IMG/VR virus record: IMGVR_UViG_3300037493_004247
Coordinates: 1 to 43,372 of that record
Strand: one strand, 5' to 3'
Length of the DNA: 43,372 bases
Source: a virus
In this document: piece after piece, positions 1 through 43,372 of the stretch
How the letters are laid out: each line of letters opens with the position of its first letter
How positions within the stretch are numbered: position 1 is the first letter of the stretch
Translations under genes and position numbers: made by a program
The notes under the pieces: model-generated
The model's database searches: none
The model's input: only the letters and a program-made list of their open reading frames with translations
What the model was told of the DNA's origin: nothing

Positions 1-127
1 GTTGATTGACCGGATCAACTGGCGCTATGCGGCCAACGCGGTGAGCGCAGTGTGGGACTCGAAGTATTACCTCGCGGTGCCGCTGGATGATGCGGAGGTG
101 CTCGGGCCGGAGCGGGCGATAAACGGA
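1..127. repeat. Terminal direct repeat, copy 1 (circular contig overlap)
   Basis: These 127 bases are identical to 43246-43372. A coding frame runs through the second copy and continues in the same frame at the start, so the repeat marks a circular or circularly permuted molecule rather than a biological duplication. A length of exactly 127 is also a common assembler k-mer, which suggests an assembly overlap. One copy should be removed, leaving 43,245 bp. Confidence 0.95.
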
Positions 128-1351
128 CTGGGGCCGGTGAGTTCATCCTACACGCTGGTGGTGACGGCGGGGCGTCGGTATCGCTGGGTAGGGGACACGA
201 ACGAGACGCTGACCAACGGCACGCAGACCGTGGTGGCGGCGTCTGACTTCACCGCGCAGGGTTCGAGCGTCACAGTGTCCGGTGCGTCCGCCGTGGTGGC
301 GAACACGTCGTTGCGCGAAGTGTTTGGCGGCGTCCTGAATGCGGTGATCGTCTATGATTTCCTGAACGGCGCGTGGGTGGGCCACGATGAGGCGGAGGGA
401 TTCGCCTTTAGCGAGTTTCGGCAAATTAACTACGGCGGGCGGCTCAGGCTGTTTGCTGTTACCTCGTCCGGGTTTCTCGTGATGTATGAGGAGGACTTCG
501 AGGATCAGTTGCCGGTGCCCTATACCGATCTGGGGATGCTGCTGGAGGACGTGGATGAAACGATCCAGGTCAATGGCGGGGCAACCATCACGATGGGGGC
601 CGGTGGCAACGGGGCCACGACGCTGGGCTTGACCGGCACGCTTGCCATTACGCGGAACAATCTGTTTTGCGATTCCGACGTGACAGACGGCTATTACGCT
701 GGCTGCGCCACGACGGTATGGAGCGCGCCGAACACGCTGGTGACCAAGACGGCCACGGGTGTGCGGTTCTACGGCACGAATGGAGTGGTGCCGGTGGTGA
801 CAGTCTTGTCCCCGCCGCCGTCCACGCTCTGGACCATCACCGTGACGAACACCCAGCCCATCACGGCCACGCTGACCACGCGGGGCTATTCCAGCCCCTC
901 GCTGGCGCTGGATAGCTTTGAGTGGCTGACCTTCGACCTCCAGACGTGGGCGCCGAGGACCACGGTGGAAGTATTAACCTCTGGGGTTAATGAAACGGAG
1001 ACGGTGCTCGATGCGCAGACCCGCTCGCGCACGTCGTATTTCGAGCCGAGCGACGCGGCAGCCTTCACCGTGACGAACGTGAACGGCGACTTCCTCACGC
1101 CCTATCGGGAGGACTATTCAGTGCTGCTCGGCACGGGCACGGCGTCGGGCGAGGCGGCGGACTTCGCGCTCTACACCGTCACCGGGGGCGTGCCGCTGGG
1201 ACTGCACCAGGAGATTCGCGTCACGGAGCGCATTCAGGCCAGCGGACGCAGTGCGCAGGTGAAGTTCACCAACGATCAGGGCCGGATGCGCCTGATGTCC
1301 GTGCTGTTGGAAGCCAACGAGGATACGTTCTCCTCGGGGGCGAAGGCGTAA
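1..1351 (+). CDS. Tail nozzle / stabilisation-like protein, C-terminal part (continues from 42323)
   Basis: This is the 3' part of a gene beginning at 42323 and broken by linearisation. Joined at the 127-bp overlap it is 2274 nt, 757 aa, stop TAA at 1349-1351. No start is needed here because the frame is open through position 1. The segment just after the junction (IDRINWRYAANAV, then WDSKYYLAVPL) followed by a VYDFLNGAWVGHD strand resembles beta-rich phage proteins that form the lower tail tube or nozzle in short-tailed phages. That resemblance is by eye. The rest is beta-strand rich and Thr/Val/Gly rich, with no signal peptide or catalytic motif. It lies between a fibre-like gene upstream (41509) and another fibre gene downstream (1385), as expected for a distal tail component. 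Confidence 0.6.
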   Translation, partial: LIDRINWRYAANAVSAVWDSKYYLAVPLDDAEVLGPERAINGLGPVSSSYTLVVTAGRRYRWVGDTNETLTNGTQTVVAASDFTAQGSSVTVSGASAVVANTSLREVFGGVLNAVIVYDFLNGAWVGHDEAEGFAFSEFRQINYGGRLRLFAVTSSGFLVMYEEDFEDQLPVPYTDLGMLLEDVDETIQVNGGATITMGAGGNGATTLGLTGTLAITRNNLFCDSDVTDGYYAGCATTVWSAPNTLVTKTATGVRFYGTNGVVPVVTVLSPPPSTLWTITVTNTQPITATLTTRGYSSPSLALDSFEWLTFDLQTWAPRTTVEVLTSGVNETETVLDAQTRSRTSYFEPSDAAAFTVTNVNGDFLTPYREDYSVLLGTGTASGEAADFALYTVTGGVPLGLHQEIRVTERIQASGRSAQVKFTNDQGRMRLMSVLLEANEDTFSSGAKA

Positions 1352-1384
1352 CTACTACTCAACTACTCAACTATCAACTGAATC

Positions 1385-2959
1385 ATGGCTTTAACCGTCA
1401 CAGTCACTCCCGGCAAACAGTTCGCGGCCACCGAGACGATCACGAACGCGAAGCTCAACCAGCTCGGCCAGCCGACCTTCACGGTCACCGGCACCGTCGC
1501 CACCGCCGACCTGACGGATTCCGTCGTGACGTCGGCGAAGACGGTGGCGGGCGCTCACTTCTATACGGCGTCTGTCACTGGCCCGGTGGCCGGTGCCTAC
1601 ACGCTCACGCTCGCGGGTTCGCCTGCGTTGGCGGATGGGATGGTGGTGGCGTTCAAGGCGAACGCCAACGGCGTGCCGGATGCGTCGCTGGGCATCCGCC
1701 TCATCGCTGGAGGTGGCACGAAGAAGCTGTTCAAGAACCGGACGGAGGCACTGGTGGCGGGTGACATCGTGGCGGGCCAAATCATCGAGGCCCGCTACGA
1801 CACGGCGGGCGACGGCGGTGCGGGTGCGTGGCAGATGACGAGCCACACGAGCAACTGGGAGGCGTATTACACCGCGACCGCTACGGGCACCAATGCCTAC
1901 ACGCTGACGCTCACGCCGCCGGCCAGCTATCCCCTCACGCTCTCGGACCTCGATGGGCGGCGCATCCGGTTCAAGGTGCCGAACACCAACACCGGAGCCT
2001 GCACGGTGGCAATCACCATCGGCGGCACGGTGCTGACGGCCAAGAACCTCTACAAAAATTTCAACCAGCCGCTCATCGCGGGCGACCTGCGGCAGTATCA
2101 GATGGCGGAGATCGTCTATGAGGCCAACGCCACCGTCAGCACGGACGCCTTTCAACTGCTCAGTGCGGTGGGTAACCCGACGTCCGACAGTGCCATTATC
2201 GGTTTGTCTCGGGGGCTGGTGATCGAGAATCAGGCGGCGAGTCCCGACTCCAAGGTGACGGTGACGGCGGATGAGGTGGTGGTCCGCAACGCTGCGGGGA
2301 TCAACTACTCCGCGCAGGCAGTGAGCCTCACGATTGACATGGGGGCCACGGCGGGCAACCCGAACGCGCTGGACACGGGTGCGGAGGCGCTCTCCACCTG
2401 GTATTACATCTGGGTCATCTACAACGGGACCACGGTGGCCGGGCTGTTCAGCCTCTCGGCGACGGCGCCCACGCTGCCGACCGGCTACACGCACAAGGCG
2501 CTCGTGGGGCAGGTGCGCAATGACGGCAGCTTGAACTTCGTGCGCATGTTTCAGGCGGGCCGCGATGTGTCCTTCACCTCCACCAACATCTTCACCGCCA
2601 AGGTGGCAACGGCGGGCGACACTTACGAGGTGCTGGCGGGTGCGGACCTGCTCAATTTTCGGGCAGCGGTGCCGCCCACGGCGAGGTTCTGTTCCGGTGT
2701 GCTGGGTGCCAGTACCACGGCGGACGCCTGCCGCCACGGCATCTGCGCGACCAACTCGGACGGCACCGTCAACATCACGCAGTTCGTAGGCGAGGTGCTG
2801 ATGAACCAGAACGGCGCCGCCGGAACCTTGATCGGCGGCTTCGGGTCGTGCGAGCCCTTCCGGGTGCCGGTGCGCAACGGGGCTGGCTCCATCATCCAAT
2901 GGAAGGCCAGCACTATTGGCATTCTTAGTCGTCTGAACGTGTCGGGCTACACTTGTTAA
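1385..2959 (+). CDS. Tail fibre / receptor-binding-like protein, 524 aa
   Basis: A likely surface fibre. Residues about 60-150 and 155-265 are two related modules, each with an AYTLTL strand, an FK.N segment, a GG..L+KN segment and a LIAGD/LVAGDI turn before a Gln-rich strand, so one module was duplicated. The C-terminal half (from about residue 275) has a beta-rich TWYYIWVIYNGTT..LFSLSA pattern often seen in fibre tips. There is no coiled coil and no enzyme motif. The 33-nt leader has no Shine-Dalgarno sequence and consists of short ACTACTC/CAACTA repeats. The gene follows the nozzle and precedes the ejection proteins. The fibre role is inferred from position and composition. Confidence 0.55.
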   Translation: MALTVTVTPGKQFAATETITNAKLNQLGQPTFTVTGTVATADLTDSVVTSAKTVAGAHFYTASVTGPVAGAYTLTLAGSPALADGMVVAFKANANGVPDASLGIRLIAGGGTKKLFKNRTEALVAGDIVAGQIIEARYDTAGDGGAGAWQMTSHTSNWEAYYTATATGTNAYTLTLTPPASYPLTLSDLDGRRIRFKVPNTNTGACTVAITIGGTVLTAKNLYKNFNQPLIAGDLRQYQMAEIVYEANATVSTDAFQLLSAVGNPTSDSAIIGLSRGLVIENQAASPDSKVTVTADEVVVRNAAGINYSAQAVSLTIDMGATAGNPNALDTGAEALSTWYYIWVIYNGTTVAGLFSLSATAPTLPTGYTHKALVGQVRNDGSLNFVRMFQAGRDVSFTSTNIFTAKVATAGDTYEVLAGADLLNFRAAVPPTARFCSGVLGASTTADACRHGICATNSDGTVNITQFVGEVLMNQNGAAGTLIGGFGSCEPFRVPVRNGAGSIIQWKASTIGILSRLNVSGYTC

Positions 2960-2962
2960 ATT

Positions 2963-4147
2963 ATGGCTGAATTATCTGATTTCTACGGCGGCGGCGGGCA
3001 GGAGAATGCGATTGATTACCGACTGCCGGATCTCCCGACTCCGCCGCCAGCGCAATACAAGACGTCCGCTGGCGTGCCCTTGCAGGGAATTCTGGATAAG
3101 GATCCGGTGAGCAGGATGATCAACAAGATCTTCGGCTTCGGTCAGAAGAAGCGGCGCGTCAACAAGACGCAGAGCGCGATCAACAAATACAACTCGTTCA
3201 TTCAGGCGGAATACGAGGCGCAGCAGCGGTTCCAGCCTTTTGAGAACGCGCTGGAGCGGCAATCGGCCAGGAACACCTCCGCGCTTTACGAGGACATCCT
3301 CGGGCCGTCCGCCAACCGGCTGCACGCGAGGGCGAATGCAGAGAGTCGCTTCGCTGATTTGCAGGACTACACCAAGCTCGGGTCAGAGTTCACCCGTGCC
3401 CACACGGCGGCAGCGGAGGCGGACCCGCTGGTGGCCGGTCTGCGCCGGTCCGCGATGGAGGATGTGGCGCTGGGCTCAGACATGGACCCCATCGAGCTGC
3501 GCAAGGCGCAACAGCTCGCGCGGATGAACCGCACGGGCGGCTTCGGGCAGGGCTCAGAGAACGACATGATGCGCGAGGCGCTGGCCCTGCTCACGCATGG
3601 CGACCAGCTTCGCGGCAGCCGGATGCAGCGGGCCACGAGCGTCTTGCAGGGCACAGGCGGCACGGGGGTGGATTCCTTCCTCGGCATCACGGGCCGTCCC
3701 TCGGCAGCACCGGGCTTTGCACAGAACGCCTTCGGTCAGTCCATGCAGGAATCGCAATACAGCGGCGTGCCCAAGGGCTACGCTACCGACTTGCTCAACC
3801 AATATCAGGCCAACAAGACGAACGCGGCCAACAACAAGTCCGCTCTCATCGGCGCAGGCATCGGTGCCATCGGCAGCATCGGCGGCGGGGCGATGAAGAT
3901 GACGTGCTGGGTGGCTCGGGAGGTCTTCGGGGCGGATAATCCGAAGTGGCTCCAGTTCCGCAACTGGCTGTTGCTGGATGGGCCGGTGTGGTTCATGCGG
4001 CTCTACGTGATGCACGGCCCGGCGTGGGCCGCGTGGTTGCATGAGCATCCCTGGGCAAAGCCGCCCGTGCGCCTGTGGATGGAGTCGCGCATCCGAGCCT
4101 TTCTGAAACGTCGCAACGTCAACCGCAACGCAGCTTACGAACTTTAA
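2963..4147 (+). CDS. Probable internal virion/ejection protein with a glycine-zipper and CWVAREVFG C-terminal module, 394 aa
   Basis: The first 280 residues are helical and Gln/Ala/Arg rich. At about 295-312 lies a small-residue stretch (ALIGAGIGAIGSIGGGA) able to form a membrane-inserting glycine zipper. Directly after it, from Cys315, is a compact module CWVAREVFG..NPKWLQFRNWLLL with many Trp residues. From memory, similar modules end other phage virion proteins, but I cannot name a family. This make-up and the place before two further internal-type proteins suggest a protein ejected with the DNA that helps form the envelope channel, comparable in role to T7 gp14. The leader ends TTAAATT-ATG and has no Shine-Dalgarno sequence. 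Confidence 0.5.
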   Translation: MAELSDFYGGGGQENAIDYRLPDLPTPPPAQYKTSAGVPLQGILDKDPVSRMINKIFGFGQKKRRVNKTQSAINKYNSFIQAEYEAQQRFQPFENALERQSARNTSALYEDILGPSANRLHARANAESRFADLQDYTKLGSEFTRAHTAAAEADPLVAGLRRSAMEDVALGSDMDPIELRKAQQLARMNRTGGFGQGSENDMMREALALLTHGDQLRGSRMQRATSVLQGTGGTGVDSFLGITGRPSAAPGFAQNAFGQSMQESQYSGVPKGYATDLLNQYQANKTNAANNKSALIGAGIGAIGSIGGGAMKMTCWVAREVFGADNPKWLQFRNWLLLDGPVWFMRLYVMHGPAWAAWLHEHPWAKPPVRLWMESRIRAFLKRRNVNRNAAYEL

Positions 4148-4150
4148 TTT

Positions 4151-5164
4151 ATGCCCTTTCAAGTAATGGTGCAGGACCGCTCGGGTGAGAACATTGGCCG
4201 TGGTATTTCCCAGTTCGGCTCCGCCATGGGCGACGGGATTGGCGATATGTTCGACCGCATGAAGAAGGAGAAGGAGAAGGAGAAGGAGGATGGGAAGGAA
4301 TCCACGAAAATCCTGTCCACGCTCATGCATCTCGACCCGAAGAATGCCGACAAATACAAGGCGAATTCGCTGGCCGAGCGGCGTGGTGCGCTCGAGGGGG
4401 TGATGATCAAGTCCCGAATGGACGCCGAGGAGGCGCAGCGGCGGGAAGCCGCCGCGAGGGAGAAGCATTACGAGGGGGAAGCCAAGCGGCGCATGGAGGA
4501 GGAAAAGCGGCACATGGAGGAGGAAAAGCGGCGCGGGGCGGAGGAGGGCCGTCGGCAGGAGGAGGAGCGGCGCCGGGGGAACCAAGAGACGGCCACGCCC
4601 AACTTCTTCAATGAGCTGTCGAGAATGCGGGAGGCAATCACGCCGAGCAACGAGCGGATGGAGAAATTCTACGAAGGAGAGCCCGGCGTGATGCCGCGTG
4701 AAGAGGACCGTCCGCAGCCGCGCCCGTTCGATGCGTTGCGGGACGTCCCTGCCGCAGCGGGCTCCACTGGCTACAACATTCCTCCCGGTCAGTTCGATGA
4801 CTTGGTGAAGGCATTTACTCCTCCGAAGCAGGGGTGGAACTTGCAGCCGGGCGTGACTATCACTCACCCCGACGGCACAACTGCCTATCCCACGTCCCCG
4901 GGCAGCTTGCAAATCCCCAGCAACAAGGGTGGCAGACCCGAGCGCAAGCCGGGCGCTGGCCCGATCATAAGCGAGAGCGGCACGCACTATTGGGATGACA
5001 ACAAGCAGACATGGATTCCGATGCCGCAACCCGACCCCTTCAAGGCGGCGATGGCTGACAAATTTGGAGTCGGCGCTGGCGGCGGAGGCGGAGGCGGCGG
5101 CGGGCGGGGTGGCGCTGACCGGCGGCTCAAATACAACGATAAGACTCAAACGTGGGAAAAGTAA
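4151..5164 (+). CDS. Charged coiled-coil virion protein, 337 aa
   Basis: Unrecognised. A Lys/Glu-rich helix occurs at about residues 37-50 and a long Glu/Arg/Lys coiled coil at about 90-150 (repeated MEEEKR motifs). A Pro-rich middle section follows, then a run of nine glycines near residue 315. Two short related C-terminal motifs are visible, YWDDNKQTW and LKYNDKTQTW. There is no transmembrane segment. It sits three bases after an ejection-type protein and three bases before the giant virion protein, so an internal core protein or chaperone of ejection is the best guess. The leader is TTTAATTT-ATG without a Shine-Dalgarno sequence. Confidence 0.45.
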   Translation: MPFQVMVQDRSGENIGRGISQFGSAMGDGIGDMFDRMKKEKEKEKEDGKESTKILSTLMHLDPKNADKYKANSLAERRGALEGVMIKSRMDAEEAQRREAAAREKHYEGEAKRRMEEEKRHMEEEKRRGAEEGRRQEEERRRGNQETATPNFFNELSRMREAITPSNERMEKFYEGEPGVMPREEDRPQPRPFDALRDVPAAAGSTGYNIPPGQFDDLVKAFTPPKQGWNLQPGVTITHPDGTTAYPTSPGSLQIPSNKGGRPERKPGAGPIISESGTHYWDDNKQTWIPMPQPDPFKAAMADKFGVGAGGGGGGGGGRGGADRRLKYNDKTQTWEK

Positions 5165-5167
5165 GCT

Positions 5168-8100
5168 ATGCCAACCATTGTCCAGATGCCGGATGGGGTC
5201 GAACTCGAATACCCGGACGGGATGAGCAATGCCGCCATGCTGTCGGCCACGCGCAAGTATCACGCCCAGCAGAAGGCTGAGATCAGCGCGGCTTACGACA
5301 CGGGGGTAAGACCCAGCGCCCTCGTCAGCAAGCAGGCGCAGGACATGATGCCGGATTCCATCCGGGCCACCATCGATAGGGCCACGCCCCCGGCGCTCCA
5401 GCAGAAGGTCACGCAGGACGCGCAGCGCGGGCTCGGGCCGGTGTATGAGCGCAACCGTCTCGAAGCCGCCCAGCAGGAGGCGAGGGATGAGGGCGCCAAC
5501 GCCGAGGCGGATGAGGAAGCGACTGATTTCATGGACCAGTTCGTGGTGCGACCCTTCGCGTCCACGGCCGAGAACCCGCTGGGTGGATTCGGCACGGCGG
5601 CAATGCCGCTGGGGGCACTGTTCAACGCGGCGGGAGAGGTGGCCGCGAATACGACGGATGACTTTCTCAACAACCGCCCCGCGCTGGACCGCTACATGTA
5701 TGGCGACCCGCTCCCGCAGACCAACAACGTGGTGAAGCAGGGGTTGTTGCAGGCGGCCCATGCGGTGCCGGTGATCGTGGGTGGCACGCTCTTGGCGTCG
5801 CAGGGCGTGCCTGCGCCGCTGGCCTTTGGCGCGCTGATGGGCGCTTCCACCTTCGCGGCCACAGAGGGCGACATCCCGCTGGCGCTGGAATCCGCTGCGC
5901 TGGGTGCCGTCATCCCTGGCGTGGGCGATGTGGGTCGCCACGTCGTCGTCGATGCGCTGGCGGGCGGCGTGCGTCGGGGTTCCTTGAGCGGTGGTCGGAC
6001 GATGGCGCATAAGGTGATGGAAGCCTTGGGGGCGCAGACGACCATTCAGGCGCTCATGGAGGGCATGAACTTGCCTGCCTATGTATCGGCGTCGGAGGGG
6101 GAGCGGACGGATATGTTCATCAGGAACATCATCGGCAACACGGCGCTGGCTGGCATGGAGGTGCCGGGACTCCTTAGCCGCCGCGCGAGCGGCACGCAGG
6201 GCAAGGTCGGGACGCATACGCTGGTAACCGCGCAGGCTGGCGAGGTGTTGATGGGTGTCCTCAACGACCCCGCCATGCTCAAGGAGATGCGCATCCGTGC
6301 CGATGACGCGGCCCGCTCTGCGCTGGACCCGAATGCTCTTCATGCGCGTCCCGGTCGCTTTCAGGAAATCATCAAACAGCCGCCTGAATTGCAGGAAGTC
6401 CCGGCAGAGCTGCGGGCATTTAAGGGCGCGATTGATGGGGATGTCGTGACCCCTGTGACCGAGCCCGAGCCGCCAGTGAAGGTGGCACCGGAGACACCTG
6501 TTCAGCCGAAGCAGTTCGAGGATCGTCTTTCTCCGACGGACTCCTTAGCTGTAATGACCGAGACAGCCACCCCTTCGAGTGCCGTCAGCAGGGTCTCCAA
6601 AATCATCAACGATGCTGGGAAAGAGGTTTACTCAATTACCTACACGCTCGATGGTGGTACATACCAGGGGTATTCCGACAATCCGATTTGGGAAGGTCAC
6701 CCCGGCTACTTGGGTGAATCCAAACATTACGCGAAAGAGTTTGCGGCAAAGCGCGCCAAGGCCAAGCCGCCCGAGCCCGGTGAATACGACCGGGAATCAC
6801 CCGAGGGACTGCTGGCGGTGGAAGCGATGCGTGACCACCTGACCACGCGGGGCTATGAGGCCAGCGAGGATGCAATTCAGTTAGCTGCCGAGTCTCACTG
6901 GCTGAATGGCAGGATTCTGGACCTCCGAAGTGAGAGGAAGCCCACCGAGGAATTGGTCAACCGGAGGAAGGAACTGGACCGGCAGGTTCACAAGATTCTG
7001 AACGAACTGAACCCGCCCGAGTTCGAGGTGGGGACCGAGATTGGGATGCGCAGCGGCTGGCCGGAAATGCCGACCCGTCGCGTGCGCATCACCTCGACCC
7101 ACTTCGATGAGATCAGCGGGCGGCAATACCGTTACGATTACATCGACGGGGGACCGGAGGTTCACCCGAAGTCTGTCCGAGCGGAGAAGCTCATCCGCGA
7201 TGGGGAGAGGGATTGGGCCACCGAGCTGCGGGCGGCAGAGGTGGCGGCGGGCGCTGCCAGTGGAAAGTTGCAGAGTCTTGGCCCGTGGAGCAGGCAGAAG
7301 AGCCAGTCGGCGCGCGCCGTATGGCAGAAGGCGAAACTGGACGCCGCCGACGCGGAGCGCAGTTGGCTGATGCTCAAATCTCAGCACGAGGCGTCCAAGA
7401 AGCCCGAACCCCCGAAGGGCGAAGGCAAGGATGCGAAGCAGTTTGGGGTGCGTGAGTTGCTCGATTACATGGAGGAACCGCGAGGCAACGCGTTCCCGGT
7501 GCCCGAGGGCGACGCCGATGCGTTCATCTCGGCTGCCGAGCGTGCGGGCTGGAAGCGTGACGGCGACGTGTGGCGCAAGGGTGGACGTGAGTTCTTCATC
7601 TTCTCGCAGGGCAAGCTGGCCGGGCCGATTGTGCAATGGTCGGCTCGGGAGACTACGGGCAAGGTCACGGATAACGAGCTGAAGGCGCGGGACATCGAAG
7701 CGAAGCTGAAGGATTACGAAGACACGCTGGCATCGGCGTCGCGCAGTCTGGAGGATGGCCGGTATGATAATGGGCAGCCGGTGTCTAAAGAGGGCAAGGC
7801 TCGGCTCAAGGAGGAGATCAAGGCGATGTCGTCCGTCACCGAAACCTTGCGTGACCAGTGGTGGCAAGCGTGGGTGGGCGAGACGCCGACGGCGTGGGAG
7901 GTCCAATGGATTCAAAACGGCCGCCGGGTCTTTGAAGGGCGCTATGGAACCAAGGACAAGGCTTACGCAGTGGCGGAGAAGAAGCAGGGCAGCGGCACCG
8001 TGGTAAAGTATGAGGTGGTCCCTTGGTTTGCCAAGAACCACCGGGAAGCCATTCACGCGGCCAAGGCCATGGATGAGGGCCGGGTCGAGGAGCTGGAGGG

Positions 8101-11100
8101 GAAGAACTACTGGCTGGACGAGAACAACCTGGTATATCAGCCGCCCAGCACGCAGGGCAGCCTGCCACGCAATCAATCGGAGGCTTCGCGCCGGTTTTCC
8201 ACGGCGGAACTTTCGGACATGGACGACGCGTTGCGGTTCACGCCTGACGTGCCGAAGGGGCAGCCCTTTCCCGATTGGCCCACCGACCGCAGGGAGCAGA
8301 TGGCTATCGAGGGCGCGGTGCGGGATGCGCTCAAACAGAAGGCGGGAGAAGGGGAACGGGTCTTCGAGGTGAAGGGGGCCAAGAACCGGGGGCCGTCGGC
8401 TCGCGTGGATGTGCGCCGCCTCTCCGATGGCCGCGCCCAGGTGCGCACCTCGCTGGATACCAACGAGGGCGGCTACTCCGGGCCGTTCATGACGTTTCCC
8501 AGCTTTGAGGCCGCGAAGGCGTACGGCTTGGCGGATGTGCGCAAGATGGCGGAGTCCATGCACCAGCGCAAAGACACCAAGAGTGTGCGGAAGGTGCTGG
8601 AGAATGTGCTCGCCGCGCTGGACAAGGCCGAGGCGAAAGCGCCAGCGCCTGAAGTGGGTTCTGCGGGCAAGGAGGAGATGCCGCGTGATTACAGCATCAC
8701 CTCCATTCGTGACACGTTTCAACTTTCCACCGAGCAGGCGACTGCCATCGATGCCCTCTTGAGTGCGGTCGGGTTGGATACCGGTCGTATCCGCTTCGGC
8801 GAAGAGGGAGTCTGGGCTTCGGATGATGCGCTCTTGCAGATGGAGAACATCCTTCTCGGGAGGGAGAAGGTGCCCCAGTTCGAGAAGATCGATGACGTCT
8901 TCAAGTTCGTCGATAAATACGGCAAGAAGCACCATGCGGTCCCCGCTGGGCTGGACTTGTCCACCAGCAAGGGCCGGTCGGCGGCGGTGGATGCCATCGT
9001 GAAACACACGGTCCTTGAGCTGGACGCGTGGAAGAAGGTCGTCAAGAACTACCGACCGTTCTACACGTCGGACATCATCGAGCGCACCAATCCCGCGCTG
9101 CAAAAGTGGGCGCAGGGGAAATTCGGCAGGAAGCTGACCACCGCCGAGGTGGACTACATTCACTTGCTGTCTTCGCTGGCGTCGGGCAGGACGATCCCCT
9201 CGGTGGACACCCAGTGGGGGATGCACCTCTTCGAGGAATACATCAGGACCGGGGAGGCTACGGGGCTGGCGGATAAGCGTCGTCAATTATACGGCTATCC
9301 TCCCGGCGTGACGGACTCGAACCAGAAGAAACCGCTCTTCATCGATGCCAAGACCGGGAAGGACACATTCAAGGGGGCAGGCAACAAGCCCAAGTATGAC
9401 CCTGACCCGAATGCGAAACCCAAGATCACCGCGACCTTCTACCTGTCGGGGTTGCAGAGGTTCAATGCCATCCTCGGTCACTTCGGCGGGGACTTGCCTA
9501 AGACCATCAAGTGGATGGGCACGCGGCATACCTTCGATGAGATTCGCGCCGTCATCGGCGACAAGGCAGCCAAGTCGCTGGAGGAGCATGAGAATCTGGA
9601 CAAGGGCGGGCTGACCTTTGGGACGTTTACCCTGGGCAACGACGCGAAGATGGGTTCCTACATCCTGAACCGCTGGCAGAAGCTCGGCACCATCACGAAG
9701 GACATGTGGGTGGCGAGGACGACGGCCCGCTGGTTCCGTGAGCCGAGCGAGAGCGGGAAGCCGTGGGCGCTCACCAAGGACGGAATCGTGAAGCGCAAGA
9801 TCCTCGATGAGGCGTGGGGGATCGTGGCTAAAAGGTTGGGGGTTGACCCGGCCAATATTCAGGAGATGATGTGGGATGCTGAGAAGCAAATCTACGGCAA
9901 GTTCGGCCCGTTCGGCGACGGTGCCTACACGTCGGACGCGAGGGAGCTGGAGACTTCGCGACGTGCGAACGATAACGCCCCGGCAGTGGGCGCAAAGGAT
10001 ACGGCGACTGCTGGAGTCGGTAAGTCCAAAAAGCTGAACCCGCTCTATCAGGGTGGTGGTGACGGCGGCAAGCCGAAGGGCTCCACCGAGTTTGGTGATG
10101 CAGGCGATGCTCTTCTGAGGGGGTTTGCTGACGCGGACATCTCCACCGCCCTCCATGAGGTCGGTCATGTCATTCGGCGGTTCCTCCTCGACCGGTCCAT
10201 CCTACCGGAGAACCGGCTGGGAATCACTGACGCGGACATCGCGACAACGGAGCAGTGGGCTGGGGCGAAGGATGGGGTCTGGACCCGGCCAGCGGAGGAG
10301 AAGTTCGCGCGCGGACTGGAGAACTACATGCGGACCGGCAAGGCGCCGAACCCTGGCATGGCTGGGCTCTTCGAGAAGTTCGCGGGCTGGCTGACGAACA
10401 TTTACAAGAAGCTGAAGGGGAGCGCGGTCGATGTGGAGGTCAGCCCCGCGATGCGCGAGGTGTTCGACCGTCTGCTCACGCGGACCGAGCGGCTCAAGCA
10501 GGGTGGACGGATGGATGGACAGGAACGCCCGACCTCGATGTCGGGACGTGATGCCACGCCGCCGGCCGAAGGGGAGCCTGACTTGGTGCTGCTGGGTTGC
10601 GGCAAGGAGAAGGTCGGGGGCACGGCCATGGTGCCTGCTGCGGACCTCTACATCGGACCTCTCTTCAAGGCCCGCCTCAAGTTTGCGGACGGGCAGAGTC
10701 GCCCGTGGATGATCCTCTCGGCGGCGCACGGTGTCGTGGAGCCGGGCAAGAAGCTGGCATCTTACGACGTGGAGATGAGCAAGTTGTCCCCGACGGCCAA
10801 GGAGGCTTGGCGGGACTCGGTGCGAGCCCGCGTGCTGGAATACTTCGATGGGCGCTCGTCTGCCATCGGGAAGACTATCGAGGTTCATGCCGGTGCCGAT
10901 TATGTGGCGCAGTTGGAGAAGGCGCTGACCGGGCTGGGTGTGACCGTGCTGCCGGTGTTCAAGGGCAAGGGCATCGGCGAGCAGTTGAGCGGGTATTCCA
11001 AGGGCGAGGCGAGGGCGAAGGCGCCAGCAGGCGGACCGGAGTCCACCGTCTCGCAAGCGTTGGCCGATGGGAAGATTGCGCCGTTCTGGGGAGCTGTGAC

Positions 11101-14100
11101 CGGTGACCGGCCGATGATTGTCGTCAAAATCGGCACTGGGCATCTGCCGTTTTACCGCTCGGCGATGGGCACGGGTGGCAACAAGAAGGCTGGCGAGTGG
11201 CAGCCGTTCTTCGGCGTCGGGAACAATGGCTGGCTGATCAAGGGCGATGGGCAGGACATCGCTGGCGGCTACGGCAGTCACGAAGTCAAGGCCACCCAGA
11301 AGTGGCTGAACGAGAATTTCAACTGGGAGCACGCCCGCGACTTGGACCTGGTTTACAACGCGCACCGCTCGCCGCTCAACGCCATAGGCAAACCGGGCAG
11401 CGTCTTTGCCGCGCTCAAGCAGCTCGTCGGCGAAGGTCAGTTTGAGGACCTGCGGCACGATACTGCGGGCAAGTCGCACGAGCACATCATGCGCGTGCTG
11501 GAGTCGGTCGGCATCCGTCCCGGTGCGGGGAAGCCGGGAAAGTCCACCGCTGGCAGCAGTTTGGCGGAGCAACTGGCGGCGGCAGAGGCTGACATGGTCC
11601 GGCTCGACACCGAGCTGGCGGCCGCGAGGGCGGAGGCGGATGAGGTCAAGGCGTCTGGAGCGGACTTTGCCGCCAACGTCAACCGTGAGGCTGTGGTCAA
11701 AGACCTGATGCGCCAGATCAAGGCGGCTTCCGACCGGCGCGCTGCTCTGGATGCCGACGTGGCGCTGGAAACGTGGAGGGCGTCTGTGCCGCGCACGGCG
11801 CCGCCGGATGGTGACCCGAAGGTCACCGCCAAAATCCTCAAGGTGCAGAAGAAGTTTCTGCTCGAGGCGACCGAGCAGGCGCTCGCGGAGGCGGGCGAGG
11901 ACATGGCGGACCGTCCGAAGCAGATCACTATCGAGGTGCCGGGCGACGGCACGTTCACCGTCCAGAACACAGAGAAGACCCTGGGCGCGTTCCATGCACT
12001 GGTGAAGGCACGGTTCTCTACCTCACCCAACGGCGACGGCGGCTCGGGCAACAAGAGCGTGGACGGCAAGCCGGTCCCCAAGCCCCCGAAGAAGGGGAAG
12101 GATGCGCTCAAGAACGTGATGGAGGTCGCTGGCACGTTCGTGGGCGAGGACGACGGGCGCCCGGTGCTGTGGAACTCGATGTCCAACGGCAGCGAGGTGG
12201 TTGCCACGGACGGGAGGATGATGATCCGCATCGACACGCCGCTGGCGCCCGGCACCCCAGACAACCCGGTGTATCACGATGCGAAGGGCAAGCCGGTCAC
12301 GCCGAAGTTCATCGCGGTGAAGTATCCTGATTACAAGCATGTGTGGCCGGTGGGTCCGACGCTGGCTCGCGGCGGCGTGGAGTTGGCGGACCTCTGGCAC
12401 ATCGTCCGACAGGCAAAGGTGTTCCGGGACTTGTCCGTGGACGCGGCTGACCGGGCCGGTGAGCGTATGCTGCTGGTGGTGAATCCAGACGGCTCGATGG
12501 GCGGAGCCATGAACATCGGCGAGGACTCGTTCAGTCACAACATCAGCGTGCAGTCCAAGCCGCTGGGGCATTTCAACCCGGACTACATTCAGGCCGCGCT
12601 GGAAGCGGCGGGCAAGCTGGGCGATACGAAGCTGGATATTTATGTCGGTGGCGAGGCTGGGCCGATTCTGATTCAGGGCAAGCAGTTCGGGATGGTCGCC
12701 ATGGCGTTGGGTAACGGCGTCGATTCGGTGGGTGCGACGAGCGTGTTGCGTGAGCGGTTGGCCGCGTTTGCGGAATCGGCAGGCAAGGCGGAGCATCCCC
12801 GGCTGACCTACGGCGATGCGCCAAACCGAGGCGCTGAGTCGGCGGGCAAGGGCAAGGGTAAGGGTAAGGGCAAGAAGGGCGCTGCGGCTTCACCGTGGGA
12901 GGGTTCTGGTGAGGGCGATCTGGGTGGAGGGCTGGGTGCCGGTCCGACGCCTGCCCCTGCGGATAATCCTCGGTTCTCGGCGTTTGATGCTCTCCCGATG
13001 GAGCTGCCGGAAGCGGTGCGATTCGCCCGCGAGATGCTCGATGGCAAGTATCCCAAGGTGCTCGAAATCATCAAAGCTCTGGGCGGGCGGGCGGCTGGGT
13101 TGTTCACCTACACGCAGGGTGAGGGTGGGAAGGGCGAGATCCACCTCAAGGCGGACCTCGTGCGGGACCACTTCAAGGAATTCTTCGATGGCACGGCGGA
13201 GGCGCGTTACAAGCAGGAGGCGGAGGATTACGCGCGCGCCACTGCGGAGCACGGCGAGGATTGGCGGGAGATCGCGAAGGAGCGGCTCACTTACCTGGTC
13301 AACGAGGCGCTGGAGAAGAAGAAGGCTGAGAACCCGGCGTGGGCGCTCAAAGTCATCTGGCACGAGATCGGTCACCTCGTGGACTGGCTGCCTGAACGCA
13401 TGATCCACGGACGTGGCAACCTCTTCGGGCGCATCGCGAGCCTGAAGGAATACTGGAAGACCACGCTACCCATTGACCCGTTGCGCCCCTCGGGAAAGCC
13501 ATTGTCTGCGGCGGACCGCACCAAGCTGTGGGCGGAGGCGGATAAGCAGATCCGTGATGAGATCGGCCCAATCTCCGAAATCGTCGAGACGATCATGGTC
13601 GAGGAACCGATCCTGCGACTCGTCGGTATCACGACGGAGGACGTCAAGAATCTGCTGGGCATGGATGCCCGCGAGAAGACGCCCGAGCTTTACCGGTGGT
13701 TTGCCGAGCAACCGGCGCAGGTGAAGAAGGACATTCTCAAGAAGGCGCTGCGCGGACTGCTCGATGAGCGGCTCAAGGCGATGGGCCGAATGGAACAGGT
13801 CGGCACGAAGACCACCCAGCGCACGGTGCGCAAGAAGCAGGGGCGCGAGCCTACGCAGGAGGAGGTCCGCGCCCGGTTCAAGCAGTTGTTCCGCGAGGAG
13901 ATGACGAAGCGCAATCTTGCCGATTACGAGACGCTGAAGGCGGAGCTGGAGCCCATGATCGCGTGGTGGCGTGGCACCGCGACGATGGAGCCCTACTTCA
14001 GGACTTCCATTGAGATGTATGCGGAGGCTTTCAGCGTGCTGATGAACAACCCGGCGGCGGTGGCCCAGCGGGCGCCGCTATACTACCGGCTCCTGTTCAA

Positions 14101-16624
14101 TCACATGGACGCCAAGCCTGCCGTGAAGCAGTTGTATCGAGAGATCCAAGACCAGGTCCGCCGTGGCAGTGTCATGGGTGAGCGGGTGGGCGCCCTCCGC
14201 GACATGTGGGCGGGCGATGATGCACGCTCGATGAAGCGGTGGCGCGATTCGTGGCGCACCTCGGCCCGCGACTTCTTCGACAACGTCTCCTATCAGATTG
14301 ATCGGCGCTTCGGTCCCATCTTTCGGGCGGCGAAGGGCTCGGCCCGCGAGGGGCGGGTGCGGGATGCGGTCGGCAACTTCCTCTACCGGGCGTCCGAGCA
14401 TGAGCTTTTCCTCAACCGCGTGAACCGTGACGTGAGCCGCCCGCTGGTGTCCGCGAACTTGGACTGGACCGATCTGGGTGAATACATGTTCCACCAGCGC
14501 ATCATCGCGGACCGGTTCGCGCTCTTTAACCCGCAGGGCTGGACCTCCAAGAACTCGCTGGAACGGCTGGCGGAGCTGCGCTCCCAGCTCGGCCCGGACC
14601 GGTGGCGGGTGCTTGAGAATGCGCAGCGGGAGTTTCGTCGGGTGTATGAGGCCGAGGTGCTCCCGGTGCTGCGCAAGGCGCGCATGTTCTCCCCTGAGAC
14701 GCAGAAGCTCATCGAAGACAAGGTGTGGTATGCGACTTTCGCGAGCACGCGGGGCGAGGTGAAGGAGGGTATCGAGCGGGTGCTGGAGGACTCCGTCGGG
14801 GCAGCGGTGGGCGCGCGCATTTACCGGCAGATCGGCAACCTCGGTGAAATCAAGCAACCGGCCACCGCGACGGTGCTCAAGGCGCTGAGTCTCATCTCCG
14901 CAGCGGAGCGGAATATCGCCCGGCGCGAGGTCGTGCAGATGTTGCTGGCGACGGACCCGTCGAGCATCATGCCCGCGAAGACGCGCTGGAACGGCAAGCG
15001 CATGGAGGTCGTCGAGCGGGAGACGGCCAAAGTGGGCACGGTGATCTTCATGCACGAGGGGAAGGCGAAAGGCTTTTACGTGCGCCGCAGTGTGAGTGAG
15101 TCGCTGAATTACGCCTCCCCCATCGAGAACAAGCTGCTCTCGGGCGTCGTGTCCGCGAACGGGTGGCTGAAGGGGCTCTACACCCAGCTCAACTACGGGT
15201 TTTGGCCGGTCAACTTTGCGATTGATACGGCGAGTTTCATGTTGAACATGCCGGGCGCGTTGTCGCCCGTGGGCTGGGCGCTGGCATTGCCGCGTGCGGT
15301 GCGGGCGGCTCACGCCTCGGTCAATGGGCGGGTCGCCAATGAGTATGCCGATGCGGCGCTCCGTCGGCGGATGCTGATCTCCAGGGCGGACCCTCGCGGC
15401 GTGTGGTCGAGCGTGGACAACGAGTTTGACCTCAAGGTGGCCTCGTACGGCATGGACCCGGCGGCGTGGGGCGCGCAAGCCAACAAGGTCGGGGCACTGG
15501 TCAAGCTCTGGAACCACTATCGCGAATTTGGATCGAAGATGGAGCGCGTGAATAAGATCGCGGGCATGATCTATCTCGACGAGCACCACCCGGCGATGCC
15601 TGAGTGGAAGAAGCGCGAGATCGTGCGCGAGCGGGCAGGCTCGCCGGATTTCCTCCAGCGCGGCGCGAGCAACGCGACCATTGACTTGCTGATGATGTTC
15701 TTCAACCCGTGGAAGGAGGGGATCAGGTCCACCATGAAAGCGGCGGGCGAGAACCCCTTCAGCTACGGCACAAAGTTCGCCGCTGCCGTGGTGCTGCCGT
15801 CTCTCCTTCAGGCGGCGGCAACGCAGGGGTTGCTGGGCGACGACCTGAAGCGGAAGTATCGCAGCATCCCCGACTACGACCTCTCGAACTATTACTGCGT
15901 GCCGCTGTTCTGGCAGGATGCGGAGGCGGGCAAGGTGGCTTACCTCCGCTTGCCGCTCCCCGAGCCGATGCGGATCGGGCATGCGCTGACCTACAAAGTG
16001 GCGACCGGTCGTGGTATGGGGTACGGGTCCTTCATGGGCGGCCAGGTGCCCGGCGCGAACTCGATGTATGGGGTGCTGGCGGCGTGGCACCAGTATGCGG
16101 TGATGGGTCACAACCCTTACGACAGCCATCGAGGGGCGTACGTGCTCGATGAGGCGACGTTCGAGGCGGGCGGCACCGCAGCGAATGTGGCGCTGGGCAA
16201 GTGGACGTGGAACCAACTGGGGGGCTCGATTCTGGGACGCTTTCAGAATACTGCGCTGGAGAATCCGCCCGCCTCGGCGGGCGAGGAATTCTTGGCGGCG
16301 CCCATCGTCAGCAATTCACTGGGCCGGTGGCTCAAGGTCAGCTCCCGAGGCATCGACGACGCAGACCGGCAACTGACGGAGCCGGTGCGCCAGCATCGCG
16401 CCGAGGTGCGGCTGGGCGTGCGGAAGATCATGCTAAAGCTGTTCGCTGATGCGGCACTGACACCCGCCGAGCGGGTGCTGATGCGCGAGCCTTACGCCAT
16501 GGAGTATCTGCTGCGCACGATGCCCGAGGTCGCGGCTGGCCGGGAGTTTCCGATCATGCGGAGGCTCGGGCACGCCGATTCCCGCGAGGGCAAGGCGGCG
16601 ATTCTGATGGGGAGTCCGCAGTAA
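5168..16624 (+). CDS. Giant polyvalent virion protein (3818 aa) with two HExxH metalloprotease motifs, a DUF6884-like and an LPD38-like region
   Basis: More than a quarter of the genome. Order: an N-terminal MPDGVELEYPDG segment of the kind that begins many ejected virion proteins; a hydrophobic Ala/Gly region at about 190-270; long charged linkers; a first zinc-protease motif HEVGH at 1663-1667 in the context often seen in polyvalent proteins; a DUF6884-like region at about 1804-1925 (LGCGKEK, then DLYIGPLF, then WMILSAAHGV); a module at about 1975-2110 with WQPFFGVGNNGWLIKG; a coiled coil at about 2133-2200; a possible sliding-clamp-like stretch from about 2310 (EVVATDGRM); a second metalloprotease HEIGH at 2732-2736 with a probable third ligand Glu2953 in YAEAFSVLMN; and an LPD38-like region at about 3510-3700 (FFNPWKEG, then VPLFW and RLPLPEPMRIG). 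Such proteins are typically packaged and injected to act early in the cell. Domain names are from memory of motifs, not from a search. No RNA polymerase motifs were seen. Confidence 0.75.
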   Translation: MPTIVQMPDGVELEYPDGMSNAAMLSATRKYHAQQKAEISAAYDTGVRPSALVSKQAQDMMPDSIRATIDRATPPALQQKVTQDAQRGLGPVYERNRLEAAQQEARDEGANAEADEEATDFMDQFVVRPFASTAENPLGGFGTAAMPLGALFNAAGEVAANTTDDFLNNRPALDRYMYGDPLPQTNNVVKQGLLQAAHAVPVIVGGTLLASQGVPAPLAFGALMGASTFAATEGDIPLALESAALGAVIPGVGDVGRHVVVDALAGGVRRGSLSGGRTMAHKVMEALGAQTTIQALMEGMNLPAYVSASEGERTDMFIRNIIGNTALAGMEVPGLLSRRASGTQGKVGTHTLVTAQAGEVLMGVLNDPAMLKEMRIRADDAARSALDPNALHARPGRFQEIIKQPPELQEVPAELRAFKGAIDGDVVTPVTEPEPPVKVAPETPVQPKQFEDRLSPTDSLAVMTETATPSSAVSRVSKIINDAGKEVYSITYTLDGGTYQGYSDNPIWEGHPGYLGESKHYAKEFAAKRAKAKPPEPGEYDRESPEGLLAVEAMRDHLTTRGYEASEDAIQLAAESHWLNGRILDLRSERKPTEELVNRRKELDRQVHKILNELNPPEFEVGTEIGMRSGWPEMPTRRVRITSTHFDEISGRQYRYDYIDGGPEVHPKSVRAEKLIRDGERDWATELRAAEVAAGAASGKLQSLGPWSRQKSQSARAVWQKAKLDAADAERSWLMLKSQHEASKKPEPPKGEGKDAKQFGVRELLDYMEEPRGNAFPVPEGDADAFISAAERAGWKRDGDVWRKGGREFFIFSQGKLAGPIVQWSARETTGKVTDNELKARDIEAKLKDYEDTLASASRSLEDGRYDNGQPVSKEGKARLKEEIKAMSSVTETLRDQWWQAWVGETPTAWEVQWIQNGRRVFEGRYGTKDKAYAVAEKKQGSGTVVKYEVVPWFAKNHREAIHAAKAMDEGRVEELEGKNYWLDENNLVYQPPSTQGSLPRNQSEASRRFSTAELSDMDDALRFTPDVPKGQPFPDWPTDRREQMAIEGAVRDALKQKAGEGERVFEVKGAKNRGPSARVDVRRLSDGRAQVRTSLDTNEGGYSGPFMTFPSFEAAKAYGLADVRKMAESMHQRKDTKSVRKVLENVLAALDKAEAKAPAPEVGSAGKEEMPRDYSITSIRDTFQLSTEQATAIDALLSAVGLDTGRIRFGEEGVWASDDALLQMENILLGREKVPQFEKIDDVFKFVDKYGKKHHAVPAGLDLSTSKGRSAAVDAIVKHTVLELDAWKKVVKNYRPFYTSDIIERTNPALQKWAQGKFGRKLTTAEVDYIHLLSSLASGRTIPSVDTQWGMHLFEEYIRTGEATGLADKRRQLYGYPPGVTDSNQKKPLFIDAKTGKDTFKGAGNKPKYDPDPNAKPKITATFYLSGLQRFNAILGHFGGDLPKTIKWMGTRHTFDEIRAVIGDKAAKSLEEHENLDKGGLTFGTFTLGNDAKMGSYILNRWQKLGTITKDMWVARTTARWFREPSESGKPWALTKDGIVKRKILDEAWGIVAKRLGVDPANIQEMMWDAEKQIYGKFGPFGDGAYTSDARELETSRRANDNAPAVGAKDTATAGVGKSKKLNPLYQGGGDGGKPKGSTEFGDAGDALLRGFADADISTALHEVGHVIRRFLLDRSILPENRLGITDADIATTEQWAGAKDGVWTRPAEEKFARGLENYMRTGKAPNPGMAGLFEKFAGWLTNIYKKLKGSAVDVEVSPAMREVFDRLLTRTERLKQGGRMDGQERPTSMSGRDATPPAEGEPDLVLLGCGKEKVGGTAMVPAADLYIGPLFKARLKFADGQSRPWMILSAAHGVVEPGKKLASYDVEMSKLSPTAKEAWRDSVRARVLEYFDGRSSAIGKTIEVHAGADYVAQLEKALTGLGVTVLPVFKGKGIGEQLSGYSKGEARAKAPAGGPESTVSQALADGKIAPFWGAVTGDRPMIVVKIGTGHLPFYRSAMGTGGNKKAGEWQPFFGVGNNGWLIKGDGQDIAGGYGSHEVKATQKWLNENFNWEHARDLDLVYNAHRSPLNAIGKPGSVFAALKQLVGEGQFEDLRHDTAGKSHEHIMRVLESVGIRPGAGKPGKSTAGSSLAEQLAAAEADMVRLDTELAAARAEADEVKASGADFAANVNREAVVKDLMRQIKAASDRRAALDADVALETWRASVPRTAPPDGDPKVTAKILKVQKKFLLEATEQALAEAGEDMADRPKQITIEVPGDGTFTVQNTEKTLGAFHALVKARFSTSPNGDGGSGNKSVDGKPVPKPPKKGKDALKNVMEVAGTFVGEDDGRPVLWNSMSNGSEVVATDGRMMIRIDTPLAPGTPDNPVYHDAKGKPVTPKFIAVKYPDYKHVWPVGPTLARGGVELADLWHIVRQAKVFRDLSVDAADRAGERMLLVVNPDGSMGGAMNIGEDSFSHNISVQSKPLGHFNPDYIQAALEAAGKLGDTKLDIYVGGEAGPILIQGKQFGMVAMALGNGVDSVGATSVLRERLAAFAESAGKAEHPRLTYGDAPNRGAESAGKGKGKGKGKKGAAASPWEGSGEGDLGGGLGAGPTPAPADNPRFSAFDALPMELPEAVRFAREMLDGKYPKVLEIIKALGGRAAGLFTYTQGEGGKGEIHLKADLVRDHFKEFFDGTAEARYKQEAEDYARATAEHGEDWREIAKERLTYLVNEALEKKKAENPAWALKVIWHEIGHLVDWLPERMIHGRGNLFGRIASLKEYWKTTLPIDPLRPSGKPLSAADRTKLWAEADKQIRDEIGPISEIVETIMVEEPILRLVGITTEDVKNLLGMDAREKTPELYRWFAEQPAQVKKDILKKALRGLLDERLKAMGRMEQVGTKTTQRTVRKKQGREPTQEEVRARFKQLFREEMTKRNLADYETLKAELEPMIAWWRGTATMEPYFRTSIEMYAEAFSVLMNNPAAVAQRAPLYYRLLFNHMDAKPAVKQLYREIQDQVRRGSVMGERVGALRDMWAGDDARSMKRWRDSWRTSARDFFDNVSYQIDRRFGPIFRAAKGSAREGRVRDAVGNFLYRASEHELFLNRVNRDVSRPLVSANLDWTDLGEYMFHQRIIADRFALFNPQGWTSKNSLERLAELRSQLGPDRWRVLENAQREFRRVYEAEVLPVLRKARMFSPETQKLIEDKVWYATFASTRGEVKEGIERVLEDSVGAAVGARIYRQIGNLGEIKQPATATVLKALSLISAAERNIARREVVQMLLATDPSSIMPAKTRWNGKRMEVVERETAKVGTVIFMHEGKAKGFYVRRSVSESLNYASPIENKLLSGVVSANGWLKGLYTQLNYGFWPVNFAIDTASFMLNMPGALSPVGWALALPRAVRAAHASVNGRVANEYADAALRRRMLISRADPRGVWSSVDNEFDLKVASYGMDPAAWGAQANKVGALVKLWNHYREFGSKMERVNKIAGMIYLDEHHPAMPEWKKREIVRERAGSPDFLQRGASNATIDLLMMFFNPWKEGIRSTMKAAGENPFSYGTKFAAAVVLPSLLQAAATQGLLGDDLKRKYRSIPDYDLSNYYCVPLFWQDAEAGKVAYLRLPLPEPMRIGHALTYKVATGRGMGYGSFMGGQVPGANSMYGVLAAWHQYAVMGHNPYDSHRGAYVLDEATFEAGGTAANVALGKWTWNQLGGSILGRFQNTALENPPASAGEEFLAAPIVSNSLGRWLKVSSRGIDDADRQLTEPVRQHRAEVRLGVRKIMLKLFADAALTPAERVLMREPYAMEYLLRTMPEVAAGREFPIMRRLGHADSREGKAAILMGSPQ

Positions 16625-16625
16625 G

Positions 16626-16838
16626 ATGCACGCACGAATGGTCGACGGGCCGCGCTCCCACCCCAACCGCCGCCGCCGCGTTGAGGTCATCCGGGCATCG
16701 GACATGCCGGAATTCTTCCTTTGCGTGGACCTGGACGACGGCGCCCTGCTCACTGTCCACCGGCACAACATCGACCTGCCACCCGCCCCGGTGGCGGGAT
16801 CCGGCACAAAATCTGGCACAGCGCCCGAAACACCCTAA
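16626..16838 (+). CDS. Small basic hypothetical protein, 70 aa
   Basis: Starts one base after the giant gene stops, with GGGGAG about 10 nt upstream. The protein has a basic N-terminal stretch (HPNRRRRVEVIR), then a short beta-like segment (FFLCVDLDDGALLTVHR) and a Pro/Gly tail. The last codons overlap the first TGGCACA arm-site candidate of attP, and the gene ends two bases before a hairpin. No family is recognised. It could be the last gene of the late operon or an excision-related factor because of its place beside attP. The tail composition could also be a by-product of the att sequence. Confidence 0.4.
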   Translation: MHARMVDGPRSHPNRRRRVEVIRASDMPEFFLCVDLDDGALLTVHRHNIDLPPAPVAGSGTKSGTAPETP

Positions 16839-16840
16839 TT

Positions 16841-16861
16841 GGCGGGCCTTTCGGGCCCGCC
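16841..16861. other. GC-rich hairpin at the end of the late operon
   Basis: A perfect 8-bp stem (GGCGGGCC / GGCCCGCC) with loop TTTCG starts two bases after the stop of the 70-aa gene. There is no T tract after it on either strand, so it is a weak candidate for an intrinsic terminator. It may instead stall transcription ahead of attP or be part of the attP architecture. Confidence 0.45.
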
Positions 16862-16863
16862 GC

Positions 16864-16927
16864 TCCTGACTCGAAATCAGACTCGGGAGCAATCCCGACG
16901 TGGGTTCAAATCCCACCCCTTCCGCCA
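16864..16927 (+). other. attP: attP core: 3' portion of a tRNA-Ser(CGA) gene
   Basis: The stretch reproduces a tRNA-Ser from the anticodon arm to the CCA end: stem CTGA / TCAG with loop CTCGAAA (anticodon CGA), a long variable arm CGGGA-GCAA-TCCCG, a T arm GTGGG-TTCAAAT-CCCAC, the 3' acceptor strand CCCTTCC, discriminator G, and encoded CCA. The matching 5' acceptor strand (GGAAGGG) and D arm are absent upstream, so it is not a working tRNA gene. A partial tRNA next to a tyrosine integrase is the classic phage attachment site. Integration would restore the 3' end of the host tRNA-Ser gene. The exact crossover within the block cannot be fixed without the host sequence. Confidence 0.85.
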
Positions 16928-17000
16928 TTTCTGGCACATTCCCCCCCAAATTCCCCCGTAATTCCAGCCCCCAAAGCTGCCACACCTGATTTTCTCAGTT

Positions 17001-17030
17001 GCATCCTAGTGCATCCTAGTGCATCCTAGC
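17001..17030. repeat. Three tandem 10-bp repeats (GCATCCTAGT) in attP
   Basis: GCATCCTAGT occurs at 17001 and 17011, and GCATCCTAGC at 17021, back to back. A 10-bp period is about one helical turn, so three protein copies could bind on the same DNA face. The array lies between the att core and the inverted repeat before int. It is a likely site for an excisionase or a bending protein, by analogy with phage att arms. Confidence 0.6.
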
Positions 17031-17127
17031 ACATCGGAAATGTGGCACAAATTCTGGCACAGCAAGGGCACTGTGCCAGAACGGCCGATCCGAGCACGCC
17101 CGCAACGACCAAACAGAGAGAAACGAC

Positions 17128-18345
17128 ATGAAGCATCGGTTCAAGTATCAGGGACGGACTTACTCACTCTATAAGCGCGAGCAAACGCGGGAGGCGAGTT
17201 GGTGGCTCAAGGCGACCATCAGCGGCAAGTGCATCCGGCGAAGCCTCGAAACGAACAACGCGGCGAGCGCCGAGCTGCGGGCGGTGGCCCAGTTCATCGG
17301 CCCGGCGCAGCGCGGCAACTGGGCCGAGGTCGAGGTGGCCCGCCCGGCGGCGTCGGTGCTGACCATCGGTGCGCTGCTCGCGTCCTATACGGCGGCGAGC
17401 GTGGGGCTGACGGAGCCGATGACGGTGCGCAACAACCAGAACTCGTTCCGGTTGGTGGTCCGCCGGGGGATGGGTGACGACATGATGACGGTGGAGAAGC
17501 TGGAGTCGCTGGGCACCACGGTGCTGACGGCCCGCCTCGTCGGAGAATTTGAGGCGTGGATGGCTCGGCAGGCAGTCGCTCAAGGGCGGGACTTGGAATC
17601 AAACAAGCGTTCGGTGGCGGGTTACCTGCGGCAGGCTCGCAGCGTGTTCAGTAAGCAGATGATGCAGCACTACGTCGAACGCGGCACGGTCCTGCCCGAT
17701 GTCTCGCCGTTCATGCTGCGCACGACGGCGCGGGCCGCGAAGGTCCACCGTCAACCCGTGGGCGACGAGTTACTGGCGAAGACGTTCGCGGCGGCGCGCG
17801 CGTGGCGTGAGGTGGACCGTCCCGCATATATCGCGTGGATGCTCGGGCTGTGCTCGCTCCGTCGGGGTGAGATCGCGGAGATGCGCTGGGACTGGCTCCA
17901 GCAGCATCACGGGCGCTGGTCGATTCACGTCCCTGGCGCACTCGCCAAGTCTGGGGCGGGTCGGACGGTGCCGATTGATGGGCGGGTCGCGCCGGAACTG
18001 CTCGAGTTTCAGCTCGCTCGTCAGCTCGGTGTCGTTCCGACTGAGGAGTTGTTTGTGTTGCCCTCGCCCCGGCTGGGTCAGGGCGGGCCGAACTGCCGAC
18101 TGCGGGCGCAGTCCATCTTCCGGCGGGTCAACCTCTGGATGCGGTCGCAGGGCTGGACCACGAACCACACCCTCCACGAGATGCGGGCGCTCGGGCTCGG
18201 CTCGGTGCGCGATGCGCACGGGCTCGACATCGCTCAGGCTGTGGCCGGTCACTCCGACCAGCGAACGACGCAGCAGCATTACGTCGGTCAACGCTCTGTG
18301 GGGAGCGTCGAGCTGGTGTTGCCGTTCGCTCTGGGTCCGGGGTGA
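17128..18345 (+). CDS. int: Tyrosine-type site-specific integrase, 405 aa
   Basis: Catalyses recombination between attP and the bacterial site. The C-terminal catalytic domain shows the family residues: Arg245 in LCSLRRGEI, Lys274 in LAKSGAGRTVP, the H-x-x-R box His350/Arg353 (LHEMR), His375 in VAGHSDQ, and nucleophile Tyr385 in QHYVG. The N-terminal 60 residues (FKYQGRTYSLYKRE, then WWLKATISGKCIRRSLET) look like the arm-binding beta domain, followed by a helical core-binding domain at about 75-200. The length is normal. AGAGAG lies just before the ATG as a modest ribosome site. It stands 200 bp from the tRNA-derived core with arm-site candidates in between, and a hairpin with T residues follows its stop. 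Confidence 0.93.
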   Translation: MKHRFKYQGRTYSLYKREQTREASWWLKATISGKCIRRSLETNNAASAELRAVAQFIGPAQRGNWAEVEVARPAASVLTIGALLASYTAASVGLTEPMTVRNNQNSFRLVVRRGMGDDMMTVEKLESLGTTVLTARLVGEFEAWMARQAVAQGRDLESNKRSVAGYLRQARSVFSKQMMQHYVERGTVLPDVSPFMLRTTARAAKVHRQPVGDELLAKTFAAARAWREVDRPAYIAWMLGLCSLRRGEIAEMRWDWLQQHHGRWSIHVPGALAKSGAGRTVPIDGRVAPELLEFQLARQLGVVPTEELFVLPSPRLGQGGPNCRLRAQSIFRRVNLWMRSQGWTTNHTLHEMRALGLGSVRDAHGLDIAQAVAGHSDQRTTQQHYVGQRSVGSVELVLPFALGPG

Positions 18346-18366
18346 GTTGACGCGGCCAACAGAAAA

Positions 18367-18389
18367 GGGGCGCCCCTCGGCGCCCCTTT
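18367..18389. terminator. Bidirectional rho-independent terminator between int and the leftward operon
   Basis: An 8-bp perfect stem GGGGCGCC / GGCGCCCC with loop CCTC. AAAA precedes the stem and TTT follows it, so it can work for both strands. It lies 21 bp after the int stop and 17 bp after the stop of the convergent 52-aa gene. Confidence 0.8.
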
Positions 18390-18406
18390 GCGTGATGCGT
18401 TGCGTG

Positions 18407-18565
18407 TCAGATGACCGCGATGAAGGTCGGGTCCGCCGGGCGCGGAGGCGGCGTCTTACGCGGGCGGCCGCCGAGCTTGCCGTTCGAGCGGGCGGCGCTC
18501 GATTGGGCTGGGGTGGTGGTGCGGGGTGCGGTGGCCCGGACTTTGCCGCAGGTGGTGCATTTCAT
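18407..18565 (-). CDS. Small CxxC / GGRPRK protein, 52 aa
   Basis: A gene easily missed because of its length. A very strong ribosome site (GAGGAGG) ends eight bases before ATG at 18565 and overlaps the end of the preceding gene, whose stop is two bases away. The product starts MKCTTCGK (a CxxC knuckle) and has SSAARSNGKLGGRPRK in the middle, an AT-hook-like basic patch. The same arrangement, CxxC then AARANGRRGGRPRK, occurs in the divergent gene at 19401, so the two small proteins look related. A role as a DNA- or RNA-binding accessory factor is inferred. It is the last gene of the leftward operon, just before the terminator. Confidence 0.75.
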   Translation of the reverse strand: MKCTTCGKVRATAPRTTTPAQSSAARSNGKLGGRPRKTPPPRPADPTFIAVI

Positions 18566-18567
18566 GA

Positions 18568-18963
18568 TTAATCCTCCTCTGGGAGCATCAGGGTGATCGC
18601 GGGGCTCGGGTCGTCGATGTCTACGGGTCCGACCTCGGCGATGAGCTTGTGCAGTTTGGGTGAGCGGTTGTCATTGCGGCAGTAGAATGCGACCGGGAGC
18701 CGGGTCTGTTCGCGGGTCGAGCGCTGGATGGCGAAGCGCAGCATCCACACGATATCCCAGCGACGACCTTCCTCGCTCTGCCCTTCCATGCCTTCCGGCA
18801 CCATGACGAACAACTCGAACGCCGCCGCCGTGATGAAGACCGGGAACGCGATGCCGGCCTCGCGGGCGATCTTGCTCATGTCGTATTGCACCCCGTCGGC
18901 GAGCGCCTGCTTGCGGGTGTAGGTGAAGATCGGGACGCCGAACAGCTCGGTCATGTTACTCAT
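18568..18963 (-). CDS. DUF6573-like protein, 131 aa
   Basis: Start ATG at 18963, with GGGAGGT upstream, overlaps the stop of the previous gene by 4 bp (ATGA). Longer in-frame starts exist, but the sequence before this Met is low-complexity and overlaps the upstream gene. The protein has the pattern I recall for DUF6573: FGVPIFTYTRKQALADGVQYDMSKIAREAGIAFPVFITAAAF, then WDIVWMLRFAI and a C-terminal domain ending in acidic residues. Members occur on plasmids and phages and have no established function. As the middle gene of the only leftward operon it may be expressed in the lysogen. Confidence 0.7.
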   Translation of the reverse strand: MSNMTELFGVPIFTYTRKQALADGVQYDMSKIAREAGIAFPVFITAAAFELFVMVPEGMEGQSEEGRRWDIVWMLRFAIQRSTREQTRLPVAFYCRNDNRSPKLHKLIAEVGPVDIDDPSPAITLMLPEED

Positions 18964-19262
18964 ACGACCTCCCTCTCGATGCGGGCGAGTCCGATGTAGC
19001 CGAGGTGCAGATTGTAGCTGCAAACGTAGTCGCCGCGCTCCGCGATGCGGTCCCCGGAGCCCCACGGGCTCGGGCCGGGACTGTGCTCTGACTCGCGGCC
19101 GGTGTCCCACTGGGCGAGGTAGAGCACCGCAGCGGTGATCCCCTCCTCTGCGAGGATCGCGAGCGGGAGCCGGGCGCTCGCACCCTGGGCGAAGATGATT
19201 TCGTGGTAGCACGCCACTTTTGGCGTCGGTGCTGTTTGTGTCGTTGTCATGTTGGTTTTCAT
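18960..19262 (-). CDS. Hypothetical protein with YLAQWDTG and YNLHLGYIGL motifs, 100 aa
   Basis: First gene of the leftward operon. It is soluble, mixed alpha/beta, with no membrane segment. Distinct motifs are AVLYLAQWDTG near the middle and GDYVCSYNLHLGYIGL at the end. No family name comes to mind. Two Met codons (residues 1 and 5) are possible starts, and neither has a clear ribosome site. Its stop overlaps the next start as ATGA, so the two are probably translated together. About 45 bp upstream of the start is a 17-bp palindrome that could repress this operon. Confidence 0.65.
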   Translation of the reverse strand: MKTNMTTTQTAPTPKVACYHEIIFAQGASARLPLAILAEEGITAAVLYLAQWDTGRESEHSPGPSPWGSGDRIAERGDYVCSYNLHLGYIGLARIEREVV

Positions 19263-19299
19263 TTTTCATTTTGGACCACTTACTGGGCGGCCCGGCGCG

Positions 19300-19371
19300 A
19301 CCATAACCCAGCAGTTGGGTTGTGCAACAGCTTTTTCTTGGCGCGTCAACGTCACAATTGGTCAATTGACA
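19300..19371. promoter_or_regulatory. Divergent control region with operator O1
   Basis: Between the leftward operon (start 19262) and the rightward gene at 19401. O1 is the 17-bp palindrome AACCCAGCAGTTGGGTT at 19305-19321. On the minus strand it lies between a weak -35-like TTGCAC and a -10-like TATGGT (19300-19305), the right place for repression of the leftward operon. Farther right are a direct repeat of CAATTG (19355, 19363), a 10-bp palindrome GTCAATTGAC (19361-19370), and a consensus -35 hexamer TTGACA (19366-19371) facing right, with TATA at 19392. Promoters are inferred by eye. Confidence 0.45.
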
Positions 19372-19400
19372 GCAGGGCAGCGACTCATGGATATAGGGGG

Positions 19401-19580
19401 ATGATGATTGATTGCCCGCGCTGCAAATCTGCCTTCGAGCTGAATATCGGTGCCCTGATGGGGGCTGCGACCAGCGCAGCGAAGCGCGACGCCGCTCGCG
19501 CGAACGGTCGGCGCGGTGGTCGCCCGCGCAAACTGAAGACCGTGCGCAAGTCTTCCCGCCGCCGCGTGACTTCCGCGTGA
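19401..19580 (+). CDS. Small CPRC / GGRPRK protein, 59 aa
   Basis: AGGGGG stands directly before the tandem ATGATG start; 19404 is equally possible. The protein opens with a CPRC knuckle and FELNIGALMG, then SAAKRDAARANGRRGGRPRK and a very basic tail. The CxxC plus AARANG..GGRPRK plan is shared with the 52-aa leftward gene at 18565. Small bacterial proteins with this tail are common. DNA binding through the AT-hook-like patch is an inference. The last four codons and the stop are made by the first 11-bp repeat of the array at 19567, which begins before the gene ends. Confidence 0.65.
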   Translation: MMIDCPRCKSAFELNIGALMGAATSAAKRDAARANGRRGGRPRKLKTVRKSSRRRVTSA

Positions 19581-19643
19581 CTTCCGCCTGACTTCCGCCT
19601 GACTTCCGCCTGACTTCCGCCTGACTTCCGCCTGACTTCCGCC
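19567..19643. repeat. Seven tandem 11-bp repeats (TGACTTCCGCC), iteron-like
   Basis: Seven uninterrupted copies start at 19567, 19578, 19589, 19600, 19611, 19622 and 19633. The first ends in G instead of C and the other six are identical. Eleven base pairs is close to one helical turn. The array lies six bases before the perfect palindrome at 19650. Each unit begins with TGA and the unit is not a multiple of three, so the array places stop codons in all three forward frames. It is a likely protein-binding array (repressor, partition or replication factor). There are no spacers, so it is not a CRISPR. Confidence 0.85.
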
Positions 19644-19649
19644 GTCCGA

Positions 19650-19703
19650 AACCCAGCCGCTGGGTTCATTTCCCCTCCTCACCAGAAACCCAGCGTTCGG
19701 TTT
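19650..19703. promoter_or_regulatory. Operators O2 and O3 upstream of the early genes
   Basis: O2 at 19650-19666 (AACCCAGCCGCTGGGTT) has perfect 7-bp arms. O3 at 19687-19703 keeps the left arm AACCCAG but has a degenerate right arm (TCGGTTT), and is joined to a perfect 12-bp palindrome TTTGTGCACAAA at 19702-19713. O1 (19305) is likewise followed by GTGCAAC. Three related 17-bp sites around one small gene and an iteron array look like a phage switch with sites of graded affinity. The binding protein is unknown. The ribbon-helix-helix-like product at 19884 is a candidate. Confidence 0.55.
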
Positions 19704-19883
19704 TGTGCACAAAGTGCTTGCTTAGTGACGTTCGTGTGGCGCATTGATGTCGCCGAACCCGCTGACGTTAGCCCCTCGATAGTATAGGCTTGTGGATTCG
19801 CCCCGGCCACCCAGCGGCGCACCCATGCGGACACATGTCTGCTCATGTTGCGCGTGGCGTGTGACCGGCCATTGATCGAAAGC
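19704..19883 (+). other. Intergenic leader before the early genes
   Basis: No convincing gene. It holds the TTTGTGCACAAA palindrome at its left end and a TAGTATA element near 19787. The same TAGTATA occurs near 20463 just before another start, so it may be part of a promoter. An ATG at 19845 opens the downstream frame early, but that extension has no ribosome site and odd composition. With the repeats to its left, the stretch without a confident gene is about 300 bp and looks regulatory. Confidence 0.4.
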
Positions 19884-20348
19884 ATGAAGCCACCGACGCC
19901 GCCGCAACCGCTGGAGAAGACCTCCCGGCGGATCGACGTGTGGCTTGGTGCGTCCGATCACGACCGGCTGTGTGCGATGCGCGATGCGCGTCAGATCCAG
20001 ACTGGTCACTGCCTCACCCTGGGCGACCTCTGTCGCGAGGCTTTGATTCTCCTCCATGCAAGGGAGGAATTTCGGCACCAACAACAACAAAATGAAGACC
20101 AACGACATCTCGAACACCTCGAACAGCACGCCATGCACCCCCACGTTCCGCCTGCCGGTGCCGACGTGGGCCAGTCCGCCGCCTGCCCCTCACCTCTCAA
20201 TGCTATCGAGCCGGGACCAGGAATACGCGATGCGCTTCTGGGACGCGTGGCAGTTCTTGCTTCGGCGGTTGCCGCACGACCGGCAGGCGGAGGTGCTCAT
20301 GAACCCCGGCGGATTCGAGTGGCTCGAACTGGTGCGTCAAACGACTGA
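19884..20348 (+). CDS. Probable ribbon-helix-helix-type regulator, up to 154 aa
   Basis: Residues about 13-60 (SRRIDVWLGASDHDRLCAMRD, then LTLGDLCREALILLHA) follow the strand-helix-helix plan of Arc/MetJ-type repressors, which bind short palindromes as dimers. I chose the Met at 19884 over 19845 because the earlier part is not domain-like. After about residue 70 the sequence is Gln/His rich and then Pro/Ala/Arg rich, and this second half overlaps the 91-aa gene at 20092 in another frame. The true C-terminus may be mostly untranslated-looking overlap or a frameshift site. Located right after the operators, it is a candidate for the phage repressor. That role is inferred. Confidence 0.5.
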   Translation: MKPPTPPQPLEKTSRRIDVWLGASDHDRLCAMRDARQIQTGHCLTLGDLCREALILLHAREEFRHQQQQNEDQRHLEHLEQHAMHPHVPPAGADVGQSAACPSPLNAIEPGPGIRDALLGRVAVLASAVAARPAGGGAHEPRRIRVARTGASND

Positions 20349-20367
20349 CATCGCGCTCATGTCATGA
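20092..20367 (+). CDS. Hypothetical protein with FWDAWQFLLRRL helix, 91 aa
   Basis: The N-terminal 40 residues are Thr/Asn/Pro rich. The C-terminal half is a clear helical segment, MRFWDAWQFLLRRLPHDRQAEVLMNPGGFEWLELV, with normal protein composition. Met at 20092 lies about 25 nt after GGGAGG; an earlier in-frame Met at 20056 is also possible. It overlaps the regulator at 19884 by 257 nt in the +1 frame, unusual for this compact genome. It ends by sharing ATGA with the 33-aa ORF at 20364. No family is recognised. Confidence 0.5.
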   Translation: MKTNDISNTSNSTPCTPTFRLPVPTWASPPPAPHLSMLSSRDQEYAMRFWDAWQFLLRRLPHDRQAEVLMNPGGFEWLELVRQTTDIALMS

Positions 20368-20465
20368 TCATCACGCTCACTTACCTCTGGACCGTGCTCC
20401 GCCGCCGCGCTTGCCCGCCGCTCGCGCGGCGGCTGGTGATTCAGGGCGCCCTCGTGCGGGTGTAG
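20364..20465 (+). CDS. Possible mini-protein, 33 aa
   Basis: Start overlaps the previous stop as ATGA, and the stop is six bases before the next ATG, so it fits the coupled spacing of this operon. The product is short, with a hydrophobic start (MIITLTYLWTVLRR) and an Arg-rich middle, which could be amphipathic or membrane-touching. Evidence rests only on spacing. Confidence 0.3.
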   Translation: MIITLTYLWTVLRRRACPPLARRLVIQGALVRV

Positions 20466-20470
20466 TATAT

Positions 20471-20692
20471 ATGAGGAAGCCGCGTCATCACCTGACGTTG
20501 GATGAAGCGGGCCAGCGCCTCGCGCATTCGAGGCGCTGGATTTTTGCCCGCATCGAGGATGGTAGCCTTGAAGCCTTCAAGCACTCGCGTCGCAACATTA
20601 CGGTGAGCCTGGAGTCGCTGGTGATGTATGAGGAGAGCGTTCGGATTCTGCCGACCGGGCCGTCGCCCGGCGGCGCCGCTTTTTTGGATTGA
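20471..20692 (+). CDS. HTH (excisionase/MerR-like) DNA-binding protein, 73 aa
   Basis: LTLDEAGQRLAHSRRWIFARIEDGSLEAFKHSRRNITVSLESLVMYEES is the pattern of short winged-helix proteins of the excisionase family (HTH_17 type): helix, turn, recognition helix, a GSLEAFK wing and a terminal helix. I chose ATG at 20471; the frame is open earlier but unlike protein there. There is no clear ribosome site, and TAGTATAT directly precedes the ATG. It could be the phage excisionase acting on the attP arm sites, or an early regulator. It lies far from int but on the lytic side of the switch. Confidence 0.65.
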   Translation: MRKPRHHLTLDEAGQRLAHSRRWIFARIEDGSLEAFKHSRRNITVSLESLVMYEESVRILPTGPSPGGAAFLD

Positions 20693-20697
20693 GGCTT

Positions 20698-21642
20698 ATG
20701 TCCACCCCGCAACTCCCGCCCACGGCGGGCCCATCGCCCACCGAGCCCGAGCAGGTCGAGCACTTGCCAGCCACCGAGCCCGCGAGCGTGAGCGTGCAGG
20801 CACCCGATTACGCCCAGCGGCCGCTTTTTGACGACTCGCAGTATCCCGAAGGGCACGAGCTGGTCATGCCAGAGGTCGAGCAGCGGAAGAGGTTCACTGG
20901 CTCGGTCCTGGCGAGGAATCGGGAGCGATACCTGGAGGTGGTGCGTGCGCTGGGCCAGGGTCTGGGCCGCCGTCAGATCGCTCGAGCCTTCGGCATCTCA
21001 ACCCACACGGTTCAGGCCATCTTCGAGCGTGAGCCCGAGCTGGTAGCCACAGAGCGCCTGAAGACCGGGACGCAACTGCGGCGCGTGGTGCGGATGTCAC
21101 TCGACGCTTTGGAGGAAGCGTTGGCCGAGGGGAAGATTTCGGCCGGCCAGCTACCGGTTGCGACCGCTATCCTGCTCGACAAAAGCGCCGCTTGGGATGG
21201 TCAGCCTTCGCAGGTGATGGTCGTGCGGCACGAGCTGGACCAGAGCGCCGTGCTCCGCGCGTTCGCCGACCTCCGCTCCCGGCCAGCGACGCTGGAGGCC
21301 GAGTTGGTGCCCGCACCTGATTCTGAATCAGGTGACATCAGCCCGGTCCGCCAGCAAATCGGGGTCGTGCTGCCCGCTGTGCCATCCGTTGTGCCGGATC
21401 CGGCCGGCCGAGGCACTAGTAGTACCATCGACGGAGCCCATCCCGGATCCGGCCAGGGTCCGACCGAGCCGAGCGCCGAGCGGGCCGCGTCGGGCGCCGA
21501 GCGGGTCACGGGCGGCGAGCGGGTCACGTCGGGCGGTTCCGGCGAGACGGGGGGGGGGGGGGCGTCGTTTGCGCGCCCGGCCCCCACGATACATGGGTTC
21601 GCCGCCGGAAAATCTGAACTGAAAACGATTGAATCCCTATAA
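20698..21642 (+). CDS. Helix-turn-helix protein with repetitive Gly/Ser tail, 314 aa
   Basis: The first 60 residues are Pro/Glu rich. At about 85-115 (GLGRRQIARAFGISTHTVQAIFER) is a clear HTH of the resolvase or sigma-4 type. A helical region at about 120-190 may make oligomers. The tail is disordered, with imperfect repeats (AERAASG, AERVTGG, ERVTSGG) and a codon run inside 14 consecutive G residues at 21549. The place before replication genes suggests an early regulator; a terminase small subunit (HTH plus oligomer helices) is an alternative. Start ATG 20698 was preferred to the in-frame TTG at 20689. The stop overlaps the next start by one base (TAATG). Confidence 0.55.
   Translation: MSTPQLPPTAGPSPTEPEQVEHLPATEPASVSVQAPDYAQRPLFDDSQYPEGHELVMPEVEQRKRFTGSVLARNRERYLEVVRALGQGLGRRQIARAFGISTHTVQAIFEREPELVATERLKTGTQLRRVVRMSLDALEEALAEGKISAGQLPVATAILLDKSAAWDGQPSQVMVVRHELDQSAVLRAFADLRSRPATLEAELVPAPDSESGDISPVRQQIGVVLPAVPSVVPDPAGRGTSSTIDGAHPGSGQGPTEPSAERAASGAERVTGGERVTSGGSGETGGGGASFARPAPTIHGFAAGKSELKTIESL
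21549..21562 (+). repeat. Homopolymer run of 14 G inside the HTH gene
   Basis: Fourteen consecutive G residues encode part of Thr-Gly4-Ala near the C-terminus of the HTH protein. With this count the frame stays open to the TAA that touches the next start. A change of one or two G would alter the last 31 residues. Such runs mutate readily by slippage and are also hard to sequence. Confidence 0.9.
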
Positions 21643-22100
21643 TGAAGACTCCAAAAAAACACGAAATCCAAAAAAGCCCGCCCGCCTTCCCTCACGTCGA
21701 GAACGAGATGCCAGCCGTCCTCGGCATCGGCCTTCCCGCCCTTGTGCTGATGCGCAACGAACTGCTGGTGGAGTCGGTGGACTTCATCCGCTGGCGCCGC
21801 CGGGTCTGCTGGTCCACTGAGGCTTACGCGAAGGTGGCGGACCGGCTCGGGTTCGCTCTCAGCCAACCGAAGGCTCGGGTGACGGAGCTGAAGAAGATGG
21901 TGACGCTGGTGGTGACGGCCCACAAGACTCTCAACCCTCACATAATCCTTGCCGCAGTAAGGGGCACTACAACGCTTCTTCGCGTCAGGGTGAGGTCCAA
22001 AGAGAATTTCCGACCTTACATGGAGGTCAGGACCACGCACGATTCTGGCGACCTTTATCACTTGGTGGGGAACTGCCCACGCTCACCGGGGAAATACTAA
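21642..22100 (+). CDS. Hypothetical early protein, 152 aa
   Basis: One-base overlaps at both ends (TAATG) place it in the replication operon. The middle (SVDFIRWRRRVCWSTEAYAKVADRLGFALSQPKARVTELKKMVTLV) looks helical and could contain a winged-helix fold. The C-terminal third is beta-like (TTTLLRVRVRSKENFRPYMEVRTTHDSG). No catalytic motif, no membrane segment and no recognised family. It may be a replication accessory or DNA-binding protein. Confidence 0.55.
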   Translation: MKTPKKHEIQKSPPAFPHVENEMPAVLGIGLPALVLMRNELLVESVDFIRWRRRVCWSTEAYAKVADRLGFALSQPKARVTELKKMVTLVVTAHKTLNPHIILAAVRGTTTLLRVRVRSKENFRPYMEVRTTHDSGDLYHLVGNCPRSPGKY

Positions 22101-22831
22101 TGAAGGTGGAACTTGAACTTCTAGGGCATCCGAAATACCTCCTGCTCAAACGAGCGGTGGGTCCGCTGGCGCTCGAGTATCTGCTGCGGCTGTGGGGTCA
22201 TTGCTCCACGAACAAGCGAGGCGAGAGGTGGGCGGGGGCTACCTCGGAGTATGTCGAGACGGTTTGCAACTGGGGCGGGGTGCCCGGCAAACTGTTCCAC
22301 TCCTTGGTCGCCACCCGTCTGATTGAGGCGGCGGAAAGCGGCATCACTGTCCACGGATGGGATGAGGCCAACAGTTTCCTTGTAAAGAACTGGACCCGCA
22401 ACCCCAGCGGTGGCCCATGGGCCACCCCACGGACCCCCGCCGAGCCGCACAGCGGACCCCCTTCGGTCACCCCACGGGCAGCCCTTCTGAATGATCAGGA
22501 TGATCAGAATGATAAGAGTGAGAGTGAGGGTCAGCTCGCTCTCACTTCTCCTGCCATCCCAACCGAAGCCGAGTTTCAGGGTGCGTTCTCCGCGTCGGGC
22601 ATCCCTCCCGCCTACCTGCATCGCCAGTTCGAGCAGCTCCACGAAACGCATTGCTGGGTGACCAAACACAACCGGTTGGTCGATTGGCGCCGGGTGGTGC
22701 AGAACCGCTGGGTATCTGATCGTCACAACTGGGTTCCAGAAAAAAAACCGCCCGCCGCCCCCGGTCCTGTCAGGACTGGTGCTGATGTGCGGGCGGACAT
22801 AATGGCGGCGATTAACGGAGGTGCGGCATGA
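22100..22831 (+). CDS. Probable replication initiator/organiser protein, 243 aa
   Basis: The N-terminal domain (LLGHPKYLLLKRAVGPLALEYLLRLWGHC, then TVCNWGG.PGKLFHSLVATRLIE) has the helical winged-helix plan of phage replisome organisers such as lambda O or DnaD-like proteins. A low-complexity Pro/Ser/Asp linker follows (about 110-150). A C-terminal helical part ends VVQNRWVSDRHNW, similar to the end of DnaD/DnaT-like loaders. The linker DNA contains three 9-bp repeats and an inverted repeat, as origins inside initiator genes often do. It overlaps the primase start as ATGA. The assignment is inferred from pattern and context. Confidence 0.55.
   Translation: MKVELELLGHPKYLLLKRAVGPLALEYLLRLWGHCSTNKRGERWAGATSEYVETVCNWGGVPGKLFHSLVATRLIEAAESGITVHGWDEANSFLVKNWTRNPSGGPWATPRTPAEPHSGPPSVTPRAALLNDQDDQNDKSESEGQLALTSPAIPTEAEFQGAFSASGIPPAYLHRQFEQLHETHCWVTKHNRLVDWRRVVQNRWVSDRHNWVPEKKPPAAPGPVRTGADVRADIMAAINGGAA
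22490..22546. other. ori: Candidate replication origin inside the initiator gene
   Basis: Three head-to-tail 9-mers, AATGATCAG, GATGATCAG and AATGATAAG (22490-22516), are followed at once by an inverted repeat AGTGAGAG (22517-22524) and CTCTCACT (22539-22546). The stretch is richer in A/T than its surroundings and lies in the low-complexity linker of the presumed initiator, the same arrangement as the lambda origin in gene O. Function is inferred. Confidence 0.4.
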
Positions 22832-23781
22832 GCTACGACGCGGACAGGTTCAAGGAATTGGTGAAGGAGCGTGCTGACCTCCTTGGCTGGATTGAGCGCG
22901 ATGGGGTGGCGCTCAAGGGTGGGGGGACGGAATACAAGGGGTTGTGCCCGTTCCACCAAGAAAAAACGCCGTCCTTCACGGTGTTCAAGAAGGACGGTTC
23001 GTGGGGTTACTACTGCTACGGGTGCAGCGCGGGGGGTGACGTCTTCTCGTATGTCCAGGCACGGCGGCAGTTGGCGTTCCCTCATGCGCTCAAGTTGCTG
23101 GCGAACGAGCTGGGCTTGAGTGTGCCGGATGACCGGCTTTACCAACCGCCGCAGGTTCGGGAAGCGGTGGAGCAGGCTGCGTCGGCCGGGTGGCCGGTTG
23201 ACCGTTCGGTCGGGCGTGGAGTGTTTGACCCCAGCAAGTTCGAGCCCTTGGACGTGGGCGGGAAGGCTGGCAGGTATCTCATCGAGAAGCGCAAGCTGAC
23301 CATGGAAGTCCTGACCCGTTACCACGTCGGGCAGATGGTGGGCGGTGAGGCGTATACCTTTGCTTACAAGTGGCGGCCGGAAGGGGCAAAAAACGACCGC
23401 TTCGAGTTCTGCAAGGTCGTGAAGGTGGACCGGATTAACGGCAAGAAGGAGGAGTTTCGCGACCCCAAGGGTGGTCGGAACATCTTGTTCGGGATGACTT
23501 CCGTGGACCCAGAGGCGACGCGCCTTGTGATCTGCGAGGGCGAGATTGATGCGATGACGTGGGCGCAGGAGGGGGTCGCGGCGGTGAGCGTGCCGGGCGG
23601 CGCTGGGTATCTGGGCTGGATCGAGGTGTGTTGGGACTGGCTGGCGAGGTTCACGCACATCCACATCAGCTTCGACGAGGACCGGGCTGGCCGGGCCAAG
23701 GTCGTCGAGGTTGTGACGCGGTTGGGGATGGCGCGCACGGATATGGTGCGCCTCCCGGAGCGGGTAACTGAAACAAACTGA
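22828..23781 (+). CDS. DNA primase with CHC2 zinc finger and Toprim domain, 317 aa
   Basis: Makes RNA primers for DNA replication. The zinc finger residues are Cys40, His43, Cys63 and Cys66 (CPFHQEKTPSF, then YYCYGCSAGGDVF), the DnaG/T7 gp4 type. A middle region with primase core patterns follows. The Toprim domain at about 233-310 has its conserved acidic motifs: CEGEIDAMT, then PGGAG, then SFDEDRAG. At 317 aa it is shorter than DnaG and lacks the helicase part of T7 gp4. The helicase is the separate gene at 24196, so the fused T7-type enzyme is split here. The start overlaps the previous stop (ATGA). Confidence 0.9.
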   Translation: MSYDADRFKELVKERADLLGWIERDGVALKGGGTEYKGLCPFHQEKTPSFTVFKKDGSWGYYCYGCSAGGDVFSYVQARRQLAFPHALKLLANELGLSVPDDRLYQPPQVREAVEQAASAGWPVDRSVGRGVFDPSKFEPLDVGGKAGRYLIEKRKLTMEVLTRYHVGQMVGGEAYTFAYKWRPEGAKNDRFEFCKVVKVDRINGKKEEFRDPKGGRNILFGMTSVDPEATRLVICEGEIDAMTWAQEGVAAVSVPGGAGYLGWIEVCWDWLARFTHIHISFDEDRAGRAKVVEVVTRLGMARTDMVRLPERVTETN

Positions 23782-23792
23782 AAGGCTGAAAA

Positions 23793-24206
23793 ATGGAAAA
23801 AACTGACCGTGAGTTGAGAAGGCAGGAGTTGGAGGCTTACCTGCTGACCCCCGCAGGTGGTGATGCGCTGGAGAAGTTCGTGAGGCTGGGTATGCCTGCG
23901 GTGCCAGAGTTCGAGGGGGAGGTAATTCACAGCCCGATGGGAGGAATGCTGCTGGTGGCTGGCAAAAACTACTACGTGTCGATCCGTTTACTCATGGGCT
24001 TGGGGCCTCCCGCGACGTTCGACCTGATTGAGGACCGCCCGGAGAGTTTCGTGGATTACATGGGGTGGCTTTACGTCGAATCGCGGGCCTTGCTGACGAA
24101 ATGCAAGGGCTCGAAGAAGAGGGCGCTGGCGACGCTCATCGCGAAGATGGAAACCCTTCAAGAAAGCCGCCCCGACGGCACTGAGGAGGACTCGCGTGCG
24201 GTATAA
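23793..24206 (+). CDS. Hypothetical protein between primase and helicase, 137 aa
   Basis: Eleven bases after the primase stop, and it overlaps the helicase start by 11 bp, so it belongs to the replication unit. The protein is mostly helical with a charged N-terminus (MEKTDRELRRQELEAYLL), a beta-like centre (GEVIHSPMGGMLLVAGKNYYVSI) and a Lys/Glu C-terminal helix. No motif is recognised. It could be a small helicase or primase partner. Confidence 0.6.
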   Translation: MEKTDRELRRQELEAYLLTPAGGDALEKFVRLGMPAVPEFEGEVIHSPMGGMLLVAGKNYYVSIRLLMGLGPPATFDLIEDRPESFVDYMGWLYVESRALLTKCKGSKKRALATLIAKMETLQESRPDGTEEDSRAV

Positions 24207-25407
24207 AGACGCCAACGAGATGCTGATGGAGGGCGTGGGCTGGCTGTTGCTGGCGTGCCTGGAGGCTGACGCGACGGAGGTGCTGCGCCCGGACCACTTG
24301 AAGGACATCTTCGACTTCGAGGAGGAGATATGGGCAAAGTTTCATCCTGCCGATGACGCTGCCCTCGGGCTCCGCCTCCCGTGGGGCAACTCGTGCGGCA
24401 GTTCGCTGCCGTTCCGGTTCCGCCATGGCGAGGTGACGGTGTGGACGGGCTACAACAAGCACGGGAAGAGCGAGGTGCTCAACCATTGCACGATTGACCT
24501 GTGCTGGCAGGGCGAAAAAGCCCTCGTTTGCTCGCTGGAAATTCAGGCGCCGGAAACTTACCGCAAGCTGATCCGCATGGCGATGGGCAGGCGGGACGTG
24601 TGTGCCTTGGAAGACCGGGAACAGTTCCGCGCGCGGTGTCTGGTGCCGCTGGGCAAGCGCGTCTGGGTGTATGACCATGTCGGCACCGCTCAGTTGGAGG
24701 ACGTGTTCAATGTCATGCTCTACTCTTACCAGCGTTACGGCGTCCGCCAGTTCGTCCTGGACTCGTTCATGCGCTTCGATGGGCTGGATGGCGAGGGGCA
24801 GGACATCTGGAACCGGCAGAAGGGTTTCATGGATAAACTCTCGACCTTCGCGGCGAAATACGGCGTCCACGTTCATCTGGTGGCGCACTCCAAAAAGCCC
24901 AGCAAGGGCGGCGAGGCTACGATCCCCCGGCGGTATGACGTGATGGGGAGCGCCTACATCAGCAACGTGCCGAACAACGTGATCGTGATCTGGCGGAACC
25001 GGGCCAAGCAGGATGCGCTGGAGGAGATCTTCCAGAGATGCGAGGAGATGTTCCGCAGGAGTCGGCCGACGGCCAAAATGCCGCCGTGGCGCCGCCTGAT
25101 GGGGGGTCCGCCGCCCGAGGACCGTCTCGATTTGAAAGTCATCTGGAACACCATGATTGGCGTGGTGGAGCAGTTGCCGCCAGACGAGAAGGCGCGTTTC
25201 TATGAGCTGGTGGAGGAGCACGATGCCTACTTTATCGTGGATGCGCAGCGCGGTGGCGATGGGGACTGCCCGGCTCGCCACCTGTGGTTTCACGTCGATA
25301 GCCTGCAATTCCTTGAGGCCAGCGCCTACAAGGTGAAGGACGAGCGGGCTCGCCCGCGTGCTTATGCGGGTGAGCCGGTCCCGTCAGAAGATGGGGAGGT
25401 CTTGTGA
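24196..25407 (+). CDS. Replicative helicase / RecA-fold ATPase (DnaB-like), 403 aa
   Basis: Unwinds the fork with the primase above. Walker A is GYNKHGKSE (residues 85-93), Walker B is in RQFVLDSFM near 185-192, and a RecA-type third motif HVHLVAHSKKP is near 225, as in DnaB and the T7 gp4 helicase domain. The usual N-terminal DnaB domain is missing; only about 80 residues precede the ATPase core. The start is GTG at 24196 with GAGGAGGA six bases upstream. An insertion with many charged residues follows the core (about 275-330), unlike standard DnaB, and the tail is beta-like. Confidence 0.85.
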   Translation: MRYKDANEMLMEGVGWLLLACLEADATEVLRPDHLKDIFDFEEEIWAKFHPADDAALGLRLPWGNSCGSSLPFRFRHGEVTVWTGYNKHGKSEVLNHCTIDLCWQGEKALVCSLEIQAPETYRKLIRMAMGRRDVCALEDREQFRARCLVPLGKRVWVYDHVGTAQLEDVFNVMLYSYQRYGVRQFVLDSFMRFDGLDGEGQDIWNRQKGFMDKLSTFAAKYGVHVHLVAHSKKPSKGGEATIPRRYDVMGSAYISNVPNNVIVIWRNRAKQDALEEIFQRCEEMFRRSRPTAKMPPWRRLMGGPPPEDRLDLKVIWNTMIGVVEQLPPDEKARFYELVEEHDAYFIVDAQRGGDGDCPARHLWFHVDSLQFLEASAYKVKDERARPRAYAGEPVPSEDGEVL

Positions 25408-25727
25408 ACGCACCAACGCCGGAGACGGAGGCAAGATCGGCGGACCATATCGGATTCTGGTCATGCGCCACGGTTCCCACGGATTTTGCGCGCAAGCTGG
25501 AGCGCGAGCGGGATGAGGCGCAGAGAGTTCTACGGGAGCAGCACGCTCAAATCATTGGGTGCTACGCCCTAGAGGCTGAATTGAGAAATGAGCGCGACCA
25601 ACTGCGGAAGGAAGTGGAGAAGGCGTTTGCAGAGGGCTGGATGCAGGAAGAATCAACAGGTTGCTTTGAACCAGATTACAAACGTAGCCGCGCCAAGCGC
25701 GTGGCGGAAGGGGGGTCAGTGCTGTGA
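25404..25727 (+). CDS. Small coiled-coil phage protein, 107 aa
   Basis: GTG start overlapping the helicase stop (GTGA). The N-terminal TPETEA segment followed by FARKLERERDEAQRVLREQHAQI and a second charged helix (LEAELRNERDQLRKEVEKAF) makes a coiled coil. Proteins of this outline are widespread in phages without known function. The tail is a short basic segment. It lies at the boundary between replication and packaging genes. Confidence 0.6.
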   Translation: MNAPTPETEARSADHIGFWSCATVPTDFARKLERERDEAQRVLREQHAQIIGCYALEAELRNERDQLRKEVEKAFAEGWMQEESTGCFEPDYKRSRAKRVAEGGSVL

Positions 25728-26047
25728 ACGACATTGCCACATTCCCTGAGAAGTTCCCGGTTCGGGATAAGCTGCCGCAGCCGACCGACGAGACTCGCGC
25801 CCGGCTCCATGCGTGGGGTCTGGCGCAGCCGGGCAGCCTGAAATGGTTGGTGCAGCAAGCCTTGAAAATCTGGGAAAAGCACCCCGGCAGCACGGACGCG
25901 CATCACGCCCGCATCGATGCGGTGGCGGCGCTGGACCTCTTGAAGTGGCGGCTCGACGTCGCGGAGGACCGCGATGCGGTGGCGCACTTGAATCTTCCGC
26001 TCGCCAAGCCGGTGAAGCTCCCATCCCTCCCGCCCAGCGTTGACTAA
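25724..26047 (+). CDS. Hypothetical protein upstream of terminase, 107 aa
   Basis: GTG start overlapping the previous stop (GTGA); its own stop abuts the terminase ATG with no gap. Helical, with conserved-looking WGLAQPGSLKWLVQQALKIW and a heptad-like region AALDLLKWRLDVAEDRDAVAHLNLPL. Position directly before the large subunit makes a terminase small subunit possible, but no helix-turn-helix is clear. Confidence 0.5.
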   Translation: MNDIATFPEKFPVRDKLPQPTDETRARLHAWGLAQPGSLKWLVQQALKIWEKHPGSTDAHHARIDAVAALDLLKWRLDVAEDRDAVAHLNLPLAKPVKLPSLPPSVD

Positions 26048-28021
26048 ATGACTGACACCCCTGCACCAACTCCCTCGCCCAAGCCGCTTGTCTGGACGCC
26101 GCACCCGCTCCTGCCGGTGCCCACGCCAGACATCATTCAGCATTGGCTGGCCCAGCCGGGCGGCGAGGCGAAGCTGGCGGGGTATTACACCCAGCGGGAG
26201 ACGTTCATCCGGCTGTCGGAACAGAACCCGTTCGCCTACGGAGCGGAGCCTGACCACTGGAAGGATGCGGACAGTTTGCTGCAACTGGACATCCTGATCA
26301 TGATGATCTTCGGGGGGAACCGGGCTGGCAAAAGTGAATATGCCGCCAAACGCACGGTGGCGGACGCGGTGAACTTCCCGGATTCGGTGGTCTTCTGCCT
26401 GCACGAGAACGAGAAGGCGTCGGTGGCGCTGCAACAGAAGTATGTGTGGCGTTACCTGCCACCGGAGATTCAGGCGCTTCAGGGGCGTTCGCACGCCGTT
26501 TATAAGGTGAAGTATTCGCAAGCCAACGGCTTTACCGATGGCAAGATGGTGCTGCCGAACCGCAGCGAGATCTACTTCCTCACCTACGGACAAAAGCCGG
26601 GCGACTTCGAGGGGCTGGAGCTGGGTGCCAAGGGCGCGGCTGGGCGTGTGGGCGTGTGGGCCGATGAAAACATGACGTTGCCCTGGCTGAACATGCTCAA
26701 GCTGCGGCTGGCATCACGCTCGGCGAAGCTGGTGTGGACCTACACCCCGGTCAACGGCATCACTCCCACGATCAAGGAACTGCTGGGCACCACAGCCAAG
26801 ACGATCAAGAGTCTTTACGCGGAGTTGTTGCCTGACCGTGTGAACGTGCCGGGTCTGCCGGTGGGCCACATGCCCTACATGGTGGAGCCTTACTTCGAGA
26901 AGGCGCGTGCGATCTACTTCCATTCGATCCTGAACCCGTTTGGTGCGCACTACGTCAACATCAAGGCGCTGTGTCAGGGCAAGCCGAGCGAATACATCGA
27001 GCGCCGTGCCTACGGTTTCTCTCGGGACGTGGCCGAGCGGCGCTTCCCGTATTTTGGGGCGTGGAACGTCATCAAGCGCGACGCGCTGCCTGCGACGGGC
27101 ACGAACTACATGTTCACGGACCCCGCTGGGGGTAGAAACTGGGCGACGATTTGGATTCGTGTGGCGCCCGGCAATCCTCCCCGTTACTATGTCTACCGCG
27201 ACTGGCCGCCCGAGCAGAAGTATGGCGAATGGGCTGTCCCAACGGAGCGCGAGATCACGTCGGAGACACGGCGGGGGTGGGATGGGGACCCCGGTCCAGC
27301 GCAGCGTTCCCTTGGTTACGGCATCGTGCAATACAAGCAGCTCTTCCTGCGGGAGGAGACGTTTGAAGCGCGGGTGGTCGGTGGTCAGGTCATGGAGAGC
27401 GACCCTTTCCGCCGCCGGATGGTGGAGGAGCGGGCTCGGGAGGACGGTCTGACGGTTACACTTTCAGGCACAGAGTTGGCCGGTGGCGCGAGCCCCGGCG
27501 GGGCGTTGGCCCTCTTCATCGACTCTGTGCCTGCCCTTTCTCTCGACGGCGTGGCCGTCAACACTCCCACCACCTGGACGGCGACCTTGCAGGAGCCGAT
27601 CATGCACCGCTACATCGATAGCAGGGCGGGACGCAACCAGATGACGGCGCAGAAGGGCGGGACGTGCCTCGTGGATGAGATGTTGCGCGTGCAGCTCAAG
27701 CCGGGCACGGACGAGGTGGCTGGCCCGCTGATGCGCTTTCAACCGGCCAGCGGCGTGGACATCGAGGAGGGCATCACCGCGATCAACGGTCTGCTCTTCT
27801 TCAACCCGGAGGAACCCATCCTCCCGCTGCTGAACGAGCCTCGGCTCTATGTCACGGAGGACTGCCGCCAGTTCATCTGGGCCATGCAGAATTTCACGGG
27901 CCACGGCGGTGAGTCGGGTGCCTGTAAGGATTTCGTCGATGTCTGCCGTTACATGGCGCTGGCGCGCCTCCGACACATTGACGGGAGAATGCTGGAAACG
28001 ACGGGTGGAGGGACATACTGA
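26048..28021 (+). CDS. terL: Terminase large subunit, 657 aa
   Basis: Packaging motor ATPase and nuclease. Walker A is FGGNRAGKSE (residues 88-97), and the Walker B region is VGVWADENM near 201-209. The nuclease half opens with YMFTDPAGGRNWATIW near residue 353 (an acidic metal ligand), continues with HRYIDSRAGRN near 520 and ends with DFVDVCRYM near 627. The 460-510 region (SGTELAGGASPGGALALFIDSVPALSLDGV and neighbours) is beta-rich and less typical, so it may be an insertion between nuclease motifs. The start directly follows the previous stop. Confidence 0.88.
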   Translation: MTDTPAPTPSPKPLVWTPHPLLPVPTPDIIQHWLAQPGGEAKLAGYYTQRETFIRLSEQNPFAYGAEPDHWKDADSLLQLDILIMMIFGGNRAGKSEYAAKRTVADAVNFPDSVVFCLHENEKASVALQQKYVWRYLPPEIQALQGRSHAVYKVKYSQANGFTDGKMVLPNRSEIYFLTYGQKPGDFEGLELGAKGAAGRVGVWADENMTLPWLNMLKLRLASRSAKLVWTYTPVNGITPTIKELLGTTAKTIKSLYAELLPDRVNVPGLPVGHMPYMVEPYFEKARAIYFHSILNPFGAHYVNIKALCQGKPSEYIERRAYGFSRDVAERRFPYFGAWNVIKRDALPATGTNYMFTDPAGGRNWATIWIRVAPGNPPRYYVYRDWPPEQKYGEWAVPTEREITSETRRGWDGDPGPAQRSLGYGIVQYKQLFLREETFEARVVGGQVMESDPFRRRMVEERAREDGLTVTLSGTELAGGASPGGALALFIDSVPALSLDGVAVNTPTTWTATLQEPIMHRYIDSRAGRNQMTAQKGGTCLVDEMLRVQLKPGTDEVAGPLMRFQPASGVDIEEGITAINGLLFFNPEEPILPLLNEPRLYVTEDCRQFIWAMQNFTGHGGESGACKDFVDVCRYMALARLRHIDGRMLETTGGGTY

Positions 28022-28022
28022 T

Positions 28023-28328
28023 ATGATCGAAGTGACTATATTCATCAAGGAAGGGTTCAGCGAAGCGAATGATGCGGATGTCTGCTCGCTGGTGATGGAA
28101 GCGAAGCACGCGGCACCTACTAAGGAAGAGTTGAGGACGATGGATTTGCTCCATGCGCACATGGTGAAGTTTGCCGAGGGGATCCTTGCCGCACATAGCG
28201 ACGGGCAGATGGCGGAGGGGTATGGGTTACATGCGGTGAGGGATTACATGGATAAAGTGAGGAAAGGCGAGAATCCCGAATGTCCGAAGATCGGGGGTTT
28301 GCCGAAGAAACCTCGCGGAAACACCTAA
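28023..28328 (+). CDS. Hypothetical protein, 101 aa
   Basis: ATG at 28023 follows the terminase stop at once; the frame is open earlier only as a shadow of terL. Acidic N-terminal half, helical centre (TMDLLHAHMVKFAEGILAAHSDGQMAEGYGLHAVRDYMDKVRKG) and a Pro/Lys tail. No family recognised. It is in the packaging-to-portal cluster of small proteins. Confidence 0.5.
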   Translation: MIEVTIFIKEGFSEANDADVCSLVMEAKHAAPTKEELRTMDLLHAHMVKFAEGILAAHSDGQMAEGYGLHAVRDYMDKVRKGENPECPKIGGLPKKPRGNT

Positions 28329-28343
28329 AACTGACCGAAAGCT

Positions 28344-28556
28344 ATGACACAAGTTCAATTCGATGGGTTGCCAGGGTTGCTGAGTCCTTCTCAGTTCATC
28401 GCGGTGACGGGTTTGAGCCGGGAGAAACTGCGGCTGGAGCGTGAAAGTGGTGGATTGCCGAGCTGGACAGGGGCGCCCCGTTCCGGTCGCAAGCGGACTT
28501 ACCGCAAGTATTACAAGCGCGATGCGGGCAAGTTGGCCGGATTTGTGGTGAAATAA
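28344..28556 (+). CDS. Small HTH-like protein, 70 aa
   Basis: LLSPSQFIAVTGLSREKLRLERESGGLPSW looks like a helix-turn-helix or MerR-type wing, followed by a basic SGRKRTYRKYYKRD segment. GAAAG is the only ribosome-site candidate. A regulator of late genes is possible, inferred from its place between the terminase and head genes. Confidence 0.5.
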   Translation: MTQVQFDGLPGLLSPSQFIAVTGLSREKLRLERESGGLPSWTGAPRSGRKRTYRKYYKRDAGKLAGFVVK

Positions 28557-28578
28557 GCGGAATCTGGAAGGTTGTGCC

Positions 28579-28848
28579 GTGAGCGAGCAGCATCTCCCAC
28601 TGTTTGAGCCGATGTTGGTGGTGGGGCAGAGATACCGGGTGAAGTGCCCGGTGTTCGGTCGTGCCTCCGTGGTCGTCCGGGAGGTGCTGCCCGGCGGCTG
28701 GGTGGATGTCGAGGTGGTGCATGGCACGCTGGTTGGGCGGGTCAGGATGTCGGTTTGGGGGCGGGGTGCGATGAAGACTCTGCTGGTGTCTGCTTGTGAG
28801 TGGACGGTGGTCCAGCCCTCGCGCAAGAAACCCGGCGGTGTGCAATGA
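28579..28848 (+). CDS. Small beta-rich hypothetical protein, 89 aa
   Basis: GTG start with GGAAGG eight bases upstream. Alternating hydrophobic residues (YRVKCPVFGRASVVVREVLPGGWVDVEVVHGTLVGRVRMSVWG) suggest a small beta barrel (SH3- or KOW-like). The stop shares ATGA with the next start. Function unknown. Confidence 0.55.
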   Translation: MSEQHLPLFEPMLVVGQRYRVKCPVFGRASVVVREVLPGGWVDVEVVHGTLVGRVRMSVWGRGAMKTLLVSACEWTVVQPSRKKPGGVQ

Positions 28849-29357
28849 GGAACTTTAGGGACACCTGGAGGATTGCCGACGCGCTGGCGGTGCTGGACGA
28901 CCCGTCGGAACTGCCGGCGCGCCCACGGCGGGAGGGAATGTGGATGCCTCGCGGTGGCTGGATAAACACTGCGGCTGAACCGGAACCCCGCTTTTCCGAA
29001 TTGACCGTGGTGGCAAAGGTGGGGCTGTTTCCGCATGAGGTGCGGGACATCCTGTGGCGGCTGCAAACGGAAGCGCGAACCGGGGAGAAGGTGAACCAAG
29101 TCGCGGAGCGAATGGAATGGAAGCCGAAAGATTTGGCGGCTCAACGTAGGCATATCGAGGAGACGAAGCGCGAAGAGGCGAAGCGCCAAGAGACGAGGCG
29201 CGAGAAGCTGGCGCGCAATGCGGCGGCGAAGACGGCCCGATGGAACCGGCGGCAGGCGGAGAAGAAGGAAGTCGAAGAGTATCGGGCAGAGGTAGCGGCT
29301 AGGACGACCACATTGACCGCGTATTCTGCTCTCCCACACGTCGCAAGAAGCCTGTGA
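28845..29357 (+). CDS. Hypothetical protein with charged C-terminal coiled coil, 170 aa
   Basis: Start ATG at 28845 shares four bases with the previous stop. The N-terminal third has WRIADALAVLDDPSELP, the middle ELTVVAKVGLFPHEVRDILWRLQTEA, and residues about 95-150 form a very charged helix (EETKREEAKRQETRREKLARN). There is no membrane anchor, so it is not a spanin. The stop overlaps the GTG start of the portal frame (GTGA). Confidence 0.5.
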   Translation: MRNFRDTWRIADALAVLDDPSELPARPRREGMWMPRGGWINTAAEPEPRFSELTVVAKVGLFPHEVRDILWRLQTEARTGEKVNQVAERMEWKPKDLAAQRRHIEETKREEAKRQETRREKLARNAAAKTARWNRRQAEKKEVEEYRAEVAARTTTLTAYSALPHVARSL

Positions 29358-31567
29358 ATTCCGCCTCAATCCGCATCGTTGTGCTGCTCTTTGGGGTGGT
29401 GCTCTGGCTGGGTGCTTGCCGATCTGGTAGCGGCACGGGCAGCATGAAACGCGACCCCAAAGAGCTAGCCACCGCAAAACCGCAATTGCCGGAATTGCGC
29501 CAATCCTTCCTCGATGCCATCGAGCGGCGTGACCGGTCCATCTTCAATCGCCAGCGGCTCAACTACGAGGCGCGGAACTGTATTTGGGCCAACCAATCCC
29601 GCGACGGGCGGAAGTGGACTGCGCCGCTGGGGCAGAAACCGTTCCCATGGCCCGGCGCGTCGGATGCGCGGGTGGGCTTGATTGACAAGTATATCAATGA
29701 GGATGTGGCGTTCCTCATGGTGGTGTCCGACCGGATGCGGGTGCTGGTGAGCGGCACGGAAAGCACTGACGCGGCGTTCGGCCACCGGGCGACGAACCTG
29801 TTGCGGTGGATGAAGGGCACGCAGATGAGCGAACTGCTGCGCGAGCGGCGGCTTGCCGCCAACTACATGCTGGAGGGCGGTTCCGCAGTGTTCGGGGTGT
29901 TCTGGGACCGGCAGGACCAACTCGCCTACCAGCAGTTTTCCCTGGAGGAACTCGCGTCCTCGGCGATGGAGCTGATGCAAGCGGAGAAGGAAGGGCAGGA
30001 ACTCCCGGAGGAGGCTCAAATTGCGATCCAGTTGCCTCAGATGATTCAGGACCCGGCGAGAGAGAAGGAGGCGGCTCAGGTGCTCAAGATTGCATTTCCC
30101 ACCGTCCGTCTGGTGCGCCTTCAGGCGGCAGTGCGTGAGATGCGCGCGACGGGCACCGCTCGGCTGCCGGTGCCGGTGACGATTAAGAACTGTCCCTGTG
30201 CGGTGGCGCTCCGTCCGAACGAGGACGTGTTCATTCCACCGGACACGACGGACCTCCAGACGGCTCGGGGCATCTACCGCCGCGAGCTGTTGAGCGAGTC
30301 GCAGCTCGTGGCCCGCGAGAGCACCCATGGCTGGGATGTGGAATGGATCAGGGACATGATGTCCACGCAGCGCGGCAACGTGACGCTGGATGTCGATCCG
30401 ATGCATAGCCGTGGCGGCGCACGGAGCGGTTCGAGCAAGACCACTGGGACGCAGCTTACTGAGCACCTCTTCGAGGTGGTTCACGCTTATCGCCGGATGC
30501 ACGACGAGGACGGCGTGCCTGGCATTTATTATACGTGCTTCAACCCGCGCATCACCACCGAATACGCCTATCACGGCCTGTTGGACTACGACCACGGTGA
30601 GTTGCCATTCATCCATATCGAGAGGGAATCCCGCTCCCGCTTGCTCGATGATGCGCGGGGCTATGGCGAGGTCGGGTTCACATGGCAGCAGCAGATCAAG
30701 ACGCAGTGGGACGCCCGCGTGGACCGGGCCAGCCTTGCGACGCTGCCGCCGTCCTACTACCCGAGCGGCATGGCGCCCGACAAGTGGGGACCGGGAGTGC
30801 AGATCCCGGTGGTGAACCAGCAGGACTACGGGTTTCTGGACATCCCCCGGTATGACGCGGGCTCGCAGGAGGTCGAGGAGTCGGTGCGCCGGTTCGCTGA
30901 TGAGTATTTCGGCCGTCCCGTGGACGAGCAGAACGCGGTGCAGTCGCAGGTGATGCGGCAGGATATGTCCAACAACTGGATGTCGGGCATGGCTCGCGTG
31001 GACACGCAGATCTTCAAGCTGTGCCAGCAGTTCCTCCCGGATGAGATCTTCTTCCGGGTGGTGGGCACCTCGCAGGCGAAGCCGATGAAGGCGACTCGAG
31101 AGGAGATTCAGGGGTCGTTTGACGTGAGCATCGGGTTCAACGTGGAGAATCTGGATAATGAGGTGGTGACGGCCAAGTTGGGGCTCATCGAGCGGGCGTT
31201 GCAGATGGACGCCACGGGCCGGGTGGACCGTGACCGTGCGCTGGATGTCATCTTTGAACTCATCGACCCCAACATGGGTGAGCGCATCCTCAAACCGGCG
31301 GAGGACGTCAGTCAGGCGGAGATCGACGACGAGCAGGGCGTCTTCACCAAGCTCATGGCTGGCTTGGACGTGGACATCAAGTTGACCGGGCAGGCTCACA
31401 AGCTGCGGCTGGACACGCTCCAGAATATCTTCGCGACGAATCCGATGGCGAAGGATGCGTATGAGGGCAATGACCGGGTGCGCGAGGTGACGGATAAGCG
31501 GGTCCAGCAGCTCACTCATCAGTTGGAGCAGGTGGAGAACGCGAAGATCGGGGCGCTGGGAGCATAA
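29354..31567 (+). CDS. Portal protein with an unexpected N-terminal lipoprotein signal, 737 aa (707 aa from Met at 29444)
   Basis: The body matches phage portals of short-tailed phages: KRDPKELATAKPQLPELRQSFLDAIERR, RQRLNYEARNCIWANQSRDGRKW, a long helical stem region and a C-terminal EGNDRVREVTDKRVQQLTHQLEQVENA helix. The portal ring is the vertex through which DNA enters and leaves. The frame is open from GTG 29354, which overlaps the previous stop (GTGA). This adds 30 residues forming a typical type II signal (SIRIVVLLFGVVLWLGAC, lipobox LGAC). Neither GTG 29354 nor ATG 29444 has a strong ribosome site. The lipoprotein leader is out of place on a capsid protein (see findings). Confidence 0.8.
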   Translation: MNSASIRIVVLLFGVVLWLGACRSGSGTGSMKRDPKELATAKPQLPELRQSFLDAIERRDRSIFNRQRLNYEARNCIWANQSRDGRKWTAPLGQKPFPWPGASDARVGLIDKYINEDVAFLMVVSDRMRVLVSGTESTDAAFGHRATNLLRWMKGTQMSELLRERRLAANYMLEGGSAVFGVFWDRQDQLAYQQFSLEELASSAMELMQAEKEGQELPEEAQIAIQLPQMIQDPAREKEAAQVLKIAFPTVRLVRLQAAVREMRATGTARLPVPVTIKNCPCAVALRPNEDVFIPPDTTDLQTARGIYRRELLSESQLVARESTHGWDVEWIRDMMSTQRGNVTLDVDPMHSRGGARSGSSKTTGTQLTEHLFEVVHAYRRMHDEDGVPGIYYTCFNPRITTEYAYHGLLDYDHGELPFIHIERESRSRLLDDARGYGEVGFTWQQQIKTQWDARVDRASLATLPPSYYPSGMAPDKWGPGVQIPVVNQQDYGFLDIPRYDAGSQEVEESVRRFADEYFGRPVDEQNAVQSQVMRQDMSNNWMSGMARVDTQIFKLCQQFLPDEIFFRVVGTSQAKPMKATREEIQGSFDVSIGFNVENLDNEVVTAKLGLIERALQMDATGRVDRDRALDVIFELIDPNMGERILKPAEDVSQAEIDDEQGVFTKLMAGLDVDIKLTGQAHKLRLDTLQNIFATNPMAKDAYEGNDRVREVTDKRVQQLTHQLEQVENAKIGALGA

Positions 31568-31570
31568 CGT

Positions 31571-31795
31571 ATGACAAAGAACACTTACGCACAGTGGAAC
31601 TGGCTGCGGCGCGTGCCGGGCATCGGCCCGGTGCTGTGGCGGCGCCTGCAAGAGCACTATCGCTCGGTGCCGAGGCTGTTTGACGCGGCGCGAGCGGGCG
31701 TGCTGGTGCATGAGGTGCAGCGTTTCGGTGAGCGTCGTCAAAGCCAACTGCTGGCCCAGGAGGGGCGCTGGAAGGAGAAGTTCCCTAATGGCTAA
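31571..31795 (+). CDS. Small helix-hairpin-helix protein, 74 aa
   Basis: LRRVPGIGPVLWRRLQEHYRSVPRLFDA fits a helix-hairpin-helix motif (PGIG hairpin) that holds the DNA backbone in RuvA, DprA and others. It is basic and soluble, follows the portal by three bases and overlaps the next gene by 8 bp. Its place in a head cluster suggests a DNA-contacting connector or packaging factor. This is inference. Confidence 0.55.
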   Translation: MTKNTYAQWNWLRRVPGIGPVLWRRLQEHYRSVPRLFDAARAGVLVHEVQRFGERRQSQLLAQEGRWKEKFPNG

Positions 31796-32030
31796 ACAAT
31801 TCCCCATCGCTGGCGGGGGGATGTATCGCTACGTCGGTGGACAGCAGGGCTGCCGACCGGGTGTCGCGCACATGGTGACCTCTGTGGCGCACGCCTCACG
31901 ACCGGGTGAGCCCGCTCCGGTGGTTGAAGTTACGACCATCAGCCAAGCCTACCGCACTGGCGGGGGCGGCGACATGTGGCTGGGCGTCGCTGAAGATTTC
32001 TACCGTGATTTCATACCCATCGACCCATGA
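31788..32030 (+). CDS. Hypothetical protein, 80 aa
   Basis: ATG at 31788 with GGAGAAG about eight bases upstream; the earlier in-frame part is a shadow of the HhH gene. Gly/Ala/Val-rich beta-like sequence (GGGMYRYVGGQQGCRPGVAHMV, then YRTGGGGDMWLGVAEDFYRD). The stop shares ATGA with the next gene. Possible head accessory protein. Confidence 0.5.
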   Translation: MAKQFPIAGGGMYRYVGGQQGCRPGVAHMVTSVAHASRPGEPAPVVEVTTISQAYRTGGGGDMWLGVAEDFYRDFIPIDP

Positions 32031-32335
32031 CCTACGACCAGCATAAGGACAGGACAGCCGGATTCACCCAGCCGCAGGCTGTGGCCTTGATTCAATCGCT
32101 GGCGGCCGACGAACGATTCGCTGGTGTGGTGGCGTGGCTGGAATTCAACCGGCACGACCTTGTGAACGCTGGCTGCCAGCGTGCGCTTGCTGGCGACCAC
32201 GGGCGGCTGGCCCACATGCAGGGCAGCGTCAACGCTATGAACGTGCTGATCAATCAACTGCACCAGATGCTCGCCCCGGCGGATGCCGTCACGGGTGGGA
32301 TTCCTGTTCCTGTTCCGTCGGATATTCGGGAGTAG
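32027..32335 (+). CDS. Hypothetical helical protein, 102 aa
   Basis: Start overlaps the previous stop (ATGA). Three likely helices: QAVALIQSLAADERFAGVVAWLEFNRHDLVNAG, CQRALAGDHGRLAHMQGSVNAMNVLINQLHQML, and a Pro/Val tail. No family recognised. It is the last gene before the scaffold-like gene and its leader. Confidence 0.5.
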   Translation: MTYDQHKDRTAGFTQPQAVALIQSLAADERFAGVVAWLEFNRHDLVNAGCQRALAGDHGRLAHMQGSVNAMNVLINQLHQMLAPADAVTGGIPVPVPSDIRE

Positions 32336-32369
32336 TCCCGCCCGCCTCTCCGCAAGACCTTCCATAAAT

Positions 32370-32388
32370 CTGCACCGTTCCGGTGCAG
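32370..32388. other. Perfect hairpin in the leader before the scaffold-like gene
   Basis: The 181-bp gap 32336-32516 holds no gene. Its clearest element is an 8-bp stem CTGCACCG / CGGTGCAG with loop TTC. No T tract follows. It could protect or regulate the capsid mRNA or be part of a late promoter region. A processing site is another possibility. Confidence 0.45.
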
Positions 32389-32516
32389 TTCACTCCAGTC
32401 TGGGGTGAGCCCCTTCTCTCTTCTCGGTTTCTCCCGCTTTGTGTCGCCCACACGGGCTTTCCTGCGGCTGCGCCCATGAGCAACCGCTGAGTCCTTCTTG
32501 CAAGGCGAATAACTGC

Positions 32517-33629
32517 ATGGACCAGACAGCAACAGCAGCAGCACCGGAACCGACGACGGAACAGCCCGCGAAGAGTGCAAACATGACTCTCGCCCAGCTT
32601 GGGGAACGAATGTCCAAAGGCCGAAAGGCTCTTTCTCCCGCCAAGCCCGCCAAGGCTCCCGAGGCAACCGCAACACCGACGACGAGCAGCGAGCAAGCGG
32701 ATGACGGTGAGGCGGAGGTCGATCTTTCCAATCTTGAAACTGATAGCTCCGCCGCCCTGGCTGATGACGCTAGCGCGGAGGAAGTCGCCCCGAAGGCGAA
32801 GTCGCCCGAGGGAGATGTAGAAACTGACCCGGAGCCCTCCAAAGGCGTCCGAGATCTCCAGAAGAGGGTCGGCAAGGTCACGGAACAGCGCAACGCGGCC
32901 CGTGACGAGGTGGCCGACCTCAAGGCGCAGGTGGAAGAGATGAGGGCCAAGCTGGGGAAGAGCCCGCAGCCGGTGGAGGCACATCCTTCCGATGAGTCGC
33001 ATGGTGGGGACCGGATGGTGAGCGAACTCGATTCAACCCTGACGGGTGTGGATGCGTTCCTCGCATGGGCGGACGAGAACCCTGACGGGGGATCGTTCAC
33101 GGAGGGAGGCAAGGACTTCGAGCTGACGGGTGAAGAGGTTCGGCTCTACCGGCGCAAGTCGGTGGCGGAGTTGAGCCGCTTGAACGCCAAGCGAGAAGCG
33201 CGACTGGAAACGCTGAGGGGTGACTTCGACACGAAGCGCGCCGCAGCACATGCCGAGGCTGTGAGGCTCTACCCGTGGGTGGAGCAGAAGGGCAGCGCGG
33301 AATTCCAAGAAGCGTTGGCGGTGATTCGCAGCAATCCCGATGTCCTCAAGCGTTCCGACTTCGAGCTGGTGGTGGCCCGACAGGTGGTGGGGCAGCGGCT
33401 GGAACAGGAAGCGTTGAAGAGGGTGGGTCATCGTCCCGGCAGCAAGCCAGCGATGGGCCGTGCAGCGACCCCCGTCGTGACGTTCAGCCCGACAGCCACT
33501 CCCAAGGGGAACAAGTCAGCTACCTCAGTCAGTGCGGAGGAGAATCAGTTTCGGAATGGAGGAGGTCGAGAAAGAGATCTCTCGAAGTTGCTCGCTCAAA
33601 AACGGATTGCGCGCCTGCAAAGCGTGTAG
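32517..33629 (+). CDS. Probable capsid scaffolding protein, 370 aa
   Basis: Immediately upstream of the major capsid gene, very acidic and Ala/Glu/Lys rich in the first half, with a coiled coil at about 115-145 (LQKRVGKVTEQRNAARDEVADLKAQVEEMRAKLG), then helices and a disordered, basic C-terminus (KLLAQKRIARLQSV). This is the outline of a phage scaffold, which guides prohead assembly and leaves before packaging. I chose Met at 32517; the frame is open from 32439 but that part has no clear ribosome site. The scaffold role is inferred from position and composition. Confidence 0.65.
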   Translation: MDQTATAAAPEPTTEQPAKSANMTLAQLGERMSKGRKALSPAKPAKAPEATATPTTSSEQADDGEAEVDLSNLETDSSAALADDASAEEVAPKAKSPEGDVETDPEPSKGVRDLQKRVGKVTEQRNAARDEVADLKAQVEEMRAKLGKSPQPVEAHPSDESHGGDRMVSELDSTLTGVDAFLAWADENPDGGSFTEGGKDFELTGEEVRLYRRKSVAELSRLNAKREARLETLRGDFDTKRAAAHAEAVRLYPWVEQKGSAEFQEALAVIRSNPDVLKRSDFELVVARQVVGQRLEQEALKRVGHRPGSKPAMGRAATPVVTFSPTATPKGNKSATSVSAEENQFRNGGGRERDLSKLLAQKRIARLQSV

Positions 33630-33650
33630 CCCGACCAAAAAGCGAAAACC

Positions 33651-34691
33651 ATGAATGCAGACAGTTATTCCTCGCCGAGTGTAATCGGCGGCAACCGCGA
33701 AGACCTTCGCGACATCCTCACCATCCTCGAGCCCGAGGAGACTCCCTTCACGTCGGCAGTCACGAAGGGGGACGGTCCCAACGCCACCTTTATCGAGGTG
33801 CTGGCGGACACGCTCCGCAAGCCCCGCACTTCCGGCACCCGCGAGGGCCAGGACGCGGGCAAGGGCAACAACAAGGTGTCCAAGCGCACGCGCTTCGGCT
33901 CCTACGTGCATCGTGTGCAGGACGAGTTCGGCGTGACCGACGTCCAGCAGGCCATCAGCAAGCGCGGCGGCGTCGCCGGGGTGGACAACGAGTATGGCAA
34001 CAGCAAGGCCAAGGCGTTGCGCGAAGTGAAGCGCGACATCGAGGCGGTGTGTTGCTCAAACGTCGAGATGCAGGGCGGCAGCGATGCCGACATGCAGACG
34101 CGCGGGCTGGGAACCTGGATTCTCGACACGGCGCAGACTGTGCAGGCCGTTCCGGCAGACTTCCGGCCGCCGCCTGCCAGCACGGCGACCGCATGGGCTG
34201 AAGACAAACTGAGCACGATCATCACCGGCACCACGGCGGCGCTCCTGACGGAGGCGATCTTCGTGGGCGTGCTGCGCAACCTTCAGAAGATCCACGGTGG
34301 CAAGCAAGACTACATGGTCCTGTCCGGCGATACCATCACCCAGACGGTGGACAACTTTACGCGGGTCAACAGCGGCTCGAGTGCGACCCGTTATCAGGTG
34401 CAGCAGGACGCGTCCTCGCACGAGATCACCCTGTCCGTCTCGGTGTTCGACTCGACGTTTGGTCGGGCCAACATCGTGCCGACGCAGTTCAACAACGTCT
34501 CGTCCACCACCGGCCTCGGTGATCCTCTGGCGGCTTACGTCCTGAAGATGAGCCTCTGGCAGATGATGTTCCTGGAGAACCTGCACAGCGTTGACCAGGA
34601 GGAGAACTCGGGCGGCATGTCCGGCTACGTGAAGGCGATGTTCGCCCTCATCGGCCTCAACCCCAAGGGCAACGGCAAGTACACCTCCTAA
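33651..34691 (+). CDS. Major capsid protein, SU10-like (DUF5309 type), 346 aa
   Basis: Builds the icosahedral shell with the HK97 fold. The start NREDLRDILTILEPEETPFTSAVTKG followed by TFIEVLADTLRKP and EGQDAG is the SU10/DUF5309 major-capsid pattern as I remember it. The C-terminal half carries the expected TTGLGDPLAAYVLKMSLWQMMFLENLH helix and strand region. A length of 346 aa is normal. The leader has no Shine-Dalgarno sequence (AAAACC-ATG). Confidence 0.85.
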   Translation: MNADSYSSPSVIGGNREDLRDILTILEPEETPFTSAVTKGDGPNATFIEVLADTLRKPRTSGTREGQDAGKGNNKVSKRTRFGSYVHRVQDEFGVTDVQQAISKRGGVAGVDNEYGNSKAKALREVKRDIEAVCCSNVEMQGGSDADMQTRGLGTWILDTAQTVQAVPADFRPPPASTATAWAEDKLSTIITGTTAALLTEAIFVGVLRNLQKIHGGKQDYMVLSGDTITQTVDNFTRVNSGSSATRYQVQQDASSHEITLSVSVFDSTFGRANIVPTQFNNVSSTTGLGDPLAAYVLKMSLWQMMFLENLHSVDQEENSGGMSGYVKAMFALIGLNPKGNGKYTS

Positions 34692-34727
34692 GCCCTAAAC
34701 CGACTCAACCTTCACGAAAAAGGAAAT

Positions 34728-35324
34728 ATGATTCACAAAGTTCTTCGTTCCCACGCGCAGGAATACGGTGGCTTCACCGACCTGTTCATCATCGGCAACA
34801 CCCGCCGTTACGACGCTGCCACCAAGTCGTGGCTCAGTGACTTCACGGCGGATGTGGCTGGTGTCTCCTCTGGCTCGGCCACCACCTCGATGGTGTTCAA
34901 CCTCATCCAGCTCACCGAAACGCTCCCGGCGGCGGGCGTGACTCAGGCGGCTGTCCCCCGTTACATCGTCGGCTTTCCGGGTGCGATGGCGATCACTCGC
35001 TGGCCGGTTCTGGATTCGTCTGGCACCAACATCCTGCTGAACGTGGGCGTGAATGCCTCCGTGACGACCAGCGCCTCCCTCATTGCGGGCACCGCCGGGG
35101 ACGGCGAGCTCCAAGACCGGGTGACGCTGCCAGCGGCGGCCACCATCCCGCTGGCGCCGAACACCGTGTCGCAATACGTCACGGCGACGCTCGTCTCGGC
35201 GCTCGGCGCCGTCTCGACCATCAGCACGACTCCCAAAGTCACCAATCCTGGCGGTGCCGTCGAGTTCTGGATCTACGTCTGCCTGCTCCCGTATCGCGAG
35301 TGGGTGCTCAACCGCGACGTTTAA
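34728..35324 (+). CDS. Head accessory/decoration-like structural protein, 198 aa
   Basis: Starts 36 bp after the capsid gene with AAAAGGA upstream. Beta-rich, Ala/Thr/Val-rich sequence without motifs. Distinct features are the N-terminal GGFTDLFIIGNTRRYDAATKSW and a C-terminal aromatic strand EFWIYVCLLPYREW. Position suggests a decoration or head-completion protein. No family recognised. Confidence 0.55.
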   Translation: MIHKVLRSHAQEYGGFTDLFIIGNTRRYDAATKSWLSDFTADVAGVSSGSATTSMVFNLIQLTETLPAAGVTQAAVPRYIVGFPGAMAITRWPVLDSSGTNILLNVGVNASVTTSASLIAGTAGDGELQDRVTLPAAATIPLAPNTVSQYVTATLVSALGAVSTISTTPKVTNPGGAVEFWIYVCLLPYREWVLNRDV

Positions 35325-35336
35325 GCCATCACAGCC

Positions 35337-35768
35337 ATGTCAGGACTTCATCCAACGGGCATTCAAAACTCTGGAGGTGTGGAGCCGTGTCCTGCTCCCT
35401 CCTCCACCTCTGGGTCCGCGCTTGCCGATTTGTCCCCGGCAGGCGCGGCCTTTAATATCATCGCCAGCAAGGCGAAGGAGACGAAGCCGGTGGACTTCCT
35501 GCAATGGTGGCGCGACGAGCTGCGCACGGGCGGGGAGCTGGCGGAGTATCTGCGCATCGAGAAGGCGCGCACCAAGGAGCGATACCGAGCTGTCGCCAAG
35601 AAGAATTGGGACTGGAAACAGAACAACCGTTCCGACATCCGCAAGGTGGCGGACATTCCGTTGAGGGATTACTTCCGGTGGCTCAAGGAAGACCCGGACT
35701 TCTTCGCGGACAACAAGAATTTGCGCTCACTGAGACGGGATAATCCCGACGTGTGCGTTTACATCTGA
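35337..35768 (+). CDS. Head/connector hypothetical protein, 143 aa
   Basis: N-terminal 40 residues Ser/Pro/Gly rich and flexible, then a charged helical region (QWWRDELRTGGELAEYLRIEKARTKERYRAVAKKNWDWKQ) and a basic C-terminus. Just before the tRNA-like gene and the adaptor. A small head-completion protein is plausible; no family is known to me. Its TGA ends two bases before the tRNA-like gene. Confidence 0.5.
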   Translation: MSGLHPTGIQNSGGVEPCPAPSSTSGSALADLSPAGAAFNIIASKAKETKPVDFLQWWRDELRTGGELAEYLRIEKARTKERYRAVAKKNWDWKQNNRSDIRKVADIPLRDYFRWLKEDPDFFADNKNLRSLRRDNPDVCVYI

Positions 35769-35769
35769 C

Positions 35770-35832
35770 GCTGTGGTTTGGTGCGTCCGCATGTTACGCG
35801 GATTGAGGGTCCGATTCCCTCTCGCAGCTCCA
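35770..35832 (+). tRNA. D-arm-less tRNA-Asn(GUU)-like gene, 63 nt with encoded CCA
   Basis: Acceptor GCTGTGG (35770-35776) pairs with TCGCAGC (35822-35828) through two G-U pairs. The anticodon stem TCCGC / GCGGA closes a seven-base loop ATGTTAC with anticodon GTT (Asn), T33 and A37. The T arm is GAGGG-TCCGATT-CCCTC. Discriminator T and CCA follow. Between acceptor and anticodon stem are only nine bases (TTTGGTGCG), where a normal D arm needs about 18, and the variable loop is two bases. The nine bases resemble the 3' half of a normal D loop, so the 5' D-stem half appears deleted. It exactly fills the 71-bp gap between two genes. It may be a degenerate gene or a working minimal tRNA. Confidence 0.65.
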
Positions 35833-35839
35833 ATTTACG

Positions 35840-37105
35840 ATGCGAACGGTCACTTACAAAGCGGTCGAGGAAAAGGCGAACGTGCTGTTCGCTGGCAAGG
35901 TCCGCCCCACGGCGGATGACGCGGCATCGCTGAACCGGCTGATCAACTCGCGGTATCGCGAGTTCTTCGAGCGGTTCTATTGGCCCGAGCTGATGCGGGT
36001 GGAGCGTCGCACGTTCCGCCCTCAATACTCGGGCGCCACGGTTTACGCGGCCAGCACGGCCACGGTGCCGGTGGAGGTCTTCTACTGGCCGACAACTTCC
36101 TACTATCAGTCGCTGCGCGCGAATCCGGTCACTCTCACCTCGTTGACGCGCTCCACGGTCACAGCTACGGCGACTTACGCCGCCGGGCACCAGTTGACGG
36201 TGGGCAGCCGTCCACGGGTGACCATCAGCGGCGTGACGCCCACGGGCTACAACGGGAGCTGGACGGTGACGGTGACGAGCGCCACGGTCTTCACCTACAC
36301 CATGCCGGCCGACCCGGCCGCGAGCGGCAGCGGGACGATGCTGGCGGGCATTCACCCGGCCGATGCGAGTGGTCAGGTGGTGCCGCAATACTGGGCGGTG
36401 AGCCTTGGGGAGTATTCCGGCGATGACTGGAATTCGACCACGGCTTACACCGCCAGCGGAGCCGCTGGCAACACGGTCTATCAGCCGCTGGATGGCGAGT
36501 ATTACCAGTGCATCCTGGCGCACACGAACCAGTCCCCGCCCAACGCGACCTACTGGGGCGTGCTCAACCCGTTTGAGCGGGACATCGACTTCGAGCCGGG
36601 TGCGACCAGCAACCAAGGCACCACGGCCACGACTATCGGCGAGGTGAATGGCGTGTGGTCTGCCAACCCGTGGATATCGGAGAACCCCTTCCCTATCCGC
36701 TACGACACGACGAGCGACGGGCTGGTGGTGCGCGGGCCGGATAATGTGGTGTGGGTGGAGTTCCGCCTGCGGCCCAATGACTTTACCGGCTCGACGTGGG
36801 CCAGTGGCAGCTTCGCCGTGGGGGACCAGGTGTATTACTCCGTGACCGGCGAATACTACGTGAACATCTCCCCCGCGACGACGCAGGTGCCGACCGACAC
36901 GACCAAGTGGACCAAGCTCGATTTCCCCTACGTGCTCAAGGATTGCGTGGCTCAGGCCGCGTATGCCGACCTGCTGAAGGTGACAGGCAAGACGAGCAAG
37001 TGGGGAAATGAATTGGGCGAAGCCATGCGGTTGCTCCAGCGCGAGTTCGACAAGATTGAGCGGCTCCAAGGTCAGACCACCAACCTCAACGTGCAGATCC
37101 GATAA
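35840..37105 (+). CDS. Tail adaptor/connector-like protein with CBM5/12-like modules, 421 aa
   Basis: The N-terminal 60 residues (VTYKAVEEKANVLFAGKVRPTADDAASLNRLINSRYREFFERFYWPEL) and the C-terminal helices (LKDCVAQAAYADLLKVTGKTSKWGNELGEAMRLLQREFDKIERLQ) look like a head-to-tail adaptor of short-tailed phages. Inserted are an Ig-like beta domain (about 95-167) and two repeats resembling carbohydrate-binding modules 5/12 (about 195-245 and 314-360: TAYTAS, VYQPLDGEYYQC, then VGDQVYYSVTGEYYVN). The modules may sit on the outside of the virion neck. The leader CCAATTTACG has no Shine-Dalgarno sequence and begins within the tRNA CCA. Confidence 0.6.
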   Translation: MRTVTYKAVEEKANVLFAGKVRPTADDAASLNRLINSRYREFFERFYWPELMRVERRTFRPQYSGATVYAASTATVPVEVFYWPTTSYYQSLRANPVTLTSLTRSTVTATATYAAGHQLTVGSRPRVTISGVTPTGYNGSWTVTVTSATVFTYTMPADPAASGSGTMLAGIHPADASGQVVPQYWAVSLGEYSGDDWNSTTAYTASGAAGNTVYQPLDGEYYQCILAHTNQSPPNATYWGVLNPFERDIDFEPGATSNQGTTATTIGEVNGVWSANPWISENPFPIRYDTTSDGLVVRGPDNVVWVEFRLRPNDFTGSTWASGSFAVGDQVYYSVTGEYYVNISPATTQVPTDTTKWTKLDFPYVLKDCVAQAAYADLLKVTGKTSKWGNELGEAMRLLQREFDKIERLQGQTTNLNVQIR

Positions 37106-37108
37106 TTT

Positions 37109-37477
37109 ATGAACGTCCAAGCCTTCATCCAAGCTCGCGCCGACAATGGCGCATTGACCTACCGCAACATCAGCCTGCTCGCCACTGGCGTGCTCATCAA
37201 GGGTGGTGCGGGGTGCGTCTTCGGCTACTTCATCGCGAATAGCTCGGCCAGCACGCGTTTCGTGAAGTTTTACAACAAGACGGCGGCGCCCACGGTGGGC
37301 ACTGACGTGCCGCTCCTGACGCTGGCGATCCCGGCGGCATCGGCGGCGAACTATTACTTCGGTCCTGGCATCCAGTTCGATCTGGGCATCGGCATCGGGG
37401 CGACCACCCTTGTCGCTGACAACGACGCGACGGCGCCGACGGCCAACGACGTTGTGGTGAACATCTTCTACAAGTAG
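37109..37477 (+). CDS. Small tail/virion structural protein, 122 aa
   Basis: Three bases after the adaptor, leader TAATTT-ATG. Beta-rich and Ala/Thr rich (ISLLATGVLIKGGAGCVFGYFIANSSASTRFVKFYN, then YYFGPGIQFDLGIGIG). This is typical of small virion proteins that add to the neck or fibres. No family recognised. Confidence 0.5.
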   Translation: MNVQAFIQARADNGALTYRNISLLATGVLIKGGAGCVFGYFIANSSASTRFVKFYNKTAAPTVGTDVPLLTLAIPAASAANYYFGPGIQFDLGIGIGATTLVADNDATAPTANDVVVNIFYK

Positions 37478-37479
37478 CC

Positions 37480-38814
37480 ATGGCGAGCCATCTGGCATGT
37501 CTGGGCGCAGGTGGAGGCGCAGGTGGTGGCTTCATTCAGGGAGCCCCGGACAATGCCATTGCTCACGGCACTAATTACTCGAACTGGCTCATCGATGCGC
37601 TGGGCACCACGGTGGACTCGGCGGGCATTCACCTGCGCAACAACGGCACGATTGAGTTCGCTCGCATCAGCATCGCCGGGCTCGCGGCCAGCACGGACTA
37701 CTGGCTGAAGCTGACCATTTCCAGCAAGGGGGCGACTGCTGGCAACCTGCGGTTGCAGATCGCGGGCACGGACGGCTCCAACATCGCGTCGGTCAACGAG
37801 GTGGCGCTGAACTACGACTTCCCGACTGCCGTTCCGTTCACCAAGTATGTCCGGTTCAGGACGGACGCCTCGGCTGGGCCTCACCTGATGCCGTTCCGCA
37901 ACGCGGCGAGCGTGGACAACACGGACGCCAGCCTGCTGCATATCACGGAATGCACGGTTTACCCCATCCCGGCCCGAAGCGCGGCGAAGATTGCCATTCT
38001 CGGCGACCGTGAGTCTGGCTTCGTTCAGGCCCAATCGGATGCGGTGGATGTGGCTTTGCTGTCAGCGGCGGCGGACACGGTGAACCTTGTTTCCCCCGGT
38101 GACCTGTCAGACGGACTTCCTACCTATGCGAATTCCGTCGATGTCACGCCGAACTTCCTCAAGACGACCATCGTCGGGCGTGGTGGGAATATCTATCCCG
38201 CTGCTGGTAACTGGGACTATTCCGGCGGCATCGCGGCATGGGAAACCTACTTTGGCATCACGGCCGGGCAATCGAATCGCTACCGGAAGGTCGCTCTCGG
38301 TCAGTGCGACTTCTTCTTCTATGACTCCAATGCGGCCAACACCGACAACAGTCAGGTGGACGTGGCGAGCGCCAAGGCTGCCGTGATGGGGCAGTGGTTG
38401 CTGACGCAGCTCGCTGCCTCGACGGCCCGGTGGAAGATCGTAGTGGTGCATCACCCGATGTATTCGTCCTCGACGCATCACTTGGGACCATCGAACACGG
38501 CGGGCTGGAGCGCAGCGTTCAAGTCCATGCAGTGGGACTGGGCCGCGCTGGGCGTCTCGTTTGTCCTCAACTCTCACGACCATGTGAACGAGGCGATGCT
38601 GGTGAACGGCACCATGCACCTCTGCTATGCGATGGGCGGCGGCACGGCGCAGGCGTTCGGGACGCTGATCCCGGAGTCTGTCTATGCCGAGAACCCTTCC
38701 ACGAGCGGCTTCGTGAAGCTCCACGACAGCACGAACGACCTGGTCATCGAGATGTTCAGCACGGGCACGCCGATTCCTCAGTTGAAGTGGCGCTGGAAAA
38801 TCACCCGTTACTAG
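37480..38814 (+). CDS. Tail-associated calcineurin/purple-acid-phosphatase-like protein with altered metal site, 444 aa
   Basis: The N-terminal 165 residues are a beta sandwich; the enzyme-like domain follows. Metallophosphatase signatures are present but changed: LGDRE (Asp176, Glu178) where Asp-x-His is usual, GDLSD (Asp208, Asp211), GNWD (Asn244, Trp245, Asp246) where GNH(D/E) is usual, VVHHPMYSS (His324/His325), and SHDH (His366, His368) in place of GHxH. The substrate could be teichoic-like or other surface phosphate polymers, if it is still active at all. It begins MASHLACLGAGGG, nearly the same start as the next gene. Set in the fibre region, it is probably a virion enzyme. Confidence 0.65.
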   Translation: MASHLACLGAGGGAGGGFIQGAPDNAIAHGTNYSNWLIDALGTTVDSAGIHLRNNGTIEFARISIAGLAASTDYWLKLTISSKGATAGNLRLQIAGTDGSNIASVNEVALNYDFPTAVPFTKYVRFRTDASAGPHLMPFRNAASVDNTDASLLHITECTVYPIPARSAAKIAILGDRESGFVQAQSDAVDVALLSAAADTVNLVSPGDLSDGLPTYANSVDVTPNFLKTTIVGRGGNIYPAAGNWDYSGGIAAWETYFGITAGQSNRYRKVALGQCDFFFYDSNAANTDNSQVDVASAKAAVMGQWLLTQLAASTARWKIVVVHHPMYSSSTHHLGPSNTAGWSAAFKSMQWDWAALGVSFVLNSHDHVNEAMLVNGTMHLCYAMGGGTAQAFGTLIPESVYAENPSTSGFVKLHDSTNDLVIEMFSTGTPIPQLKWRWKITRY

Positions 38815-39537
38815 ATGCCATCACACCTTGCATCACTCGGTTGCGGCGGAGCGGGATTCACTCCCGCCTCCATCGCCGACCTCGCGGGGTGGTATCGCGC
38901 GGATGCGCTGGCGTTGGCTAATAACGCCCCGGTGGCGAGCTGGGCGGACGGCTCGGGCACGGGCAACCTGCTCTCGCAGGGCACGGGTGTCAGCCAGCCC
39001 TTGTTCAAGACGAATATCGTTAACGGCAAGCCGGTGGTGCGGTTCGATGGCGCGAATGACTGGCTGGAGTATGCCGGGGCACCGGGCGGCTTTGGGGCGC
39101 AGACCGGGCAGACCATCTTTCTCGTGGCGCAGTATGCGGTGGATACGGACCTCCTCACGGCCGTCACCACGAATCCCGGCTTCAATGCGCTTCAGGTGTT
39201 CTTCGGCGGTGGGAATCCTCGCTTTCAGGGCAGCATGGGTGCCGCCATCGCCACTGTGACGGGTGCCATCAAGGCAGTGGGCGTGTGGCATTCCACCGTC
39301 CTGCGCTTCGATGACATCACGGACGGGCTGGAATGTTTCACGAACGGCGTGTTTCAGACGAACAACTTCGAGGCGGGGGCGTTCGCTACGAACACGATCA
39401 CACTGGGCCGACGGAGTGCCGTTGCCGGGCTCTACTTCGCGGGCGACATTGCCGAGGTCGGCATCTACTCCCGCTCGCTCACGTCGCCAGAGCTGACCCG
39501 GCTGCACGCCTATCTCGCGGGAAAATATAACCTGTGA
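38815..39537 (+). CDS. LamG/concanavalin-like lectin domain protein, 240 aa
   Basis: ATG directly follows the previous stop. After the tag-like start MPSHLASLGCGGAG comes a jelly-roll pattern: LAGWYRADALALANNAPVASWADGSG, PVVRFDGANDWLEYAG, VWHSTVLRFDD, and GDIAEVGIYSRSLTSPELTRLHAYLAGKY at the end, the classic LamG outline. A role in glycan recognition or virion decoration is inferred. The shared N-terminus with the upstream gene suggests that both attach to the same virion part. Confidence 0.7.
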   Translation: MPSHLASLGCGGAGFTPASIADLAGWYRADALALANNAPVASWADGSGTGNLLSQGTGVSQPLFKTNIVNGKPVVRFDGANDWLEYAGAPGGFGAQTGQTIFLVAQYAVDTDLLTAVTTNPGFNALQVFFGGGNPRFQGSMGAAIATVTGAIKAVGVWHSTVLRFDDITDGLECFTNGVFQTNNFEAGAFATNTITLGRRSAVAGLYFAGDIAEVGIYSRSLTSPELTRLHAYLAGKYNL

Positions 39538-40031
39538 AAGCCATCCTTCTCCTCCTCGCGCTGGCAAGAGGCATCGCCTTCGGGCAGCCCTTTCCGACAA
39601 ATGTGGTCGTCACCCTGGTGCAGCGCGGGGAGGTGTCGTTGGCGTGGGACCGTGCGCCCTCGCATACGAATCTGGAGGCTTTCGTCATTCTCATTGGCGT
39701 GGAGAGCGGAGCCTACAACGTGCGGCAGGATGTGGCGGCGAACGTGACGACGGCAATGGTCACCAACCTTCCCGTGGGCCGGTTCTTCTTCGCCGTCATC
39801 GCCCGCAATTTCGCCAAGCTGGAGAGCGACCCGTCCAACGAGGTGAGCGTCGTCATCGAGAAGCCGGTCAGCGTGCCCTCCGTGCGCACCACGCAACTGC
39901 GCGCTGGCATCGAGGGCGCCCTGCGCCCTGATGGGCCTTGGGTGGATGTGATGACGTTTCCAGCTTTTGCCGTGGCCGACGTGGAGCATCGATTCTTCCG
40001 CATGAGGCTCGGCATTGAACGTGGGAATTAA
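39534..40031 (+). CDS. Secreted FN3-like protein with Sec signal, 165 aa
   Basis: GTG start overlaps the previous stop (GTGA). MKAILLLLALARGIAFG is a Sec signal with likely cleavage before Gln18. The mature part has a fibronectin-type III pattern (VSLAWDRAPSHTNLEAFVILIG, then VTTAMVTNLPVGRFFFAVIARN). Exported FN3 proteins are unusual within a phage tail cluster. It may alter the host surface, help lysis, or be a host-derived accessory gene. Confidence 0.6.
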   Translation: MKAILLLLALARGIAFGQPFPTNVVVTLVQRGEVSLAWDRAPSHTNLEAFVILIGVESGAYNVRQDVAANVTTAMVTNLPVGRFFFAVIARNFAKLESDPSNEVSVVIEKPVSVPSVRTTQLRAGIEGALRPDGPWVDVMTFPAFAVADVEHRFFRMRLGIERGN

Positions 40032-40033
40032 CC

Positions 40034-40357
40034 ATGAACACGAACGATATGACCGAGATCTTGCGACTGGCGGATGTGGCGGCGGGCAAGAATGACCGCT
40101 GGCTCTTCCTTGCCGTGTTGCTGGTGCTGGGTCTGGTGGTGTGGTTGGCGGTTCGCTGGCTGATTATCAAGCACGAGGCGCTCCTGACGGAGCATCGCGA
40201 CGACCAGCGGCAATACACCTCGAGCCTGGTCAGCATCTCCACTGCTGTGAACGCGACGAACCGGGAGCTGGCGGTGGTGCTGTCGAGGAACAGCGCGGCG
40301 CTGGATGACAACACGAGCGAGCTGCGCAGGTGTTTCGAGAGTCGCAAACGAGCATGA
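40034..40357 (+). CDS. Single-pass membrane protein, holin candidate, 107 aa
   Basis: One hydrophobic segment at about residues 23-45 (WLFLAVLLVLGLVVWLAVRWLII) is followed by a charged helix with heptad-like spacing (EHRDDQRQYTSSLVSISTAVNATNREL). It directly follows the secreted protein. Size and topology fit a class III holin or antiholin, but no endolysin is seen nearby. Another membrane role is possible. Its stop shares ATGA with the next gene. Confidence 0.5.
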   Translation: MNTNDMTEILRLADVAAGKNDRWLFLAVLLVLGLVVWLAVRWLIIKHEALLTEHRDDQRQYTSSLVSISTAVNATNRELAVVLSRNSAALDDNTSELRRCFESRKRA

Positions 40358-41505
40358 TTCACGATAGCGCCGTAACCACCTACAAGAACCCGGAGCGCGC
40401 CCCTTGGGCGCTGGGGAACTTTGTGGTGCCCACGGACCCGCGCCTCACGGATGCGCGCGTTCCGCTTACGCATTCGCATGTGGTGAGCGATGTGGCGGGC
40501 TTGCAGGCGGCGCTGGATGCTTTGACGGTGGCGATTGCGCTGGCATCGGTGTCCTCGGGCGGGGTGGCGGACGGGGACAAGGGCGACATCACGGTGAGCG
40601 CCAGCGGTGCGACGTGGACCATCGACCCGGCGTCGGTGACCTACGCGAAGATGCAGGATGTGTCCGCGATTTCCACGCTGCTGGGTCGCGGTGATTCAGG
40701 GGTGGGCAGCGCGCAGGAAATCACGCTCGGGACGAACCTCTCGATGGCTGGCACCACGCTCAACGCGAGCGGTGGAGGTAGCGTCGCTGACGGGGACAAG
40801 GGCGACATCACGGTGTCTGGCACGGGCACGGTCTGGACCGTGGATGCTGCCGCCATCACCGACGCGAAGCTCAGGAATAGTCTGGCGGGGAGTGTCATTG
40901 GCCGGTCGGACATGGCAGCGGCGGGGGTTCCGGCGGACATTCAGGCGACCCGTTTCGGTGGCGCGTCTGTGCTCATCTATGACGACGATGCCGAGGTGGT
41001 GCGCTGGGCGGGGTGCGCCTTGGATGAAGTGCTGATCTCCAACGGCTCGTGGATGGTGTCCAGCACAGTGGGCACGGCCACGCTGGCAGCCAACGGCGTG
41101 ACCTACGCGAAGATGCAGGACGTCTCGGCTGTCTCCAAGCTGCTCGGGCGCGGGTCTGCGGCAGGGGTGGGTGACCCGCAGGAGATCACGCTCGGGACGA
41201 ATCTTTCCATGGCTGGCACCACGCTCAACGCGGCGGGTGGCGGTGCAGCCAGCATCACGGAGGTGACGGTGACGGTCCCGTATGGGACGCTGGATAAGTT
41301 GGTCGCCATCGCGGATGCCTCGGTGACGGCGGCGAGCAAGATTCTCCTTTCGATTGGCACTTATTCGGCCACGTCCACCAATGACCCGTCGGACGCCTAT
41401 TTCTCGGTCGAAGGTATCGGGGTCGGGACTTTCAACGTAAGAGCCAGGTCACGCTCGCGCGAGCGAATCGGCGGACCGTTCCAACTTAATTACATCCTCG
41501 GATAA
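40354..41505 (+). CDS. Repetitive tail fibre protein, 383 aa
   Basis: The N-terminus has the fibre pattern FVVPTDPRLTDARVPLTHSHVVSDVAGLQAALDA, then two repeat blocks, each with DGDKGDITVS and/or YAKMQDVSA.S.LLGRG and QEITLGTNLSMAGTTLNA. The DNA of these blocks is also near identical, showing recent duplication. A C-terminal beta domain follows. I chose ATG at 40354, which overlaps the previous stop; the frame opens at 40330. This is typical of fibre shafts with repeated beta-helix turns. The receptor is unknown. Confidence 0.75.
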   Translation: MIHDSAVTTYKNPERAPWALGNFVVPTDPRLTDARVPLTHSHVVSDVAGLQAALDALTVAIALASVSSGGVADGDKGDITVSASGATWTIDPASVTYAKMQDVSAISTLLGRGDSGVGSAQEITLGTNLSMAGTTLNASGGGSVADGDKGDITVSGTGTVWTVDAAAITDAKLRNSLAGSVIGRSDMAAAGVPADIQATRFGGASVLIYDDDAEVVRWAGCALDEVLISNGSWMVSSTVGTATLAANGVTYAKMQDVSAVSKLLGRGSAAGVGDPQEITLGTNLSMAGTTLNAAGGGAASITEVTVTVPYGTLDKLVAIADASVTAASKILLSIGTYSATSTNDPSDAYFSVEGIGVGTFNVRARSRSRERIGGPFQLNYILG

Positions 41506-41508
41506 ATC

Positions 41509-42315
41509 ATGATCCTCTACGACGCACGCGGCAACGAACTCAGGGCCAACTTCCCGGACGTCCTGACGGGCGAGGTGAACATCGAATCGCGGACCATCTC
41601 CGTCACTCTGGGCGCTCTCAATGCCGAGACGGTGATGGACCTGTCGGGGTGCTCCACGGTCGCTTTCGACGTGCGCACGGCGGCGGCGAACCTGACTTAC
41701 CTTTTTGAGGGGTCGATTGACGGGACGAACTACTTCCCGCTTCCTGCGTGGGCCAACTTCCAACTGCTCGTCGCTGCCGCCGTGGGCGAGCAATACGTTT
41801 CGAGCGTGGTCGTCGCCACCACTCATTCCGGTTCCTACACGGTGGGGGTGCCGGGTCTGCGCCGGGTCCGGTTGCGCGTCTCCGCCTATACGTCGGGCAA
41901 CATCACAGTGTCGGCGCGGGGCACCACGGCGGATGTGGTCATTTACGGTCGCCCGGTCCCGGCTACCTTGCATGTGACTGCCACGGCAGCAGCGGCAGCG
42001 GCAGCCACCGCCACGCTCCCGTCGGCGGGGGCGGGGCTCTTCCACTACATCACCAGCATCGAGCTGTGTCGCAATGCGACCGCTGCGGTGGCGGGCACGG
42101 CGACGCTCATCCACACCTCCACCAACCTTCCCGGTTCCCCGGCGTGGAGCGTGGGCAACGCGATGGTGGCTGGCGGCACGCAGATGGACCTGAGCTATTC
42201 TCCCGCTTGCCCGCTCAAGAGCTTACTGGCGGGCACGGCCACCACCATCGTGATGGCGGCGGGTGGGGCGGCGGTGTTGAACCGCATCAATGTGAGTTAC
42301 TACGTCGGCCAATAA
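41509..42315 (+). CDS. Virion structural protein, probably distal tail, 268 aa
   Basis: Beta-rich with many Ala/Thr/Val. The N-terminal half (ISVTLGALNAETVMDLSGCSTVAFDVRTAAANLTYLFEGSIDGTNYF, then SYTVGVPGLRRVRLRVSAYTSGNITVSARG) resembles small beta domains in phage tail proteins. The C-terminal half is Ala-rich beta. It lies between a fibre and the nozzle. No known motif. Confidence 0.5.
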   Translation: MILYDARGNELRANFPDVLTGEVNIESRTISVTLGALNAETVMDLSGCSTVAFDVRTAAANLTYLFEGSIDGTNYFPLPAWANFQLLVAAAVGEQYVSSVVVATTHSGSYTVGVPGLRRVRLRVSAYTSGNITVSARGTTADVVIYGRPVPATLHVTATAAAAAAATATLPSAGAGLFHYITSIELCRNATAAVAGTATLIHTSTNLPGSPAWSVGNAMVAGGTQMDLSYSPACPLKSLLAGTATTIVMAAGGAAVLNRINVSYYVGQ

Positions 42316-42322
42316 CAACGCC

Positions 42323-43372
42323 ATGCCGCGCTACAATCAACTTGGCCCGCTGGATGACCCGCCGAATACGCTGGGGGACCGAGGCTTCATCGGCGTGAAC
42401 ATGCGGCTGGAGCCGTCCCAGCTCGGGCCGGGCTACGTGAGCGAGGCGATCAACTGCCGGTTCCGCAACGGCGTGGCGGAGACGCGCAAGGGCTTCACCG
42501 TGCTGCCGTGGCTCAACAAGATTGTCAGCGGGAACACCACGCCCTGGGGCGAGGTGCACGGCACGGGCATCTTCAGCGACCCATTCACCTTCCAAGAGTA
42601 TCTCGTCATCGCGGCGGATGGCGGCGTGTGGTATACGCAGCCGAACAATGTGCCGCAGGCGATGGCGCTTCCTGCAGGTACCACCATCACGGGCCGGGTG
42701 GAGTTCAGCCAAGCGTTTGACGTGCTGCTGATGCACCGGGGCACGGATGAGCCCACGCTGGTGCTCACGCGCATCACGAACGCGTGGACGCTGGTGGAGC
42801 AGACGCGGGACGGCAACGGCACCTACGGCATCCCGAACAGCACGCACTCGCTCTTCCTCCAGAACCGGCTCTTCATCCCGAACGACGGCGACGAGATCGC
42901 GGTGAGCGACCTGAACGACTACACGCGCTACGTGCCGGTGCTTCAGGAGTTCAAGGTCAACCAAGGCAGCGCGGATGAGCTGGTGGCGGTGTTCAAGTTC
43001 AACGACTCGACCATCATCGCCTTCAAGGAGCACAGCATTTACGCGATCAGCAATGTGTATGGCGACCTCGAAGCCCTCCAGCAGGACGAGCTGACGAGCC
43101 AGTTCGGGCTGGTGGCACGGAAGAGCATCGCGCACGTCGGGAAGGACTTGTGGTTCCTCTCCGAGCTGGGGGTGATGACCATCGCGCAGACGGAGCAGAA
43201 CAAGCTGCAAGGCGTGGTGCTGCCGGTGAGCGACCCCATCCAGCCGTTGATTGACCGGATCAACTGGCGCTATGCGGCCAACGCGGTGAGCGCAGTGTGG
43301 GACTCGAAGTATTACCTCGCGGTGCCGCTGGATGATGCGGAGGTGCTCGGGCCGGAGCGGGCGATAAACGGA
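42323..43372 (+). CDS. Tail nozzle / stabilisation-like protein, N-terminal part (continues at 1)
   Basis: Begins MPRYNQLGPLDDPPNTLGD at 42323 and runs open to the end of the window, continuing in frame across the 127-bp overlap into 1-1351. The whole is 757 aa. FIGVNMRLEPSQLGPGYVSEAINCRFRNGVAETRKG is the family-like entry of tail nozzle or stabilisation proteins, and FGLVARKSIAHVGKDLWFLSELGVM is a repeated-blade-like segment, possibly a beta propeller. It occupies the usual slot before the ejection proteins. Confidence 0.6.
   Translation, partial: MPRYNQLGPLDDPPNTLGDRGFIGVNMRLEPSQLGPGYVSEAINCRFRNGVAETRKGFTVLPWLNKIVSGNTTPWGEVHGTGIFSDPFTFQEYLVIAADGGVWYTQPNNVPQAMALPAGTTITGRVEFSQAFDVLLMHRGTDEPTLVLTRITNAWTLVEQTRDGNGTYGIPNSTHSLFLQNRLFIPNDGDEIAVSDLNDYTRYVPVLQEFKVNQGSADELVAVFKFNDSTIIAFKEHSIYAISNVYGDLEALQQDELTSQFGLVARKSIAHVGKDLWFLSELGVMTIAQTEQNKLQGVVLPVSDPIQPLIDRINWRYAANAVSAVWDSKYYLAVPLDDAEVLGPERAING
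43246..43372. repeat. Terminal direct repeat, copy 2 (circular contig overlap)
   Basis: Identical to 1-127; see that entry. The two copies lie inside one gene and in the same frame, which rules out a separate functional repeat. Confidence 0.95.

Follow-up and report, generated by a model that had tools for sequence, protein, structure and literature searches.

A giant, probably virion-borne phage protein combines a conserved zincin-containing C-terminal block with variable cargo that includes a mini sliding clamp

Proteins ejected by phages bring with them RNA polymerase, peptidoglycan hydrolases and modifying enzymes. Among the closest described systems are the polyvalent proteins of phages and conjugative elements, in which zincin-like proteases are combined with unrelated modules and for which self-processing after injection has been proposed (Iyer et al. 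2017, PMC5512222). Another is gp50 of phage N4, an ejected RNA polymerase of ~3,500 residues whose enzyme part is followed by an HExxH domain and by ~1,100 residues of helical C-terminal sequence (PMC12633501), and for which a resemblance to lethal factor was reported by Iyer et al. (PMC5512222). In the open-licence literature we met no ejected phage protein described as carrying a replication clamp; the word ‘clamp’ is absent from the main text of Iyer et al. (PMC5512222), whereas the protein described here, P0001, has one. As a kind, the polyvalent ejection protein is thus already known, and what appears to be new is the clamp cargo.

P0001 is encoded in a virus record from IMG/VR (IMGVR_UViG_3300037493_004247), which was analysed over its whole length of 43,372 nucleotides (hereafter the window). 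The ends of the record carry a 127-bp repeat and one gene is continuous across the join, which indicates a complete circular map of 43,245 bp. The source of this genome is a temperate podovirus-like phage. Family searches matched a portal, a major head protein, a terminase-type protein, a primase and a helicase, while megablast of the window against phages returned no match and no DNA polymerase was recognised among the large genes scanned. The initial annotation had assigned over a quarter of the genome to one protein, and P0001 indeed takes up 11,457 of the 43,245 unique bases (26%) in an uninterrupted frame (Table 1). Elsewhere in the window, a Calcineurin-like/PhoD-type phosphoesterase gene lies within the structural region (37480–38814), and a putative tail fibre gene (1385–2959) has a sub-threshold match to the second domain of Mtd from phage BPP-1.

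The P0001 gene starts 4 nt after the tail genes, the last of which ends at 5164, and is adjoined downstream by an integrase gene. Members of its C-terminal family are found in structural cassettes, and among the relatives are some with matches to virion structural, minor head or endolysin families. Considering gene position and relatives together, P0001 is probably a virion protein that is injected with the DNA. The neighbouring integrase would also fit a multifunctional intracellular protein, expressed late or from the prophage and absent from the virion, but the tight junction with the tail genes and the structural associations of the relatives make this highly improbable.

Table 1 Features of P0001 and its genomic context (positions refer to the window)
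Feature	Residues (aa)	Position (nt)	Strand	Basis or remarks
Giant ORF P0001	1-3818	5168..16624	+	Open for 3818 codons, 3818 aa
N-terminal cargo	1-1615	5168..10012	+	No recognised family; strong hydrophobic segment aa 192-210 (hydrophobicity scan)
MP1 zincin-like domain	1632-1777	10061..10498	+	HExxH 1663-1667 (10154-10168); candidate third ligand E1711 or E1718 (10298-10321)
DUF6884 (YaaA-like)	1807-1944	10586..10999	+	PF21818; CxxxK (1811) and LSAxxG (1850) intact
Coiled-coil-like helix	2125-2201	11540..11770	+	Weak matches to unrelated helical families
Mini sliding clamp module	~2306-2545 (~240 aa)	12083..12802	+	Profile, pairwise and tblastn matches
Gly/Lys/Pro-rich linker	2546-2605	12803..12982	+	Composition; pLDDT below 50 in model
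MP2 zincin domain	2609-3000	12992..14167	+	HEIGH 2732-2736 (13361-13375); candidate third ligand E2949 (14012-14014)
C-terminal block	3001-3818	14168..16621	+	Shared with Baldr and more than 100 phage contigs
Site homologous to relatives’ sub-threshold LPD38 matches	3562-3663	15851..16156	+	Mapped from relatives
Primase and DnaB-type helicase genes		22828..25407	+	Genome context

Like the polyvalent proteins of Iyer et al., P0001 is giant and carries at least one lethal-factor-like zincin next to unrelated enzymes or binding modules. Its single polypeptide joins MP1, DUF6884, the clamp and MP2, i.e., several catalytic or binding domains of unrelated kinds, and the mark of a zincin-like protease, HExxH with a Glu in a following helix, is represented by an invariant HExGH and a later Glu; homology thereby supports a polyvalent architecture with zincin-type domains, DUF6884 and a clamp. 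The two annotated HExxH motifs are present at aa 1663 and 2732 (a shuffled protein of the same composition has at least two in 0.3% of cases). Unlike the published examples, P0001 is not reached by the Pfam LPD38 model, and neither MP1 nor MP2 had a Pfam match. Several sequence and profile searches with aa 1–1615 gave no significant family match. The coiled coil of the initial annotation survives as a putative coiled-coil-like helix further downstream, suggested by weak, mutually unrelated family matches.

MP1 matched phrog_9880 (E 1.3e-26) and is common to Bbp10 of Bordetella phage BPP-1 and to hundreds of other viral stretches, so that, judged by its sequence, it is a widespread phage polyvalent-protein domain of the Bbp10 type. 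Both Bbp10 and CP2 ORF24 share MP1 with P0001 (33–39% identity), whereas their C-terminal part differs from the MP2 block, no clamp was found in them, and Bbp10 additionally carries LPD22 and PBECR1. MP1 and MP2 occurred together in no other protein examined (MP1 loci were read 5 kb to each side). Both His and the Glu of HExxH, as well as two downstream Glu, are invariant in a 63-row structure alignment of MP1. A number of homologues (L164, L166, L172, L174, L189, L194 and L196) keep the domain and have lost HExxH, which suggests that they are inactive or structural versions.

MP2 and the region that follows it, which is probably a long helical region, form the conserved part of P0001, which recurs in more than 110 phage contigs of IMG/VR. 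The last ~1,200 aa align with ORF20 of Pelagibacter phage Baldr (EXVC032P) over 1,062 aa (23% identity, E 3e-45), meaning that the C-terminal ~1,060 aa are homologous and include the HExGH..D.LP zincin (HEIGHLVDWLP in P0001). The Baldr gene sits between the tail tube and tail fibre genes, and its product differs from P0001 in its length (2,329 aa), in its N-terminal part and in lacking the clamp and DUF6884. Close relatives were found neither by searching viral contigs with the single sequence of MP2 or of the clamp nor with a two-sequence profile (A1). Relatives were instead collected with a degenerate DNA pattern for HE.GHL.D.LP, which yielded 117 IMG/VR stretches; nearly all of these hits lie in giant ORFs, with homology to P0001 restricted to the C-terminal block. 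An alignment of 62 rows shows no variation at the motif positions H, E, G, H, D, L and P, nor at a Glu further downstream. An N-terminal packaging tag of the FPDG type was considered and rejected, as few members have one.

The AlphaFold2 model of aa ~2602–3010 mostly has a pLDDT of 84–98. Foldseek alone gave no significant match for the MP2 model in the PDB. When the model was compared with the PDB by VIA-align, the best 34 rows were all zincins of the lethal-factor, PPEP and Certhrax types, with Z up to 7.8, and unrelated structures appeared from 4.8; MP2 is thus predicted to adopt a lethal-factor/PPEP-type zincin core fold, a resemblance of fold which does not imply activity. For the MP1 model, the first 8 rows were all zincins, with Z of 5.0 or less. 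The claim of two metalloproteases therefore stands unevenly: homology supports both as zincin-type domains, while a zincin fold is well supported by structure prediction for MP2 and weakly for MP1. At the level of the model, the MP2 result repeats in another clade the lethal-factor resemblance of N4 gp50. P0001 and gp50 are also alike in size (about 3,500 aa for gp50) and in their order of a cargo enzyme, an HExxH domain and a C-terminal part that is helical in gp50 and probably so in P0001, and they differ in that gp50 contains an RNA polymerase and P0001 none. Sequence comparison revealed no profile similarity between P0001 and the C-terminal region of gp50 (C1/C2).

The LPD38-like region of the initial annotation fared less well. 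LPD38 (PF18857) exceeded the curated cut-off in none of 50 related records, and neither P0001 nor the rest of the window had any match. Sub-threshold matches were present in 7 of the 50, and the three that were mapped correspond to one site near the C-terminus of P0001, which leaves the assignment plausible but not established. By contrast, the DUF6884-like region proved solid, matching PF21818 above the Pfam cut-off (E 2.4e-25) with both motifs kept. Pfam’s authors link DUF6884 to lesion recognition and to YaaA, which binds DNA (PMC11701544). It usually occurs standalone or in other contexts (in other phages, within unrelated small genes), whereas here it is fused; among 44 related records, P0001 alone has it.

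What had been noted as a possible clamp-like stretch was confirmed as a sliding clamp module. Matches to PHROG families of processivity factors for DNA polymerase fall within aa ~2310–2490, and the sole tblastn match below E 1 among 50,697 phage records was gp47 of Bacillus phage Silence (E 0.06), a 230-aa protein annotated as ‘DNA polymerase III subunit beta’, which aligned with the module in a pairwise comparison at E 7e-9 over 206 aa and itself matches solved beta clamps at 3e-6. A profile built from five standalone phage mini-clamps, with P0001 excluded, scored 37.4 bits on the clamp segment and 29 bits on the whole of P0001, compared to a maximum of 1.2 bits among 500 shuffles. With a profile of three divergent full-length clamps, P0001 was indistinguishable from shuffles, and the Pfam DnaN models had no match in P0001. 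On these similarities the module is a sliding clamp of the phage mini-clamp subgroup: the standalone members (Silence gp47, BCJA1c gp19 and that of a Staphylococcus phage SPbeta-like) are collinear over ~200 aa and have the same shortened layout, although they are separate genes of ~218–230 aa, whereas the P0001 clamp lies within a larger, putative virion protein.

In the alignment with E. coli DnaN, no counterpart is present for domain I or for the second half of domain II; the module therefore cannot build the standard three-domain ring, and the three complete domains in a dimeric ring that define DnaN are not present. Ten of the 18 residues of the peptide-binding pocket of the E. coli clamp (listed in PMC11139829) are identical in the module (R152, L155, T172, G174, P242, V247, N320, Y323, V360 and M362), a count which is no independent test since these residues are also conserved alignment anchors; three other pocket residues have changed (H175 to R, R176 to M and P363 to A). 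Unless it forms oligomers, a module that keeps the pocket and lacks the ring-forming parts is more likely to bind peptides than to encircle DNA in the classical way.

We thus propose that P0001 is the largest ejection protein of this phage, with a constant MP2 block and exchangeable cargo that includes a mini-clamp recruiting host polymerase, a reading whose chances we regard as about even. P0001 would be packaged in the particle and ejected with the DNA, as its position, its relatives and N4 gp50 suggest. The C-terminal ~1,200 aa (MP2 and the long, probably helical block) would be the constant delivery and processing part, and MP1, DUF6884 and the mini-clamp in front of it the exchangeable cargo. 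The zincins might then release or trim cargo domains, possibly by self-cleavage, or cut a host protein. Most likely, the mini-clamp would sit at the entering DNA and engage the tails by which Pol III alpha and other host proteins bind their clamp, and the host replication machinery would be drawn to a genome that has a primase and a helicase and no recognised polymerase. The Pol III of the host is normally supplied with a clamp of its own, which makes the need for a phage-borne one questionable; against the proposal as a whole stand the low pLDDT (below 50) of the clamp part of the structure model, the three changed pocket residues and the absence of the clamp from the closest relatives.

The retention of a pocket without ring-forming parts would also fit a decoy that occupies clamp-interacting tails and so keeps host repair, restart or defence proteins off the phage DNA or stalls host replication, with DUF6884 and the zincins as further takeover cargo. 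Published polyvalent proteins have been interpreted as conflict effectors (PMC5512222), and the cargo of relatives includes DarB-like antirestriction, ART and methyltransferase families. Such a decoy has no known defence target, however, and standalone phage mini-clamps are annotated as replication genes, that of Silence adjoining genes for ssDNA-annealing and ssDNA-binding proteins. A role in replication is at least as strongly indicated by the clamp as one in counter-defence; we rank recruitment of host polymerase first and the decoy, which we consider possible but doubtful, second.

The variability of the cargo is apparent from the proteins of 17 relatives, which include RadC, ART-PolyVal, radical SAM, SNF2, methyltransferase, inorganic pyrophosphatase, DarB-like and endolysin/lysozyme families. 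Among 148 records, phrog_947 was found inside a giant ORF in three (P0001 counted) and as a separate gene in two others. One of these giant ORFs (G034, locus L127; 1690–11754, minus strand; 3355 aa) contains an almost complete DnaN, a sub-threshold LPD38 match and the C-terminal block family (its clamp row was left out of the structure alignments, where it is misaligned); in the third giant protein, G016, a match to the last half of DnaN lies beside a methyltransferase and an SNF2 helicase. Many relatives (L002, L017, L035, L065, L077 and others) have a short unit ending in LMPxR, 100–150 aa upstream of HE.GH, which resembles the last half-domain of DnaN and could represent either what is left of a clamp or a small fold of its own. 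We do not claim these units of Baldr-type phages as clamps, since a match to phrog_947, over its last 50 positions, was obtained for that of G016 alone.

No clamp was found in the closest relatives of P0001, which marks it as an optional module. Since DUF6884 is missing there as well, and since the loss of HExxH from some MP1 homologues means that modules do decay in such proteins, clamp and DUF6884 could be inactive relics or structural spacers left by recombination in an otherwise ordinary gp16-like ejection protein. We think this unlikely, as no stop interrupts the frame and the DUF6884 motifs, both HExxH and a large part of the clamp pocket have been preserved.

In favour of an ejection protein whose clamp recruits host polymerase we count the conserved block, the variable cargo, the MP2 fold, the clamp similarity, the DnaN of G034, the lack of a recognised polymerase and the N4 precedent. 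We also suggest, more tentatively, that some phages inject a clamp module by which host DNA polymerase is tethered at, or diverted to, the incoming genome before phage genes are expressed, i.e., a replication starter analogous to the virion RNA polymerase of N4. If this is true, the clamp would arrive ready-made in the virion and be at work before the phage genome is transcribed, and such ‘jump-started replication’ is directly testable. More broadly, MP2 and the helical region form a widespread constant block in front of which very different cargo is swapped, and this provides a handle for listing the proteins that podoviruses may inject.

Follow-up and report, generated by a model that had tools for sequence, protein, structure and literature searches.

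A 63-nucleotide element with the acceptor, anticodon and T arms of a tRNA but without a D arm lies between two late genes of a tailed phage, in a virus record (IMG/VR IMGVR_UViG_3300037493_004247) that was analysed over its whole length of 43,372 nucleotides, here called the window. The element is real, very unusual for a phage and probably not a working asparagine tRNA. There is about an even chance that it is a tRNA-derived gene without a D stem which is kept as, or has recently ceased to be, a folded tRNA-like RNA rather than an adaptor for asparagine. Sequence alone does not separate a working adaptor from a fresh pseudogene; we lean towards a retained tRNA-like fold over fresh decay and place little weight on a working asparagine adaptor. 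The element is composed of the following parts, all on the plus strand of the window.

35770-35832, plus: the D-arm-less tRNA-like element, 63 nt, recognised by its sequence, its fold, a strict structural scan and an independent D-less covariance model
35770-35776, plus: 5' strand of the acceptor stem (GCUGUGG), 7/7 pairs with 35822-35828, two of them G-U
35777-35785, plus: linker of nine bases, UUUGGUGCG, standing where the D arm would be, read from the sequence
35786-35802, plus: anticodon arm, with stem strands UCCGC and GCGGA (5/5 pairs) around the loop AUGUUAC; GUU triplet, U33 and A37 present, A32 and C38 unusual
35803-35804, plus: variable loop of two bases (UU), read from the sequence
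35805-35821, plus: T arm, with stem strands GAGGG and CCCUC (5/5 pairs) around the loop UCCGAUU, in which C55 replaces U55
35822-35832, plus: 3' strand of the acceptor stem (UCGCAGC), discriminator U73 and encoded CCA, from the sequence and from discriminator statistics

All 17 pairs of the three stems are formed at these positions, which agrees with the clean pairing described in an earlier note on this DNA, and the encoded CCA, the nine bases standing for the D arm and the two-base variable loop that it reported are likewise found in the sequence. The acceptor and T stems together make a 12-bp helix with the CCA, to which the anticodon hairpin is added. Compared with canonical bacterial and phage tRNAs, the element has the 7-bp acceptor stem, the T and anticodon arms of 5 bp each and U33, and it lacks the D arm and a variable loop of at least 4-5 bases. 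Aligned with tRNA-Asp, the UGGU of the linker resembles a relic of the D-loop. The minimum free energy structure given by RNAfold is the D-less cloverleaf (-24.3 kcal/mol), although with a z-score of -1.95 the folding energy on its own is only suggestive.

A strict structural scan for the acceptor, anticodon and T arms together with the T-loop motif returned a single match in the window, the element itself, and none in 60 Markov-shuffled windows, showing that this combination of arms and motif is not due to chance. A covariance model of D-less tRNAs, built from 22 other phage tRNAs whose D arms had been cut out and with the element left out of training, scored the element at 42 bits (E 6e-9), the next best match in the window reaching 17.9 bits. 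The element was missed by ARAGORN in its bacterial and metazoan-mitochondrial modes, by Rfam at the gathering cut-off and by the Rfam tRNA model at E<=10. The structure-aware search allowing missing arms that the earlier note had proposed was successful with the covariance model and failed with the mitochondrial mode of ARAGORN: standard tRNA finders overlook the D-less class, while a simple D-less model picks up the element. Elsewhere in the window, positions 21293-21353 gave weak matches to the D-less model on both strands (16.8 and 9.2 bits); this region is probably a palindromic stretch.

Searches of IMG/VR with exact and degenerate DNA patterns returned no D-less relative with a GUU anticodon; one of these searches yielded 103 stretches, of which 80 were checked by pairing and the remainder by the covariance model. 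The D-less model was also run on about 100 whole virus records and on 1.3 Mb of loci; the retrieved loci carry about 850 tRNA genes. No other phage tRNA of D-less shape was found in the roughly 100 virus records. When short matches that overlap normal-sized tRNA genes are set aside, the strongest of which were checked, the only strong full-length matches of D-less size are the element and a pair of tmRNA-derived 63-mers in two phage contigs (L080 and L082). A match in the locus L089 was rejected as a second D-less tRNA, being read by ARAGORN as a canonical tRNA-Lys. We know of no bacterial or phage D-less tRNA, and a search of the open-access literature found none from either source. D-less tRNAs have been described from metazoan mitochondria, and bacterial tRNA genes were reviewed in 2014 as structurally uniform (PMC4033280).

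The genes next to the element, and the putative attachment site and integrase of the phage, are located as follows.

35337-35768, plus: upstream late gene, 143 aa, with its TGA at 35766-35768, one base before the element
35840-37105, plus: downstream late gene of the tail region, 421 aa, with its ATG at 35840, seven bases past the CCA
16840-16927, plus: 3' half of a tRNA-Ser(CGA), putative attP, directly upstream of the integrase
17128-18345, plus: tyrosine integrase, adjoining the tRNA-Ser(CGA) 3' half

The gap between the TGA and the ATG measures 71 bases and is filled by the element, so that its intergenic position was described correctly; the neighbouring genes are both intact and conserved. 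For the element itself, neither a promoter nor a processing site was found. The window also encodes an SU10-type major capsid protein, a DnaG-type primase and a helicase. The tRNA-Ser(CGA) 3' half is likely to be the attP. As a partial tRNA adjoins the integrase, and as the relative G001 has the identical 28-base end (16064-16091, minus strand) beside an integrase that is 55% identical, the phage is most likely temperate. A search for host and kin gave no close phage record and one weak match among genome contigs. Among the other genes, one open frame of 3818 aa (5168-16624, plus strand) accounts for over a quarter of the phage genome, with segments that match PHROG families mostly without assigned function, and two tail-region proteins (37480-38814 and 38815-39537, both plus strand) show a metallophosphoesterase domain and a LamG/concanavalin-like domain.

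The same slot is occupied differently in relatives. Two of these (L002 and L003), with a capsid protein 79% identical to that of the window phage, carry a normal tRNA-Met(CAU) in exactly the same gap; L004 matches L003 in the slot region. For the comparison with related phages that the earlier note proposed, no homologue of the element itself was found, the slot of these relatives holding an unrelated tRNA. Three initiator-like tRNA-Met genes were found.

L002:3491-3566: initiator-like tRNA-Met in the slot, with a U1-U72 mismatch and a changed anticodon stem
L003:10091-10165: initiator-like tRNA-Met in the slot, with a U1-U72 mismatch, A11-U24 and a changed anticodon stem
L167:1501-1572: initiator-like tRNA-Met near an integrase, with a U1-U72 mismatch, A11-U24 and a changed anticodon stem

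Judging by these bases, the slot tRNA-Met of L002 and L003 looks like an initiator. Its presence in the same gap implies that the slot is a site for tRNA cargo. Between L002 and L003 there are two double compensatory changes (11-24 from GC to AU and 29-41 from UA to GC), which implies present or past structural selection on the tRNAs of this slot; one new G-U and one new mismatch (28-42) are also seen. In the tRNA-Met of L003 a D-loop G and C56 are lost and the stems mostly hold, so the elbow contact formed by these bases has been abandoned at least once in a relative. Descent of the element itself from these tRNA-Met genes is unsupported, as they rank about 360th and 442nd by alignment among the 697 distinct phage tRNAs, taken from the loci retrieved, that served as the comparison set. 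More distant relatives have a gap without a tRNA (12 bases in L005, about 11 in L006 and about 5 in L008). The tree of the three tRNA-bearing lineages has a support of 39, at which a single gain with later replacement and independent gains are indistinguishable. With its stem closed, the element leaves 1+4+7=12 bases from stop to start, the same as the empty site of L005; this match is only a hint and may be chance, because L002 and L003 give about 18-20.

The label tRNA-Asn proposed in the earlier note fits the anticodon GUU only, and U73, A32, C38 and C55 do not agree with it. For bacterial AsnRS the main identity elements are G73 and the anticodon. G73 is present in 20/20 phage tRNA-Asn and 20/20 tRNA-Asp with encoded CCA, and since the element has U73 its charging with asparagine is doubtful. 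The anticodon loop of all 29 phage tRNA-Asn is CUGUUAA; C38 occurs in 17 of 23 tRNA-Asp and in none of the 29 tRNA-Asn. The T-loop starts with UUC in 577 of the 697 phage tRNAs and with UCC, as in the element, in two. When the D region is excised from the collection, the two best alignments and four of the best ten are to tRNA-Asp(GUC), which makes up about 3% of it. It is the anticodon and T arms of the element that are closest to tRNA-Asp(GUC), with one tRNA-Asp having an identical anticodon stem and an arm that differs at two bases only (C32 and C36). The acceptor stem and U73 resemble a tRNA-Thr instead, so that ancestry from tRNA-Asp is a leaning and not proof. The name tRNA-Asn is unsuitable for the element without a charging test.

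A retained tRNA-like fold would have arisen from a tRNA gene that a temperate tailed phage carried as cargo within its late operon, and that lost the two D-stem strands and some of the variable loop. The element would be transcribed together with the late genes. RNase P and the 3'-processing enzymes mainly read the acceptor/T half of a tRNA, and because this half is intact, cleavage by RNase P and 3' processing should still be feasible. The wrong discriminator, the abnormal anticodon loop and the missing elbow would leave no ordinary role as an asparagine adaptor. What is kept, if anything, would be a compact fold of tRNA type by which the gap from stop to start is closed; alternatively, the fold may mark where the late mRNA is processed, or it may be a decoy for proteins that bind or cut tRNAs.

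It is quite possible, if short of probable, that the element is instead a recent pseudogene, made by deletion of the D stem and about three variable-loop bases from a cargo tRNA whose remainder has not yet decayed. This would fit a singleton with odd bases at 32, 38, 55 and 73 for which the tRNA-Asp alignment requires three separate deletions, in a slot that the relative L005 leaves without a tRNA. Decay is harder to reconcile with 17 intact pairs and an intact CCA, and with the fact that the D stem and the variable-loop bases that partner it are lost jointly, as in adapted D-less tRNAs. Of the usually conserved unpaired bases, 3/14 are changed in the element, and in a rough, unconstrained drift simulation matched to this number all 17 pairs survive in about 1%, on the premise that the odd bases arose after loss of function; if they were inherited from an odd parent tRNA, the estimate would be void. 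A working minimal tRNA for AAC/AAU, possibly resistant to host tRNA nucleases, is improbable. It would make use of a GUU with U33 and A37, of the stems and the CCA, in a phage in which Asn accounts for 3.6% of codons and AAC for 76% of Asn codons, and there are known phage tRNAs whose anticodon-loop changes are predicted to let them escape nucleases (PMC10264068). Against such a tRNA stand U73 in place of the G73 of all comparable phage tRNA-Asn, the A32/C38 pair of positions and the absence of the D arm and elbow. It would also lack any bacterial or phage precedent that is known to us or was found in the open-access literature. The D-less tRNAs of mitochondria are accompanied by adapted partners (PMC4033280, PMC12221289).

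That the element is no tRNA gene but the remnant of an attachment site or a piece of a tmRNA is very improbable. The attP of this phage does hold a partial tRNA and tmRNA-derived 63-mers do occur in other phages, but the element has both acceptor strands and lies 19 kb from the integrase and attP, aligns to the 63-mers no better than to many tRNAs, and has no Rfam tmRNA match even at E<=10. A reading of the element as the attP was rejected, since the attP was found at 16.8-16.9 kb. An assembly or sequencing error that deleted the D arm of a normal tRNA is extremely improbable; the element comes from a single metagenomic contig without a second copy, but the error would have had to delete bases in register at several separate places in the D arm and variable loop, and the two flanking genes are intact and conserved.

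The tRNA-like domain of tmRNA shares with the element the missing D stem, the intact acceptor and T arms and the CCA. By contrast, the element is without the GGUUUCGAC motif and has a seven-base loop of anticodon type, U3-A70 in place of G3-U70 and U73 in place of A73, and it gave no match to RF00023 at E<=10. The tmRNA-like RNAs of 63 nt in the two phage contigs (L080:13880-13942, plus strand; L082:395-457, minus strand) match the two ends of tmRNA (E 1e-16 and 3e-16 to RF00023, falling just short of the gathering score); a short hairpin without a reading frame stands where the entire mRNA-like part would be. They keep G3-U70, A73, GGUUUCGACG and CCA and are almost identical to each other in surroundings that are partly rearranged; such a frame-less mini-tmRNA could possibly be a decoy for trans-translation or an Ala acceptor. 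Homology between the element and these 63-mers is not supported, as 13 ordinary tRNAs with the D region excised give alignments that are equally good or better.

The D-arm-less tRNAs of metazoan mitochondria, such as nematode mt-tRNA-Ser, resemble the element in their acceptor, anticodon and T arms, their short linker replacing the D arm and their length of about 60 nt. The element differs in its bacterial T arm and T-loop motif, its regular 12-bp top half, its encoded CCA and its place in a phage genome. With phage cargo tRNAs, including those predicted to evade nucleases (PMC10264068), it has in common that it is a tRNA-derived gene between phage genes, syntenic with the tRNA-Met of relatives, whereas the missing D arm, the two-base variable loop and U73, A32, C38 and C55 set it apart. 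Phages with tRNA-dependent lysogeny (PMC10865867) are similar to the window phage in being temperate, in having a tyrosine integrase located at a tRNA gene and in carrying a further tRNA gene. In this case, however, the attP is a tRNA-Ser(CGA) and the cargo element reads GUU, so the element cannot complement the target.

Tentatively, and with the likelihood lying on the other side, the element may be a functional D-less tRNA-like RNA of a phage, selected as a processed decoy, as punctuation of the mRNA or as a minimal adaptor; it would then be the first such RNA with bacterial T-arm features from outside animal mitochondria. A phage example with its stems intact would make it possible to test how much of a tRNA is needed by RNase P, CCA enzymes, EF-Tu and ribosomes of bacteria. 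A D-less example from a phage also bears on the question of why phage cargo tRNAs are kept.
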